This document shows positions 1 through 64,000 of a DNA stretch of 64,000 bases, in pieces. The stretch spans positions 372,001-436,000 of the forward strand of contig CAJNDT010004646.1 in NCBI GenBank assembly GCA_905221615.1, written 5' to 3'. The notes below the pieces were generated by a model. That model was given only the letters and a program-made list of their open reading frames with translations. It had not been told where the DNA came from and ran no database searches. How positions within the stretch are numbered: the first letter of the stretch is position 1; each line of letters begins with the position of its first letter. The stretch is from Symbiodinium sp. CCMP2592 (taxonomy: Eukaryota; Sar; Dinophyceae; Suessiales; Symbiodiniaceae). Both the position numbers and the translations under genes were made by a program.

Positions 1-802
1 ATGAGCCGAAGTCCAGGAGCCTTGCGTTCACAGAGTCGCTGAGGAGTGCTCTCTCCGTGCTGTGCCGATCCAAGCCACTTCCAATGCCCGTCGATCCCCC
101 GAAGCACGTTCTCCACCTGTGCCACCCGGACATACCAAGTCTAAACGTTCGTGCGAAGGTCTGCTGGAGGCATTATCGTGAACCGAAGTCTGTGAAGATG
201 ATACAGATGCTGTCGCTGTCTGGAAATCCTGCAGCCACAGTCTTGCTCTTGACTTTTCATCTATAAGACATTCACTGCACCCTGTGCATTACAGAGTCGA
301 GGACTGCAGAATCCTCCGTGCATTGCTGCCTTGTTCCTTCCACCCACCTCCTGAACCTGAAAGACACACTTGATTGCAGGAGCGGTGCTTTCAAGTCGCG
401 ATGTTGCACTGGTGGCAGAAAGCTGTGCAGCACGGCGACTCCCTCAGACAAGAGAAGCAGGAAGGTCACGGCAGGTCCTAGACGCCAGAGCTTTCGCACG
501 CTCTTCTGCAAGCGAGCAGCTGCCACCACTTCGGACAAAGTCTCAACGATGAGCTTCTCGGAGAGCCTCCCCTGCAGGCGCTGCAGGCAGCCACGTAGCC
601 TATGCCGTGAACCTCTCTTAAATGGATTGTTTGCTATACGATGAAGGGTACACTTGTGGCCAAAGACCGCAAGAAGACTGACACGTGTGCATTCATACTG
701 ATCATACTCCTTGCTTCCGCAGCTTTTGTTTCTTTGCCTCATGCTTGTCGAGGAAGTTGAGAAGGTGCCCGCCCGAGCAGAACTCGAACAACAGGCCGAC
801 CT
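1..802 (-). CDS. Ser/Thr protein kinase, partial multi-exon gene
   Basis: Several short minus-strand exons together spell a protein kinase core. Exon about 714-800 gives a hinge-like segment, VGLLFEFCSGGHLLNFLDKH, directly after a TTGCAG acceptor. Exon about 536-577 gives LSEKLIVETLSE. Exon about 388-443 gives GVAVLHS..PPVQHRDLK, the catalytic loop. At the very left edge (1-20) the frame reads ARLLDFGS, the Mg-binding DFG motif, so the activation loop and C-lobe lie beyond the window. The order is correct for a kinase. The HRDLK context resembles the NAK/AAK1/GAK group, but that is only an impression. Possible N-lobe exons lie at 1018-1095 and 1552-1612 (GGLVSVLLHEMQ, glycine-loop-like); these are weak. 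Exon borders are approximate because introns were judged by eye. Confidence 0.72.
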
Positions 803-3090
803 GCAAGGTAACGAACTCGTGTACGAGGACGACACGAGAACCACCCCGGACACGTTACCCTGACTCTTGCACAGTGACTACGTATTCAGCATCCTTGTCT
901 AAGCTAGTCCGTGTGCGGTGTCCAGTGGTTGAGGTGCACAAAACAGACTCCGGATCGAATGCAAAGCCCGTCCTAGTCCTGACACCCAATAGTCGAAACT
1001 TTACTGCCAGGCCAACCCTGAATGATCCTGATGCAAGCATCCCGCCGTCTTCGCAAAGTGGGATCCTTGAGTCGCTTGAGCCCTTTGTGCTCTGCGTAAC
1101 TCCAGGAGATTACAACAGTTCAAAACTTGCCGAGATGAAAGTCTGGCGATGCCCCGAGATCTGTCGAGACCAGCTAATTAGCAGCCCTTTGGCTGGAAAT
1201 TGGCTCTACGCGCATCAAGAACCTTCCTGGGATGCACGCTGGCAAAGGCTTGCATCCGGTAATTACCGGGCTCCGCTCCGCCTATGAAAAGGAGGAATAG
1301 CCCGACCAGAGGCAACGAGGCACCGAAGAACCTGGCGGCAGCTCTCCAGGAGGTACGAAAAGCACACTCTGGAGTCTCGATGTGAGCTCTTAGTCTTTCA
1401 GCGCATTTCGAACATGTGTGATGTGGGTACAGGTGCTTAACCCAAAGCGATCGTCAACACGACCACTAGTTTCTGGCGACAGGAAGGACTCCTGAGCTCA
1501 AGCTCCGACCGACCACTTTCCTAAAACACTCCTGGAGCAACGAACCTCACTGACGGGTCTTCTGTCCAAGCTGCATTTCGTGCAGCAGCACCGACACCAG
1601 CCCTCCGTCGCATCCTTTGCTGCACTACAGCCCATGCGTGTTGAATGTGTTGAATCAGGGAGCTTCGACGACAAACTTCCTACAACAGGCCACAACATGC
1701 CCTGACCTAGCCAGCAGTGCATCGGGCATGTGGTCTGAATCTGTCCGGCAGCTGTCGAAAGCGATTTCCTCTTCTGCCCGAGGGTCATCATTGTCACAAG
1801 CACCTTCTTGGTCGGCCCAGTCGCAGCTGTAGCCCTCCTTCGCTGGGCAGCCTCAGGTTAGATTGCCAGCTATCTGTGGCATCAGCTTGAACATGACACA
1901 ACTTGGCTTTTGCGAGCTGGGGCCCTCACGCGCCGACAGCGACGGGTTGTCGTTCTTAATCAGCTGCATGTTGCTGATTGTGGCCTGCCGAAGTGCTTGC
2001 TGTAGGTAGGTGGAAGCCACAACAGGCAAGTCGCATGGACAGTGAAGGAGCAACCAGAGAACTACGTAGAACGACATCAGCCATGCTTTGCGCACAAGGA
2101 CATGTGTGGCCCTGCCTTGTTTCCACTACAGTAAGAAGGGGCATGGCACGCTGCGCCATCCAGCCATGTCAGGTCCTGGCCTGAGCACTGGACTGACAGG
2201 CGTGTGGCCGAGGCACCGTGAAAAGGCAGACATGGGCCATGAGCTTCCAAGCGTCTCTCCCAATAGTCGATGACCAAGACCATTCCCTTGGCGAGATTTC
2301 CCCACATACCTGGGAAAAGGACGCACTGAATTGCAGTGGTCGCCCCAGTGCTATACGTCTTCCTTCCAGTGTCCTGGGAACTGGGAACTTGTGTGCACGC
2401 GCAATCAATCCGAGCGCAATGAGGACTGAAAGATACGAATGTCGCGCAACTACCGAATCTGGCCACGTGAATCCAACTGGCAAACGGAGTGGAAAGCACC
2501 AGCTTGCCCCAAGTGCTAGGAAAGCGTGTTGATTCGGATACTCTGTCAGGACTGCAGAGAGCTCAGCGGGATAGATCGAATTGGGGTATGGTGGTCCGGC
2601 CCTCATTGCTGAAGGCACCCAGTCGCTGCATCAGACTGTCGGCAGGATACAACACCAGGCCTCTCCGTTTCTGTAAGCATATCATGCAGGTGCCATCGGC
2701 TCGTTCCCCTCACTCACCTTCTCACTCCCACACATCTGGAGCAACTTCCGACCACAGTAGCAGCTGCCGCTTTCCCGTCTGTTTAACCTTCGCCCTTCTG
2801 TGGACTCAATCAATCGAAAGCTAGAGGGTTTACTCCGAAGCCGGAGTTTAACCTTACTAGGCGAGGGCCAGGCCTGTCCCCGCAGCTAGCGTGTAGGAAA
2901 GAGCTTGAAGAAGCTTGGGAAGGATCTATCGGAATATCCCCATGATTGCGAGGGGTGCAAGGCTTCTCCAAAGCTCTTCGTCTTGCGAGCCACGCGACCA
3001 TTCATGGGTGAGTTCACACCGCCCATCTGTTTCTTGATGACACGGTTGGGCCCCTTCGTAGCAGGGGTTGGACCGGAGGCGTGAAGCCCA
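803..3090. other. Gene-poor stretch upstream of the kinase
   Basis: No complete gene is visible. Two minus-strand exon-like pieces (1018-1095 and 1552-1612) may be N-lobe exons of the kinase to the left. The remainder has only short open frames on all strands with no recognisable motif, and no low-complexity repeat. Confidence 0.4.
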
Positions 3091-3129
3091 ACCGCTCAAC
3101 TACCTGCCTGCCAGGCCCTGGTTTCCACG

Positions 3130-4675
3130 ATCAAGTGGTTGGCCGGATCCGAATCTCCGTAAATCACCTCCTTCATTTGAACCTCAACAGCACACAGCCG
3201 ACCGCAGGCGAGTGGACAGCTGCTAAACTGCAGGCCTACGCCGAGGAGCTGAAAAGAAGAACTTCTGATTGGTGTCAATCTTGTTCCAGTCTCCTGGCCC
3301 GAACTCGCCAGGGTAGAACCTGACTGCATGGCGCTTACAAATGTCGGGCTCTCGGGGAAGTTGATCGCTAGGCTCTGTTGACGACACTGGAGCAAATTCT
3401 AACTAAGCCAGTTGGGAGGGACCCTGTCTGGGATTTTACGAAGCCGGCTGACAAAGCTTCGAGTCCGACTTCGCGATGAAACTACAAGTACCCGTACCGT
3501 ACTACCCTCAACTTTGCACTTTCAAGACCGGACCTTCGATGGAAAGGCACATGAGATTTGGACTGTCTGCGTGCAACTCGGCCCCAAACGGAGAACCGGC
3601 TCAGAGTCCGACTTCATCTCTGGATCGCCGTCGCCGTCGCAGGTTTGCCTGCACGCGCTTAAGCCTAAGCGCTTCCGCACCAGGAAAGCTCTGAAGTCGG
3701 CTCCCGGCCTGCTCCAGGGATCCCAGCAGTTGTGGTTCGTGATCTGCAGTGCATGCTGGTTCATCTCCTGACACGGCGAGGCGCGACTCAATGACTTCGA
3801 TCTGCCATAAGAGAGCCCGTCAACATCCCCAACCCTCCGAAAGCCTATTCCGGAAGATGCCTCGGCAAGCGACCCTGTCAAGCTGCAGAAGATGTTCCAC
3901 AAAACTACCCAGAAACCGAGGAACATTTGTGTCGAACTCGGGGCAGAAATTGCCGCCCACCCCATTGCCATCACCTCAGATCAAGGCTGCGGGGGGAGGT
4001 GCAGCATCGGCACGATGTGACCAAGCAAGCGAAGCATCGCAGCATGAGTCGAGATGCAGTAGTAATCCCCATACTCGCCAGGCTGTGCAGCGGGCATCGA
4101 GACGAGGAAGAAGTTCACCTTGGGAGAAGATGCGCGACGTCGGGTCGAAGCGAGTCGAAGATGGGGCCTTGACACTTTGAGATGAGGCACATTGCAGCCG
4201 CAGCCGGCGCCATTAAGGTCTACTTCGACGATCCTCGGCTGGGTGCAGAGTCAAAGCGCTGCCAGCGGGCCCAAACACAAACACAGGTATATCATGGGGA
4301 GGTCGAAGAGTCTGGCTCAGCCCAACTCTGTTCCACTGTGCCACGTGACAAATAGAGCATAGCTGAGCGGCAGGGTCTTCCCAGGCAACTCGAGCATTTT
4401 GAAGTTCTGCGCCTCCGAGTTGTCCGCAGTGCGGAGCTTCCTTGCGATGTTCGCTTATGCAAGTCTGTACATCGACACACCGGCCGCCAAACTCAGTGTT
4501 GTTGCAACCGATGCTGAGCGTTCAGACGCAGGCCAATGTTATCCGAAGCTTCTATGTTCTGCCCAGAAGCTTGAGGTAGTACTTGTCATTGATGCCATAG
4601 GTGACGGCTCTCTTGTCGTGGACGGTGGCCCCCGGCAAAAAGTATGTGTTCCAGGTCCCGTCCTCGCGAAAAGCT
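3130..4675 (-). CDS. Unknown protein, tandem copy 1 (multi-exon)
   Basis: Five minus-strand segments match, in the same order, segments of a second copy about 6.8-6.9 kb to the right. From 5' to 3' they are: about 4563-4672 (DGTWNTYFLPGA...YGINDKYYLKLL), about 4345-4455 (NFKMLELPGKT), about 4045-4125 (KVNFFLVSMPA followed by QPGEYGDYYC), about 3570-3765 (EMNQHALQ..., FRAFLV, TCDGDGDPEMK) and about 3140-3210 (KEVIYGDSDPANHLIVE). Cysteines recur, which suggests a secreted or lumenal protein, but no signal peptide could be placed. I do not recognise the family. Homology of the pieces in conserved order is the evidence that they are exons. Borders are approximate. Confidence 0.55.
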
Positions 4676-7600
4676 ATTTGTTCGATTTCTCAGAAAGCTT
4701 TTGCCTGCATACATGAGCCGGTCTTCATATTAAGCTGTGGACATATCACATGTCGGGGCACGTGCTGCCATCTGCGCGACATTCATATCTACAGTGGCTC
4801 AATGAAAGCAATGCTATTAAAAAGCCATGCAGCCGTGCAAGAATGCAACGTGATCTTGTGCCCAACATAAAAATCTCCGAGCATGGTGATGCAGGGAATG
4901 TGCTAAACATCTGAGAGCCAATCTGACTCTACGCCATGCATATGAGAAAGAAGCGAAGCTACTAGTAGAATGGAAGTCGAGAAAGAGAAAGCAGATTCGG
5001 GACGGGCCTCCTGGATTTGGAACTCCGGGATAGACTCAGACGTTCCTGGGTCAGGTGGAGTGCGGACGGCTGTAGAGGTCTCGTTTCGTTCACTTGCAAA
5101 AATCCACCAAAAAAGAGGCTCTAAACTTCTGCACCACCTCACAAGCGTATTTCTTAACTTCGTCCCCAGATTGTTGTGCCACATTTGTCCAGCCAGGACG
5201 GGAGGCCGCCTTCTTCACCGCTTACTGGTTGAAAACTTGAGGAGTGCCCGAGTCGAGTCGTCACCCATGCCATGCCCGGGTAAACAGAAACCACACTGTG
5301 GGGCCGACCCTTCAAACGTCCAAACTCCTTAAGATAAGTGCTCATTGAAGGCAGGCATAGAAGGCCTGCAAGTTTTGTCAAGCCTTAATTGTCCATGTCT
5401 CGATTATTCCTTTGTAGCACGGAGCTTGGGCGCTTCCGGCCGCACCTGTTTCCGGCGCAGTTGGCCTGACGACATTGCAATGATGGCAAAGGTGCACCAA
5501 GCTGGCATGCATCGTCCAGCGCACGTTTGTGCTATGCCAAATGAACACGAAGGAAGCATTCTCGCAGGATGACCAGCGCTTCAAGATTTCTGCCCCAACA
5601 TTCAAGCTGAAAGTACGCGTAGGACATCCGCACACGCTTAATCCTTGCCTTGATCTTGCTCCTGGCTTGTAGCATGGCCGTGGGCTCATGACCTGCGGGA
5701 GACCGTAGCCCAACAAGATCCGACAGCATGCAACGACATTTTCCAGTCTTGGAACAAGACAACTCTGGGCTTCAGACCTTGGCAAGACCCATCCTCGCAT
5801 GTGTCCCTGGCCAGGCACACGTAGAGCAGGGCTGCCGACAAGCAGCGCAAGCGGCGCCACATGAGGCCCTCAGCTGCAAGCAATCTTCGGTGCACGCCAC
5901 TTGGCATCTCGTTACTTCGGAATGCCGCTTTGCTCCAGAACGAGTGAGCTACGTGAGCTATTCTCTCAAGATATTGGAAGCTCGGGACTCACCTTTACGC
6001 AGCACTCCCAGCACCGTTCCAGTTTCGGACTACCCCCATTCACGCAGCGTATATCTTGACTTCTCTCAACCCTGGCAAGCCCCGGCAAACAATCTCAAGA
6101 CAATGGGCCCGAGGAGCAAGTGCGAAACCTCCTTGGGTGGCAACTGCAGTCCACGGACGATGAATGGCTAAGGCGGCTAAGTTTGCAAAGCGTGCTAAGT
6201 GCTTCTTGTTGGCTTCGTGTTGGCGCTCCTTTACTCTCGTGGCGTTTCCGTGATGAGCCCAGACATGGTACGATTGAGCACAAAAGCGCAATGCTGCGAC
6301 AAAGACCACAGTGCACGTTCTCAGACTGGGGTTTTTGGGCTCCGGTTCAGGAACACTTGCACATTAGAGGCAGAGGTGGAGAAAAGGCTGCTGTACCAAG
6401 CAGCCTAAGTCATCCCACCTCTCTGGACTTGCCCTCGGTCAAAAGAATGTCCCCGAAATACCTGCTGGAGACAACAACACGAAAGAGAAGAAGCGGCAGC
6501 CATGTCAGGGTGGCAATACAGAGTTAGGACACGGCACGTGCAACCAAGTGAAGGCGCACTGAACCAAGTTGGGATGCCGGGGCAGTCTCTCCAGCCTGGA
6601 GTTCAAAGAGAGGCTTCCAAGCAAACTCACCAGTCTCAGCCAAATGAACGCTGGACTTGGGACCTGAAACTCTGAAAACACAAGCCGGGCACACAGTTGA
6701 ACTTCTCGTCTTGCCATTGCAAAAGAGGACTTGTCCTGGCGCAGGAGAGCCCCCAAGATCGGACGAGCGAGACTGCTCATCGGCTGCACCAAATTCAATT
6801 CATGTCGACAACACTCGCCGATCAAACCTCAGAATTTGTCGAACCTGTCGAACAAAGTCCCAAAAAAACTCCAGATCCCAAGCAGCAATACCGAAGCTGC
6901 AGTCGAAAAGAAGGTGCTCTCCGCGACTAGATGCACCGGTCAACCCTGCAGTAGAAGTTGATAGAGAGTAGCTGAGAGCTGAGAGCTGTGGCGGCAGTAC
7001 TGGAGTCTGCACGCTGCTTGTGTTTGTGTAGCTATTCCACGACACCGCTTCCGCAGTCGAGTGACATGCCAAGTACCTGCTATACATGAGAACCTGTGGA
7101 AAGCACCTCGGCGTAACTGCAGCAGCAAAACAGAGACTCCTGACAGCGGATCTTCTTGAGGACCATCTCCTTCCGGGCTTTTGCAAACCAAACGCAGGCG
7201 ATGATGGCAGGTGCGGTACCGTGTGTTGAATATCGGTCATCGAGAATGGATCAACTTTGCAAAGAGGACATGCGGATCATTGCTTGCCTCATTGGTTTGG
7301 GCATCGTGGACCTTTGCATGGCCCCAAGACGAAAGCACACGCTACCGCAGCTCGAATTACTATCCAGGCTGTAAACTTGGGCTTTGGCCAGCCAGACGAA
7401 TGCGAAGCCGCCCTCACTGATCTGACGCGATTCGGTGACCGAACGGCCTTGCACAGCTGTGAGATTTGGCGTAGCTTCGGTGTAGATCTGCTGCAGATGC
7501 TCTTCGGGCTGCTCCTTGCCGAGGCCGCGGCCGGCGATGGCGTGCTGCCTCGCGTGGGCGAGGTGCGCGTGCACCTGACAGCGAGGCGAGAGAGGCGAGA

Positions 7601-9880
7601 GGAGAGGCGAGAGAGGCGCGAGGCGCCCGAGACCGGCACAGGCATGAACTTCTGCATCACTGGCCCGGCAGCCTGGCATAGGGCAGAGAGCATTCCAGAG
7701 CCAAGAGCACTCTCTCCCAACAGTCCTGAAAGGCTGGCCTCGTTCAAGAGATGGCCTTTGGCCTCTCTGAACTTCTCGTAGCCTTAGGACGTTCTCGACA
7801 CCCTCTACGTAGATCCGACACTCCGACACGACAGAGCAACACTGAGTCCAAGAAGACACTTCACTTCTTACATCTTAGCTACCAGTGGTGAGCTTCACAG
7901 CAGGTGCGACAAGTGGCCTGCTTTCAGCCGCTCCATGCCCCGAATCGCATCGGTGTGGAGTCCACCGGTGACTAAGCGCCGTGTCGGTGTGTCTGTGTGT
8001 CTGTGTGCATGTATGGCATGTATGTGCATGTATGTGCGTGTGCATGTCTGTGTGTGTGCGTGCCTGGCTAGGCAGTTTGCCAGTTGTTTGCCAGCGTTGC
8101 GTCCGTGCCTCAACGGGCCTGCTGGGCGCACTGTATATGCACCTAGACTCACGACAGGATGCAGATTGCCTAGGGCTCCTTGGCGGACCTGCGTCATGAC
8201 GTTAAAAAACAGCTGCACAGCGAGATGCATTTCACAAGGCTTACTTCACTATGAGGGTACGCATCGGGACTTACAAGGCAGCAGGGTGCCTAGGCTCTGT
8301 TGGAATCAGGCAATCTTCCTGGCCCGAGGACTCTTCGGCGGTGTTTCGCGCCTCTTTACATCTGCGTAGCAGATCGGAGCAGGCCACGTTACACGGATCG
8401 GAGGCCGGCTCATGGCCGGGTCCGCCTGGTCCTGCTGAAAGGGTGACAACAAAGACTCGACCTGCATTGCATTGAAACATACTGAAACACCTTCAGCACA
8501 TTCTGCTGAAGGAGATCACAAAAGCAGAGCACCTTCTCTAGCTTCCTTAAGCGGACATGGGACATGTCTCACGGAGTGCTAGAGCGGATCTTTGGCTCTC
8601 TCCTGACATTGCTGCAGGCTGCAGCTCGTGCATCGGCAGGCAGCGATGCCAGGCTCAGGTCTGTACAGCGAAGAGCGGTTTCGTCTGCGCGGGAGGCGGA
8701 GGAGGCCACGGCCACTCAGGCGTTTGTGCTGATGTGCATGTTGGAGACTTGGGCCTGCGAGTCGCGGCAACTTCGCTGAACATGAAGGCTTCATTTTGTC
8801 CCCGGTGCCTTGTTCCCGGAGCAAGATTCTGGTGCCTCCACGGCAAAAACTCACCGAACTACGGCATGAGCGGCACTGACAGATGGCGCAACAGAAAAAA
8901 AGCACCGAACAGCACACAGCACAGATCCAAGAAGCTTTTGCAAATACGATTCGACAACAAAGCGATCTTCAGGCAACGTTCGTCAGCGTTAGGGCTGCCT
9001 GACAAGAGGCGCCATCCAGCCACGTCATGTCAGAGCCTGAACGATCCAGCTGCGACAGCATGCACAGAGTACGCATGCGGAAGAGGGTGTGGCAGGCCCA
9101 GAAACTATCACCTGGAATCGGAGACAAGGCATCCTTCGCAAAAAATATGAAAACCTAAAGGGTCTTGTCGGGACCCTCTCTCTGTTCAGTTTCTCGCGTG
9201 GCCGGTGTGTAGCGTTTGTACCGGTAGCCTGTTATGTCTTGTCAAGGACTCTAGGCTTTGATTTCGTGTTTAAACCTAAAGGGTGATTCTTACAACTCCT
9301 GCAAACACTCCAGGACGGGAATAGTCACGCCTCATCTTCCTGCAACACCTGCCAGCTAGCGCATGCCCGATAGATTCCAATGGATAAATCCCAGATCAGA
9401 AGCTTTGCCAGTAGTCGAAGACCAAAACCATTCCGCTTGCGAGCTGTGACCACATACCTTAGTTGCAGAGGAACTGGTATCAAGCCTGCTGTGGATGACG
9501 TCAACCCTACCGTGGCCAGACTATGTCCCGACCACGAAATTATTTCTGGACTAAAGCAGCTGCGCGTCCGGTAAGGGCTGCATTGGCCATGGTGTTGGTG
9601 ACCACTTTGTCCCCCTGCGTCTGCAAAGTGCTCCCAGACATGACCCGGTGAACCAAAAGCTCAGCAAACAGCAAACACATGGGATGGCAACAACGAAGTC
9701 ATCAGCCTCAAATGCAAGCTATTTGACAACGATCACAAGCAAACCGAAATTCTGCCAACCCAGGCCCCACGCAACCTATGAGCGGCACTGCACTGCGATG
9801 CAGGGGGTATGCTTCCCACGAGTCGCTCTGTTACGGGGCTGAAGAAGAATGCCGTCATGAACCCGGCACTCAAACACAGT
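4676..9880. other. Intergenic stretch between the tandem paralogues
   Basis: No gene is supported. It contains a purine-rich GAGGCGAGA-type run near 7577-7625, a TG-rich microsatellite at 7980-8072 (listed separately) and a 12-bp direct repeat, AAACCTAAAGGG, at 9151-9162 and 9272-9283. A plus-strand open frame at 8564-8779 has an alanine-rich helical composition that could be coding, but no motif is recognisable. Other open frames overlap each other on both strands and look like chance. Confidence 0.4.
7980..8072. repeat. TG/ATG-rich microsatellite
   Basis: Imperfect GTGT, TGTATG and TGCATG units run for about 90 bp. Long open frames across it are low-complexity translations, not genes. Confidence 0.85.
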
Positions 9881-9884
9881 TGCC

Positions 9885-11640
9885 TGACGAATCGTCGCTG
9901 CGACTACAAGGTGATTGTCTGGGTTGTGCTCCGAATAGATCACCTCTTGAAACTGGACCTGGCCATATGATGAGCAGGGCAATCTTTTATACAGTTTCGG
10001 ACTATGACCGAAAAGAGTCAGTATCCTAACTTGGCACATCTTGGGTCTGACTGTCTGACTGCACACTGAATCCAAGGTTGGTCCCCAACCACCGTTGGGA
10101 AGTCAAATACCCATCCTGAGAAGTCTTTTGGAAGCAACCGCATAGCCAAGAGTCTGAATAGTTGAAGGGGTGCTCCGTGTCGATGGTGTTTCCATTTCCC
10201 GGACCAAACAAATTCGGTGAGAAACTTGGATCAGCATATGACGAGACTGGTGACATGAAGCATATGCTGAGAAGAGAATGCAACAACGGAACGCTACCGC
10301 ATGCACCCGCAGGACAGATGCGATGCTGAATCACATCATGACATCCTGTCAATTCTGGATTCGCGCACTTCTGCACCGCTGCACCGCTGAAGACTAAGAC
10401 CCTGCGTCGAAATACAAAACGCCACTCAGCTCAGGAACTTCATGACCGGACTTCCGTTGCCGTCGCAGGTCTCGTGCGTGGGCGGATCTCCGCAGAGATG
10501 ATTTGTGACCTCTGAAGCGAAGAAGGCTCGAAAAGGGGTTGAGATTCGGAGATGATCATCTCTGTCCGAGCAGACGCATTCATTGGTCGGAACACCCACA
10601 CAGGCCTGCACCGCATGGGTGTTCATCTCGTTCAGGTCAAATTCCTGGATCGTAGGAAACTGCAGTGCTGGAGGCTTCTCTTTCAGAAGCCGAAGCCGCC
10701 GAAGCTCGTTGCAGCAGTTGCCACCCACGCAGTTGGCATCGCAGTAGCAGTCACCGTATTCGCCTGGATGGCTCAGGGCTCTCCAAAAACACCACTCTCT
10801 CTCGAGCAGAGAATTCAAAACTCGCCGACAAGGATCCCAGCGACGATGCCGGCATTGCCACCAAGAAGAAATTCACCTTGGCAGCAAAGCCCCGACAGCT
10901 GCACCCCACATCTACAAACCTCACGATTGCCTTCTCGTTCAAACATGAGCTGCGAGTTGCACTGCAACGTGCAAAGCGTTACAGGACTTTCTGGAGAAAC
11001 CATCGAAAACTTCTTGGCAGTGGACACATAAAGTCCGGAGACAAATCAATTCGAACATGGTCGAGTCTCCACGCATAAGTCCTCCACAGAAGTCTTAAGA
11101 ACGAAAAGTCGAAACTGCAACTGCTTTCCCAAGCAGCGTTGCAGCCACAACCAGCCCCGTTCCTTGCCGGGGGTGTAGCGTTGCTCAAACCAGACGTCAG
11201 TTCCAGTTGCCTGTTTGCTATGGGTTCATGCCAAGGAGCAAAAAAACGGTTGCTGTGATAGTCTTCCCTGGCAGCTTGAGCATCTCGAAGTTTCCGGCTT
11301 TGCAAGTGTCCGTGGTGTCGTACTTCCTGACATTGCACAACTGCACACAATCTCATCTGGTTCCTGTCGTGAAGACAGCGTTTAGAACTAGTGAAGCTCA
11401 AGGCAGATACTGGCGCAGTATTGGGATTTTTGCACTCTAAAGGCTATATTCAACCAATCCAAGCTCCACGTCGTCAATCCGCTACAGCTTCGAAAAGACA
11501 AGCAACATGAGGTAGTACTTGTCATTGATGCCATACTCCACCGTGCGCTTGTCAATAATGTTCGCACCAGGCAGGAAGTAAGTGTTCCAGACCCCGTCCT
11601 GGCAGGAGCCGGACTGCGAGGCACTGCTGCGAACATTGGC
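9885..11640 (-). CDS. Unknown protein, tandem copy 2 (multi-exon)
   Basis: This is the paralogue of the gene at 3.1-4.7 kb. Minus-strand segments, 5' to 3': about 11490-11640 (CDGPCANV..., DGVWNTYFLPGANIIDKR, YGINDKYYLMLL), about 11225-11345 (CNVRKYDTTDTCKAGNFEML, KLPGKT), about 10715-10890 (KVNFFLVAMPA and PGEYGDCYCDANCVGGNCC), about 10430-10545 (PFRAFFAS..., HETCDGNGSPVMKF) and about 9885-9965 (QEVIYSEHNPDNHLVV). It has more cysteines than copy 1 in the GEYGD region. Nucleotide similarity is visible too: a near-identical start, GAGGTAGTACTTGTCATTG, occurs at 4573 and 11509. The function is unknown; the copies are probably a young tandem array unit, common in dinoflagellates. Confidence 0.55.
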
Positions 11641-14600
11641 ACACGGCCCATCACACGACCCATGCCATGTGCCTCGTTGATCTGGAACTCTGCTCCTGTT
11701 GCGACCTCGGGCGAGAAGGAAGGCGCTCAAAGCTCCATCGCAGGCCCTTTGAGGCCCCGAGCTTCTGAGAAAGCGCCTTTAGAGACACGTGGGCGGCCAC
11801 GTTGTCGGGTGGTGTTGACCTTGGCGACCCAGCCAAAACCAGAAGGGCCTGCGAAAACCAGCCCCCAGCCTCCATGGCAAGGAGACGCCTATGAGACGCC
11901 TCGGAAGAGAGTCCGCGAGTGCGATTGTCAAGGAATGCGTCGCTTCTTCGACCCGAGGGCAAGTGTAACTCCAGCACCAAAGCAGAAGAGACGTTCGTTC
12001 CAATCTTCGGCTCACGGATCGCACCGTTGAACGAGGCCTAGACTCCTAAGACCCCTACGCGCACGAATATAATCAGTGTCGGCTCAGGCGGGTTGCAACG
12101 CCGTGATGTCGATGGCCCTGAAGCATTGCGACATTGTCGCTGGCACCTTCAGGTGTAAAAAAAACTCAGTTGTGCGCTTCCTTTTGAAGCCTGAGCCTCC
12201 ATCACAGACGTCGCTGGGGCCACCAGGGCAGCCCGCTCTTGCAAGCTGTAGGACAGCGAGCACATTGAAGATACGCCTTTGCGCGATTCCAGATGACGGT
12301 CGATGAAATCAACAACGAGCTGCTTTTGTCCCAGCGTCTGTGCCATTCTGCGGCTGGCTCCGGATGTAGGAGGCACAGCAACCCTTGCCCAAATGGCTGC
12401 GGCAGTGCAGAAGAAAGTGGAGGCAGGCAATGAGAGAGCAAGAGACAGAAACGAGCAAACAAAACACAGCACTTCTTGCAACAACCACGCTTCCTGGGGT
12501 ATTACCCAGGACATCCAGGAATTGCATGCCTCGGGTGAAACGCTTTTGGGAATTACGGGTCACTATGGGTGAAGACCTCCATCGAACTTTCTCTGAGAGT
12601 GAGGACTGAAGCAAGAGCCGTTGTTTATCGCTGGCTTGAACCGGTAGCGCCCAGAAATGGCCGGCAAAGCAGCTCAAGTAGGCAACGCCATGCGCGACTC
12701 CAGGTCTCCGAGGTGGTTCTGCGCAGCACAGAACGCGGTTGGGACCACTGTAGTTCTCGACTCAGATTCAAGGAGAGCTTGAGCTTTGAAGGTTGGCACT
12801 GACGGTTTCAAAAGCAGCACGTAACGCCAGTGCATTGTTTACATCACAACCAACTCACGTCTCGCCTCTATCCGAGCCCGTTCAGGCAGCAACGGGAATT
12901 CAGGGAATGAACAATGGAAACCCGTAGGCGTGTGTGGAATTGCTTGCGTAAAATGCCCGTGCATGTTTGCGCTTGCAATGTTGATGGATACCCAAGAAAA
13001 GCCGAGATCGCTGATCAGCAACGGCTTGCGGGCCTTCAGCACTTCGTCCATGACTTCGGCCACTTTTGCCTCGCAAAATGGAAGCCCTTTCATGCCCGAG
13101 GGCCTCCATAGCCGCAGTCAACCCAAAACTAGCCCACATATGGATATCGGCCCGAGACCGACGACGACCCTTCTAAAGTGTTCACGCCTCTGCCGCACTC
13201 TGTGGGACGCGCCGCCGATCGGCTGCCTCCACCCCGGCCTGCAACGATGCGGCCATGAACATCAAGCAACGAATGACGAAGGACCTAAGCTCCTGGCGCC
13301 CTCCTCCTTGCTGTCGACGACCTCCTCGGAGGCCTGCACCGCTAGGAGGCGCAGAGGGAAGCTGATCCGATGGAGCCATGGCGGCGACTCGCACATGGCG
13401 CGAATCGCGTCGGCCTCGGAGCGTAGGAACTCTTGGAGCTGGGGAACCTGTCATCTTCGCGGACGCGGTATGCAAGAAGCCAAAAATGGCGAGAGGAGGG
13501 GCCTCGTGCGGATTGAGCTCGAAGTCCGTGTGGAGTGGCGCAGGGCTCGGAACCTGGAGAAAGCGAAGCTTCGCTCGGTCGGACTCGGACAGCGGGCGAC
13601 AAGGCTCTCCAAGGCCACCGCCCGTGCCGTCACCCTGCTTTCGATCGTGCGAATGCGCAGGTCCTGGCAGCACACAGCACTGACCACCGCCCGCAGGCCG
13701 GCCGGCCCGACCTTTGGGCCTTTGCACGAGCTCCCGCCGCTCCCGCCTTGCACTGCTGGTAGATGAACTGAAACATCTTGAAGTGTCGAAGAAAAGTCCT
13801 GCAAGTAGAGCCGAAGTATGGGGACAAGCAAGTCGGGAACAGAGGGAGCGTCTATCGCATTGACTCAGCACTCCAACTGCAGCCTGCCAGCGGCTAGGAA
13901 GCTTAGATGCCGTCCTCGTCGCGTAGTCGCGAATCTCAGTTCCACGTGCACTCACTCGAGGCTTCTGAAGCTCCCAGGCAGCAAACTTCTACTTCTGCAC
14001 TTTCTTCGTGCGGGCCGGGGACCGATGCCACCTCCGCTTGAGAGAAGATTCCCACGCCTGCAGAGCCCAGGCAGCCGAGCCACGTTTCTCAAGCAGAGAC
14101 CAGGGCCAGGGTGACCAGAGCCAGCAGGGCCAGCAGGGCCAGCAGCTTGGAATTCTGAGGAAGAAACTGAAGGGCGGCAGCTGCCGGCTATGCCTGGCCC
14201 CAAGGACAAGAATCGAAGTATTGTGGGTGCTCCCACGCCGCCCAGCCTAGCAAGGAGATCTTCCAGCAAGGATTTCGCCTCACAGCTCGTGCCGGCCGGG
14301 GGGCATCTGCTCCATTCCCCCCCTGCTGGCCCTGCTGCCCCCCCGGCCTCCTCGATGTCTTTCTTGCCAACGACCTGAGCTTTCCCTTCTCCTGCTCCTC
14401 CTCCACCCGTGAGTGCTCCGACCGCAGAGGGTCCGAGGCTCGGCCGCTCTCTGACACAGGCCGGGGCTCGTGCGGTCTGCGAATGGAGGATGCGCATCAT
14501 GGAAAGCAAAGCCGAGGCCTTCAGACTGGACTCCGATCTCTCAGACTCGAGAGAGGTTGTGACCCTCTGCTCGCTTTCGCTTTGCAGGAAGGGCGCCTTC

Positions 14601-15170
14601 TCGGGTCCGTAGCCTTGTTTTTGACAGAACCTCAGGCGACACTACGCTCTGGGAGACACGGTGAACTGGTCGCCAGTCTCTCTACACTGCACAGCCTTGC
14701 AGAGCCTCAGGAGCTCGGTCGGACCCCGACACGAAGTTCTGGAAATGAAACTCCGCGAGGACTTCCGCCCTGAAGCCATCCTGGCAACAGCGCGCCGGCC
14801 ACCGCCGCCACCGCCCTTTTGCTTTTGCCCTTCCCTGCCTTGTCCTTGAGCTTCATCAGAGTCTTCAAGGAGTCTACGATCTCATCGCGAGAACCACAGG
14901 CCTTCGGCCGACTCCGATCTACGACCCTACAATGGAAGGTCCGTCACTCCATGCGGGATTGCTTGCTCACTTCTGCCAATTTCGGTCTGACTGAATCCTG
15001 ATCATCTGATCCATGCCGAGATATGCCAAGCAAGGCCTGCAGCTTGAGAATGTCCGACCGCGGGACATCCGTGAAAGCGACGGCTTGGGTGCGCAACTGC
15101 CAGCAGCGAAGGGTCTGCTCTACACGTCCCACATACCGTCGCGCTGTCTAAATGCGAGGGCGCGCGATGT
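11641..15170. other. Gene-poor stretch with unassigned coding-like fragments
   Basis: No gene can be assembled. Coding-like minus-strand fragments are seen near 12230-12330 (MAQTLGQKQLVVDFIDRHLE), 12950-13090 (AKVAEVMDEVLKARKPLLIS) and 13765-13815 (TFLRHFKMFQFIYQQ). Long GC-rich open frames at 12930-13955 overlap on both strands and show no domain. A short AGCAGGGCC tandem run lies at about 14117-14150. Confidence 0.35.
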
Positions 15171-15495
15171 ACCTCACTCCCACATTGCCACAACATAGCG
15201 CCTCCAAGTCGTGCAAGATCCGCACGGCATTGTCGATCTCCGAACGCTCGAGCCCCGCCTGACAGGAAACGAAATTTGTGGATGGTATTCTCGCGTAGTC
15301 GGGGTCTGCCGTGCTGGCCATGAAGGGTCGACAAGGGTCAGTCTGCTAAAGACACGACGACCGTTCCTCTTGCAAATCAATGAGCCTCTTCATATCTTCA
15401 CCTCTCTTCAGCTCTCAATCACACACCTCCCGGCCACGCTCGATGGCCATTCGCAGAGGCTCCATGTCCTGTTCCACGAGAGCACATGCCAGTGG
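14945..15495 (-). CDS. Exon-like fragments of an unknown helical protein
   Basis: Minus-strand segments read as amphipathic helix and have splice-like borders. About 15425-15490 gives DMEPLRMAIERGREV. After a TGTCAG acceptor, about 15180-15258 gives AGLERSEIDNAVRILHDLEA. About 14995-15125 gives QTLRCWQLRTQAV and DILKLQALLGIS. The pattern of Ala/Leu/Glu helices of about 30 residues resembles helical repeats seen in many dinoflagellate proteins. There is no catalytic motif. Start, stop and full exon set are not determined. Confidence 0.35.
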
Positions 15496-17135
15496 ACGAG
15501 CTGAGGCACCAGCAGCGGCAGTAGCAGTGCCAACTCTCTTACCGAACGCCCAGCAACAAAGCAATGCAGTCGAAGTGAATATGACATGATATGCTTCTCA
15601 GAACACTCGTTATCATGTCGAGCTTCTGTTCGCTACGGATTGTAGAATTGTAGAATGCTTGTCAATAGGCTAGGAATGTGCAACGAAACCCGGATCAAAG
15701 ATTCACTTGCGCTTGCGTGACGATCACCGTTCAAGACCCTCGACGAAACCCTGGCAAACGAAACCCCCGATGGTTAGGCCGCACGTTGATGCCTCACAGC
15801 TGCGTGCAACCATCGCCGCCTTTGACAGTCACGGTCATAAAGCAAATCGGCTCACGTCACACCAACTTTGCATGGAGGGAAACATCGTCAAGCGCCTTGA
15901 GTTCTCGCATCTTGCCATCTTTGATGCTCACCTAGCAGCCAGCAACTTGAGAAATGATCCAGTGCGACCAGAGATAACCACAGCTTCCATCCCCAGTGAA
16001 GGTTCTGCAGCATGATGTGGTATTAGCTACGGCTCACCATCATTCTGAAATTGTTGGAAACAGACAGTGCACCTTGACCGTGGCAACCTCGGTGATTTCC
16101 TCGTCTGACATGCTGGGCCAGGAAGGCAATCGGGGTCACAACGTGTAGCGGCGTAGCCCTTGGCTTGGTCTTAAACAGGGTAGAGTTGGGCTTCTGGACT
16201 CATGGGGCTTGAACTGCGGAAAAGCCAAACTCAAGCACCTTGAGTCACAGAACTCTGACTGTCGGTTGCGGTGCACTTCAGCATTGAAGAATGTTGTTTA
16301 TGAGTGGGGCTGTTAGCTGAAAGGCTGCGCTGTGTTCAAGCAGTTGTAGTTGGCATCATTGTGTGCGGGTCTATCTGCGGAGCCGAGAAGCAGGGCAGGC
16401 AATATTGCACTTGAATTGTGTGGCACAACATACACTCCCACATGTTGCAAGAACATTTGCAAAATCGTACACGCAGTATGCCTACTTTGCCTGCGGTCCC
16501 ACTTCTTGGCAATCCAACCCTTCAACAGCAAATGCAGATCCGCCGCAAGCAAACACTCTGCATGATTTCGGGTGAAGGCTTGTCATGGCTTGTCCCAGGG
16601 AACGGATGCATATGCGCTGGAGTTGTTTTGCCTTTGCGTCACCGAGGGATGTCTGCAGCGACTGCAGGCAAGACTATGCAGACGTCGTTAGCAGAAGCGG
16701 CTGCGAGGAAGTCCTCTTAGCCGAAATTTTCGGTGGATCTAAAGCCGGGAGATGCAGTGGCCAGGATCCTCGCGTCCGAACATGAACGCGAAGGCGGATG
16801 CTCTCACTGGGCTCCACCTGCATAGGCTCACGCTCCGATGTCCAATCGACTGCCGCCCTCTGTTCATCGAAAAACCACTAGACATTCTCGAAAACACCTA
16901 GGAAGATCTGCAAGCACACATGTACAAAGATTGCGCCTCGAAGTTGATCAACGCAAATCGCAAGCATACACTGCAACACGGTGCCTACGATGAGGCTTTA
17001 AGATCCCCGAAGCATTCCTCAAAAGCCGAGCATCCCAGCATTGCGGCTTCCAAGGCCTGTTTCCAAGCCTTCAGCCGGCCTGGCTTCGACTTTCAGCTCT
17101 CCCGGTCTTTGACCCAATGTAAGAAGGCTGAAAAC
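15496..17135. other. Intergenic, nothing recognised
   Basis: Only short overlapping open frames are present, with no repeat, RNA gene or domain that I can support. Confidence 0.4.
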
Positions 17136-18005
17136 AGCTGCAGCCTCGCAAAGAGCTTCAATCTCATCGAAGAGCTGGTCCATCCACTCTTGCCTCCGAG
17201 CCGAAACAGCATCCCTGTCCGCCCCAGACTTGGTGTGTACTTTCTTGTCATCGGCTTGTAGGCACTAAGAAAGCATGGTTCGTGGTCAGTCACAAGCACT
17301 TCTCCAGGCATTCCGTGGCGACACACTGGTGCCTCTCAGTGACATGGAGCCCACCTCGATGAGGCGGACTGGAGAAACAACAAGAGATCGCAAGTACACT
17401 CGCTTCCCGCCCTGTTCCACTAGGCTCAAATCAGCTTTCGGGCTCAGGCTGCCGAGCTTTGTGTAGAGGCACCTTCACGAAAGAAACCCGCTCTGACGCA
17501 CTGAATTGAACTGAGGGCTTTCGACCGGCGGGCAGGAGCTCCAACACCGGGGCCATTCATGGCAATTCGTGCACTGATTCCCTGATGCGGGCCCTCAAAC
17601 ATGAAGAGGATTAAGGACTGTAACCTTGTGCTTCGACCGGTTCGTAGCCTGAAGGAAGAACCCCAGCAGAAAAAAAGCGTCGCCGAGGGCACTTCTTCGA
17701 CTGCATATCGACCACTTCAAAGGAGCCGGCGCCTTGGCTCTGAATTGCGACGGATGGCATCCGCACGGTGCCAATACTGTCGTGCGAACAGCTGCAGCTT
17801 TCTGCGATGCGTTACTTAGCTTCAAGCGCGGCTTGGGCGTCCTGCAGAGTTCCTGCAAGGTCTCCTTTCGGACATGCAGAAAGTCAACTCCCAACGCTTG
17901 GTCTGGGCCAGCTCTTGGAATGCCTCGTGGTTGCCGAAGCAGAGGACCCGCTCACCAAAGCGGTCTGCCATTGCCTCCACAGAAATGTCTGTCCCAACCT
18001 TTCCT
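17136..18005 (-). CDS. Exon-like fragments of unknown protein(s)
   Basis: Two minus-strand segments look coding. About 17905-18003 reads VGTDISVEAMADRFGERV and GNHEAFQELAQT. About 17140-17240 reads DRDAVSARRQEWMDQLFDEI followed by EALCEAA. The GNHE tetrapeptide recalls metallophosphatases, but its surroundings do not fit, so I do not assign that. A nearby frame (about 17265-17320, RHGMPGEVLVTDHEPCF) faintly recalls a retroviral integrase core but is too short to call. It is not known whether the segments belong to one gene. Confidence 0.3.
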
Positions 18006-20482
18006 GCACTTACAGCACCGAAAACCCCTCGCCGCCGCCCACGCCAACCCGCAGCTCACTCCGACGGTCTGTGATCTCGAGCCTTCCTCAGCTTGAGATA
18101 GCGCGGCAGGAACTTACAATCGTTGCCTCGGCCGGAACTCAAAGGGCGGCGTGTATGGGGGACCCATCGTTGACTCATTGGAGCAGGGGGCGAAACCTAA
18201 ACCTCCGCTCGGTGAGATCATGCGGAGCGAAACCATGTCTTTGGTTCAGACCGGAGAAATCCAGCCCCTGAAGGAGAAGACGCGGGCGGAGAGACATCGA
18301 CGGAAAGCCAAAGTTACAAGATTGCAAAGCAGTTTGCGAAATCGGCAGCGGCAGTACGAGAGGCAACGGAGGTGGATGAGAGCGACAACGAAAGACAATA
18401 AAACTCAATGTGAGAATCTGGGGCCCACAGGCATCCACACGTTCCTTGTCGACAGCTTGAGCCGTGATAACATCCAGCCGGCCCAAGCAAGAGAGATTCC
18501 GGTGCGCCCACAAAGGCCCAGCAGCCACTTCAGGACTTGGACAGTAAGCACAGGAACACAGCAGACACCTTCGCACTTTCTTGCTTAGTGTCACCAATCG
18601 GGAATTCAGCGGCCAGTTCGCGTTGGCACTGTAGCTCCCGAGCCATCCTTGCCACCGGCCATCGTGCAGCTACAGCGCGACCAGAAGAAAGAGCAGAGCA
18701 GCTTGGCAAGGTGACAAAAATTCGGCAGAAAGCTCCTGGAGGCTTTGCACAGCGAGGCCTTCAGTGTGTGCCAGGACCTTCTGATTGGCGTCCAGAAGCT
18801 CAGGCCCCCGACGGCTATACGCAAATTTTGCTGGATGGCGATAACTACAGTGTGCATGCCACTGGACCCAAAGAGTCTCACATCACAGCAGCTGCTAGCA
18901 ATCCGATTCCATCCGTACCTACCAAAGTCTAGCAGTCGAGGCTGCAGCAATACTCGACGTGAATGACCCGCCCGCCGGGTGGTGCCTTAGCATCCAAGAC
19001 TGCACGAGCCTTTCATGCATGCCGACTCTTACAGGCTCCAAGTGCCTCCGGAAGCTGATCATCTGCGGCGCGTCGCTTCGAGAGCGCACCTGGGAGGTTG
19101 CCAGGAAGGCTATTTTTGGGAGTTTGGGAAACTGGCCATCTGCACCTCCACAACGGGTTTGCAGCCCAGCAGCGCCGAGGTGACCATCTGGAGCCAGCAC
19201 CTGTGAGCAAGGTCCACACACGGAAAATGAACCCCGTGCGGTGGGTGGCCTAGGAAGCTCCAGCAGTTCCATTTCAGGGCCTCGGCTCAGCAGCTCAGAA
19301 CAAAACAAGGTGAGGATCGTAACGCCAGGCAACGGCTGGCCGGGCCGGGTCCCGTGCCAGCACTGCAAGCGGCAGCAGCAGGGCTCGGGGCTTCATCGGC
19401 CTGAAAGCAGCGGCACAAGCGCCAAGGGCCAAGACGACCAAAAGCCGCGACGTGGGGCCTCCTGCGCAGACGGGCCGGGCCCTTGGGATGCACTCTGGAG
19501 CCGACGTGGCCACGGCCAGGTTCCCAAATGTCCTGGCGCACGAGGCGTCCGGGGACGGCTTCCGGGGACGCCAATGTGGGATAGTTGAGTCTCTCCCTTC
19601 GGCACTTCAGCACAGGATGGTCGAGTCTCTCGATGCGAGCGTTGCAGGCTCATTGGCCGCTTCTGCACTGAACCTTTGCTTTAGAGGATCTCTCGAAGCA
19701 GATTGGTGCTTCGGAGATGCGCATGCAGCGGGTTCTATCAGGCCCTTGGACCATTGGATCTAAACATCTTGGTCAATCTGCTTCTGGCAAGCTGTCAGGC
19801 GGCACACCGTGCTGAAACTCAGTGAAATCGTAGACCATCGGCTTGGTAGTCCTGCACACCCGAACGCTTGAACTCTGAACGCCAAACAGCAGGACTATAC
19901 TGCCAGAATCTGGACCAACCAGAAATACAACTATCAGCGGGCCTCGACGCGGCAAGCGCTCCGGAGTTCGTGCCTGCAGAAACAAAGTTCGTACCTGAAC
20001 TCCCATATCTATCACAAAGCGGTCAGTCGAAACTCGGGCTACGTTGAAAGCAGGCTTCGTCACACTTGTCAGCTGCTACCTAAAGCCTCTCGCCTCCCAC
20101 CTGATACTGGTTCGCTCAAAGGCTTCAAGCCGCGGCGAAACCCAAATCCAATGATCTACATGTTTGGGACTGACGAAAAGAACCCTCAGGCCCACACGAA
20201 AGCTGGCCACGCAGCATTCCTTGATCCAGATCTATCAAGGAGGTTCGGAGACCACAGGAGTTTGTTCCTACTCGCACGGGCGCACTACACAGCAAGTCGG
20301 AAGTCACTCGTCTGCGTTTGCTCAGGTAGCTGCCCGCCGCCACTGCAGCTGGCGCCGCTTCTGGCAGTTCAAGGTGTCAGCCTCGGCCACAGGGTCTTGG
20401 TGGTGCGTCGAGACCATCTCAGTGGTGCACAGGCTCTTTAGGCCAGGCACACTCGTGTCAAAACTTCAGCTGGAGCATGGTG

Positions 20483-20690
20483 CGATATATTCATATACAC
20501 ATAATATACGTGTGTATATATGTAGATTTACAGATGTATATATATATATATACATGTGTGTGTGCATATACATAATGTGTGTGTATATATATATATAGAG
20601 AGAGAGAAAGAGAGAGATGTATATATGTATATGTGTATACATGTATTTATTTATGTATATGTGTTTATGTACATAAGTATGCAAAGGTAT
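20483..20690. repeat. TATA/TGTA microsatellite with GA tract
   Basis: TATATA, GTGTATAT and TGTATATG units run for about 200 bp and include a GAGAGAGAAAGAGAGAGA tract at about 20598-20615. Open frames here are low complexity only. Confidence 0.9.
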
Positions 20691-21166
20691 AAAACTCACT
20701 TAAAAGCAAACCCACAATTTGGCAATTTGCGAGCAGCGCGTGCTTACCAGGATTGAATCGCTAGGCGGACTGCAAGGCCATCGTAAAAGCCGAGACATCG
20801 CTCCTGCAGCAGGAATGCAATTCCGAGAGATGTTCAGCGGCTTTTTGTGATCCAGCCTTGACCACATAGACGCTGCAAAGGAAGCCTGCTCCAGAACTTT
20901 GACAATCCGCTCTCACATCCTTGCAGAAGGACCTCGACGCAGGGAACGTCGAAGACCTCGAGCAGAAGCGACACCTGCGCAGTTGCCCAGTCTGCCTTGA
21001 ATACGGCGCTTGCGGATGCGTTGGGGCACTTTAGGAGCCAAAGTGTTAAAGTCCGACTTCAGATCTTTCCGGCGCATCCAACCTGGTCAGTTCTTGCTTT
21101 GGCATTCTCGCAGCTACTCGCCGCCGGCAGCAAAGGGCATCGCTGCCCATCAAGTTCGTTCCTCGA

Positions 21167-21285
21167 TGCATGCATGCATGTGCGTGATGTGCATATACTT
21201 CTATATGTATACATGTTGAATATATACATATATATATACACACACAAGAACATGAGCACATACATGTATATATATACGTGGACGC
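21167..21285. repeat. GCATGCATG / ATATAC microsatellite
   Basis: GATGCATGCATGCATG is followed by TATATACATATATATATACACACAC and ACATGTATATATATACG units, interrupted by unique bases. Confidence 0.85.
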
Positions 21286-22194
21286 TTTTGTAGATATGCG
21301 TGTGGATGTGTGGGTGCTGCATGCTTTGGTGCCTGTGCATTCGTTTCTATGCTTGCTTCATACATCTGTAAGTGCCCGTGCAGGTGTAATCCTTGTAGTT
21401 GTCCATAGTTTTCAGGTCTCCTACACAAGAACGCCCGCGCGGCTTCCCCTCCATGCAGTCTTCAACTCACCTGCCTGTGCGAAAGAAGGATGCCACGAGG
21501 TCCATGGCGCTTCCAAAGGCTTCCAAGGGCCAGGCTTCTGAGCTCCAGCTTTTCGGGCTACAAGTTTCATTGGGCTCTCTGGAAGCTTGGGAAAGAGTTT
21601 CTTGCCTCATCCAGTAACATGAGAGACACCAAGAACTTGTGCCAGCAATCAATCCTTCATGGTCGAACGTGAATAAACACATGTCGCATTCCGACCGGCT
21701 GCCACAGTACTGGTCCGTAAGGAAAGCCCACCATGCAGAGCCACGACGTCAGCAGGTCAGGGCACAATTGACTGAACACGCTGCACTGCATGTGGTCTCG
21801 GAAACTCCGCGGGGTGCGCACGGAACCGTTGCGAGTGGTTTGTTACACTACTGGCGAAGCTTTCCACTGCCACTCCAAGACAGACACATACAAGCACTTG
21901 CATACTCATGCAATCGCACAACACCAGTATGTCTCGCTGTGCCATTTTTCGGAGGCATCGGGTTCTGCATGTGCATAAGAACGTGCCAAGACTTTCCAGC
22001 CGTATTTCACGCTATCCAGCGCGGCAGCCCCCTAACTTGCCGTCGGGGAGACCTTGCAGATCCTTGCACCCTTTGGATTTTGGATTGTTTTCCGTGAAAA
22101 GGGATGATGGAATGGGTGGTGGGGATGAGTCCACGCGAGCAAGATTCCACCCCTCGGCGTAGACTGCAGTCCTTAGGCCGCCAGCCTCATACTA

Positions 22195-22310
22195 CCCAGC
22201 TCAAAACATTGGAGACGAAGACGCGCATCAGCCACATTGCCATCATCCTGCCACAGAATGTGTTCAACAACGACATGCCATTCATCGAAATCAGGCAAGA
22301 ACCGGCTTCA
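22195..22310 (-). CDS. Single coding-like exon, unknown protein
   Basis: The minus strand reads LPDFDEWHVVVEHILWQDDG and then NVADARLRLQCFELG without a stop. Residue composition is typical of a folded domain. No neighbouring exon could be joined with confidence, and the family is not recognised. Confidence 0.35.
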
Positions 22311-25300
22311 ATCAACACTGCCTTTGTGTGAAATTCCACCTGCAATTGAAAAGCACTTCTGCACTCGGAAGATGACTGAATCATGCATGCCCTGCTGCGA
22401 GCCGTGCGGAACGAAGGTCAGATATGTTGGGGCTGGGCGGCATCGTGCAGCGCAACTTCATCCCAGGAGCCTTGCGCAGCCATCGGACTTCCTGACGCCA
22501 TTCGCAAGAGGCGCTGCGTGGTTGTTACGCGTCGGACGAGGGACTGAAACTCCATGATGCACATCCAATGCCGACAACATCCCACAAGGCACCTTCCAGT
22601 CCGTTCTGCGCTTGCTTCTTTTTCCCTGGCTCCTTCAGAGGCGTAGCACGGCCTTCACTGAGGACTGCAAGGCTCGAACATGTTTCGCACAGCAAGGACT
22701 TCGGGGATCGGCTTGGAACACCGTTCCCGCGCCACCCAAGGCTCAGTGAGCCTGTCCTTCGGCTTGACGATAAGCTCTGCTCCGCCAGGCATCTGCGTCC
22801 TTGCTGCATGTGGCCAGTCGAGAAGAAATGCAAAACATCGATTGCTGTGCAGGCCTGACAGGTACAACATCCCTTGTCAACCTCGACCGCTGCACTTTGA
22901 ACAGAAGAACGGAAGCACACCACACCCATGCACTGAGCCCCAGTGGCCTAGTTACTCTGCCAGAGCTAGTTGCAATTTTTGCGCTGTGCTCTCACTTGTC
23001 AAAACAACTAAAAGGTGGTCGGCAGGATAAGCTGAAAGGGAAGGACGGCGCGTGACTTTGTTGCATGAATTCAAGCCAGGTGTCACTCTTTTCCGCAGGC
23101 CACGAATTTATTCTACCAGCGCATGAATTGCGGTGCTCAAGCGAACAAGCCATGCTATGCCCATGCTACACCTATCGACAGCAGAAAACACGATATCACC
23201 ACCCACTGTAAAGAGTTCGAAGAGAGCTTGGAGGCCCGACCCGTGAAGCGTGGCTGCAGCCAGCTGCACAGAGCCGGACTCCAAATAATTGACGAACCTC
23301 GACAGGAAGCTCCACCATGGGCGCTGGGGCAGGAAAGCTTTGAAAATAAGCTCAGACCTCCGAATGCCCACCAGCATTGGACAACTGCACGATTCTGGAT
23401 CCGGCCACATCTGAGACTGCAGCCCAAAACCTTGGCATGAGCCATCCGGATGCCGCATTGCTCGCACGCCCTGGGTCAGTGCAACGGGAAGGAGCCAAGT
23501 GTTTTTGGATTCGTTGAATCATGAATCTCCATCAACCCGAGCCGAATAGCATCTTAATCTGACCTGCATATGCATGAACAGCAAGAACCGAAGAGGGGGA
23601 GAAGCCACAGCAAAGGCGCTTCTATAACTCTAAGAAGCAATGACTGGGCCACCGGCCCTTGGAGCGATGGCACCAAAGGGTGCGAAGATTCGATACAGGT
23701 CGATGTCCTGCATACTGTCTCTCATCGTCCCAACTAGCCTGTATCGAAGAGAAGGCGGAGTTTTGAACTTAGAGACTTACAGGGAACTTCCGGACGGATG
23801 CCGGATAATCTTCAGTCCAGTTGAACGGAGCCAGCTTTCAACACCATCACCATGTGCTCTGAAGTTACGAGGGCTAGGGCCCAAAAAGCAACGTCCCACG
23901 AGGAAAACACTGTGGAGCTGTGACAACATCTCCTCGGTGTCGTTCGGGAGCCCGCTGATCTTGGTAGGATGGGCACTCTCAGGATGCCACTGCACTTGCG
24001 AATCCACTGCTTCTCATGCGCCACAAATTACCGCCAATAGCTAGACCTTTGACTTTGACACAGAAAGTGAAAGCGTACTTCCTTGGCCCGATTGTCTGGC
24101 CATGTCACATACAGCGCATTGCGATCATTGTCAATCTCGCCGCAGCCAGGCAACGCCTCATATGCTCATTATCATATAATCCTCCCTCTCCGTCGTCATC
24201 ATAAAACAGTATTCATCATCACCAGCATCATCTCCTTATCATCATCATCACCTGCATCACCATCATCATCATCGTCGGCTGAGGGTCATCACCATCACTC
24301 GCAGTCTCACACACAGGGCCTAAATGTCTGCTTCAGTCTAAGCGAAAGACTCCAAAAAGAACAGCGATATCCTCAAGCCCCTCTGTCGATCTGTGCAAGT
24401 GTTACTGGGCGAGTGCTGCCTGAGCATGCTTCTGTGCAGTGGTCGCGGTGCCAGCTGCCATTGCACAGACATTCGAGCATACGAAGACCCTAGAAAGGGA
24501 CAGCGGGACATGCAACGCCAGTACGAGATGCCGGACACCTGATCCTGCAGCTCGAAAAACGAAGGGAACATTGCTGAAGCAGCTTGCCTGTGCCTCCAGC
24601 AGCCCATTGTGCAGGGTCTGCAATGGCACCATGTGATTTTCAGGAGCTCTCACATGCGACTCGTCGGTGGAAATGTGCTGAAGACGATTTGGGAAACTCT
24701 GCAACGAAATACAGCTTGCGATGCGATGTCTCAGTTCGGAACAAAACCCGAATAGCAAAGAGATGCAAAGAGCATGCAGCGATCGCTGTTTCGAATCGAG
24801 CTCTCTTGAACGCGCCGCACTCCCCTGCCTTGATGTTGCACTTTCCTTTTCCCTTGCCCTTCCTGAATGCGAGTGACGGAAACATTGCAGCCGTTACGAA
24901 TCGTCACGTCGTTGCGATTGCTTCTGTTGGGGCTCCGGCTCCATTCCGCCTTTGAATCCTGGGTCCAGTGGCTGCGAGCTGGAGAGAGGCAGAGAGCTTC
25001 GGCAGAAGCGCGAGCGGAAGCTAGGCCTTTCATCGGGGCCGGCTCCCAGGAATTCCATGACTGGCCTGCGCCCGCCGTGCGCCAAATGATACAGAGCCAG
25101 AGCGATCCGTTACTAAAAAGTCACCCGGTCCGAGCCTTTGCCATAGGACGGATAGGGCGACACCCGAGCGGCACCTTTTCCATTTCCTGACGAAGTGCCG
25201 TGTCATCGCACACCACACTCACAGCGTCTTACAGCTGCAGGCCGTCCTTCGGCCTTTCCCATACCTTTCATGCTTCCGTAAGACGTGGCCTGAGAAGTGG

Positions 25301-25435
25301 AACAGAGGCACTCCTCCCTCGCTCTAGCCTTGTTCCACTTCTTGTTTCGGGGCCGAGTCGCCATCGCAAAGCCTCCCTGCTTGGCCGCTTTCATCTCTGG
25401 CCTAGACCAATGGCAGGTGTTGGCTGTTGCACATG
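22311..25435. other. Intergenic with a CAT-repeat tract
   Basis: No gene is supported. A minus-strand frame at about 22675-22815 (GAELIVKPKDRLTEPWVARE) may be an exon of something unknown. A CAT microsatellite lies at 24205-24300. Confidence 0.35.
24205..24300. repeat. (CAT)n microsatellite
   Basis: Interrupted ATCATC / CATCAC units run over about 95 bp. Confidence 0.9.
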
Positions 25436-25439
25436 AAAC

Positions 25440-26330
25440 GTGTCACTTTTGAAGGCTTTCAATGATGTTCCGGTGCCAGAAGAGCTGCTTGCCCTCCTCG
25501 CTCACGCTATGAAGCTTACGACTCACAGGCCAGAGGCTCTCCATAAGCCCTGCACGTGTCGGCATACCTGAAAAACAAATGCATGAACGTCGGAACCAGT
25601 CGTACGGATAAGAACGGAGGTAGGTCACTTCACGATAACTGGAGAGCTCAGCCCTTGCGGAATGTTGTGATTCAAGTTCTCCACCAACCAGGTCGCCTGT
25701 CAGAACGAGGAGCCGTGCCTTCGAACTGCTCGGAAAGAGCTCAGAAAGAGCTCAGGATGAGGCCTCCTCGACGGACTGAAATCTCACCAGAGCCGCGGTC
25801 TGTCACTTGGCTCAACTCATTTCAGCTGTTGTGGCGTGTGCCGTCGTGCCGTCGTGCCGTGCCTTTCCGCCCGGCCCGGAGTTCTGCAGGAGCTTGAACT
25901 GGGAGATGTTCCCGTACCTCCGGTACACCACCGAACTCGCCCAGAAGTCGACCCTTCATGTTGCCCGAATCTGCAACGATGGAACCTGCTTGATTTTTCA
26001 GAAGATTTCTCTTTCAGGCTGCGCACTCCTGGAAGATGGCTTGGAGGCTTTCCGCCTGTAGTAGCCGAACTTGAAGTGGTGCTGAAAAAACACTGTGGCC
26101 GCATAATCGCGAGAAGTGGAATGTGCACATCTGAGCTCAGAAACTTGAGCAAAGCGCCATATAAAGCATTTCTGAAAAAAGCCCCGCTGGATAGTAGATA
26201 CAGGCCGGCCCCAGCACCAGACAAAGCCGCGACGGATGAGACCCAGGAGCCGCACAGTGAAGCCCGGCGGAAGGTCGGCAATGTAGAGGTTGTCGGAGGG
26301 TGGAGCCTTTCCCGATGACAAAACCGCATC
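25440..26330 (-). CDS. RRM-domain RNA-binding protein, fragmentary exons
   Basis: At about 26262-26325 the minus strand reads GKAPPSDNLYIADLPPGF, an RNP2-type strand (NLYIADLP) at the start of an RNA recognition motif. At about 25857-25921 the frame reads RYGNISQFKLLQNSGPGGKA, which fits the middle of the same RRM (loop, strand and a GPGGKA turn leading to RNP1). An intron of roughly 320 bp would separate the two. A further coding-like minus-strand segment at 25446-25560 (LMESLWPVSRKLHSVSEEGK) may be a downstream exon. The RNP1 octamer itself was not located. Start and stop are unknown. Confidence 0.5.
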
Positions 26331-27540
26331 TGCCTTTTTGAGCGTGTTGCATTGAGCTGTGACCCAGGCCAGAGCCTGCATTGCTAGCCTGCCGGAGGAG
26401 AGACTGGAGAAGGCTGGTAGCAAGGCTAACGACCGAAAGCTGGAAAGCTTCTGAGACAACACTTACCGTTCGGACAGCAAAGGCAAAGAGCAGCGAAAGC
26501 CATCGCCTTGCCGCTGGGCACAGCGAGACACACGCAGTCTTCGGTCTTCGCTTTGCTGGTACGCTCCCAAATGCTACTATGAGGCTATGAGTCTGCGGGA
26601 TCAAACGTGGGAAACTGTCGGGGAAAAGAATCGACTCGAGTCTCTGAAGGGCTAATGAGATGACCCATGTTTCTAACTGGCCGGCCCAGTGCTGTAAGGT
26701 GAAACGGCAAGTTCACGCATCGACGAGTGCAAGTCATCGTCGCGGTGGGAGCCATGCGTGCGACTGCATTGAACTCAGTCCTTAGGAGTGGGAGTCTGCT
26801 ACTGCTAAAGCTTTGCAATTGCTTCAAGGTGAGCTGATTGATGCTCGGGTACGAGTTAGAAATCTCCGGACACGATTTTTGCGCCTGTCTGCAACCCCTC
26901 GACTTGCGCAAGCCAGGACAGAAGGGCACTCGGCCAGACAACTTCGCACACTGCCAAGGAACTCATGCCTTTGCATGATCGTGCCGCTGGAACATGCTGA
27001 AAGACTGTTTGCTGACTGCTCACAGTCAGCGCGCGAGAGCTCCTGGCACCAACCAGCCCACTTGCCGAAATTGACGCATATCCAATATGGGTTCAGATGT
27101 CTGTCCTCCAGCTTGTCAGATGCGAAGACATTGAAGAGCACTCGCCATCGGGCGCGCTGCAAGGCCTTCACTACCTTGCGGCTAATGCCCCAGACTTGCT
27201 GTGCTTAGAAGCTTTCTGCCACCTCTGCACGCATCATCCAACGGCCACCAAGCACCCGGTATCGCGTAATGACGGGAGGATTGATTGTTGCTGATTGCCC
27301 ACCGATTGTGAGAAACTCTCTCGTAAACTATTCTCTCGAAGCTCCGGCGTGATGATACATGTTGCGTGCATCACGTAACCTCGCTTGCACTTTCTACTAT
27401 CTCGTCACCTTCGGTCATCACCACGGTACGGTGACAGGTGCCTTCGACTAAAGACGCTGCTGTGACCCGAGTGCTCTTTGCAATCCTCCGAAACATGCAA
27501 GCGTACTGCGAGCATCCCAAATCCGTGCCCCCTACTGGCC
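26331..27540. other. Intergenic, one unassigned open frame
   Basis: A minus-strand frame at about 27040-27200 (KALQRARWRVLFNVFASDKL, then EDRHLNPYWICVNFGK) has a plausible protein composition but no recognised domain. Nothing else is supported. Confidence 0.35.
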
Positions 27541-27542
27541 TT

Positions 27543-30495
27543 TCATGGATGCAGCGCAGCCTCCAAAAAGACTGCCGCGTCCTCGGAGGCACGGACATGG
27601 CAATCCACGCTCCCCACTGCTCCGTGTGCGATCAAGGCAACGTCCTTGGCTGCATCAGTCTGCGCACGCCCGCCGAAGCTTTGCGAGAAGGAGATTGCGC
27701 AAGTCTCGTTGCCCTTGTCCACCACCCAGAAAGTACCGCCACCGCCTCCCATCCACATGGTCTGTCCCACCCGGGCTCTCTTGCTCCTCAGCTTTGAACC
27801 GAGCTTACCTGCTGCTGCCAAAGAGCACTGCTGCTTCCTACTTCCTACCAGCATGTGAGCGAAAGTGGTAGAGCCCAGCTTCGGTGAAGGCATCTGCTTG
27901 AAGGTCAGGTGCGTGTTCCTGAGCTGCACTAAACCCTGACTTTTGGCGAGGGTGTTAGCAGACGCACTTCAAAGTCAGGGCAGAAGCTCGGCCGACTCTT
28001 GCGACAAGCTTCAACAGCGACCAGCCGGTATAGTCCCACATACCACCTTTGGCCTTGCCATCAGCATCGTGCCATCCAGGCAGACGGCCATCCTCACAGA
28101 AATGAGCACCGGTTGAGGGTGCTGCGGGTCCCAGCATCTCCCAGCCTTCTGCCCGTAAACCGCCAGGCTGTCGGACCAGAGTGCCTGAAGGATCACAAAA
28201 GCAGTCACATGAGACGATTTCCAGAGTCCGAGCTGCCGAGTCAGCCTTCATGGTGCTAGGCCGCAGGATCTGTGCCCCTGTGGGGGTTTTCCCAGTGAGA
28301 AGCATCTGGCAGAACTTGGCGTAATCCTCCACGGTGCTCCACATCCCCGGATCCTGCAAGCTTGCTAAGCCGCTAAGCAAGCCTTGTCAGCTTCACTTTG
28401 TCAGCTGAAGCCGGGCGTCGTTGTAACTCAAGATCCCTCCACCGGCGCTCATGATCGGGACGGCCTTGCCGGGCTGGCTCCAGACCTTGGTCTTCGCCGC
28501 ACGGGCATCTCTCTTGGCATTGCCGATTGCAGGGGAATGCTGGCCTTCGGCACATACTTTCCACCGCCGCTTCGCTGGCAGTCGTACAGGACTGCTTCTC
28601 GTTTCCTCTTCGTCGCCTCCATGTAGAAAAGCTTTGCACTGCAAAAGCGCAGCAATTGAACACGAAAAACTTCCAAGCGCTAAGCCACCACAGGGACACC
28701 GTGGGTATCAGGTTTTGTGTCGAAGGATACAAAGACATGCTATTCGACCACAGTCTGTCACGCATTTTTCTGCAAGGGTCTGGCACTTCGAAGAAGGTGT
28801 CTCGCATCCCCAGAGGTGAAAGAAGGGCTGCGTTCACGAACTTGTCCTGCAGATGCGATGTGCTGATTACAAAGCATGTGCCCATCACCTTCTCCAAGCC
28901 AAGCTGCCAGACGCTTGCCGCTGACGGCTTCACAGACTCTGCCGATCATGTCAGTGCAGAAGCTGTAGGTGTAGCGAGATCCTTCTTAGAGGCCAGCGTG
29001 CGGACCGAAGAAGATGATATGCAGTACCCCAGGCCAACATTTTGCGTAAGATGTCGAAGCTCTTAAGCAATGATACTGTCTTTAATCTCCATCCATAGTC
29101 AAAACCGAATCTGAACCCTTGTCACACCATGGGGATACGTGCAGTCTCCTGGCTCGCTTTGCAATGGCTGGGTTGCAAGCTCTTGGCACATCGAAGCGAG
29201 GTTCCTTGGCCGGCACTCCATTGCGTACTGACACAGCTGTACAGGTCGGTGCAACTGTCCGAGCAGAGTCAGAGCAGAGCGGGGGAGTCAGATGCGAAGA
29301 CAAGCGGAAGAGCGACAGTGGGGCAACACCCCGACCCGGCGAGAAACGCAAAGCTTAAAGCACTAACTCGCGAGGCGCAAGCAGTGGCATCCCCTCGTCT
29401 ACGCACTTCGCTGCCGGTCTCCGTGGTCACAGTTGTATTCATTTACCACTTGGGACCCAAGCCCGATGGCCAGAAAGTCGACAGGCTACAGAATCCAAGT
29501 GAAAGCCAAGAGTCTTGACCTGCCTCTGTTTGATGCGACGCATGGTTTTGGCGTAAGCTGCACAGTCCTGGCAGGCTCAAGTCGCAGCATCAAGAGCTCT
29601 ACACCAAGCATCAAATCTAAATGAAACCAAGAGGTGCAGCCAACATTTGCTGGAGGTTTGCCTGTAGTACCTAGACGGGTCATCTCTTTGCAATGCACAT
29701 CCACAAAGATGCAAAAATCAGAAGCACACCTTCCAACAGATGGATACCTTCAACAGCTTCGCTCACAGGGGAAGACCCTCTGTCTGCAAAAGAAGCCGAG
29801 GATTCCAGGCAACAAAATCTGCTGGCCCCTCACTGTCTGCGAGCACTGCCCGCATCACCGCATCGTCTCTCCCCCTCAGGTCGCCGGGGTTCGGGGACCA
29901 GGACGAAGCCCGTCTCACGTGATCCACCCATCCATCCCGGTACATTTCTGATTTCTGATTGACGCTTCGTCTTTCCTTTCGTGCAACGGCGCCGCTTCCT
30001 TCACCTCGCGGGGGTGGGGCATTCGGCTATTCCATCATGTGACTAACCTCGGCGAAGGCCGAGCCGTCCTTCCTGGGCGGGATGCACTGCTGCTCTTCTC
30101 GCTGCTGACTATGACTCAGACCTCCACCGCTCAGCTCAAGGTTGACATGGCTTTCCAGCCCTGGAGTATGTTGTGCTTTCTGCCGGTCCTGGTACTGAAG
30201 CCCAGCCGTCATCGTGAGAAGATGCCGAAGCGTCGGTTGAACTTTCACCTTACGAGCCTTCAATCTCTGTCTCTTTCCACGCCCCTTCCCGCTTACCTCC
30301 CCCGAGAAGCTGATGTACTTGCCGATCGGATCTGCCAACTTCACCTTGCCCTTGTCAACGAGAGTAAGGAAGGCTGCAGCCACCAGCGGCTTTGTGCAGC
30401 CATGCAGGCGGCAGAGCGTGCGGAGTCCAAAGGGCCGCTTCGCGCGCACGTTGGCAAAGCCGTCCGAGTGTGCCAGCACGCACCGCCCCCTTCGC
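27543..30495 (-). CDS. Beta-lactamase-related serine hydrolase, multi-exon
   Basis: At least seven minus-strand exons are visible. (a) About 30490-30297 reads LCRLHGCTKPLVAAAFLTLV and ends at a GTAAGC donor. (b) From 30248, after CGTAAG, it reads VKVQPTLRHLLTMTAGLQYQ. (c) About 28985-28889 reads YSFCTDMIGRVCEAVSGKRL. (d) From 28846, after TCTGCAG, it reads DKFVNAALLSPLGMRDTFFE. (e) From 28353 it reads DPGMWSTVEDYAKFCQMLLT. (f) About 28178-28010 ends in GGMWDYTGWSLLKLV. (g) About 27840-27543 reads MWMGGGGGTFWVVDKG and FSQSFGGR. These blocks, in this order, are the class C beta-lactamase / esterase family (PF00144 type). The SxxK nucleophile position reads G-C-T-K, so the catalytic serine appears to be glycine (codon GGC). 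Exons between b and c may be missing from this list. Confidence 0.75.
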
Positions 30496-30574
30496 CTTGG
30501 CAAGGCTTGGCAAGACTTGGCGAGGTGCCAGGGCTCGGAGCTTCCATGAATTTGCCAACCGGAGGGAAGAAGTG

Positions 30575-30665
30575 AGACAGGGAGAAACGGAGAACGAGAG
30601 AGACGGAGAAAGGGAAAGAGAGAGAGAGAGAGAGAAAGCGAGGAGAAAGACATGGAGGGAGCGAG
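30575..30665. repeat. GA-rich simple repeat
   Basis: GAGAGA / GAAAGG units are densest at about 30610-30640. It lies just upstream, in minus-strand terms, of the first recognised beta-lactamase exon. Confidence 0.85.
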
Positions 30666-30669
30666 ACGG

Positions 30670-31345
30670 GGGATCTTTCAGGGAGGATCGAGGCAAGGAA
30701 CATACTGAATCGAGGGTATCGAGGCATATGGGGCTGGTTGGCTTTGAGTACTTGAACTACGACTTCCAACTCATCAAAACTCAGGTACAGTCTGGCATGG
30801 ACGTCTTAGAACATGATGATCCGGGCTTGCAGGGCCTCTGAGACAATTTCTTGAGTCCGCGTCAGTGCGGCCGGTCAAGAACTCGTGTCTAGCTCAGCCC
30901 AGGCACAGCACCAGATGGGCCGCGCCTGCAAGCGCCCCAGCACCCACCTGACGACACGAGCCATGCTCCTAAGGAGCACAGTCTTTGCAGTCTGGGGGTC
31001 GCGTCTTGCGCTGCAGGTCACAGATTCGCAGCCTCTGCGCCCAGTGCATCCTTGAGCTTTGCGAAGGGCTCTTCGGCCAAACCCTCGGCACTCGGTGACA
31101 CCACAGGGAAGCCCGCCACCTGCATTGGAACATCGTGTCACTTCTGTGAAGGGAGGGTCTGCTCAGGTGTCAAGGCATCCTAGTGCCGCAGAGGGTCGCG
31201 TTTCGTCGTTCTCTTCGCCTGTTTGCGTTTCACCGGCATCACGAAATGGCCGTTGGCAGGATCGATCTTGGACTGCCCGCTAGGACTTCAAGCTGACTTC
31301 ATCTTTGCTTGAATGATGTGAGTCTGTACGAGGTGACTTTCTCGC
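30670..31345. other. Intergenic, nothing recognised
   Basis: Short frames only. This is the spacer between the GalNAc-transferase 3' end and the beta-lactamase 5' region, both on the minus strand. Confidence 0.4.
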
Positions 31346-31597
31346 ATGGGACACATGCCCGACAAGATGTCATATAATTTGTTCAAGCAGCTGTTGAGCC
31401 CTGAAGCTAAGGTCGGTTTTAAGCCAGAGGACAGAACCCGCATCCTCATGACATACTTGCGAGAAGGGCTAAGCAAAATGATTATGGCCATTCCCAAACA
31501 GAAGACGTTCTCCAACTGGATTTACCACTACAAGACCTCCAGCCAAGCAAGCGGTCTTTTTGCTCAACTATCTGGCAAATCTTCCCCTAGCTGGTGA
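31346..31597 (+). CDS. Small open frame of doubtful status
   Basis: An 83-codon frame on the plus strand has reasonable protein composition (YNLFKQLLSPEAKVGFKPED) and overlaps the 3' end of the convergent GalNAc-transferase by 34 bp. No family is recognised. It may be an exon of a plus-strand gene or chance. Confidence 0.25.
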   Translation: MGHMPDKMSYNLFKQLLSPEAKVGFKPEDRTRILMTYLREGLSKMIMAIPKQKTFSNWIYHYKTSSQASGLFAQLSGKSSPSW

Positions 31598-33531
31598 CGG
31601 GCTACTGCGGCTTCGTACCTCTGTGTTTCGGATGGTACGAACTGTTCGATGACCTCCCACTCGCGTGCACCCTTGCAGGGGACCGCCGCAAGCTGCGTGG
31701 GCTTGGCGTTCACAGAAACACAACGGCCAGAGGCGTGTCGGATGAGCCCCTTCGCGTCGAGCAGATATTGCTGATTCTGATTTTGCCCCGTTATATCACA
31801 GAAATAGACGATGGGACCTGTCGGATCCAGCCGATCAAAGCACTCGATCGAGTTCCAAAGCCGGATCCCCGAGAATTTCCAGGAGCTCCGCGACAGATTT
31901 CCCGTATTGGCATCAGCGGATGGCGCAAAGCGAGACTTCGCAGGGACACAGTGGCCGAAGAGCCACTTACAGTCGACGTGACACCAGTCCTGCCCATGTT
32001 GCCGGGGACACTCTGCGCAATTGGGAGCAGTGTGGCCGCCACATACCACTTCAGAAGATGATGCGGAGTCAGGGTCTGTAGATTGGAAATCAGATGGAGT
32101 TGGAAAGCCGGGGGGAGCCATGTTTGCAAAGTGCAGCCAGGATGCTGTAGCACAGTTCTCCAACCGAAAATTTCCACCTGCTTTGGAAATGCACTTCTCG
32201 GTGCCTTTCAAGCGCAAGTGGAACACGTATTCCGGGAGCACCCCGCCAGCGACATACAGTTTGCGAAAGCGATGCAGAAAGTATGCAAAAGGCTTGCATT
32301 GCAGATCCTGCAGCTTGCGAGCCGCTATCGACACATCAATCTTTGAGTCCAACTTGCCTTCCCGAAACTTGTCTTTGAACTCACCAAACCAAATTGCAGC
32401 AACCCTGGCCAAATTATCTGTGCGATGTTTCAACTTGTAGTGAGACAGGGTGCGGGCATCGGAGTCAACCCGCCACATGTGTGCCACATGACTTGATTTG
32501 GCACGCAGGATGTCACCACCACACAGCCATGCCCGCAGTGATTGATCGGTGTTCTCTCCGCCCCACCCACGCATGCCAGGATCAAAGCCACCGGAGTCTT
32601 TCCACCATTTCTGCGTGGTGGCCACCAGGCCTCCACTGATAACAGGGATAAAGTCCGACTGGTCTTCATACCACCAGAAATCGGCATTGAAGTTGATGTA
32701 ACATTTTGCTGTCAGGGCTCCGTGCACCTTCTCATCCCAGCTGTCCAGATCAAGATCAGCAATCATTGGCACAACCAACCGACGCTCCTTTGCTGCTAGC
32801 AGTTCTATGGTCTCTTTGTACCAATTCTTCGCAGGTGCGACGTGGCAATCATAGAAACCGATGTAGGTTCCAGCTGCGGCGTCTCCACCGGTCTGCTTGG
32901 CAATCATCAAGCCCAAGGACTCATTGTGCCTCAAGACCTTCATCTTGCAGTGTGGAGGAACACCCTCCAACTTCGTGATCAGGTGTGGGACTGAAGCATC
33001 GTCTACCACAATGATCTCCTCGAGGACCTCCGGTGGTGTCCTGTTACAGAAGCTCATGACCGTCTTGAAGGCATAAGGCTCATTCAGACAGGGTAGCACC
33101 ACCGACATGGTGCCAGGGCCACTCGTCGCTCGCGGCTCCAGGAAACGGGCTGCGACCCCCTTGGCCTTGGAGGCCTCCGCTCGTTTGGGCTCGGCTGCGG
33201 CTGGGCCGGCTGGGCCGACCTCGGAAGTGGTGCGGGCCCGGGTGCCTTCAGGCGCCAAAAAACACCCGATGATGACGATCTGCAAGACCACCTGCACCAC
33301 AACCAGCCACCTGGACGCACAGCCGCACAACGGAAGGGTGATGCCCAAGAGAGATGTGGCAGTCAATCCCATCAGAGGCGGGCCCAAAGTCTCCAGCATC
33401 CCGAACTCCGTTCCATTTAAGGGCATGTTGTAGGGGACCAAAAATAAGAAAATCAAAGGAGCTGCCCAGCAAGTGAAACATCTGCGAGACCATACCGAGG
33501 CCGAAGCACGCTCAGTCCGCGATTTGGCCAT
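31564..33531 (-). CDS. Polypeptide GalNAc-transferase-like, GT27 with lectin tail
   Basis: A 655-codon uninterrupted ORF. Residues 20-95 hold three hydrophobic stretches (about 22-35, 54-70, 75-93) instead of the single type II anchor usual for Golgi GALNTs. The catalytic domain starts near 141 (MSVVLPCLNE, then EEIIVVDDAS). The Mn-binding DxH is D228-C-H230, and the GWGGEN motif is at 322-327 with HVAH just after. These are GT27 hallmarks: transfer of GalNAc from UDP-GalNAc to Ser/Thr in the secretory pathway. Residues about 425-650 form a ricin-type trefoil-like tail (CISKAGGNFRLENC, SIECFDR, GLIRHASGRCVSV). A Cys-rich insert of about 35 residues (CGGHTAPNC, CPRQHGQDWC) sits inside the tail. 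The absence of introns next to multi-exon neighbours suggests an mRNA-derived copy. Confidence 0.88.
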   Translation of the reverse strand: MAKSRTERASASVWSRRCFTCWAAPLIFLFLVPYNMPLNGTEFGMLETLGPPLMGLTATSLLGITLPLCGCASRWLVVVQVVLQIVIIGCFLAPEGTRARTTSEVGPAGPAAAEPKRAEASKAKGVAARFLEPRATSGPGTMSVVLPCLNEPYAFKTVMSFCNRTPPEVLEEIIVVDDASVPHLITKLEGVPPHCKMKVLRHNESLGLMIAKQTGGDAAAGTYIGFYDCHVAPAKNWYKETIELLAAKERRLVVPMIADLDLDSWDEKVHGALTAKCYINFNADFWWYEDQSDFIPVISGGLVATTQKWWKDSGGFDPGMRGWGGENTDQSLRAWLCGGDILRAKSSHVAHMWRVDSDARTLSHYKLKHRTDNLARVAAIWFGEFKDKFREGKLDSKIDVSIAARKLQDLQCKPFAYFLHRFRKLYVAGGVLPEYVFHLRLKGTEKCISKAGGNFRLENCATASWLHFANMAPPGFPTPSDFQSTDPDSASSSEVVCGGHTAPNCAECPRQHGQDWCHVDCKWLFGHCVPAKSRFAPSADANTGNLSRSSWKFSGIRLWNSIECFDRLDPTGPIVYFCDITGQNQNQQYLLDAKGLIRHASGRCVSVNAKPTQLAAVPCKGAREWEVIEQFVPSETQRYEAAVARHQLGEDLPDS

Positions 33532-34272
33532 GGTCGCACCACCACTGCCCGGCCACTATACCTCGCTCGAAGGAGCACCCAGCTGCAGAGCTTGAACGAA
33601 TGCCCAGGCCCGTGTCGGCGTGGGAAAACCAATGACAACACAACAACTGTCAAGACCTGAGGACGAGCAGCAGAGGTCCATGAGCAGGCCTGCGCTACTT
33701 GACTAGTTAAAACGTGTAACCGGCCAAAGAGCGAAACGTGATTCGAATCTCCAGGTGCTAGCCAAATTCATGTTGACTTCCTTCTATGACAATTTGCTTT
33801 GCGAATCTCAAGACCTCATGCACATGAAGTTGACGTGGGGACTTGGGGACAAACTTTCTTGTAACTGTGTTGATCAAAAGAACATTGGAGCAGGATGATG
33901 CCGAAACTCCCACCGTAGACCCACTAAGCAAGAGGACAAATCCCTTCAGCTCTGTTTCCACACTCGCATGAGAAAGGCTATGAGGAGTGTATGTCACATA
34001 GCTCCCGCAATTTCCCGGAGCAGTTCGCGAAAGCACTAATTCGAGACCTAATCCAATTATCGGGTGGCCCTGTGGAAGGGTGCACACCTCCCGGCCGGCC
34101 TGCTCAGAAAATCGTGCCTGGTCCCGTCCGACTGCTCGAAAAATGATACCACGAAGAGCTCCACACGTCAGCTTCGTGGTTGTAACAGCACAGCCCTAAA
34201 CACGAAACTGTAAACCATGTTGGTCACCTGGCATCCCAGAAGAGCTGCGAATCGACTTGTGGGTTGTGAGAC
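33532..34272. other. Spacer between GalNAc-transferase and retroelement tail
   Basis: Only short frames are present. The 5' side of the GalNAc-transferase should hold its promoter, but I see no TATA-like or TTTT-box signal that I can defend. Confidence 0.4.
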
Positions 34273-34455
34273 TCTTATTTTCCCTTTACGTGTCAACCGG
34301 GCGTTCCATATTCCATATATACAAAAGAGTATGCATATAAAAATTCAGGATATGTCACTCTTCATCCGAATATATACTTCACAACTAATAAAAATTCGGC
34401 TCACACTAGCGGCTCGCTTTTCCTCGTGATTGGGGCATCGCAGTGCCTTGCCCTG
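34273..34455. repeat. 183-bp direct repeat, copy A
   Basis: It starts TCTTATTTTCCCTTTACGTG and ends GCAGTGCCTTGCCCTG. It appears base-for-base identical to 34849-35031, 576 bp away. The pair flanks a 393-bp spacer and lies 3' of the RNase H frame. Confidence 0.93.
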
Positions 34456-34810
34456 GGCTCGGGCCCAGGGCGCTTGCTCTTTGTTCAGTTTCAACAACAT
34501 GGCAGAATCGCATTTGTACAAGATGCATTGTCAAAAGAAAGATGCCACTTGCATCATTGCGAACTTCGCAGCACAACTTGTGCGGGCAACAATCAGGGCG
34601 GGCTGGGTGGGACAAAACTTTTTTCCGGACTTATGCCGGAAATTTTTTCTTACCCTCCCACCACCCTGTGGAGCCAACTGACGGCATAACAAAGACTTCA
34701 TTGAGATCCCTCAAACATGAACTGTCATGTCTTGGGTTAAGAAAACTTTGACAAAAACACTCACGCCCTAAATTTTGAGTTTGTTTGACAAACCAAAATT
34801 TTTGACACAG

Positions 34811-34860
34811 GGGAAAATAAAGCTTCATCCGCTATTCGCGGAGTTGCGTCTTATTTTCCC
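34811..34860. other. Nested inverted repeat at the repeat border
   Basis: The outer arms GGGAAAATAA (34811-34820) and TTATTTTCCC (34851-34860) are perfect complements. An inner stem TCCGC/GCGGA lies at about 34828-34842. The right outer arm overlaps the start of direct-repeat copy B. Confidence 0.8.
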
Positions 34861-35031
34861 TTTACGTGTCAACCGGGCGTTCCATATTCCATATATACAA
34901 AAGAGTATGCATATAAAAATTCAGGATATGTCACTCTTCATCCGAATATATACTTCACAACTAATAAAAATTCGGCTCACACTAGCGGCTCGCTTTTCCT
35001 CGTGATTGGGGCATCGCAGTGCCTTGCCCTG
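34849..35031. repeat. 183-bp direct repeat, copy B
   Basis: This is the second copy of the 183-bp unit. Its start overlaps the right arm of a hairpin (34811-34860). It ends 59 bp before the RNase H stop at 35090. Confidence 0.93.
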
Positions 35032-35089
35032 CCCCTGTCTTTGGCACTAAGAGCGCCCAAACTACTTGCCGCCGCACCACTTGTGCACA

Positions 35090-35908
35090 TCACTTCAGTC
35101 GTGACTTCGACTCCTCAAGAAAGCTTTCAAAGAACTTCGCCGCAGGCCTAACACGCACGGGTGTCGGCAGGTTCCACACTCCTCTCGAAAGCGGATCCGA
35201 AGGATTACTTACAGATGGAACTCGATCGTACCAAATCATGAAGCCAAGGCTTTCCTCAATCTCGCATACCGCATCGATGACATGCGTTGCAAAGTGACTC
35301 ACTGTCCAGCACTTCACGAAGGCGCCGTGAACACCTTCGTTGTCAGTGAACACAACCACATTCTTGCCCTTAAGAGCTTTGAAGAAAAACTTCAGCGCAA
35401 CATATACCGCCAAAGCCTCCAGCTCAAAGATGACAGTCTCTTTGACACGCTCAAAGGACGTCATGACTTGGGAAACAAGCGAAGCATCAAGGTTTTCACC
35501 GAACCATTGGAGCAAGGAGCCTTTATGGTCATATGCCATGCCCCCGATGCCACAAAGCCTGCCCTCATCGCTGAAGGGTGCATCCACATACACATGCACG
35601 ACATTGCCCAGTTGCCGACTAATCGAGCGGCTTTGGTTTGACGAAACCAAACGCCTCAAGAAGCGACACGCCTCGGAAGTGACCTCGCTCAACCGACCTC
35701 CATGATGCCGGCTAAGCTGGTGCAGAGCAACCTTCGCTCTTCGACCGAACAACTGGCCAGAAGCAAACTGCAGCCTACCTCGAAGTCTCTCGCAGTCAGA
35801 ATGCGACAACCTGCCAGCTAACAAGACTTCGTCCAAGGCAGCAATTAACTCCAGCACACGTTTGTCGGTGTTCGCCAATTTGAAGAGTCCCAGGCGAGCT
35901 TCAGCCAT
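35090..35908 (-). CDS. RNase H-like domain of the retroelement
   Basis: 272 codons. The N-terminal part (LRGRLQFASGQLFGRR) matches the RT-RNase H connection of retroelements. The RNase H core follows: VHVYVDAPFSDEG with the first acidic residue, then FELEALAVYVALKFF, VVVFTDNEGVHGAF and IWYDRVPSVSNPSDPLSRG. It lies in the -1 frame relative to the upstream RT frame and overlaps it by 64 bp. The join that restores family-like continuity is near 35905, so an indel or a frameshift site is needed to express both. Confidence 0.8.
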   Translation of the reverse strand: MAEARLGLFKLANTDKRVLELIAALDEVLLAGRLSHSDCERLRGRLQFASGQLFGRRAKVALHQLSRHHGGRLSEVTSEACRFLRRLVSSNQSRSISRQLGNVVHVYVDAPFSDEGRLCGIGGMAYDHKGSLLQWFGENLDASLVSQVMTSFERVKETVIFELEALAVYVALKFFFKALKGKNVVVFTDNEGVHGAFVKCWTVSHFATHVIDAVCEIEESLGFMIWYDRVPSVSNPSDPLSRGVWNLPTPVRVRPAAKFFESFLEESKSRLK

Positions 35909-37833
35909 GTCAATCTGATTCCAAGGACTTTACAGCACACGTCGTAAGGCAAAAGTTTATCTAGCGAAAGATCCCAACCTAGAAGCCTAAACAGAGTGCT
36001 GATCACGACTTCCACATGTCGACGCTCCTCAGGCTTGCAGGCCGATAGGAAATCGTCAAAATAAAAACTCCAGACCAAGGCAAACATTTTTACCCCCAAC
36101 CGCCAAATCCCGAATGCACAATGGATAAAGGCGGTTACTGAGGCTTTTGCCCCGAAGGGCATGACCCGCTGCTTGTAGATGACGTGCTTGCGAGTGCGGG
36201 GGCAGAAGATTACGAAAAAGCTATCCTTTTCGAAACTTTTGTCACTGAGCGGTAGTTGCTTGTACGCGGCACTGAGGTCCCAGCACTTGCACACAAGTCC
36301 CGCACGCAAGGACTTCAAAGGAGACAAGTGCAACCACATCGCCAACATGCCAGCAACTACGTCCAACGTGTGAACGGGCACTTGTTCACTTTGGGATACA
36401 ACCGAATTTACAAGCGAACTCAAGTAATTATCGATTGGTCTAACTTTGGGACCTTCCTCGGTCTCTCCTTGAATCACTCCAAAGCGATGTGTGACCGTCC
36501 CATCACTAGGGATGTCGCTAGCACTCACCGGCCCCTCAATGAAGCCTTTGGCTAACTCCTTCTCCGTGGCTGCTAGCACGCCTTGATCCACGATCTCGTC
36601 TCCAGAACTTTTAACCGAAGCCAAAACCTGACCCCTAACTAAACCCGCACTTTTCCTAAGCGTTTCCTCGGCCATGGCTGCCAGGCGGTACTTATTCTTA
36701 AAGGCGTTAGATCGGGCCAAGGGTCCGGTTAAGTCAAAACCGTTTGACAGATCAGAAATCAAGTCCTCGTCCTCGTGTCCCACACTGTCAAGCATCTCTT
36801 TCATCAAGAGCAGCCGCTTGTTGCACAACACTTGACGTCGATGAGAGCTGAAGGAACCCTTGAACTGGCTTTCGGCAGTTTCCAGCTCCTCAGCGCGAGC
36901 AAGCCATTTGTTGAGCATCTCAGTTCGCTCGCGCCCAAGCGTAGCGACATCTTTGGAATGATTTGCCCGTATGGCCTCGACAAGCTCTGATGGCAAAAGG
37001 CTTTCCAAGTGACACGGATGTTGCACGCTCAACGCCCTCGCCACGAACTCCTCCGGTTCATGGTACACGCCGAAAGTTATACTTCCTTTTTGTACTTTTG
37101 CGACCCTGGGAGGCACATCACTAGAACCAGAAGAGGGGCCTAAGGGGAAACGCAAGTTTTCTAAGAACCCTTTGTCGGCAGTCGCAAGTTTGGTCACTCC
37201 CACTGGGGTGTATGCAACGATTACTCCTCTGTCACCTCGCCACGGTTGAGTAGCATGCCAACGCTTCGGTTCAAAGATAAAGGGTCTCCCAACTGCCAAG
37301 TCGTGAAACCTCCCAGCACGTTGGGTTTTCCCGACGACCATTGCAATAGGTCCACCTGCCTCCTCGAGCCACAGTCCACCGCCAGCACAAGCATGCGTTG
37401 CCATGACCAGGGTTTTTGTTCCTGGCTCATTGTGCAAATCTCGATGGGCTTCTGCGAGCACATTGCACAGGTAGCCCACGGCAGAGAAGCAAAAACCCGG
37501 AGCATTATCGCGAACATGCTTGCAAAGCACGGCAGTGCACCAAGGCATATCCCGCGTCAAGTTTTTGCAGCCCGTCATGGGCCCATGAGCATAGGCTCCG
37601 CACAGAAACTGATTGGACTGGTCATCACAGCTCCCCCTGGCTCTGGTCTGATGTTTTTGCGGCAACATGTCCAAGAGAGTTCGCATCTCCTCTTGGCTGA
37701 AGCGAGTGTTCCACTGTAACATGATGCAGGCAAGCTTCTCAGCAGGGTGAGGGCGGAGAATGAAGGTTCGAACATGTACGGTGAAGAAAACTGGCTGGCG
37801 GCGAGTCGTCTTGCCCGTCAGCCTGGCCTGCAC
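35845..37833 (-). CDS. Dioxygenase-like domain fused to reverse transcriptase
   Basis: 662 codons. Residues about 110-215 contain AHRDLHNEPGTKTLV, then GGGLWLEEAGG, then RWHATQPWRGDRGVIVAYTP. The HxD, later H and a distal R fit the Fe and 2-oxoglutarate ligands of a 2OG-Fe(II) dioxygenase fold (inference; the family is not named). A helical linker follows. The reverse transcriptase spans about 430-640: KVRPIDNYLSSLVNS, motif A CWDLSAAYKQLPL, motif B MPFGAKASVTAF, and motif C YFDDF near residue 593. The catalytic Asp residues are intact. The first about 30 codons overlap the upstream linker frame and are probably not the native start. Confidence 0.8.
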   Translation of the reverse strand: MQARLTGKTTRRQPVFFTVHVRTFILRPHPAEKLACIMLQWNTRFSQEEMRTLLDMLPQKHQTRARGSCDDQSNQFLCGAYAHGPMTGCKNLTRDMPWCTAVLCKHVRDNAPGFCFSAVGYLCNVLAEAHRDLHNEPGTKTLVMATHACAGGGLWLEEAGGPIAMVVGKTQRAGRFHDLAVGRPFIFEPKRWHATQPWRGDRGVIVAYTPVGVTKLATADKGFLENLRFPLGPSSGSSDVPPRVAKVQKGSITFGVYHEPEEFVARALSVQHPCHLESLLPSELVEAIRANHSKDVATLGRERTEMLNKWLARAEELETAESQFKGSFSSHRRQVLCNKRLLLMKEMLDSVGHEDEDLISDLSNGFDLTGPLARSNAFKNKYRLAAMAEETLRKSAGLVRGQVLASVKSSGDEIVDQGVLAATEKELAKGFIEGPVSASDIPSDGTVTHRFGVIQGETEEGPKVRPIDNYLSSLVNSVVSQSEQVPVHTLDVVAGMLAMWLHLSPLKSLRAGLVCKCWDLSAAYKQLPLSDKSFEKDSFFVIFCPRTRKHVIYKQRVMPFGAKASVTAFIHCAFGIWRLGVKMFALVWSFYFDDFLSACKPEERRHVEVVISTLFRLLGWDLSLDKLLPYDVCCKVLGIRLTWLKLAWDSSNWRTPTNVCWS

Positions 37834-38401
37834 TCAAGTCGTCTGAAGCATCCTCTGAACTTTCCCCCGGCACCGTGAGGATGCGAAGGACTTTGGAACC
37901 TTGTGGCACAGACGACAGGAAGCACGGGTCAACGTTTGCAGATGCGGGTACCTCCCACGGTGCAGGGAGTTTGCAGCCTACTTGAAGACCATGCATACAC
38001 GCAGCAGGGAAGCTGCCACTGACGTTTACAACATGCTTGAACTCCGTAACCAGAGGAAGGACACGCTTGTTGCTTTGCCATCCAGCCACAGCTCTGGCCG
38101 CTGCAACTGTGGCTGTTGTCTGACTCAAGTCAGTAGGCAGAGGCTTGGCCCCCATGCCAAGCAGTTGATCTTGCAGAAGCTGCGACATAGCTTTGCACAA
38201 ACCCCAAGGAAAGTCCAAATCACGGTCGAACTTACAACCCACACCCTTAGACCAAACTTTATGTACATGTCCACCGGCACATGGACGATGCAACTCCAAG
38301 AATTTTGGTAGAGAGTGCAGCATTCGCATAGCCTTCTTGAATGGCGAATCGAAGCTGCAAAGGTGAAAGTGCGTTGTGAAGAGAGGAACTTCCTGAAGCA
38401 A
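37739..38401 (-). CDS. Retroelement linker region in a shifted frame
   Basis: 220 codons. The first part (FDSPFKKAMRMLHSLPKFLE, CAGGHVHKVW, KFDRDLDFPWGLC) reads as the continuation of the methyltransferase-like ORF in another frame. The H.H..W pattern before a PWGLC segment is familiar from dinoflagellate retroelement polyproteins (from memory, not searched). The C-terminal part is acidic and low complexity. The ORF overlaps its upstream neighbour by 277 bp and its downstream neighbour by 95 bp, as expected after indels. Confidence 0.6.
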   Translation of the reverse strand: MLQEVPLFTTHFHLCSFDSPFKKAMRMLHSLPKFLELHRPCAGGHVHKVWSKGVGCKFDRDLDFPWGLCKAMSQLLQDQLLGMGAKPLPTDLSQTTATVAAARAVAGWQSNKRVLPLVTEFKHVVNVSGSFPAACMHGLQVGCKLPAPWEVPASANVDPCFLSSVPQGSKVLRILTVPGESSEDASDDLSAGQADGQDDSPPASFLHRTCSNLHSPPSPC

Positions 38402-38877
38402 AAGTCAGCCCACACGAAACTTGACTCTGGATTGCAGACGCTAAAAAGCACTCCGCGCTCGTGACATGGTTTGCAAGCTGCAGCCACAGCACGCAGGTAA
38501 GCATTGGCATCACTCACTCTAGTACGATCGGCTAGCCCCAACCCTGGAACTCCATCAGGATGGGTTTCGTTCCGCAGGATTGCAGGGGCTCCTGCAAATT
38601 GACGCAACCTGGCACGGCTTGTAGTATTACAGGGCGGATAAAAATGAACATACATCAAATTTTCTTCGGTCAAAATCTCCTGGAACTGCTTGCGACCCGA
38701 CTCTGTACACAAGTCAACAACAATTCGCGGCCCACAGCACTTGCCGGCTGTTCTGTCAACGGAAAAACTGTTATCAAGCTGTCGCTGCTTGAGGCATGCA
38801 GTCAACCGCCCCGACCCCGGCGAGACCTCTAAGACGAGACATTCATCCAAGGAGACCCCTTTAACCCTAGCCAACAC
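38125..38877 (-). CDS. Methyltransferase-like domain of the retroelement
   Basis: LVLEVSPGSGRLTACL near residues 14-30 resembles SAM-binding motif I. PPCNTTSRARL near residue 82 resembles motif IV of C5-DNA methyltransferases, with the Pro-Pro-Cys nucleophile site. VCNPESSFVW near 146 sits where ENP/ENV (motif VI) is expected, but Glu is Cys here. After about residue 160 the frame turns into non-family sequence because of a frame change near 38400. The ORF starts at GTG with no ATG nearby, and it is in the same frame as the upstream gag-like ORF, from which only TGA separates it. Confidence 0.55.
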   Translation of the reverse strand: MLARVKGVSLDECLVLEVSPGSGRLTACLKQRQLDNSFSVDRTAGKCCGPRIVVDLCTESGRKQFQEILTEENLMYVHFYPPCNTTSRARLRQFAGAPAILRNETHPDGVPGLGLADRTRVSDANAYLRAVAAACKPCHERGVLFSVCNPESSFVWADFCFRKFLSSQRTFTFAASIRHSRRLCECCTLYQNSWSCIVHVPVDMYIKFGLRVWVVSSTVIWTFLGVCAKLCRSFCKINCLAWGPSLCLLT

Positions 38878-38925
38878 TTTTTGAAGATAAGACTCAGGCT
38901 CCGGTGCAGTCGAGGCGACTGGCTG

Positions 38926-39798
38926 TCACTTTCGGTGCTTAGGCAACGGATGCGCCTTGAAGCAATTTGGCTCGCAACACAGGTGCCAGCCGCGCGGACA
39001 CTCCTCGCCGTCAGCAGCATTGGGACACCCATCAATGTTGTATGCCCAACACAGCCTCTTACCTTCGTTGGTCTTGCTGGCTTTCCCGACGAGCTGCTTC
39101 GGCATTTTGATGAATTTGGCCCCTTTAACTCCCGGCTGATCCTTGCCTTTGCCCTTGCCTTTGCATTTGCCATTCTTTTTCCACTTGGTCGGCCCATCAG
39201 TCTTTTTGGCGTCATCCGTCCATTTCCGCTTGTTGTCATCGATTTCTCCACCCTTCAAAGGCAACAAGTGGAAGCTGATGCTGGGATCCTGAAGAATGTT
39301 CTCAAGGGCTCGATCCAAAGGCAAAGTCCCATCGGGCTGACGCTTGATCGAGGGAAGGCTTTCAGCAATGCGTGTGAAGGCTGCCCTGTCTGCCCTGAGC
39401 ACCTGTGCCACTGAAATCTTCACGTAAGTAGGAGGTGGCAACTCCTGCAGCCGATGAATCAAGGACGAGTGATACCGATTCATGGTGTCACAACTGGCGC
39501 ACTTGACTAGATCAAATGCTAAGGCTCGCCGCCTCAGAGCCTGCGTAAGCTCAAGTTCTGTCCCCGTTGTGCAGGTTTGATGAGGCACCTTGTCCCTCAC
39601 CGTCACACTGTTCCCGTCGATGGTAAGCTCCTTCCCGGGCTTGTTGCCCTGAAGTTCAGACTGTCTGGTCGGGAACCTGTCTGGCCCTAAGTAAGTCAAG
39701 GAATCTGAGGACAGCATGGCGTACACCAAGTCATAAGAGGCATGGCTAGGCTGCACCTGTGCGGATAAGGAAGACGTCGGCAGCTGCCTCGGTAACAT
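38926..39798 (-). CDS. Gag-like protein with CCCH zinc-finger tail
   Basis: 290 codons. The middle part (YVKISVAQVLRADRAAFTRI, PLDRALENILQDPSISFHLL) is predicted helical. A basic Gly/Lys tract (KKNGKCKGKGKGKDQPG) follows. The end carries a CCCH-type cluster (CWAYNIDGCPNAADGEECP, then RGWHLCCEPNCFKAHPLPKH). A basic tract plus a terminal zinc cluster suits an RNA-binding gag-type role (inference). It is the first part of the element and lies 90 bp from the palindrome that marks the AT-rich boundary. Confidence 0.65.
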   Translation of the reverse strand: MLPRQLPTSSLSAQVQPSHASYDLVYAMLSSDSLTYLGPDRFPTRQSELQGNKPGKELTIDGNSVTVRDKVPHQTCTTGTELELTQALRRRALAFDLVKCASCDTMNRYHSSLIHRLQELPPPTYVKISVAQVLRADRAAFTRIAESLPSIKRQPDGTLPLDRALENILQDPSISFHLLPLKGGEIDDNKRKWTDDAKKTDGPTKWKKNGKCKGKGKGKDQPGVKGAKFIKMPKQLVGKASKTNEGKRLCWAYNIDGCPNAADGEECPRGWHLCCEPNCFKAHPLPKHRK

Positions 39799-39887
39799 TC
39801 ACCGACTCAGCGTGCCCCTCCTGTTAGTTAGGGATGGCCATGCCCCATGTTATATATCCGTCCCGCGGATGCCTGATGCATTATTTC

Positions 39888-39905
39888 CCTAGGGGGTACC
39901 CTAGG
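39888..39905. other. 18-bp palindrome at the GC/AT boundary
   Basis: The arms CCTAGGG and CCCTAGG surround GGTA. Base composition switches abruptly to AT-rich right after it, so it marks the junction of the retroelement side with the viral block. Confidence 0.85.
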
Positions 39906-39978
39906 ATTTCAACATTTCTATAAATTTTTGCCCATTTTTGACATCCGCCCCTCGCACATTTCACCATTAAATTTTCAG

Positions 39979-40019
39979 AAATTTATGATAAAAAATTCAT
40001 AAAAATTTATCATAAATTT
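39979..40019. other. 14-bp perfect stem-loop
   Basis: AAATTTATGATAAA at 39979-39992 and its exact complement at 40006-40019 leave a 13-base loop. It lies downstream of the leftmost minus-strand ORF and could end transcription or be part of an element terminus. Confidence 0.7.
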
Positions 40020-40047
40020 TATTACAAAAATTCAGAAATTTTGTAAT

Positions 40048-40083
40048 ATTTTTTGTGATATTTTTTGTGATATTTTTTGTGAT
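40048..40083. repeat. Three tandem copies of a 12-bp unit
   Basis: ATTTTTTGTGAT is repeated three times without a gap, directly beside the stop of the leftmost small ORF. Confidence 0.9.
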
Positions 40084-40092
40084 AAATTATTT

Positions 40093-40362
40093 TTATAACA
40101 GTTGACATTCTTTTAATCGTTTTTCTAAATAATTTTTTCTCTGTTTTACATCTTTTATATATTTGTCGTCTGCTGAAGATTTAACGATTGATTTTTCCAT
40201 TTCTATTATCAATGCTTCAACTCTTGATAACAATGAATATTGTTTTTTTGCAAATTCATTTCTTGCATTGTCCGTTTCTACTTCAAGATATGAAGCTTTT
40301 TCTTTATATACGCTTTTTTCAATATCTTCTCCAGTCATAAATTCATATATAGTTTTCATCAT
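40093..40362 (-). CDS. Small coiled-coil protein, unknown
   Basis: 89 codons, Glu/Lys-rich, mostly helical (ARNEFAKKQYSLLSRVEALI). A TATATATATTACTATATAT stretch precedes the ATG. It shares this upstream layout with the next minus-strand ORF to the right, so the two may be co-regulated. No family recognised. Confidence 0.6.
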   Translation of the reverse strand: MMKTIYEFMTGEDIEKSVYKEKASYLEVETDNARNEFAKKQYSLLSRVEALIIEMEKSIVKSSADDKYIKDVKQRKNYLEKRLKECQLL

Positions 40363-40456
40363 ATATATATTACTATATATGTTTCTTTTTAAAACTTTTA
40401 AAACTTTTATACATTTTTATCTTTTATTTCTTTAAGTGTGTATCGTATAGCACAAT

Positions 40457-40693
40457 TTATGAAATATTATTTTCATACAGTTCTATTAGTTCTTTTTGTA
40501 GCTCAATTTGTTTTTCTAAATACTTCATTTCCTTATCTAAATGTTCCTGTTCTTCTTTTTCTATAACACATTTTTGTTTTATTTCTACAATTTTACTTTC
40601 CCTACTTTCTTTGATAATTTCTAGTTTTTCTAATTCATGTTTTGCCTGTTTGTAGAGTATTTCAAACAATTCATCATGAACTGATTTTTTCAT
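40457..40693 (-). CDS. Small coiled-coil protein, unknown
   Basis: 78 codons, heptad-like throughout (EKEEQEHLDKEMKYLEKQIE). Its upstream TATATATAATACTATATATTTT closely parallels that of the 40093-40362 ORF. No family recognised. The two may be distant duplicates, since both are short, acidic and coiled-coil. Confidence 0.6.
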   Translation of the reverse strand: MKKSVHDELFEILYKQAKHELEKLEIIKESRESKIVEIKQKCVIEKEEQEHLDKEMKYLEKQIELQKELIELYENNIS

Positions 40694-40985
40694 ATATATA
40701 ATACTATATATTTTAGTTTTTAAAACTTTTAAAACTTTTGTTTTTGCAACATGTCATGTGCAGTTCGGCATGTGCAGTCTGACACGAGTGGTTGTGCTGT
40801 GTAACATGTTCTTGTTCCGCTGTAGCATTTGTTGCTCCAGTTTTTTGAGTGTTTCAAGAAACTTTATAAATTCGCTTTGACCCGTCGTTTCTCGGATTGT
40901 ATTTTATAAACTTTTATATTTATGTTTATTTTGAATATAATTTATATTGTATACAAGTCTATATTTTTTATTTTTTTATCCCGAG

Positions 40986-41165
40986 GTCATGCAGATCTCC
41001 GTGAAGACCATGACGGGCGAGACCATCACTATGGATGTTGAAGGCAATGACACGATCAACAATGTCATGGCAAAGATCTACAACCAGTATGATATCGCTG
41101 AAGATGACCAAGTTTGGGATGCTACTTATTTTTTATTAAGTATATACAAAAATATTTTTCCATAA
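40986..41165 (+). pseudogene. Truncated ubiquitin-like coding fragment
   Basis: From ATG at 40989 the frame reads [19 protein letters not shown] and then [20 protein letters not shown], clearly ubiquitin-like over about 43 residues, including the N-terminal beta-hairpin and the first helix. After DDQVW it runs into AT-rich sequence and stops (41163-41165), so the C-terminal half and the diglycine are absent. The coding part is GC-richer than its surroundings and is preceded by CCCGAG, a possible splice acceptor. It is therefore probably a host exon embedded in the element, with the rest beyond an intron or lost. Confidence 0.7.
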
Positions 41166-41229
41166 TAAAATTTTATATAAAATATACAGTAAGGTAAGCT
41201 CACATTCTGCCGAAGAGTTCAACAATGTT

Positions 41230-42009
41230 ATGGGTATGCTATGCTACAGCGACGAAGAAGACAGCAACGACGAAGACATCTGCACTGGTGGACAGGAGAA
41301 CTTGGATGATAAGGACAATAAAGTTTTTTATCAAATAGGAGGGGGTAAAAGGGCTCGTGTTTCTTCATCAAACGCTATGGGGTTCAAATGCACTAGCAAA
41401 TATATTTCTAAAAACCAGCGTATCCGTTTTATCAATGAAGAAGCACGAAGCCTTGAAACACGGATCACCTCTTCATCGGCGGTTTCACGGGTTTTTACCG
41501 AACAAATAGCCCTTATTACAGAAACCTTAGCTTTAGCAGAAACCGATCCAAAGAGGTGCATCCCCACTATTTTAGGGGTTGTGGATAGAAAGGTAAGACT
41601 TAATTTAATTGAGGATCTAGCAAAAAGCAATAACGGGGAATTAAGGGTTAAACAAATGGTTGATGTTTTGTTTCATTATGTAGATGACCAATTAGGGGAA
41701 GTAGAGACTTTGGTTACTGCCCTTAAATCTTATTCTTTACGCTCTATGGAAAAATTAATTGTTAGTTTATGGGGTTCTTCTAATGGGGATATCCAATGGC
41801 AAAAATTATACGGGTCTTTAAGTAAATGCCCTGTTCATGGAGATCGTCGCCATGATACGGAAAACCACCATGACGACGATGACGACGACGACGATGACGA
41901 CGATGGACATGGTGGTAAAAAAGATGGCGATGAGGATATGCCGGACGTGAGTTCCATTTCTATATCTACGCCAAAAAAACGAGGGCGTCCGGCAAAAATT
42001 ACCACTTGA
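41230..42009 (+). CDS. Acidic protein with C-terminal AT-hook, unknown
   Basis: 259 codons in three parts. Residues 1-30 (MGMLCYSDEEDSNDEDICTG) are acidic and use GC-rich codons unlike the rest. Residues about 50-195 are a helical domain with AT-rich codons (FINEEARSLETRI, IALITETLALAETD, MVDVLFHYVDDQLGEVETL) and no recognised family. Residues about 205-235 include a run of 11 Asp. The end reads PKKRGRPAKITT, a canonical AT-hook core (RGRP) for minor-groove binding. A DNA-binding role is likely. The N-terminus may be a fused host exon, in which case the viral start would be further in. Confidence 0.6.
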   Translation: MGMLCYSDEEDSNDEDICTGGQENLDDKDNKVFYQIGGGKRARVSSSNAMGFKCTSKYISKNQRIRFINEEARSLETRITSSSAVSRVFTEQIALITETLALAETDPKRCIPTILGVVDRKVRLNLIEDLAKSNNGELRVKQMVDVLFHYVDDQLGEVETLVTALKSYSLRSMEKLIVSLWGSSNGDIQWQKLYGSLSKCPVHGDRRHDTENHHDDDDDDDDDDDGHGGKKDGDEDMPDVSSISISTPKKRGRPAKITT

Positions 42010-42497
42010 TGAGGTGGGATGTTACAAAATATTTTTTGGATATAGTAAATAATTTTACAATATTTTGTTTTATTCTTTTGTTTTCCCTGCAAAGGTGGCC
42101 ATCATCAGCGTGGGCGCTCTGTGGCTACTGGATCGTCTGGTGGTTGCTTCTTTTGATGTCCTCTTGAAGGTGGGTTGGCAAAAATAATAAATAGTATGGG
42201 TTTATTCTTTTTTCCCTGACGAGGACATGTTAATGACACAGACCATTGCAAGCCAATGGACGGGAGGACAGATTTTATAAAAGGTAATATTTTTCCTTAT
42301 CTTTTGGTTAGTAATTATAATATGTTTTTTGTAGTTCGTTTTTTATTTTAATCCCACACAGGATCCTCGCGAGTGATGGCACAGCACAGCCTCGGGGAAT
42401 GAAGCATCGTCTCGCTGAGCAAAAACAATGCTGGGAAGGGTGATTGGAATAATAAATATTTCAATAAATTATATTTTTTATTGAAATATTTACATTT
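42010..42497 (+). other. Exon-like GC-richer islands in AT-rich sequence
   Basis: There are three islands. 42095-42169 is exactly 75 nt, preceded by TGCAAAG and followed by GTGGGT, and reads VAIISVGALWLLDRLVVASF (then DVLLK), a membrane-like helix. 42224-42271 follows CTGACGAG and reads DMLMTQTIASQWTGGQ. 42362-42440 follows CCCACACAG and reads ILASDGTAQPRGMKHRLAEQ. All lie on the plus strand, with AT-rich spacers between them. They look like short host exons with AG acceptors. Whether they form one gene is not known. Confidence 0.5.
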
Positions 42498-43799
42498 TTA
42501 TTTATTGAATATATGTTGCCTATATATGTTTTGTATTTCTTTTAGATATTGTTTTTTCATTTCTTTATCACCTGCTGACTTTATCCAACTATTATATGCA
42601 CTTTTGTATTTTTTATATGTGGCATTTGATATTGTTTTTCTATTGTTTGCTTCTTCAAATAACTCGCGTATTTTTTGTATTCCTATTTTACTCGGTTTGA
42701 TTAATGTTGTTCCTGTTGTTTCTTCACCTTGACTTTCTTTTAAAATAGTTCCATCTTTTTTAGTTTTTCTTGATCCTTTCCTCGCTGGTTCTTCGGTTGG
42801 TGGTGTTCTTTCTTCTTCTGGATTGCTTCCGGAACCTGACACTCCTCCTTCTTGAAAATTAGGTCGTGGTGGTGTTGGTGATGTTTTAGGAGTTGGTCGA
42901 GGTCTTGATTTCCCTCTCGGTTCCGTTGGTCGTTGTGGTCTCGGTAATTCTGATATCGCAGGTTGGCTTGATGATGCTATCGGTAATGGTTGTTGTGTCG
43001 CTCCTACATTGGGTTGATGTGGTTGTAATATTGTTGTTGGTTGTAAATATTGCATATTTGGTATTGGTGTTGGGTCATATGTCGTAAATTGCCCGTCTCT
43101 CGCCGTCCCTGTGAAATCTAATAATGGCCTAGGAGGTGGCGCTATTCTTCTCATCAACGTATCTCTTAATGCTTGCATGGCTTCTTGTGAAAAACCGGCA
43201 AACGCGGCAGATCTAAAATCCATTCCTGATGCAATATTACCCGCGATATTGCCCCCTACACTTAATGCTCTGTTTCCTAGACTTCTTAAAACTCCTGATC
43301 CTCCTTCTTCTTCTCGTTCTAACTGTTGTTGATGTGCTTGTGTTATTGTTTGTTGGTTGCCTTGTTGTGCCATTGCTATATTTTGCAATGTTTCATTTAC
43401 TTGCGCTAACTGTTGTTCTTGTGGTGTGCCGAATTCTTCAACTATAGACATATCGTCGGTGTCAGTTCCTATATTAAATTGTTCCGGTGATCTTGGTTGT
43501 TCTGGTTCTGGTCTGTCGTGTTGTGTAAACAATGATCTATGAGTTAAATCATTATCTTCTGCATATTGTCGTTGCATGAGATCCCTAGCTATTCGTTCAG
43601 CGATTTGTTTTTCTTGAATTTTCAATTTATCCAAATGATCTTTGCCATCAAAACGAGTTCCTTTATTGCTTTGTTTATAAAATACAGCATCTCTATTAGG
43701 AAAGGGTTTTAACGCGTCTTCGTTATCATTAACCAGTTCCAATATATCTTCATATCTAGATCTTCTGTGAAATTGTATTCCAGCATTTTTAACTACCAT
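42498..43799 (-). CDS. Large structural-type protein, unknown, Pro-rich middle
   Basis: 433 codons. The N-terminal 100 residues are charged (YEDILELVNDNEDALKPFPN). A Gln-rich stretch follows (QQQLEREEEGG). A Gly/Ala-rich segment at about 170-210 (GNRALSVGGNIAGNIASG, AAFAGFSQEAMQAL) is mildly hydrophobic. Residues about 215-345 are Pro-rich and disordered. The C-terminal 60 residues are basic and helical (YKKYKSAYNSWIKSAGDKEM). It sits in a minus-strand run with the penton-like gene, so a virion role is likely. No homologue recognised. A TCTA motif lies 19 bp upstream. Confidence 0.65.
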   Translation of the reverse strand: MVVKNAGIQFHRRSRYEDILELVNDNEDALKPFPNRDAVFYKQSNKGTRFDGKDHLDKLKIQEKQIAERIARDLMQRQYAEDNDLTHRSLFTQHDRPEPEQPRSPEQFNIGTDTDDMSIVEEFGTPQEQQLAQVNETLQNIAMAQQGNQQTITQAHQQQLEREEEGGSGVLRSLGNRALSVGGNIAGNIASGMDFRSAAFAGFSQEAMQALRDTLMRRIAPPPRPLLDFTGTARDGQFTTYDPTPIPNMQYLQPTTILQPHQPNVGATQQPLPIASSSQPAISELPRPQRPTEPRGKSRPRPTPKTSPTPPRPNFQEGGVSGSGSNPEEERTPPTEEPARKGSRKTKKDGTILKESQGEETTGTTLIKPSKIGIQKIRELFEEANNRKTISNATYKKYKSAYNSWIKSAGDKEMKKQYLKEIQNIYRQHIFNK

Positions 43800-43817
43800 T
43801 CTTTTTTATATATTGTT

Positions 43818-44159
43818 TTAGAAAATAGCCTCGCTTAATTCGCTTAATGTATCATACCTTTTCTTAAGATGTTCTAATGAAGTCTCGGGTATTCGTGGAT
43901 TATGCATTTCCCCCTTCAATCTCGCCATTTCACTCTCATAATTTGCTTTCATTTGACCCTCTAATAGTCTTCGTTTAAACGCCATGTTTTTTTCTTTCGC
44001 TTCTCTCGCTTCTAACTGTTTTTTCAAATTCAATAGATAGTCCAGATTTTGTTGACGATATACCAGATCTTCGGATGAATTAACCACAGGATTATCTAAT
44101 GATTTTTTCTTATGTAGTTTTTTATTTTTTTGAAATTTAAACCTATTGTATAATACCAT
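43818..44159 (-). CDS. Coiled-coil protein, unknown
   Basis: 113 codons. A basic N-terminus (YNRFKFQKNKKLHKKKS) is followed by a long charged helix (YLLNLKKQLEAREAKEKNMA). It ends 18 bp before the next minus-strand gene. Its upstream TCTAAATAATAATATATA is identical to the one before the capsid gene, pointing to the same expression class. No family recognised. Confidence 0.6.
   Translation of the reverse strand: MVLYNRFKFQKNKKLHKKKSLDNPVVNSSEDLVYRQQNLDYLLNLKKQLEAREAKEKNMAFKRRLLEGQMKANYESEMARLKGEMHNPRIPETSLEHLKKRYDTLSELSEAIF
43819..43822 (-). promoter_or_regulatory. TCTA motif before the 433-codon gene
   Basis: TCTAAAACAATATA on the minus strand, 19 bp before the ATG at 43799. The same 14 bases occur before the small ORF at 46509. 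Confidence 0.55.
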
Positions 44160-44171
44160 TTGTATATATTA

Positions 44172-44735
44172 TTATTTAGATTTTTTACTTCTAGCCTGAA
44201 ACATAGCTTTGCACATATTATCTGATTTTTCCTGTCTTCTTCTCGTAATTTCGGCGTTCATTGATCTCATTTGCAATTGCAATAATTGCTGTTGTGTCAA
44301 ATTTGCATAAGGGTTTAATGGTTGTTGTTGTATTTGTTGTGGTGGTTTAGGTGGCATTGCTTCAGAAAGAGGTAATTGTTTTTCTTGATATTGTGGTGGT
44401 TCTACTATATTATTTTCTTGTGGTTCTGGTGCTAAGGGTTCAACATTTATTTTTGTTTTTTTTCTGGGAGCGTATTTTTTAACTGGTTTATCAATAATAT
44501 TACTCGGTTTCTTTTCACACACGCTAGGATGACTATATCGTAATGTTTTAGTTGTCATAGGTTTTTTGCAGTCTTTACATTCAGTAGGATTTTTAATAAC
44601 TTCTGTAATTTTTACTCGTTTTTGTTCTTCATTCACAGGTTCATTTTTTTCAATTTCTGTTTCAGGTGGCGCTTCTGTTGCTTCGTTTTCAGGTTCATCG
44701 TTAGCTACAGCATTTTCTGAATTTTGTTCTGACAT
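44172..44735 (-). CDS. Pro/Gln-rich protein with C2HC zinc cluster
   Basis: I choose the ATG at 44735 (MSEQNSENAV) over the upstream one at 44744 because it follows the AT-rich leader directly, as in neighbouring genes. Residues about 50-75 hold ECKDCKKPMTTK and HPSVC, a CxxC...HxxxC zinc cluster. Pro/Gln-rich low-complexity sequence fills the middle. The C-terminus is basic (QARSKKSK). Zinc cluster plus basic tail suggest nucleic-acid binding, possibly in the virion. Family not recognised. Confidence 0.6.
   Translation of the reverse strand: MSEQNSENAVANDEPENEATEAPPETEIEKNEPVNEEQKRVKITEVIKNPTECKDCKKPMTTKTLRYSHPSVCEKKPSNIIDKPVKKYAPRKKTKINVEPLAPEPQENNIVEPPQYQEKQLPLSEAMPPKPPQQIQQQPLNPYANLTQQQLLQLQMRSMNAEITRRRQEKSDNMCKAMFQARSKKSK
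44177..44180 (-). promoter_or_regulatory. TCTA motif before the 113-codon gene
   Basis: TCTAAATAATAATATATA, 17 bp from motif to ATG at 44159; identical over 18 bases to the capsid gene leader. It overlaps the 3' end of the neighbouring Zn-cluster gene. Confidence 0.6.
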
Positions 44736-44766
44736 ATATAACATTCTATATATTTTCTATTTAAAA

Positions 44767-45633
44767 TCATGTAGCGTCTGTATTGTGGAAGAGGAGGCTA
44801 AATGATAAATTAACACCGTTAAAATTTATAAGGTTACCTATTTCATCAGTTATTCTAAATGTTAGTTTTCTTATTGAACGACGCGAGACATTTACATAAT
44901 CATAGTCTGTAACGCCATACGGATCATTTATAATACTAGCAAATGAAGCATTGACGGGGATTTTTTTAACTATGGCATTTGAAAATGTTGATGGACTGTG
45001 AAAATTATTATTTGATAATTCAGGACACGATATATAAATATCTTGATGTGCTAATAAATTTATAAACCCACAAACCCACGGCACTGTAGAAGTTGAAAAA
45101 TCTAGAGGTAGAGGTGTATTTAAAACACTATTTATACTGTTTAAATTATTTAAATCAACATTATTTGAAAAAGATCCTATATTACTAGCAATCATACTAT
45201 CGGGAAGAACAATAAAAATAATTTCCGTATAATTTGATTCAACTGATATTTTATTTGAAATAGTATTATATGTTACAGTGTATGTATTATCTCTACCTGT
45301 AACATCAAAGAAGAAATTTATTTCTCGTTGTATTGTAGATGCCAGTTCGGGAGGTGTATAATTTCCTAGTGGTATTTCAATTCTTAAATAAGTTGTTCCT
45401 GTTGGCGTTGCCGGTGCTAATACTCTGTGTTCAAAATATAAATTTCTATTATTTTCGTTTATTGAATACCATGTGTTAGGAATTGCTAACTCGTGAACTT
45501 GCATAATCGTTCCGTCGGGAATTTCAAATGTTTCCCTTAATTCTATTTGAAAGTCGCTTATACCGCGACTATTTGATGTGCGATATTTTGAATTTACATA
45601 AACCTTTTTATATGTTAATGGTCTGATACTCAT
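44767..45633 (-). CDS. Minor capsid (penton-like) protein
   Basis: 288 codons. It starts MSIRPLTYKKVYVNSKYRTS, then DFQIELRETFEIPDGTIMQV and HELAIPNTWYSINENNRNLY, and continues as alternating short strands to the end (SRRSIRKLTFRITDEIGN). Size, beta-rich pattern and the N-terminal VNSKYR..S.....F.IEL start fit the single-jelly-roll penton proteins of Polinton-like viruses and virophages, which occupy the capsid vertices. This is by pattern memory; no search was possible. It stands back to back with the lipase-capsid run. Confidence 0.7.
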   Translation of the reverse strand: MSIRPLTYKKVYVNSKYRTSNSRGISDFQIELRETFEIPDGTIMQVHELAIPNTWYSINENNRNLYFEHRVLAPATPTGTTYLRIEIPLGNYTPPELASTIQREINFFFDVTGRDNTYTVTYNTISNKISVESNYTEIIFIVLPDSMIASNIGSFSNNVDLNNLNSINSVLNTPLPLDFSTSTVPWVCGFINLLAHQDIYISCPELSNNNFHSPSTFSNAIVKKIPVNASFASIINDPYGVTDYDYVNVSRRSIRKLTFRITDEIGNLINFNGVNLSFSLLFHNTDAT

Positions 45634-45651
45634 ATTACTATATTTTTAGTT

Positions 45652-45655
45652 TAGA
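45652..45655 (-). promoter_or_regulatory. TCTA motif before the penton-like gene
   Basis: TCTAAACTAAAAATATAG, 18 bp before the ATG at 45633. Confidence 0.55.
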
Positions 45656-45666
45656 TAATATATATT

Positions 45667-45891
45667 TCATTTTTTCATTTTTCTCCTGTTCCTCTCTATT
45701 AGTCTTTCATTTAGTTTAGGATTTTGATTGTATCGTTGCTCCACGAATTTTTGATGATAAGGGGTGTTTATATGTTTTATTCTATCCATAAATGTTTTTT
45801 CAATATATGTTTGGCCACATGTTCCACATATAATTTTCTTACCTTTTTTTTCTAATTTCTTTTCTTTTTTTTCTTGCTTCTTTTCAGTCAT
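45667..45891 (-). CDS. Small C2H2 zinc-finger-like protein
   Basis: 74 codons. A basic start is followed by ICGTCGQTYIEKTFMDRIKH and INTPYHQKFVEQ: two CxxC cysteines, then H.....H, giving one C2H2-type finger, with a strongly basic tail (NRRKMKK). It diverges from the lipase gene across a 42-bp shared AT-rich intergenic region. It could be a viral transcription factor or a packaged DNA-binding protein. Confidence 0.6.
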   Translation of the reverse strand: MTEKKQEKKEKKLEKKGKKIICGTCGQTYIEKTFMDRIKHINTPYHQKFVEQRYNQNPKLNERLIERNRRKMKK

Positions 45892-45933
45892 ATATATTAT
45901 ATTTGATAAATTGATTTATAATCTTTTTATATA

Positions 45934-46485
45934 ATGACAAAGATTGAAGGACAATTAAATAAGATGTTAGAACACAACGGCAAAATATCAAATACTCAAG
46001 GTATCAAATATGCATATGATCGTGATAATAAAATTTTTGTAAAGGGAAATAAAATGTATGTTGCGGGGACAACATCTTCAAGGGACTGGCGACAAAATTT
46101 TACAAATCTTAAAACAGGCGGAATTAGAGAGATGGATCGCTACAAGGAAGCGAGACGGGTATTAATGGAAAACCCACAAGTGAATACATTATTAGGGCAC
46201 AGTATGGGCGGTAGCGTTGTTTTAGAATTAAACAAAGAATTTAAGGACAAAAATTCTAAAACGAGAACCTATAACGCTCCTGTAATAAGTTTCTTTTCAC
46301 CTATGATTGGCTTAGATAGACCGACTGAACAGCAAAAGCGATTTAGAATGACAGGCGACCCCGTGAGTGCTTTTGATAACGCGGCTATCAGTTATGATGC
46401 TAAAACTTTCAATCCTATAGCAAGTCATGATATTGACCAATTAGAAGGCATTGATGAAAGAATAAAAATATTAGGTATGTATTAA
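45934..46485 (+). CDS. Lipase class 3-like alpha/beta hydrolase
   Basis: 183 codons. VNTLLGHSMGGSVVLEL at about 83-99 is a GxSxG nucleophile elbow with Ser90. RMTGDPVSAFD supplies a likely acid and ASHDIDQLEG a likely histidine in the usual order for lipase_3 folds. There is no signal peptide. Lipases of this type are carried by some Polinton-like viruses and virophages and are thought to help membrane passage. It is followed 23 bp later by a small ORF and then the capsid gene, so it belongs to the late-type plus-strand run. Confidence 0.75.
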   Translation: MTKIEGQLNKMLEHNGKISNTQGIKYAYDRDNKIFVKGNKMYVAGTTSSRDWRQNFTNLKTGGIREMDRYKEARRVLMENPQVNTLLGHSMGGSVVLELNKEFKDKNSKTRTYNAPVISFFSPMIGLDRPTEQQKRFRMTGDPVSAFDNAAISYDAKTFNPIASHDIDQLEGIDERIKILGMY

Positions 46486-46489
46486 ATTA

Positions 46490-46493
46490 TCTA
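46490..46493 (+). promoter_or_regulatory. TCTA motif before the 72-codon ORF
   Basis: TCTAAAACAATATAATATA runs directly into the ATG at 46509; the motif is 15 bp upstream and begins five bases after the lipase stop codon. Confidence 0.55.
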
Positions 46494-46508
46494 AAACAAT
46501 ATAATATA

Positions 46509-46727
46509 ATGCTTAACAAGGTCAGAAAATCAAAAGAACAAACAAGAATAGGAAAAATTCCCGAGAACATTCAATTTAAAAATAAAATTACAAAAAATAT
46601 AAATAATTCATCTTATGAAATGATTAGGGGAATTGTAGAAACTGATGTTTCAGCTGTAGCGCAACCACAACTAGAAAAACAAATTTCTAAAAATATTAGT
46701 AATTTAAATTCACATAAAAAAAAATAA
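46509..46727 (+). CDS. Small basic protein, unknown
   Basis: 72 codons, Lys/Asn-rich (MLNKVRKSKEQTRIGKIPEN). A motif TCTAAAACAATATA, identical over 14 bases to that before the 433-codon gene, precedes it by 15 bp. Its position between lipase and capsid suggests a virion or DNA-condensing role. No family recognised. Confidence 0.55.
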   Translation: MLNKVRKSKEQTRIGKIPENIQFKNKITKNINNSSYEMIRGIVETDVSAVAQPQLEKQISKNISNLNSHKKK

Positions 46728-46743
46728 TATTAATAATAAAAAA

Positions 46744-46747
46744 TCTA
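46744..46747 (+). promoter_or_regulatory. TCTA motif before the major capsid gene
   Basis: TCTAAATAATAATATATA then AA and ATG at 46764, a gap of 16 bp. Confidence 0.6.
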
Positions 46748-46763
46748 AATAATAATATATAAA

Positions 46764-48227
46764 ATGGATTTAGTTATAGCTGAAACTCAAGACAATATGA
46801 TAAATTCCCTACAGTTTGGACTTCCAGAAAGTGCCGCGTATATTACAGATCGTAAGCAAGTCCACTTTCCTAGTGTATCCGGAAATGTATTTAGTAGCAC
46901 CAATGGCAATAAATATATTAAGTTTGTTATCACAGGTGAAGACAATAATTATATAGATATGTCCAGTATTTGTTTATTTTTTGATCTTGTTAATGATGAT
47001 CTAGATGCAAACAAATTTTTAAGGCCATTAGGAGAAAGTCATGCATTCTTCACTCGTTATAGATGCAACGCGGCAGGTCAGCAAATTAACGACATTGATA
47101 ATTACAATTTAGTATGTGAAGAAATGAAATCTTTTAAATCAGAGGAAGTAAGAAATTTAGATGATATTCAGGAAGGATGCTTAACCCGATACGACAGCAC
47201 AATTAATAGACTTTATGCTTTTGTAATTGAAGGACATGATGCAACAGCAACTAGTCCGGCAAATGACAGAGGTGTAGTATTACCAAAATTAACACGACTT
47301 AATACAACAGGAATTGCACAAAATAAATTCGTGAGGATGGGACATAAACCATGCTGTGGGTTCGTTCAATCTGGATATTATCCTCCAATTAGGTATTGTC
47401 CGTTAGAATTTATTTTTGAAATTTGTAGCGATCCTCAAGAACCGGTAATCAATCCAGCAACACAGGGGGCAAGTGAAGCGGCTGATGATAATAACGGTTT
47501 ATACTTTACGACAAGAAATACCACTACCTCGTGGAAAATTCAAAATTGTATCCTTCGATGCGAGTTGGTCACCGTTGATAATTCCGTTAATAACAACGTG
47601 GTCAGCCACTTATTGAAAGGGGGTCGGCTTAGGATGGTTTATCCCGCCTATCACAGTTTTTCTCAAACTTTCGCGGCAGGAAATACTGAAATCAATATGA
47701 ATATTGTTAAATCCTCAACGAGATTGTCTCAGATGTTCTTCACCTTAAGCAACTCAGATATTCAAACTAATAATGTAAAGGATAAATTCACGTTCAAAAA
47801 ATGGAATTACTTTTACCATCCAATGAAAGTTACGATTGATAATGTTCGTGGTGTGGTTGATAGCGATAAGCAAATTTCATATTATGTTCAGATCGCCAAT
47901 AAAAAGTTCCCAGAACAAGCGATAGAAAGTATAGCTGAATCAATGTATTTCCTACGCCGTGCCGTTAATGTTATGTCTCCGTTTTACGACGGTTTCTCAA
48001 TTGATATTTATAGATACACCAATGACAAGTTTATCGGAGGAATAAATTTTGATAAACAGCCTGATATGAATTTTACTGGTTCCAATACTAAAATGGGTTC
48101 CTTATTGACTTTTAAATTAAAAGGGGCTAATCAAACTTTCGCGCTAGGAATTGAACAGGTTTATGTCACGCTTGTTTCAGAACATGTATTCGAGCTATCG
48201 GAGAGTGCCTCAACGGTTCTTGATTAA
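46764..48227 (+). CDS. Major capsid protein, double jelly-roll type
   Basis: 487 codons. The N-terminal region (QVHFPSVSGNVFSSTNGNKY, then IKFVITGEDNNYIDMSSICL) has the strand pattern and the GNxxxSxxGxKxIxFxI look of Polinton-like and virophage capsid proteins. Two beta-rich halves are suggested by the length and by a second ordered block (WKIQNCILRCELVTVDN through LRMVYPAYHSFSQTF). The protein would form the pseudo-hexameric capsomers of an icosahedral virion. It is the longest gene of the plus-strand run and has TCTAAATAATAATATATA 16 bp upstream. The frame is intact, without stops. The assignment rests on pattern recognition plus the ATPase and penton neighbours. Confidence 0.8.
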   Translation: MDLVIAETQDNMINSLQFGLPESAAYITDRKQVHFPSVSGNVFSSTNGNKYIKFVITGEDNNYIDMSSICLFFDLVNDDLDANKFLRPLGESHAFFTRYRCNAAGQQINDIDNYNLVCEEMKSFKSEEVRNLDDIQEGCLTRYDSTINRLYAFVIEGHDATATSPANDRGVVLPKLTRLNTTGIAQNKFVRMGHKPCCGFVQSGYYPPIRYCPLEFIFEICSDPQEPVINPATQGASEAADDNNGLYFTTRNTTTSWKIQNCILRCELVTVDNSVNNNVVSHLLKGGRLRMVYPAYHSFSQTFAAGNTEINMNIVKSSTRLSQMFFTLSNSDIQTNNVKDKFTFKKWNYFYHPMKVTIDNVRGVVDSDKQISYYVQIANKKFPEQAIESIAESMYFLRRAVNVMSPFYDGFSIDIYRYTNDKFIGGINFDKQPDMNFTGSNTKMGSLLTFKLKGANQTFALGIEQVYVTLVSEHVFELSESASTVLD

Positions 48228-48258
48228 ATAAATAAAAACATTATTAAATTAAATATAA

Positions 48259-48262
48259 TCTA
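48259..48262 (+). promoter_or_regulatory. TCTA motif before the fibre gene
   Basis: TCTACTTAATTTACTA then ATG at 48275. This is the less AT-pure variant of the motif, with a 12-bp gap. Confidence 0.45.
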
Positions 48263-48274
48263 CTTAATTTACTA

Positions 48275-50137
48275 ATGGCATCCGTGAATAACTTTAATAC
48301 AGTTTTTGCAAATCAAATATATAAAATATTTTCTACAGGTGTTTCAGAAATAGGCGACCAATTCGCAACACAGGAATATGTAGATAATGAGATAGCAAAT
48401 ATTAATGTAGGTAATGGAGGAGGTGGAATAACACAGCAAGATTTAGACGATGCAGTGAGTCCCATAATAGCATATAATGCAAGTCAGGATTTAGTAATTA
48501 CCGATATTAATAATAATTTATCTAATAATTTTCAAACTACAACACAATTAAATTCAAATTTTTATAATAAATCACAGGTAGATAGTGCTATTGCCGTTGT
48601 GGATGGTAAAGCATTAACTAATTTTAATGGTATAAATGCTATCAATACAAATCTAACAGATAATTATAAAAATAACACACAATTAAATAATGACTATTAT
48701 ACAAAAACTCAAATAGATGCTAATAATTGGATTGATAATACAGCACTTGCTCCATATGCTCTAACTTCAACATTAACTAGCGATTATTTAACATCATTAC
48801 AAATTTCAACATCATATTATAATAAAAGCGAGGTGGATGGATTAATAGCAGGTGTAAGTGGTGGCGGTGGTGGTGTTACTAATCCTATTGAATTAGTAAA
48901 CAGCAATACAAGTATTGAAAGATACACAAATGCTACAAAATCTAATATTACATTAGATTTATCAATAAATGAAACTGCAAGTGGTATAAGGTTAATTAAT
49001 GGAACTAATGACGACACTGACATGAACACATATTTAGAATGCAACAACACAACAAACGGAACAGTGTTTTATAAACAAATATTTTTAGAAGGAACAACAT
49101 CATTTAATAATGATACTATATTATTACCAATTTCTACTAATGGTATTTCATTATGGAGAGTATCTAATAATACCAATCCAACATTAAGAATTAGAGACGG
49201 CACAGCACAATGGATATATGTCAATAACAATTTTAGATGCACTAACGCTAATACAGAAGACGGGAATATTATGATTTTAAATGATAATAGCGCATCTAAC
49301 AATTCTAATAGAATGAGATTAGGAAGTTTAACGAGTGCAGAAGTGGGAATAGGTAAAGCAAACGAAAGCGGATATTTTTTATCAGTGGGGGGAGCTACTA
49401 AAGTTGATAGTTTAGAAGTTGACAATAATATTACAATGAACGGAGATACAATAACTTCAACAAATAATAATGGTATTGAAATATTTAAAAATACTACAGA
49501 CGCCTCGCCAGTTTTACAAGTTAAGAATGCACAAGGATATATAAAAATGCATTCATTTAATATTAACGCTTATAATACATCAAATGATAGTCAGTCCTTA
49601 TTATTATTGAATACAGCTACCGCAGGCGGTGCAGTATATTGTAATAATTTAGGTATTGGAGCAATAGCAGGAGGTGCAACGAGACTAAATGTAGCAGGTG
49701 GCGGTAGTGCTAATTTTGGAGGTAATTGTGTATTTAATGGTAATGATAATACATTTCAAAATAATATATTAATTAGTAGTAGAGGTAGAATATATCAACA
49801 ATCAAACGCGAATTTTTCATTAAATCATATAGCAACAATTGAACAAAACTTTTGTATTCAAAGTAACAGAAGTGCAGACCCGACACCATCAGATATTTTT
49901 ATTCAATTAAACGATGTAGCAGGAATAACATTAAATAAACCAACAGTATTTAATGACACAGTTAATACAATTGGTAAATTCACATCAGAAGGTGATTTTG
50001 ATGTAGATATCGGAGCAACAGGAACGCCAGAATTTAGAGTATTAGGTAGTAGTGTAAATTTCTTTGAAAAAGCAAGTATTACACATACACAATTAGCGGG
50101 TCCTATAGATCAGATATTTTTAGAAATCCTGACATGA
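48275..50137 (+). CDS. Fibre protein with repeated YYNKSEVD-type units
   Basis: 620 codons. Residues about 80-200 repeat a phage-fibre signature: FYNKSQVDSAI, DYYTKTQIDAN and SYYNKSEVDGLIAG, each after a polar spacer. Glycine runs (GNGGGGI, GVSGGGGGV) act as hinges. The rest is Asn/Thr/Ser-rich beta sequence with repeated NNTMNGDTI-like turns, as in trimeric tail fibres. The frame ends at TGA (50135-50137) while overlapping ATG of the S74 ORF by 4 bp (ATGA). Fibres of this kind normally carry the S74 chaperone at their own C-terminus. A 1-base frame change or -1 frameshifting near 50112-50122 would fuse the two. Confidence 0.78.
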   Translation: MASVNNFNTVFANQIYKIFSTGVSEIGDQFATQEYVDNEIANINVGNGGGGITQQDLDDAVSPIIAYNASQDLVITDINNNLSNNFQTTTQLNSNFYNKSQVDSAIAVVDGKALTNFNGINAINTNLTDNYKNNTQLNNDYYTKTQIDANNWIDNTALAPYALTSTLTSDYLTSLQISTSYYNKSEVDGLIAGVSGGGGGVTNPIELVNSNTSIERYTNATKSNITLDLSINETASGIRLINGTNDDTDMNTYLECNNTTNGTVFYKQIFLEGTTSFNNDTILLPISTNGISLWRVSNNTNPTLRIRDGTAQWIYVNNNFRCTNANTEDGNIMILNDNSASNNSNRMRLGSLTSAEVGIGKANESGYFLSVGGATKVDSLEVDNNITMNGDTITSTNNNGIEIFKNTTDASPVLQVKNAQGYIKMHSFNINAYNTSNDSQSLLLLNTATAGGAVYCNNLGIGAIAGGATRLNVAGGGSANFGGNCVFNGNDNTFQNNILISSRGRIYQQSNANFSLNHIATIEQNFCIQSNRSADPTPSDIFIQLNDVAGITLNKPTVFNDTVNTIGKFTSEGDFDVDIGATGTPEFRVLGSSVNFFEKASITHTQLAGPIDQIFLEILT

Positions 50138-50625
50138 ACGGAGATACAATAATAGAAATAGGAACTAAAAATGTATTAACTGTTAACGATGGAGGTATTG
50201 ATGTTATCGGTGATATTAGTTATACAGGTGGTATTGCCCCCAGTTCTGATAAAAGATTAAAGGAAGATATAAAAGAGATAAATAGAAATAAAGCGATTGA
50301 GATGGTAAAATATATAAAACCGAAAACATACAAATTTATTGATAAAGAAAAATACGGAAACAGGTCTTGTGTGGGTATGGTAGCTAATGATTTTTTAACT
50401 GATAAAATGCCTTCAGAATGGGGGAATATTGTTAAAGAAGGAAGAGATGGTTATTTAAAGTTTGATTATAGTATGTGTGTTCCTATTTTATGGAGTGCTT
50501 TACAGCATTCACTAAATGAAATAGATGATTTAAAGAAACAAATAAAGAAGTTGAAAAAAGATGATAATAACAGTGATAGCTCACCAAAAGCAAAAGCTAA
50601 AGCTAAAGCAAAAAGTAAAAATTAA
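50134..50625 (+). CDS. S74-type intramolecular chaperone domain of the fibre
   Basis: 163 codons. It opens MNGDTIIEIGTKNVLTVNDG, then SSDKRLKEDIKEINRNKAIE, the Peptidase_S74 start with the SDKRLK self-cleavage site, and YIKPKTYKF, VGMVANDFL and the typical helical end (LWSALQHSLNEIDDLKKQIK). A Lys/Ala tail of KAKAK repeats follows. In phages this domain drives fibre trimerisation and then cuts itself off. The reading upstream of the ATG (FRNPD) stays open into the fibre gene, consistent with one split gene. Confidence 0.8.
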   Translation: MNGDTIIEIGTKNVLTVNDGGIDVIGDISYTGGIAPSSDKRLKEDIKEINRNKAIEMVKYIKPKTYKFIDKEKYGNRSCVGMVANDFLTDKMPSEWGNIVKEGRDGYLKFDYSMCVPILWSALQHSLNEIDDLKKQIKKLKKDDNNSDSSPKAKAKAKAKSKN

Positions 50626-50631
50626 TTATAA

Positions 50632-50635
50632 TCTA
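50632..50635 (+). promoter_or_regulatory. TCTA motif before the MGSKTS ORF
   Basis: TCTAAATATATTATATATAT ends at the ATG at 50652; the gap is 16 bp. The S74 ORF directly upstream has no such motif. Confidence 0.5.
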
Positions 50636-50651
50636 AATATATTATATATAT

Positions 50652-50861
50652 ATGGGATCTAAAACATCTAAATCTGTTGCTAGTGAAAATATTAAAAAGA
50701 TAAAAGAACTAGATATCAATGAAAAGACTAAAGCGGATATTTTATTATTTGATACCTTAAAGGATTGTATAGAAAGGATTGAAAAATTAGAAGAAACGAA
50801 GAGTGATAAAATATATTATAAACTACCTGCTGTGAATTTATGTTCATATTCATTGATTTGA
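50652..50861 (+). CDS. Small protein with a possible myristoylation start
   Basis: 69 codons. It begins MGSKTSKS, which fits the eukaryotic N-myristoylation rule (Gly2, Ser6, basic residues), followed by a charged helix (ENIKKIKELDINEKTKADIL). Membrane attachment is therefore plausible. The last residues (LPAVNLCSYSLI) are hydrophobic. A TCTAAATATATTATATATAT leader lies 16 bp upstream. No family recognised. Confidence 0.55.
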   Translation: MGSKTSKSVASENIKKIKELDINEKTKADILLFDTLKDCIERIEKLEETKSDKIYYKLPAVNLCSYSLI

Positions 50862-50898
50862 TAAAATAATATTATTTGTTTATGAAATAATATTATTT

Positions 50899-50926
50899 TT
50901 TAGGGTTTAGGGTTTAGGGTTTGGGG
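50899..50926 (+). repeat. (TTTAGGG)3 telomere-type array
   Basis: Three perfect TTTAGGG units are followed by TTTGGGG. This unit is the telomere repeat of plants and dinoflagellates; here it is internal. Confidence 0.9.
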
Positions 50927-51716
50927 ATATATATGTATTTTGATTTATACTGCTTTTGCACATGTGCACTCTGTCATGCGGTCATGCTTGTTGAACTTGT
51001 TGTTTTTTCCGCAGTCGTTCTCGCTACTGAAACATCCATGTTACCCCCCTTCCTTATGCCCTTCTTGTGCACCATGTCTATTTTTCACCTCGTCGGCTCC
51101 ACTGGTGGAAGCGACGAGACTATCCTTCTCGTGTCTTGGTTGAATATTATTATTTTATAAAATGTAGTAGGTATCTAGTTTTACAACTTTTCATCTAAGG
51201 CAACCACCGTTGCAGCCTATGTTGCAACATGAATGCAATTTGTTTTTTTGTTTATATACTTTTTGTATATATATACATATGTTTGTATATTTTGTCGTTC
51301 TACATCCCCACAATCCAAGGACATGGAGTTCTGTGTGGCACGCTTCAAAGAAATGGAGGAGCGGAACCAGAAGCAGGAAAGAGGATCTATGATAGTAGAA
51401 GATGCTATGAGTTGTCTCAGAAGACAGAAAGAAGAAGAGGAGAAAAAAAGGAAGGAAAATGAAGGAAAGAAAAGGAAGAGAGTGACATGGAACAATTAAG
51501 CATGTGCTTTGTTATTTGTTATTTTTAACTTTCCCTTATAATATATTTTATGTATTTCTTTATTCATGTAAGGATGGCAACGAGAAGTTGCCTGCGGCCT
51601 TTAGAAGGCCACTGCAAAAGTCCATGCCGATTACTACCTCAAAGGCATGGGCAATGGCATCGTCAAAGGTTGTTCCCCCACCACCAAAGAAGAGGCAACG
51701 CGACTAAAACAAAAGC

Positions 51717-51766
51717 CCTAAAAACCCTAAAATTCTAAAACCCTAAAAACCTAAACTCCCAAAACC
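51717..51766 (-). repeat. Degenerate CCCTAAA array
   Basis: CCCTAAAA, ACCCTAAA, ATTCTAAA and ACCCTAAA units are followed by more diverged ones. The orientation is opposite to the TTTAGGG array 0.8 kb to the left. A weaker patch (CTAAAACCC, CCCCCCTAAAAC) lies at about 51842-51876. Confidence 0.7.
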
Positions 51767-52004
51767 ATTTCCAAGGTGACAAAAAAGAAGGACGAAGACA
51801 AGAGGAAAGGATGACGACAAGAAGAAGGAACTGGCAACCTGACTAAAACCCTTAAGTCCTTAACCCCCCTAAAACTTTAAAAACACATCCAAGGTTCTCG
51901 CGCTCACCATGGGCGCTGAACACATGCAGTCCGCTGGTGACAAAACGAAGGAGACCGCTGGGAAGGGTTATAATATTTTTATGAATATTTTTATGAATAT
52001 TTTT

Positions 52005-52775
52005 CTATTGAATTTCTGAAGATATTGTCATAGCTTTTTCAAAGCGAATAAAGAACATACGATTTATATCTTTTGCATTTGTATTTATATATAAGAATGA
52101 ATAGGGAGCGTCGTTTATAGCTATTCTATACATTTCATATAATTCTTCTTTATTCACTAGCGCGGAGTTTTCTTCTAGAAATGAGTTTACTTCATTCATA
52201 TTTTTTAATCGGAATATAAATAAAGCGGATGCGTTTAACCTTACAATAGGAGCTAGGACATTATATTTCTGAGTGGATAATAAAACAGATATTGCATTGT
52301 GGCGACCGCGAGTAAATAGGGAATGTAATATATTTGAATACCTTACGAATTTTGGGTCATCCGCGAAATCATCAATAACGATCAATATTGAATGTAAGTT
52401 TCTTTGTTTATTCTTTTTTTGATAATCTATAACTTTATGTTGTGTTTTTATAATTTGATTTAGCGCCTCGGGATTATATTCTTCAAAGTATGTTTTTTCC
52501 TTTTCTGTATCTACATTCATATGATCGGATATATGTTTTTTTACGCTATTCCATGTGTCATCAACATGAACACTAGGACTGAATATAAATATTCTTTCAA
52601 AGGAGCCTTTATAAATATTCAATATGAGATTTTGTATTAATACAGTTTTACCTCCTGTAGAAGAGGCAACCAATATACCACGGAATGGAAGCGATGGCAT
52701 CATATCATATTTTGAATTTTTGTATGTATATTCTGGAATATCTATTGGTTTGACTATAGGGATGTTATTATTCAT
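52005..52775 (-). CDS. A32-like DNA-packaging ATPase (FtsK/HerA superfamily)
   Basis: 256 codons. The Walker A motif is ASSTGGKT at residues 37-44 (after FRGILV). The Walker B motif is ILIVIDDF at about 130-137, followed by ADD. A later LLSTQKYN (sensor-like strand with Gln) and a terminal FIRFEKAM complete the small packaging-ATPase pattern. Such enzymes pump DNA into preformed capsids of Polinton-like viruses, virophages and NCLDVs. The catalytic residues appear intact. It is transcribed towards the exon-island region and diverges from a 49-codon ORF across 37 bp. TCTATG lies 10 bp before its ATG. Confidence 0.88.
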   Translation of the reverse strand: MNNNIPIVKPIDIPEYTYKNSKYDMMPSLPFRGILVASSTGGKTVLIQNLILNIYKGSFERIFIFSPSVHVDDTWNSVKKHISDHMNVDTEKEKTYFEEYNPEALNQIIKTQHKVIDYQKKNKQRNLHSILIVIDDFADDPKFVRYSNILHSLFTRGRHNAISVLLSTQKYNVLAPIVRLNASALFIFRLKNMNEVNSFLEENSALVNKEELYEMYRIAINDAPYSFLYINTNAKDINRMFFIRFEKAMTISSEIQ

Positions 52776-52785
52776 TATTTTTACA

Positions 52786-52789
52786 TAGA
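52786..52789 (-). promoter_or_regulatory. TCTA motif before the packaging ATPase
   Basis: TCTATGTAAAAATA then ATG at 52775, a gap of 10 bp, within the 37-bp divergent intergenic region. Confidence 0.45.
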
Positions 52790-52812
52790 TTTTTATATAA
52801 ATTAATGATATA

Positions 52813-52962
52813 ATGAATTACGATAAATATATTACAGCAATAAATGAACTTGAAGAAGTAGAACAAATAGTAATAACGGAACCGAGATATAGGCGATGTT
52901 GTTATTCATTGTTAGAAATTTGTAAGGGATTACTACAATACTTGAAACTTAAAAGAAAATAA
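52813..52962 (+). CDS. 49-residue protein, unknown
   Basis: ATG at 52813, TAA at 52960-52962. The sequence begins MNYDKYITAINELEEVEQIV and contains RYRRCCYSLLEIC, so it has an acidic helix, an Arg/Cys patch and a basic tail. The uninterrupted frame fills the gap between the ATPase and the next gene exactly, 17 bp before the latter's ATG, which supports it being real. No family recognised. Confidence 0.5.
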   Translation: MNYDKYITAINELEEVEQIVITEPRYRRCCYSLLEICKGLLQYLKLKRK

Positions 52963-52979
52963 TATTATAATATGTCTAT

Positions 52980-53375
52980 ATGAGCAATGAAAAAGAAGAA
53001 AATAATAATGGTTTTGAATTAACACCAACGCATTTAAAATGTATGCCGTGTAGATGTAGAAAGAAAAATCTAACAAAAGATAGAAAGAAAATTATTGATG
53101 AAAAAGAAGGTAAAATAGTAGTAGAAGAAACAATAGAAACATCAGTAATATCATTTGGAAGAGGAACAACACCAGAACAACAACCGCGAACATTAACAAT
53201 AGAAGAGAGAATAAATGAATTAGAAAATAAAATAGAAGAAATTAAAATTAATAATAATCAATTTCAAAGAAGTATATCAGTTGATGAAAAAATATTATTA
53301 AATGAAAGATTACTAAAAATAGAAAAAGAAGTAGAAGAATTAAAACATGTTTACAGATTTCAGTTAATGGACTAA
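52980..53375 (+). CDS. Coiled-coil protein with a Cys/Arg cluster
   Basis: 131 codons. Residues about 18-35 (HLKCMPCRCRKKNLTKDRKK) contain CxxCxC in a basic context, perhaps metal- or nucleic-acid-binding. A disordered stretch follows (GRGTTPEQQPRTL). Residues about 78-125 form a coiled coil (ERINELENKIEEIK, LLKIEKEVEELKHVY). It is followed by 200 bp with no long frame. No family recognised. Confidence 0.6.
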   Translation: MSNEKEENNNGFELTPTHLKCMPCRCRKKNLTKDRKKIIDEKEGKIVVEETIETSVISFGRGTTPEQQPRTLTIEERINELENKIEEIKINNNQFQRSISVDEKILLNERLLKIEKEVEELKHVYRFQLMD

Positions 53376-53576
53376 CATTTAAAAATTTAAATATAATATA
53401 ATATGACAGGGCAACAATGCCATTTGGAAAGAAGGAGAAGAAAAAGCCCCCAATAGCAACAATGGCACTACATAAGATAGTGGTTAATTAGTTTCTGAAT
53501 TCATAATTTTATACTCACGTTCCCCGATCGTTAATATAAAATTATAAATTTAAAGTTTTATATAAAATATTAATAT
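53376..53576. other. Short intergenic with a possible micro-ORF
   Basis: A 24-codon plus-strand frame at 53417-53491 (MPFGKKEKKKPPIATMALHK) is basic and slightly GC-richer than its surroundings. It could be another exon-like fragment or chance. No TCTA motif is present before the next gene. Confidence 0.3.
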
Positions 53577-53873
53577 ATGACTGAAGTTGTTTTACAAAAG
53601 TCTAACAAAAAAGGCAAAAAATATGACGCTATTCTAGATGGTAAAAAAACTGTATCATTTGGTGCTATTGGATATAGCGATTTTACAAAACATAAAGACG
53701 AAGAAAGAAAAGAAAGATACATAGCAAGACATAAAGTTAATCAGGACTGGACGGATTATAATACTGCTGGATTTTGGGCAAAAAACATTTTATGGAATAA
53801 GCCGACGATAGAAGCATCAATAAAAGACACTGATAAAAAATTCAAGAATATAAAAATTAAAAATAAAATTTAA
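53577..53873 (+). CDS. Small protein resembling a large-algal-virus family
   Basis: 98 codons: SKKGKKYDAILDGKK-like start, then VSFGAIGYSDFTKHKDEERK, RYIARHKVNQDWTDYNTAGF and WAKNILWNKPTIEASIKD. The order K-K-Y-A, V.FG..GYSDFT.HKD..RK..Y..RH, W.....AGFW....LWNKP strongly recalls an uncharacterised family in phycodna- and mimivirus-like genomes (I believe Pfam DUF5754, not verifiable here). The function is unknown. It supports exchange between this element and large algal viruses. Confidence 0.65.
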   Translation: MTEVVLQKSNKKGKKYDAILDGKKTVSFGAIGYSDFTKHKDEERKERYIARHKVNQDWTDYNTAGFWAKNILWNKPTIEASIKDTDKKFKNIKIKNKI

Positions 53874-53933
53874 AAATATATATAGAAACTTTTATTATAA
53901 TTTTTGTAAAAAAATATATTCTAAAGAAAAAAA

Positions 53934-53937
53934 TCTA
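53934..53937 (+). promoter_or_regulatory. TCTA motif before the A10-split ORF
   Basis: TCTATTATAATATAT then ATG at 53949, a gap of 11 bp. A second ATTCTAAAG lies 15 bp further up. Confidence 0.45.
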
Positions 53938-53948
53938 TTATAATATAT

Positions 53949-54324
53949 ATGGAAAATAATACTTTGGAAAAAATGTTAAATGAATTGTCTATGGACGATA
54001 TTAAAGAACAACTGGCATTATATCAAAAACTTTATTATCATAAAAAAAAAATCAGAACAAAATTATTACGAAGTGAAAAAAGAAAGCGCGCGAAAATATC
54101 ATAAAAGAAAGGCTTTAGACAAAATATTAAATGATAAAAATATTGATATAATGGATAAATTAGAACTCACTGAAACTAAAACAGGAGTTAAGGTTAAAAA
54201 AAATCAAAAATACACACTTGACAATGTTGTTATGTTACAACCTTCAAAACAGAAAACGGAAAGGAAAACAGAGAAGAAAACAGACACAGAAACTACAACC
54301 GAAAATGAAAATAAAAATGAATAA
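53949..54324 (+). pseudogene. Small charged protein split at an A10 run
   Basis: ATG at 53949 opens MENNTLEKMLNELSMDDIKE and runs to a stop at 54102-54104 (51 residues). In the +1 frame, after the ten-A run at 54042-54051, an open frame reads SEQNYYEVKKESARKYHKRK and continues to 54324 with a KTERKTEKKTDTET-type tail. The two halves look like one protein separated by one base. The alternatives are a real indel, a homopolymer sequencing error, or transcriptional slippage on A10. TCTATTATAATATAT lies upstream. No family recognised. Confidence 0.55.
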
Positions 54325-55039
54325 GGAGGGAGGGGAAATGCTTCCAGTTAATAACTGTGCGTGGGGGATTGATCTCGACTTGGTTGTTGCTCTCCCCACC
54401 AGAGCTGCAATGAACGTAGGTGTGGCTGGCTAGCACTCTCCACAGATTGGACCCTGTCTCTCTCTCGTACTTCCACACGTGCAATCCTATGCAGGCAGAA
54501 CCGGCGGCCGTTCCTTTTGCACTCACTGCCGGCGGCGGTTCGTCTGTGCAACGGGATAGCTCTGATTGCTCAGGATAGAAGACACATATAGCACTTAGCT
54601 ATGGGCATTGACTTGAGCCAAACGTTGCGTTGGCGGTCACATAGAAAGGTAAAGATGAGGGATGCGTAGCATGCCCCCTAGAGTCGAGGGACGCGTAGCG
54701 TGCCCCCTTCTCTTGCACTTTACACGGTCTTGCTCACAGCTCTTATAGTGACACCTTAGAACTTGACAAGGCATCGCAGTCCGTTCGCACCCCCCATGAG
54801 TTGCGTCTCCGACGCTGCTCACCCGGAAGATGGCACGATAGGACAGAAGAAAATTCCGCCGCAACGTTGACATTGAAAATCAGAGCTTTGTATCCCAATT
54901 AGAAACGTTGTGACACTCATCTACGTCAGTAACGATCCCCTGAAATGACAAACGAATCAGGCGTCACCGAAGAAAGAAGCATTCGCGATGGCATTCCACA
55001 GGCGAAGCTCAGAGGTCACGAACTGATAGGCGATGAAGA
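54325..55039. other. Host-like spacer right of the viral block
   Basis: Composition returns abruptly to GC-balanced after 54324. It holds two 23-bp units with 21 matching bases (GAGGGATGCGTAGCATGCC type) at 54657-54679 and 54686-54708, and an 11-base match to the 3' end of the dinoflagellate spliced leader in minus orientation at 54612-54622. No gene is supported. Confidence 0.6.
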
Positions 55040-58000
55040 TCAGGCGTTGTCTCGCCACCATCTTCGCGTTGACGTAGGATCGCGTTCCCAGGGCCGGAGG
55101 TTCTCCTCTGGATATGGGTTCCTTGGCTTTCCCTTGTCCTTGCCTTTGTTTCGGCCTTTGGCGGCGATGTAGTCGTGGTAGGAATTGGTGTTCCAGCCAC
55201 CATGTTGCTCGCCTCCGGTTCTTCCACGCCCTTTTGAAGGTCCCTTGGATGAAGAAGCGCTTTCACGTTCCTCCGTAGTGACAGGCGTGTCCAGGATGGA
55301 AGTACCACCTGGAGGAAGATAGTCAGCGGCCGAAATGTGATGTAGGGCTTCCGTACGCCTTGTCGTCGGGTTTTGCTGTCTCTCAGTCTTGGATCTGTTC
55401 AATCTGTCCATGAAATGCGCAGGCATTTGAACACTGTGGTCCACCAGCAAGGCAATTGTCTGGACTGACTGATCAGAATGAGTCAGCAGAATACCGACGG
55501 GGTCGATGTACAGGAAGTCCACCGGTCCAGTTGGCGTTGGTCGTAGCACTGAGAACTGTTGGTGTCCCGTCACCATTGGGATCACCTCGCATAGGACGTT
55601 CAGGCAGCAAAAGTGCATTGCCTTGACATCTTCATCCCTGTCGCTCTTCAAGTAAGTAGTAGGGCTGAAGTTGTCCCTGCCAATTCCCATCATGTTGGCT
55701 CCGCGTACAAGTAAAGAAAGCATCTGGTTCGTCCGGAAGCGCTTCAAGGTGTAAGTCCCGTTGGGATCATACTGTTTGAGGTTCTCAGGTTCCTTCGCAA
55801 AGCGAATGATCTCCTCATCAGTCACGTCCCTGCTGACACCTGTTTCCTTATCCACTGCTGCCAAAGATCCCCACTTTCCAAGCACATCATAGCGTTGGCC
55901 AAGCGCGAAACTTTCCCTCATCTGAAACAACGGCATAGTCGCCCACTTTGCGAATCCTGACCAAGCTTTGTAGATGGATCGGCATACCACGTATGCCATG
56001 TACGACAGAGCGGTCATGTTCGCGTCAATGCAATGGGCATTTCGCTTTCCAGAATAGTAGGATGGCTGCATGGCGGTACGTGCAAGTTGTAGTTCAGGAT
56101 CGATGTTCAAAGACTGGCCGGTAAGGAAGACGGGACGACGTTCCTGTGCGATTGCTTCTGGAACTGCGTCATCAAAGTCCTCTTCAGGCTCTACGTCCAT
56201 TTCTTCATCAGGTTCCTGTTCTGGATCGTCTTCCGCGACGACAGATGGTTCTGGGATTTCTTCAGGTTCCGCAACGGTTTCTACCTCCATGGCTTCCTGC
56301 TCCTCTTCGGGCGCCTCAGGCACTGCGGCTGCTGCGGCTTCCATTGTCTGAGCAATGAAGTCACTGGGGATCTCCGTAGGAGTATCCCGTTGTGGAGAAC
56401 CTTGATAATATCCGCTTGAAATAAACTGTGACCAGCAAGACGTGCATCGGGAGAAACATGCTGGAACAATGTTGTAGCATGCCGGGCATACCCTCATTCT
56501 CCTTCCATCCTCGTCTCTGCGTAGGTCTTCGGGTCGCCAATTCTTGATGACAAACTTGATTCCCTTGTCCATGTAGTGATGCCGAACCGTGTTCTCCCTG
56601 TGGGACTCCAGGACAGTCGTGAGGTCACGAATGATCTGCTCCTTGCTCGTGTCGTGGGGTCCAGGAGGCATCTCGCAAAGCAATTCCATGATCTTGCTTG
56701 GCGTTCGGTATCTCTCGAACTCGGGAAGCAACGGTGATGCATTGTAGTCCAACACCAGCTCTTTCTCCAACCTTTCATCGTAGATCTTTTCCACCAGAGC
56801 GAAAGAGTGTGTATCTCGAGGATCAGGGACGCAAAACCATACCTCCTTGACGAAATGGAAAGGTATCGTTCGACCAACGATCATGATGCCGCTGTCTGTG
56901 ATACGTCCATCCTCTCGTGCAAGATCTTGCGATGGGACATGAAGAACCGCCAATGGCATATGCTTGGCGTCTCGTCCGTGTACTCGCATCTTGGTCGTTG
57001 CGTTCCGGTGATCGAACGGCGCAAACACCCCCCAATAGCTGTGGAGTCTGCCGCCTTGGTTGCCTCGGAATTGGCGCCGATGGTCAAAGTCCCCGTCGGG
57101 GTCCTCCGAACCAGGCATGATGCCTTGCGTGACAATGGAATCCAAGTTGCGGCATGCCGTAGCGTGGAACGCACCTCCAAGACGTTGCAAGAGGGTCATA
57201 GATGGAGATATTGCGAACCTGTTCTTGTCCAACTGAAGCAAGTTGTTCTGGGGATCTGAATGCGCAGAGTGACCACTCGTAGCCCGAACTGCCCATGGCT
57301 TCACCCAGCCGTTGCATTGGTTCAGGTACCTCTGGCCATGTCGGCAATGGTCGTTGCTCTGGATCTCTGCGATCTGGTCCCGAACTGATACCAACATGTT
57401 CGAACCTGCTGATCCAAGAACTTCCGTGCCGGGGTCCTTCACTCTCACACCCAGGAACTGCAACCGAATCTTGGCCTTGTTGCGTTTCGTGGCTGCAATC
57501 ATGTTCCCCTGGAACAATAGCTGAAGTCTTTCATTGTACACTCTCTTCTTCTGTTGGTCATCGGTCCTTGAGACCCCTTCGGTGATGCGTCTGCTTTCAT
57601 GGGTCCATAGTGGCTCATGCCTCACCAAGTCTTCGATCAGCACCCACCCTCCTTCATCACATTTGATGACACTGTTGAATGCCACCTGGCACCGGTTGTC
57701 AAGCCATTCCGAGCCTGGGCGCCTGGCGATTCTGTGGCGCAAGTCAGACTGGATGCAAGATAGCGCCCAATCCGCATTCAACCTGCGCTGACGGGTGATG
57801 TTGCGAAGGACAACTTCATTCACGATGTCCCACCGATTGTTGATGAAGCTTGCACCCTTGGTTGGGATCAGGTCGAGAATTCCGCACCGGATTGGCCTTC
57901 CGCCGCCGATGGATTCATAGCCTGGATTGGTGTAGCTGTTAGTGTTCTCGTCGTACACATAGCTAGGACGGTCTCCCCGTTGGGGTAGGCGTCGGTCGCG

Positions 58001-61000
58001 ATGGTCCGAAAGCTGCTCAATAATGTCCACCACTCGCTGGCTATTCTCTGGTCCCGAATCCTGCAATGGTACGCCACAAGCATCATTTAGGCCCCGACGG
58101 TTCTCCACATCCGTGCAGAGATTGTGTTTGTTCTCATAACGGATCAAGACCACATCACCCCGAACGGCTTCGCCTCCGCGTCGCGGTCGGGCTTTGGCCT
58201 TGGGTCGTCGGTCCGAGGATGCAACACTCACATGATCTGTGGTGTCAACGTCCATTGGTTCAGCCTCTTGTGAAGGTACTCGACGTGGATATCGAAGAAG
58301 ACTTTCCTTGATGATCTGGACGCTTCGAAGTACCAGGTCCCGGGTTGCAGCATTCTCTGTGCAATTTGACAGAGTGTGTAGGTCACTGCCACAAGCAACA
58401 CAAAATGTGATGCGATCGCTTCCGACTGACATCTCGCCCTGAGCGAGTACGCCAACATAGTCCTGAAGCTGCGTGACAACTCCTTCACGAATTGCGTGCC
58501 TGGGATCAGGGCCTTCTGCACTTTGCTCTTCTTCGGGTTGTGCATCCACATCCACATCTTGTGCAGGTATTGGTGGAGCAACTGAGAACCCTGGATCGTC
58601 CGTGACGTTGTCAGCGGCCTGTGTCTCGTCGGTTCTCGTAATCTCTACAGGGTAGATATCACCATCGACGATCACTGTGAAATCAATCACGAGGTCAGCG
58701 GACATGTTGTTGACGATCTCAGCGACTGCTTCATTCTTCTTGGGCGGTGTCCTTTTGCGCGGGGAGTCAACCGTGATCAGCTCGATGGCTTCGGCCGACG
58801 CGTAGCGGAAGAATGACCTTTCGATTCCTCTTGCACACGCATTTGCTCCCTCAAGGCCACCCCAATTCGGAAAATGACTTGGGTGTCTCATGGCAATCGT
58901 AAGAAGCCCGAGCGCCAGCTCCAATGTGTCACCCAGGAGCTCTTCCTTGGGCAAGACTGACCCTCGGTAGCATTCTTGGCGCTCCTCTGGAGTCAAAAGC
59001 ATCCTCATGAAACCAGCATAAGCGCAGTTCCCGGCGTCGTAGTAGCAGATGTAGCATGTCTTGCCTTCGGAGTCGTATCCTCTGTCCCATGCCAACTGTT
59101 TGGCCTTTCCCCATGCCGCGTACTCAATGGCCTGACTGGCTGTGATTCGGAGACCACCATAGTGAGAAACCGTCTTGCCGATGTCTTCATAGACCATCTC
59201 TGCACAAACTTTGAGGAACTCCTTGATGTCCACACGAGGATCCACGAATTGAAGCCTCAGGTCATAAAGGTGCTTTGCGCAAGCCAAGGTGTACTTCTGG
59301 GACGCGATCAAGTCATTGAAGGAGCTGATTTGATGCTGCATCTTCAAAGCTGAAGTATGCGCGCACCCAATGCAGTGCCCAGGATACCCGTTTCCGGTTG
59401 GTTTGAAGAAGGCTTGTGCGTAGCACTCAGCCAACTTCATTCCTTCACATCCTTGGCAATAGAACGTTCTCCCTTTGACATAACCAGTGTTCGGGGTCGC
59501 ATAGGTGTCGATCCTGAACCAGTAGTGCCGGTTGTCGTAGTAGGCCTCGGGAACGGTCATGGCGATGTCAAAATCCTGCCAGGTGACTGTGGACGACTCA
59601 GCGACCGTGTCACCCTGGGCACCCGACCTGATCTGTTGCTGCTGTTCCCCCGTAAACCATGTCTGCGAGATCTTGGTGGTCGTCTTGACTTCACTCTTGT
59701 CCTCCCAAATCTCGACAAGCGACGGGTGAGCGACTAAGTCGGTTCTGACTGTCTCGTCCCATGAGCGAACTTTTGCTGCCTCAACAAAGCACGTGGATAC
59801 CATCTTCTCGCAAAACAGCTGCTTCTCATAGATAGCTAGGCCCAATTTGAACCTGACCCGATTGTCTGGCGGTGGTACCTTCTCGACTGACAAAGTGTGC
59901 ACGCCAGACGAAGCATGTTTCGCCTGACTGTACATTCTCGACCAAAACGAAGATCCATGAATCACCACACATGCTCGGGCCCGCAACTCCAGTTCAATGT
60001 ACATTCCCAGCGCGTGGAAACCAGTGAACATAGAAGCTTTCTGTCGAAGGTAATTGCTGGCTGCTCCTACGAACCGTAAGTCGTGGTTGATGTTGACAAT
60101 TGGAGGGCGCGTGGTACGCTTCCCTGCCGCAATGATAGGGTCAACGTACGTGGCTTTGAGCTGCCGCTGCAAATCAGCACGAATCGCTGCTCCGTCTCCG
60201 ACCTCACTCATCGGAAATGATATGTTCTCGATGAGGATCGCTTGGAGAGACAGATGGTAGTGCAATGTGACGGTTGCAAGCTGCTCTTCAGTCAAGCCAT
60301 CCAATGTCTCATTCACAGATTCCAACGATCCTTTCGTGACTTGGAAGTTGTAGTTGGCACCTGCGGTGATCGACGGGCTCACAGTGTAGATCTCACTCCA
60401 TCCATGCATGACGAGATTCTCCCTCACTGTATGCGATGACCCTCTGGTCCTTGCGACCATGTCAAAGTCTTGGACGAGGATCGTGCATTGAGAGCGCATA
60501 GTCGCGGCATCAGGCTTGCCACCCATACCCAAACTATTGCGAAATCCGTTCAGCGTGTTCATGGTATTGATCCTTGCTTCTGCCGGAATTTCATCGTTGT
60601 CGACAAGATCGCCGTCTGCCTCGATCAGCACAGCCGAGGTAAGCATTGGAGGAGAAGGAAGATGCACGCACGACACCAATGCCAACGCATGGTATAGCCG
60701 CGAGTACATCCGTAACCACATCTTCGTGCTCAGCTTCACGTAGACCTTCAGGTTGAGACCTTTGTCGTCACTCTGAGAAACGGAACGAATCCTTGCCAAA
60801 TAGGTCACCAGTCTTCTGACGTAATGCTGAATTGGTGTGGTCCCCACGTCGTGGTTGGCCACGAACTTTGGCGTCTCATCAATGGTAGGTGGGTACTCGT
60901 CTTGATCACGGGTCGTCGCCAGCAAGCTTGAGCGACAGCCCTTTTCATCAATGTTGACGTAATGGTACCAACTTTCCTGAGCGCCAGCAGGGATTGGAGC

Positions 61001-62542
61001 TTCCTCCCATGTCGGTTGCGATGGTTCCTCTTCCGGTTGCGAAGTCGGTGGTTGTGGAGGAGGTGCCGCAGAAGATGATGACGACGATGCCGTTGCCTCG
61101 TCCGTCCTTGCCCTCTTTGGTCCGTGGCTAGGAGTGGCTCGAGGCTCGGTAGCAGACCCTTGTGGTTGTCCCGGCGTTCTTCCATGCTCAGGATGCACGA
61201 TTCCTTCCGGTTCGAGGTTGCTTGCCGTAGGCATCGCCACCCTCCCCGTAGAATACACCCAGCTAGGATGCCGTTGAAGGTTGGGCGGAAATAGGCCATC
61301 ATCTTGTAGAAGCGGTCTTGGTGCCTCCATCTGTTGGAATTCTGCTTCCCATATGCTCAGCGTGGCGCGTTTTGTAGAGCAGTCGACCACATATCCAGAT
61401 TCAACTCCGCATTGATTCCAGGTGTAGCTACGGAACGCATCCGGCAATTGGAAACCGTTCCTGTCTTGATCTGCACATACAGCATCCACGTGGTGCTTGA
61501 GGAAAGCGTACGTGGTGTAGTCGGAATCAGGGAGCACATCATTTGACCATCTGTAATGCGGGTGTCCAGTGTCTGGATCAACCCATGATACGTAGGAATG
61601 AAGCACGTGGAGACAGACACTGAACGCCTGGAGCGAGTTCATCGCAAAGGCGAGCGGGTGTCCCATGCCTTGAGGCATTGTGCGCATCATCATGGCCAGC
61701 TGGTGAACGTTGAGTGGCGTGGCGCCATCGTTGTTCGCAGCACATTCCTGGTTGTAGGTCCGTAGTCCATATCCAGTGTGTTTCGCGAACATGTACATCA
61801 GCTTGCACACCCTACATAACGTAGGCTCCGCCAACAGGTCTGATTGGTCAGGTGCTCTACCCGACATTGGCAACTTGTGGTAGTAGTCCTGATTCACCGT
61901 ATACCATTGTTGAATTCTCGTGTCTGTCACAGTCTGGTAGGGCGTCTCCACGGAGTTGATGAGAACAGCGAGGTTGTAGTAGCCGTCCGCAGTGACGATG
62001 TTCCTTGTTGCAGTGTTCAAGTCGAACCGAACTTGCTTTCGTTCTTGTTCCAGTTCAACCACAGCCAATTTTGCATCATCGCGGATCACTTCCTCATCCA
62101 CCATGAACCTGGTGATGGCATTGTACTTCCCCTCGTGGTCAGCAACAATGTGTTTGAGACCTCCACCAAACTTAGTGACCATGGCGAGTATCTCCCCATA
62201 GGGTTTGTCCATGTACTCCTCAGGAGCAGCAAGCAAGCAAGCTTTGAGGATTTCTCGGACTCGAATGGAAAGATCCCCTCCTGACGACAGATTTGCACAC
62301 GTGAACAGCAAGACCAACGGAGGTGCTTTGAAAGCTGCCCATGTGCGAATGAGATCATTGTCGACCACTTTGTCTTTCGTAATCTTCGGCGGGAGCGAGA
62401 CGCTCTGCGACGCATCCCCAGAATACATCTCCAGGAACTTGTGGAACTTCAGAAACGTTCGCATCATCCCACCAGACGGGAAAACTTCTTCGTGGTCCAC
62501 TCCATCGAAGGCCAGCTCGTAGGCATTGTAGCTTTCAGCCAT
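55040..62542 (-). CDS. Giant 2,500-residue protein with a Tpt1/KptA-like domain
   Basis: One ORF without a stop. The N-terminal 400 residues are helical and unrecognised; about 440-530 is Ser/Pro/Glu-rich. Cys clusters occur near 1027-1066 (CQGCEGMKLAEC, CIGCAH), near 1376-1394 (CVACGSDLHTLSNC) and near 2016-2037 (CPACYNIVPACFSRCTSCW), all zinc-ribbon-like. Residues about 1595-1905 match Tpt1/KptA RNA 2'-phosphotransferase motif by motif: DLRHRI, CDEGGWVLIEDLV, KRNKAKIRLQF, VRATSGHS, FHATACRNLDSIVTQGI, GRLHS, GIMIVGRTIP. That enzyme removes a 2'-phosphate from RNA using NAD+. An acidic stretch (about 2070-2130) and a basic Gly/Lys C-terminus follow. Length and lack of introns suggest a mobile or multicopy element. 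Confidence 0.75.
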   Translation of the reverse strand: MAESYNAYELAFDGVDHEEVFPSGGMMRTFLKFHKFLEMYSGDASQSVSLPPKITKDKVVDNDLIRTWAAFKAPPLVLLFTCANLSSGGDLSIRVREILKACLLAAPEEYMDKPYGEILAMVTKFGGGLKHIVADHEGKYNAITRFMVDEEVIRDDAKLAVVELEQERKQVRFDLNTATRNIVTADGYYNLAVLINSVETPYQTVTDTRIQQWYTVNQDYYHKLPMSGRAPDQSDLLAEPTLCRVCKLMYMFAKHTGYGLRTYNQECAANNDGATPLNVHQLAMMMRTMPQGMGHPLAFAMNSLQAFSVCLHVLHSYVSWVDPDTGHPHYRWSNDVLPDSDYTTYAFLKHHVDAVCADQDRNGFQLPDAFRSYTWNQCGVESGYVVDCSTKRATLSIWEAEFQQMEAPRPLLQDDGLFPPNLQRHPSWVYSTGRVAMPTASNLEPEGIVHPEHGRTPGQPQGSATEPRATPSHGPKRARTDEATASSSSSSAAPPPQPPTSQPEEEPSQPTWEEAPIPAGAQESWYHYVNIDEKGCRSSLLATTRDQDEYPPTIDETPKFVANHDVGTTPIQHYVRRLVTYLARIRSVSQSDDKGLNLKVYVKLSTKMWLRMYSRLYHALALVSCVHLPSPPMLTSAVLIEADGDLVDNDEIPAEARINTMNTLNGFRNSLGMGGKPDAATMRSQCTILVQDFDMVARTRGSSHTVRENLVMHGWSEIYTVSPSITAGANYNFQVTKGSLESVNETLDGLTEEQLATVTLHYHLSLQAILIENISFPMSEVGDGAAIRADLQRQLKATYVDPIIAAGKRTTRPPIVNINHDLRFVGAASNYLRQKASMFTGFHALGMYIELELRARACVVIHGSSFWSRMYSQAKHASSGVHTLSVEKVPPPDNRVRFKLGLAIYEKQLFCEKMVSTCFVEAAKVRSWDETVRTDLVAHPSLVEIWEDKSEVKTTTKISQTWFTGEQQQQIRSGAQGDTVAESSTVTWQDFDIAMTVPEAYYDNRHYWFRIDTYATPNTGYVKGRTFYCQGCEGMKLAECYAQAFFKPTGNGYPGHCIGCAHTSALKMQHQISSFNDLIASQKYTLACAKHLYDLRLQFVDPRVDIKEFLKVCAEMVYEDIGKTVSHYGGLRITASQAIEYAAWGKAKQLAWDRGYDSEGKTCYICYYDAGNCAYAGFMRMLLTPEERQECYRGSVLPKEELLGDTLELALGLLTIAMRHPSHFPNWGGLEGANACARGIERSFFRYASAEAIELITVDSPRKRTPPKKNEAVAEIVNNMSADLVIDFTVIVDGDIYPVEITRTDETQAADNVTDDPGFSVAPPIPAQDVDVDAQPEEEQSAEGPDPRHAIREGVVTQLQDYVGVLAQGEMSVGSDRITFCVACGSDLHTLSNCTENAATRDLVLRSVQIIKESLLRYPRRVPSQEAEPMDVDTTDHVSVASSDRRPKAKARPRRGGEAVRGDVVLIRYENKHNLCTDVENRRGLNDACGVPLQDSGPENSQRVVDIIEQLSDHRDRRLPQRGDRPSYVYDENTNSYTNPGYESIGGGRPIRCGILDLIPTKGASFINNRWDIVNEVVLRNITRQRRLNADWALSCIQSDLRHRIARRPGSEWLDNRCQVAFNSVIKCDEGGWVLIEDLVRHEPLWTHESRRITEGVSRTDDQQKKRVYNERLQLLFQGNMIAATKRNKAKIRLQFLGVRVKDPGTEVLGSAGSNMLVSVRDQIAEIQSNDHCRHGQRYLNQCNGWVKPWAVRATSGHSAHSDPQNNLLQLDKNRFAISPSMTLLQRLGGAFHATACRNLDSIVTQGIMPGSEDPDGDFDHRRQFRGNQGGRLHSYWGVFAPFDHRNATTKMRVHGRDAKHMPLAVLHVPSQDLAREDGRITDSGIMIVGRTIPFHFVKEVWFCVPDPRDTHSFALVEKIYDERLEKELVLDYNASPLLPEFERYRTPSKIMELLCEMPPGPHDTSKEQIIRDLTTVLESHRENTVRHHYMDKGIKFVIKNWRPEDLRRDEDGRRMRVCPACYNIVPACFSRCTSCWSQFISSGYYQGSPQRDTPTEIPSDFIAQTMEAAAAAVPEAPEEEQEAMEVETVAEPEEIPEPSVVAEDDPEQEPDEEMDVEPEEDFDDAVPEAIAQERRPVFLTGQSLNIDPELQLARTAMQPSYYSGKRNAHCIDANMTALSYMAYVVCRSIYKAWSGFAKWATMPLFQMRESFALGQRYDVLGKWGSLAAVDKETGVSRDVTDEEIIRFAKEPENLKQYDPNGTYTLKRFRTNQMLSLLVRGANMMGIGRDNFSPTTYLKSDRDEDVKAMHFCCLNVLCEVIPMVTGHQQFSVLRPTPTGPVDFLYIDPVGILLTHSDQSVQTIALLVDHSVQMPAHFMDRLNRSKTERQQNPTTRRTEALHHISAADYLPPGGTSILDTPVTTEERESASSSKGPSKGRGRTGGEQHGGWNTNSYHDYIAAKGRNKGKDKGKPRNPYPEENLRPWERDPTSTRRWWRDNA

Positions 62543-62654
62543 GGCTCGGGTTTCGGTCCTTCCTCCGTAGGAGGGAAGTCCCTACACCCTACTCGACTTC
62601 ACGGTTCCGGGTTCTCCGTAAGAGGCACCCTTCCCCGATCCGTCTGGTCAGACC
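62543..62654. other. Spacer between the two right-hand ORFs
   Basis: 112 bp with a small imperfect hairpin (CTTCCTCC GTA GGAGGGAAG at about 62558-62576). No start signal is recognised. Confidence 0.4.
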
Positions 62655-63773
62655 TTAGTTGTTCCTTAGTTGGGGCTGTCTAATAGCCCCTTCATCAGCG
62701 TCTACACACTGATGTTGCTGCCATGCAATGTCCTCAGATTCATGTGCAACATGACTGACACTGACATGAGCTCGAACAAGGCTGCGAACATTCCTCGCAA
62801 TTGACCGCCATGAAACATCAATGCGCTGCGACAAACTGTTCTTCGAATCATGGTCCAAGCAATCATTCAGTCTCACCACCAAACGGTCCGCTTCAGGCAT
62901 GTTAGAGAACATGATCCTGCGTCCACCACCATCGCCATCAGCACCAACATGATCACCAACCTTAACCTTTGTCACCTTGCCACTTGAAACAAGAGCATGC
63001 AACTCTGGCCAAGACCAACATGAACATGAAGAAGGCATGTCAAGCGAAAAATAGACGTCGGAAAATTCCGCACACTTCTTCAGCAGGCGTTTGAGAGATT
63101 TCAAGACACTTCTGAAAACCTTGTACTTCCCACCAGAACGTTTTTCACCCCCCACGCAAGCCCCTTCACTACTTCCAGGACCAGCACCTGATCGCAAAAG
63201 CGATGCCACAAATAGCACAGGTGTGCGCAGGTCGTTCCGGCACGCATCCTTCATCGTACCGATAAGGCTATCCTCATCGGCCTTGGAGCTGATCAGCTCC
63301 TTGCAAGTTATGCGAGAGCAACCTTTAGTGGACTTAGGTACGGCGTAGCCGTTACCCAAGCCACAGAGGTCAACAATCATGCGGTCCGGCTTCCGTCCAC
63401 CAGCCTTCGACGGCATGGCTACCAATCTCCCATCGCCAGTTGCCTGAAATTTCAAGGCTTTAAGCAATCTCCTGGAGATTTGGCTAGTCAACTCGCATTT
63501 ATCAGATCGATCCTTAGCGTCCGAATCAGTCATGTGCAAATGTTTGGACGAGCACACATCAGACGACTTAGGATGCAGCGCGACGTTTGCGGCAATGTAC
63601 TCCCATTCATCCTTGCAGTAGCCGAGCTCAACGGCGGTTCCAGGAGACACAGGATCCCGAAATATATAACGTTGCCCGTGAGTGCATCCTTGGATCTTGA
63701 TGCTCTTCCACATGGCATCTTCCTGAAGTCCCTTATATTGCTTGGTTTCCTGGACTGGTACTCGAGGAGGCAC
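62655..63773 (-). CDS. Unknown ORF, possibly a degenerate MTase-like domain
   Basis: 372 codons. MIVDLCGLGNGYAVPK near 130, CKELISSKADEDSLIG, LFVASLLRSGAGPG near 190, and YFSLDMPSSCSCWSWPELHA near 245 followed by a GDHVGADGDGGGRRIMFSN segment recall, in order, the SAM-fold region of dinoflagellate retroelement polyproteins (G-rich turn, ITE-like strand, SIPCTGGSPW-like loop, EWPxxCxYW strand). Key residues are altered, so this is a weak inference. The frame is probably not complete: the 153-codon ORF upstream continues it in another frame. The ORF stops 113 bp before the giant ORF starts. Confidence 0.45.
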   Translation of the reverse strand: MPPRVPVQETKQYKGLQEDAMWKSIKIQGCTHGQRYIFRDPVSPGTAVELGYCKDEWEYIAANVALHPKSSDVCSSKHLHMTDSDAKDRSDKCELTSQISRRLLKALKFQATGDGRLVAMPSKAGGRKPDRMIVDLCGLGNGYAVPKSTKGCSRITCKELISSKADEDSLIGTMKDACRNDLRTPVLFVASLLRSGAGPGSSEGACVGGEKRSGGKYKVFRSVLKSLKRLLKKCAEFSDVYFSLDMPSSCSCWSWPELHALVSSGKVTKVKVGDHVGADGDGGGRRIMFSNMPEADRLVVRLNDCLDHDSKNSLSQRIDVSWRSIARNVRSLVRAHVSVSHVAHESEDIAWQQHQCVDADEGAIRQPQLRNN

Positions 63774-64000
63774 TTCGATGATGATTTGGAACCCCCACGA
63801 CGCCGCTCTGCGCGCAATTCTTTGGACGACCTCCCCCCATGGGTAGTCGTCCGCAATTTGCCCTTTTCGGGGTTGTCAGCGATTTTCCGACTCAGCCACG
63901 AATTCTTGCCCAACACCCCTGCACCAATGAAGATTACGGAGTTAGGGTTGTCTTTCCTTGCTTGCACCACATCAAAGATGTAGGCGCACATGGCGTCGTC
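63770..64000 (-). CDS. 5' part of the same ORF in another frame, cut by the window
   Basis: The minus-strand frame is open to the window edge (DDAMCAYIFDVVQARKDNPN, then SVIFIGAGVLGKNSWLSRKI). Around 63775 the sense passes into the frame of the 372-codon ORF: the arginine-rich end (RAERRRGG) is followed there by PPRVPVQETKQYKG. A 1-base indel or a frameshift joins them. No domain recognised. Confidence 0.45.

What the first reader, a model, noticed from the sequence alone, without database searches (positions are those of the whole stretch)
39906..54324. Endogenous Polinton-like/virophage-type capsid module in a dinoflagellate-like genome
Seen: an abrupt AT-rich block carrying intact frames for a capsid protein, penton-like protein, A32-type ATPase with Walker A/B, lipase, and fibre plus S74 chaperone. 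Known: capsid, penton and packaging ATPase define small Bamfordvirae; lipase and fibre genes occur in Polinton-like viruses. Inference: a virus of dinoflagellates integrated here, and intact capsid frames suggest recent arrival or selection to keep them.
Basis: partly seen in the sequence, partly recalled or inferred. Interest (0 to 1): 0.9.

Follow-up and report, generated by a model that had tools for sequence, protein, structure and literature searches.

The report
Dinoflagellate Polinton-like virus split by retrotransposon
A 21-kb virus with genes for a shell, DNA packaging, replication and integration is built into an alga-like genome in dozens of copies; the copy seen here looked like a lone shell module only because a large retrotransposon landed inside it and its other third sits on another contig.

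The parts
39821..39825 (.). left target-site duplication CTGTT
   Evidence: same CTGTT follows the matching right TIR on contig C1854
39826..40078 (+). left terminal inverted repeat (about 250 bp), begins AGTTAGG
   Evidence: common start in 8 of 9 siblings compared; inverted partner at the right end of 4 full siblings; 186 of 186 identical to the C1854 right TIR
40093..40362 (-). small ORF, 89 aa, variable; match in 8 of 10 siblings
40457..40693 (-). small ORF, 78 aa, match in 10 of 10 siblings
40989..41165 (+). N-terminal ubiquitin-like half domain, in a GC-richer accessory island
   Evidence: PF00240 2.3e-7; in frame with the following ORF in sibling C831
41230..42009 (+). 259-aa accessory ORF with an acidic run and AT-hook-like tail
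   Evidence: 1 homologue at E<=0.001 in a 5.8-billion-protein search; match in 8 of 10 siblings
42498..43799 (-). 433-aa ORF, conserved, function unknown
   Evidence: match in 10 of 10 siblings; also in the family-B copy
43818..44159 (-). 113-aa ORF
44172..44744 (-). 190-aa ORF
44767..45633 (-). penton (minor capsid) protein, 288 aa
   Evidence: DUF5901 2e-8; model matches Sputnik and mavirus pentons, best 4.5e-7
45667..45891 (-). 74-aa ORF, variable
   Evidence: match in 6 of 10 siblings
45934..46485 (+). lipase-like alpha/beta-hydrolase, 183 aa
   Evidence: sub-threshold Lipase_3 0.0064; homologous to the part ahead of the capsid in Skav gene model P0084 (BLASTP 1e-14, 25% identity); intact in 10 of 10 siblings
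46509..46727 (+). 72-aa ORF
46764..48227 (+). major capsid protein, double jelly roll, 487 aa
48275..50137 (+). fibre, N-terminal part (620 aa); frame broken relative to siblings
50134..50625 (+). S74 chaperone part of the same fibre gene (163 aa)
   Evidence: PF13884 4.3e-9; one frame with the fibre in 9 of 10 siblings
50652..50861 (+). 69-aa ORF
50918..51974 (.). GC-richer island, differs or missing between copies
   Evidence: alignment gaps
52005..52775 (-). A32-type DNA-packaging ATPase, 256 aa
   Evidence: PF04665 1.2e-12; STIV B204 0.013
52980..53375 (+). 131-aa ORF
53577..53873 (+). Tlr6f family protein (DUF5754), 98 aa
   Evidence: PF19058 5e-21; name from PMC12220804 passage
53949..54324 (+). 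gene of 120-135 aa in 9 of 10 siblings, in two frames here
54353..54357 (.). AACTG, target duplication of the LTR retrotransposon inside the PLV
   Evidence: AACTG follows the LTR on C1854 where PLV sequence resumes
54358..54789 (+). LTR (432 bp, TG...CA) of a high-copy retrotransposon (about 19.7 kb inferred) inserted in the PLV; the window appears to end inside it

Best explanation
The block is the left two-thirds of one integrated copy of a ~21-kb Tlr1-type Polinton-like virus. Shown: TIRs of about 250 bp, 5-bp target duplications, DJR capsid, penton, A32 ATPase, fibre with S74 chaperone, Tlr6f and, in the right third, an RVE integrase and a ~1,300-aa protein with a superfamily-1 helicase. 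Inferred working: the linear DNA is integrated by the RVE integrase. It is replicated by the large protein (protein-primed polymerase fused to helicase; the polymerase part rests on motifs only). It is packaged by the ATPase into an icosahedral particle that attaches by the fibre. New copies arise by reinfection or re-integration of DNA from such particles, which keeps the capsid genes under purifying selection. This copy was later hit by an LTR retrotransposon at 54,357/54,358, and its right third is found on contig C1854. As it stands it is interrupted and its fibre frame is broken, so it is probably not autonomous.
Against: AlphaFold models are of moderate confidence (mean pLDDT 68.5 and 64.5). 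No Pfam polymerase match in the large protein. No maturation protease matched among the frames scanned. No relatives confirmed in IMG/VR with capsid, penton, ATPase or large protein, so no free virion is in evidence. No expression data. The dN/dS pairs are not independent.
Confidence: 0.9

Rival explanations
1. The window copy is genuinely truncated at 54,357 on this chromosome (loss of the right third by recombination between retrotransposon copies), and C1854 is an allele or the reciprocal product.
For: C4645 is 610,714 bases long, and no match to the integrase, large protein or 171-aa protein lies on it among those scored. Ectopic recombination between high-copy ~19-kb repeats is plausible.
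Against: The C1854 half keeps exactly the two target duplications and the private TIR expected of the same insertion. C1854 (41,215 bp) ends 14.9 kb beyond the LTR, less than the ~19.2 kb expected of the whole retrotransposon, as a break inside a repeat would; but only about 0.2 kb of that side was read.
Confidence: 0.25
2. The capsid genes are domesticated by the host (kept for a host function, such as particle-based transport or defence).
For: Many stop-free capsid frames: 52 full-length at 79-100% identity (listed); low dN/dS.
Against: Selection is seen on several virion genes in mobile, TIR-bounded copies; the window fibre is broken; several partial copies carry stops. Selection during viral replication explains this without a host role.
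Confidence: 0.05
3. The elements behave as provirophages: silent until a giant virus infects, then expressed from giant-virus-type late promoters and lowering its yield.
For: TCTAAA within 50 bases upstream of 9 of 22 family-A ORFs against 2.5 expected, reached by 0 of 500 shuffles; the mavirus promoter TCTA corresponds to the CroV late promoter (PMC8547959 passage).
Against: Family B alone is weak: TCTAAA in 3 of 11, reached by 6% of shuffles. The motif is not confined to virion genes: 2 of the 9 are the 188-aa gene and the large replication gene. TATATA and other words are enriched as strongly, so host TATA-type promoters could explain the pattern. No giant virus of this host was examined.
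Confidence: 0.3
4. Assembly contaminant: a free virus contig joined to host DNA.
For: Sharp GC change.
Against: Eight of nine sibling left borders compared share the terminus with different flanks; target duplications; nested high-copy retrotransposon of the same genome.
Confidence: 0.01

Closest known systems
Tlr1 element of Tetrahymena and Tlr1-type PLVs (PMC11071308 passages)
   Same: RVE integrase together with a large protein with a superfamily-1 helicase; DJR capsid; Tlr6f family protein (its link to Tlr1 inferred from the name)
   Different: C-terminal HNH-like tail here (by eye) where Tlr1 has GIY-YIG, though HNH is reported in other PLVs of this type; dinoflagellate-like host; ubiquitin-like accessory gene; no capsid sequence match to Pfam, PDB or IMG/VR
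'Dino group' endogenous viruses (Bellas 2023, PMC10120064, passages)
   Same: many capsid copies in dinoflagellate genomes, insertions of 15-30 kb, sometimes different GC from the host, retrotransposons nearby
OmPLV of Oxyrrhis marina (PMC12721341, passages)
   Same: dinoflagellate PLV, low GC, helicase-polymerase fusion, fragmentation, near retrotransposons
   Different: OmPLV has a tyrosine recombinase and no detected RVE integrase, the helicase at the N terminus, and no recognised minor capsid protein
Mavirus and EMALEs (PMC8547959 passages)
   Same: integrated elements, penton and capsid fold, TCTA-type upstream motif; truncated elements reported there
   Different: fibre/S74 and Tlr1-type large protein here; helper dependence unknown

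Membership tests
Polinton-like virus (Tlr1 type) | double-jelly-roll major capsid protein | tested here: met
Polinton-like virus (Tlr1 type) | single-jelly-roll penton | tested here: met
   moderate-confidence model, Foldseek 4.5e-7 to Sputnik penton
Polinton-like virus (Tlr1 type) | A32/FtsK-type packaging ATPase | tested here: met
Polinton-like virus (Tlr1 type) | RVE integrase | tested here: met
   sibling C167; C1854 half of this copy, 97% identical to it
Polinton-like virus (Tlr1 type) | superfamily-1 helicase in a large multidomain protein | tested here: met
   AAA_30, Viral_helicase1
Polinton-like virus (Tlr1 type) | vOTU and polymerase palm upstream of the helicase | tested here: inconclusive
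   no Pfam match; motifs such as NQCW, HIYT, NVN and KTDAF conserved between families A and B, their meaning recalled
Polinton-like virus (Tlr1 type) | TIRs and target-site duplication | tested here: met
Canonical Polinton/Maverick | pPolB with exonuclease and a maturation cysteine protease | tested here: inconclusive
   neither matched by Pfam in the frames scanned; absence by this method is not proof
Virophage (Maveriviricetes) | dependence on a giant-virus helper | not testable with these tools
   only an upstream-motif hint
Bellas 2023 Dino group | capsid clusters with the Dino group | not testable with these tools
   their sequences were not held; 5 of 120 listed relatives bear Skav names

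The most novel reading that the evidence does not exclude
A large family of endogenous Tlr1-type PLVs in a dinoflagellate-like genome acts as provirophages: their genes wait behind a TCTA-type late promoter that only a giant virus of the host can read, so infection wakes them and the host population is protected. The same virion block travels with two different arrangements of integrase and replication genes.
Probability: 0.25. Interest if true: 0.75.

Novelty: new member of a known kind. Interest (0 to 1): 0.45.

Why it matters
It turns an apparent orphan capsid module into a bounded virus family with dozens of stop-free capsid copies in one genome, a clean case of a retrotransposon nested in a provirus, and a warning that high-copy retrotransposons can split proviruses between contigs. 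The TCTAAA motif gives a direct test of whether dinoflagellates carry virophage-like defences.

Tried and rejected
Free relatives: capsid (one sequence, then an alignment), penton alignment, ATPase and large protein were scanned in viral contigs; none confirmed. The large protein found nothing in the phage collection. PDB by sequence: no capsid hit, none for the integrase at 0.01, one weak helicase hit (0.18) for the large protein. No tRNA or Rfam gathering-level match in the window. PHROGs gave a terminase match for the ATPase (8.7e-15) and tail-fibre matches for the S74 part. Rejected: a structural-only element mobilised in trans (opposed by siblings and C1854); my own earlier reading of a simple truncation (kept only as a rival); contaminant (shared borders).

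No tree with named PLVs, virophages or adintoviruses was built.

The dN/dS script stopped with an error at the sixth gene; only five genes have values. Its fibre value (0.16, 7 of 10 copies kept) is not relied on, because its rule for choosing the start called two long fibre frames short (compare); the third short one (C380, 542 aa) is short too. The promoter tests left out the ubiquitin-like, 259-aa and S74 frames. In one search TCTAAA ranked fourth among hexamers for family A and fourth for A plus B, and was not among the top six for family B alone.
Full report
What was checked. GC drops sharply at about 40.0 kb and recovers at about 54.3 kb.

Other virion genes. The 288-aa protein matches DUF5901 (2e-8), and its model (pLDDT 64.5) matches Sputnik and mavirus pentons (4.5e-7 and 2.6e-6). 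The 256-aa protein is an A32-type ATPase (1.2e-12). The 98-aa protein at 53,577 is DUF5754 (5e-21), called Tlr6f in PMC12220804 (passage). S74 chaperones on PLV fibres are described in the same paper (passages). Fibre and S74 form one frame of 772-812 aa in 9 of 10 siblings; in the window they are two frames. The small gene at about 54.0-54.3 kb also differs in frame from siblings.

Copies and borders. In the same genome 97 capsid matches were reported, 88 of 525 candidates having been scored. I fetched 10 close copies as separate halves. Of 9 left borders compared, 8 begin AGTTAGG at the place of window 39,826 with different flanks; the ninth (C444) has AGTTAGG two bases on and then diverges. 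All 10 right halves continue past the window's right edge. Four were followed to the end. They are 21,232, 21,337, 21,470 and 21,038 bp long, with left-right TIR matches of 278, 252, 244 and 252 columns carrying 7, 3, 6 and 1 mismatches (gaps 27, 0, 11, 0). Target duplications of 5 bp are exact in 3 of 4 and 4 of 5 bases in the fourth.

The missing third. In sibling C167 it holds a 171-aa protein, a 308-aa RVE integrase (7e-10), a 188-aa protein, a large protein whose helicase part matches AAA_30 (3e-7) and Viral_helicase1 (2e-5), and a 101-aa protein. The large protein's open frame is 1,306 aa in C167. Upstream of the helicase no Pfam family matched convincingly. Motifs conserved between two divergent families fit the vOTU-palm-helicase plan of Tlr1-like proteins with a C-terminal HNH or GIY-YIG domain (PMC11071308 passages); the motif reading is mine, from recall.

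Why the window looked like a module. The sequence from 54,358 on is a high-copy repeat: 1,609 and 1,321 first-look candidates in two searches, 40 scored in each, at 96-100% identity. With a query across the junction, the 39 other scored matches start at query positions 140-151, 34 of them at 149-151, that is at about window 54,358. The repeat begins TG, and same-strand pairs lie about 19.25 kb apart on four contigs (C2646, C326, C70, C547), as the LTRs of a retrotransposon do. Contig C1854 shows this LTR (432 bp, 98.8%) followed by AACTG and then the PLV's right part. AACTG is also the last five bases before the LTR in the window. The right end of the PLV on C1854 is followed by CTGTT, the five bases before the left end in the window. 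The two TIRs are identical over the 186 bases compared, while 7 other copies are 84-92% like the window's. So C1854 carries the rest of the same copy: integrase 97%, large protein 96%, 171-aa protein 100% identical to the C167 queries, without stops. The two parts add up to about 21.7 kb without the retrotransposon. Either the contigs break or are misjoined in the retrotransposon, or a rearrangement separated them; I could not read the far side on C4645.

Selection and age. Between copies, median dN/dS is 0.06 for capsid (7 copies plus window, 28 pairs), and 0.10 for penton, 0.04 for ATPase and 0.02 for the lipase-like gene (10 copies plus window, 55 pairs each, of which 53, 48 and 53 had dS over 0.03 and entered the ratio). 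The pairs are not independent. Copies therefore diverged while their virion proteins were functional. Identical TIRs fit a young insertion. The later retrotransposon and the broken fibre frame show that this copy has begun to decay.

Two architectures. Of 52 full-length, stop-free capsids of at least 79% identity, 26 have the integrase downstream on the same strand at 6-8 kb, 14 have a different integrase (53-65% identity) upstream on the opposite strand at 8-10 kb, and 12 have none scored nearby, the window copy among them. One copy of the second kind, read on C2035, has the same virion gene block with the large protein and integrase at the other end.

Promoters. TCTAAA occurs within 50 bases upstream of 9 of 22 family-A ORFs (17 of the window, 5 of C167; 2.5 expected; 0 of 500 shuffles) but of only 3 of 11 in family B (6% of shuffles reach it). 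The nine include the 188-aa and large-protein genes, so it is not confined to virion genes. TATATA is as enriched as TCTAAA. The mavirus motif TCTA corresponds to the CroV late promoter (PMC8547959 passage). This is a lead, not a result.

Known or new. Bellas 2023 (PMC10120064, passages) reported 2,535 capsids in Polarella glacialis and a Dino group of dinoflagellate capsids; PMC7805220 (passages) found six capsids in Symbiodinium microadriaticum without further PLV genes; OmPLV (PMC12721341, passages) is a different dinoflagellate PLV; in Breviolum minutum, Maverick elements are enriched at domain borders (PMC11071213, passages). A search for Tlr1 with polinton and dinoflagellate returned 3 papers; the listings and passages that I saw of them do not describe this architecture, but whole texts and supplements were not read. 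I file it as a new member of a known kind.

Noticed in passing
40989-42009: A ubiquitin-like half domain and a 259-aa ORF with one homologue found in the protein search sit in a GC-richer island; in sibling C831 the ubiquitin part is in frame with the following ORF; 2 of 10 siblings lack the 259-aa part.
   Followed up: partly
L033, L034 (C2035): Second architecture: same virion block, but the large protein and integrase lie at the opposite end, the integrase inverted.
   Followed up: partly
L020 7077-7260: 23-bp tandem, partly palindromic repeats between the virion and the integrase/replication parts; the retrotransposon landed in this array.
   Followed up: no
55040-62542: A 2,500-aa open frame with a weak KptA/Tpt1 RNA 2'-phosphotransferase match (1e-4, below cut-off), apparently inside the high-copy retrotransposon.
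   Followed up: no
35845-37833: Reverse transcriptase frame (RVT_1 1e-7) left of the virus.
   Followed up: no
50900-50925 and 51718-51870: Runs close to TTTAGGG/CCCTAAA (plant-type telomere unit, recalled) inside the element.
   Followed up: no
C167:207814-229045 and the capsid at C167:237061: Two copies about 23 kb apart in the same orientation; integrase and large protein are 100% alike while the capsids are 96% and 89% like the window's.
   Followed up: no
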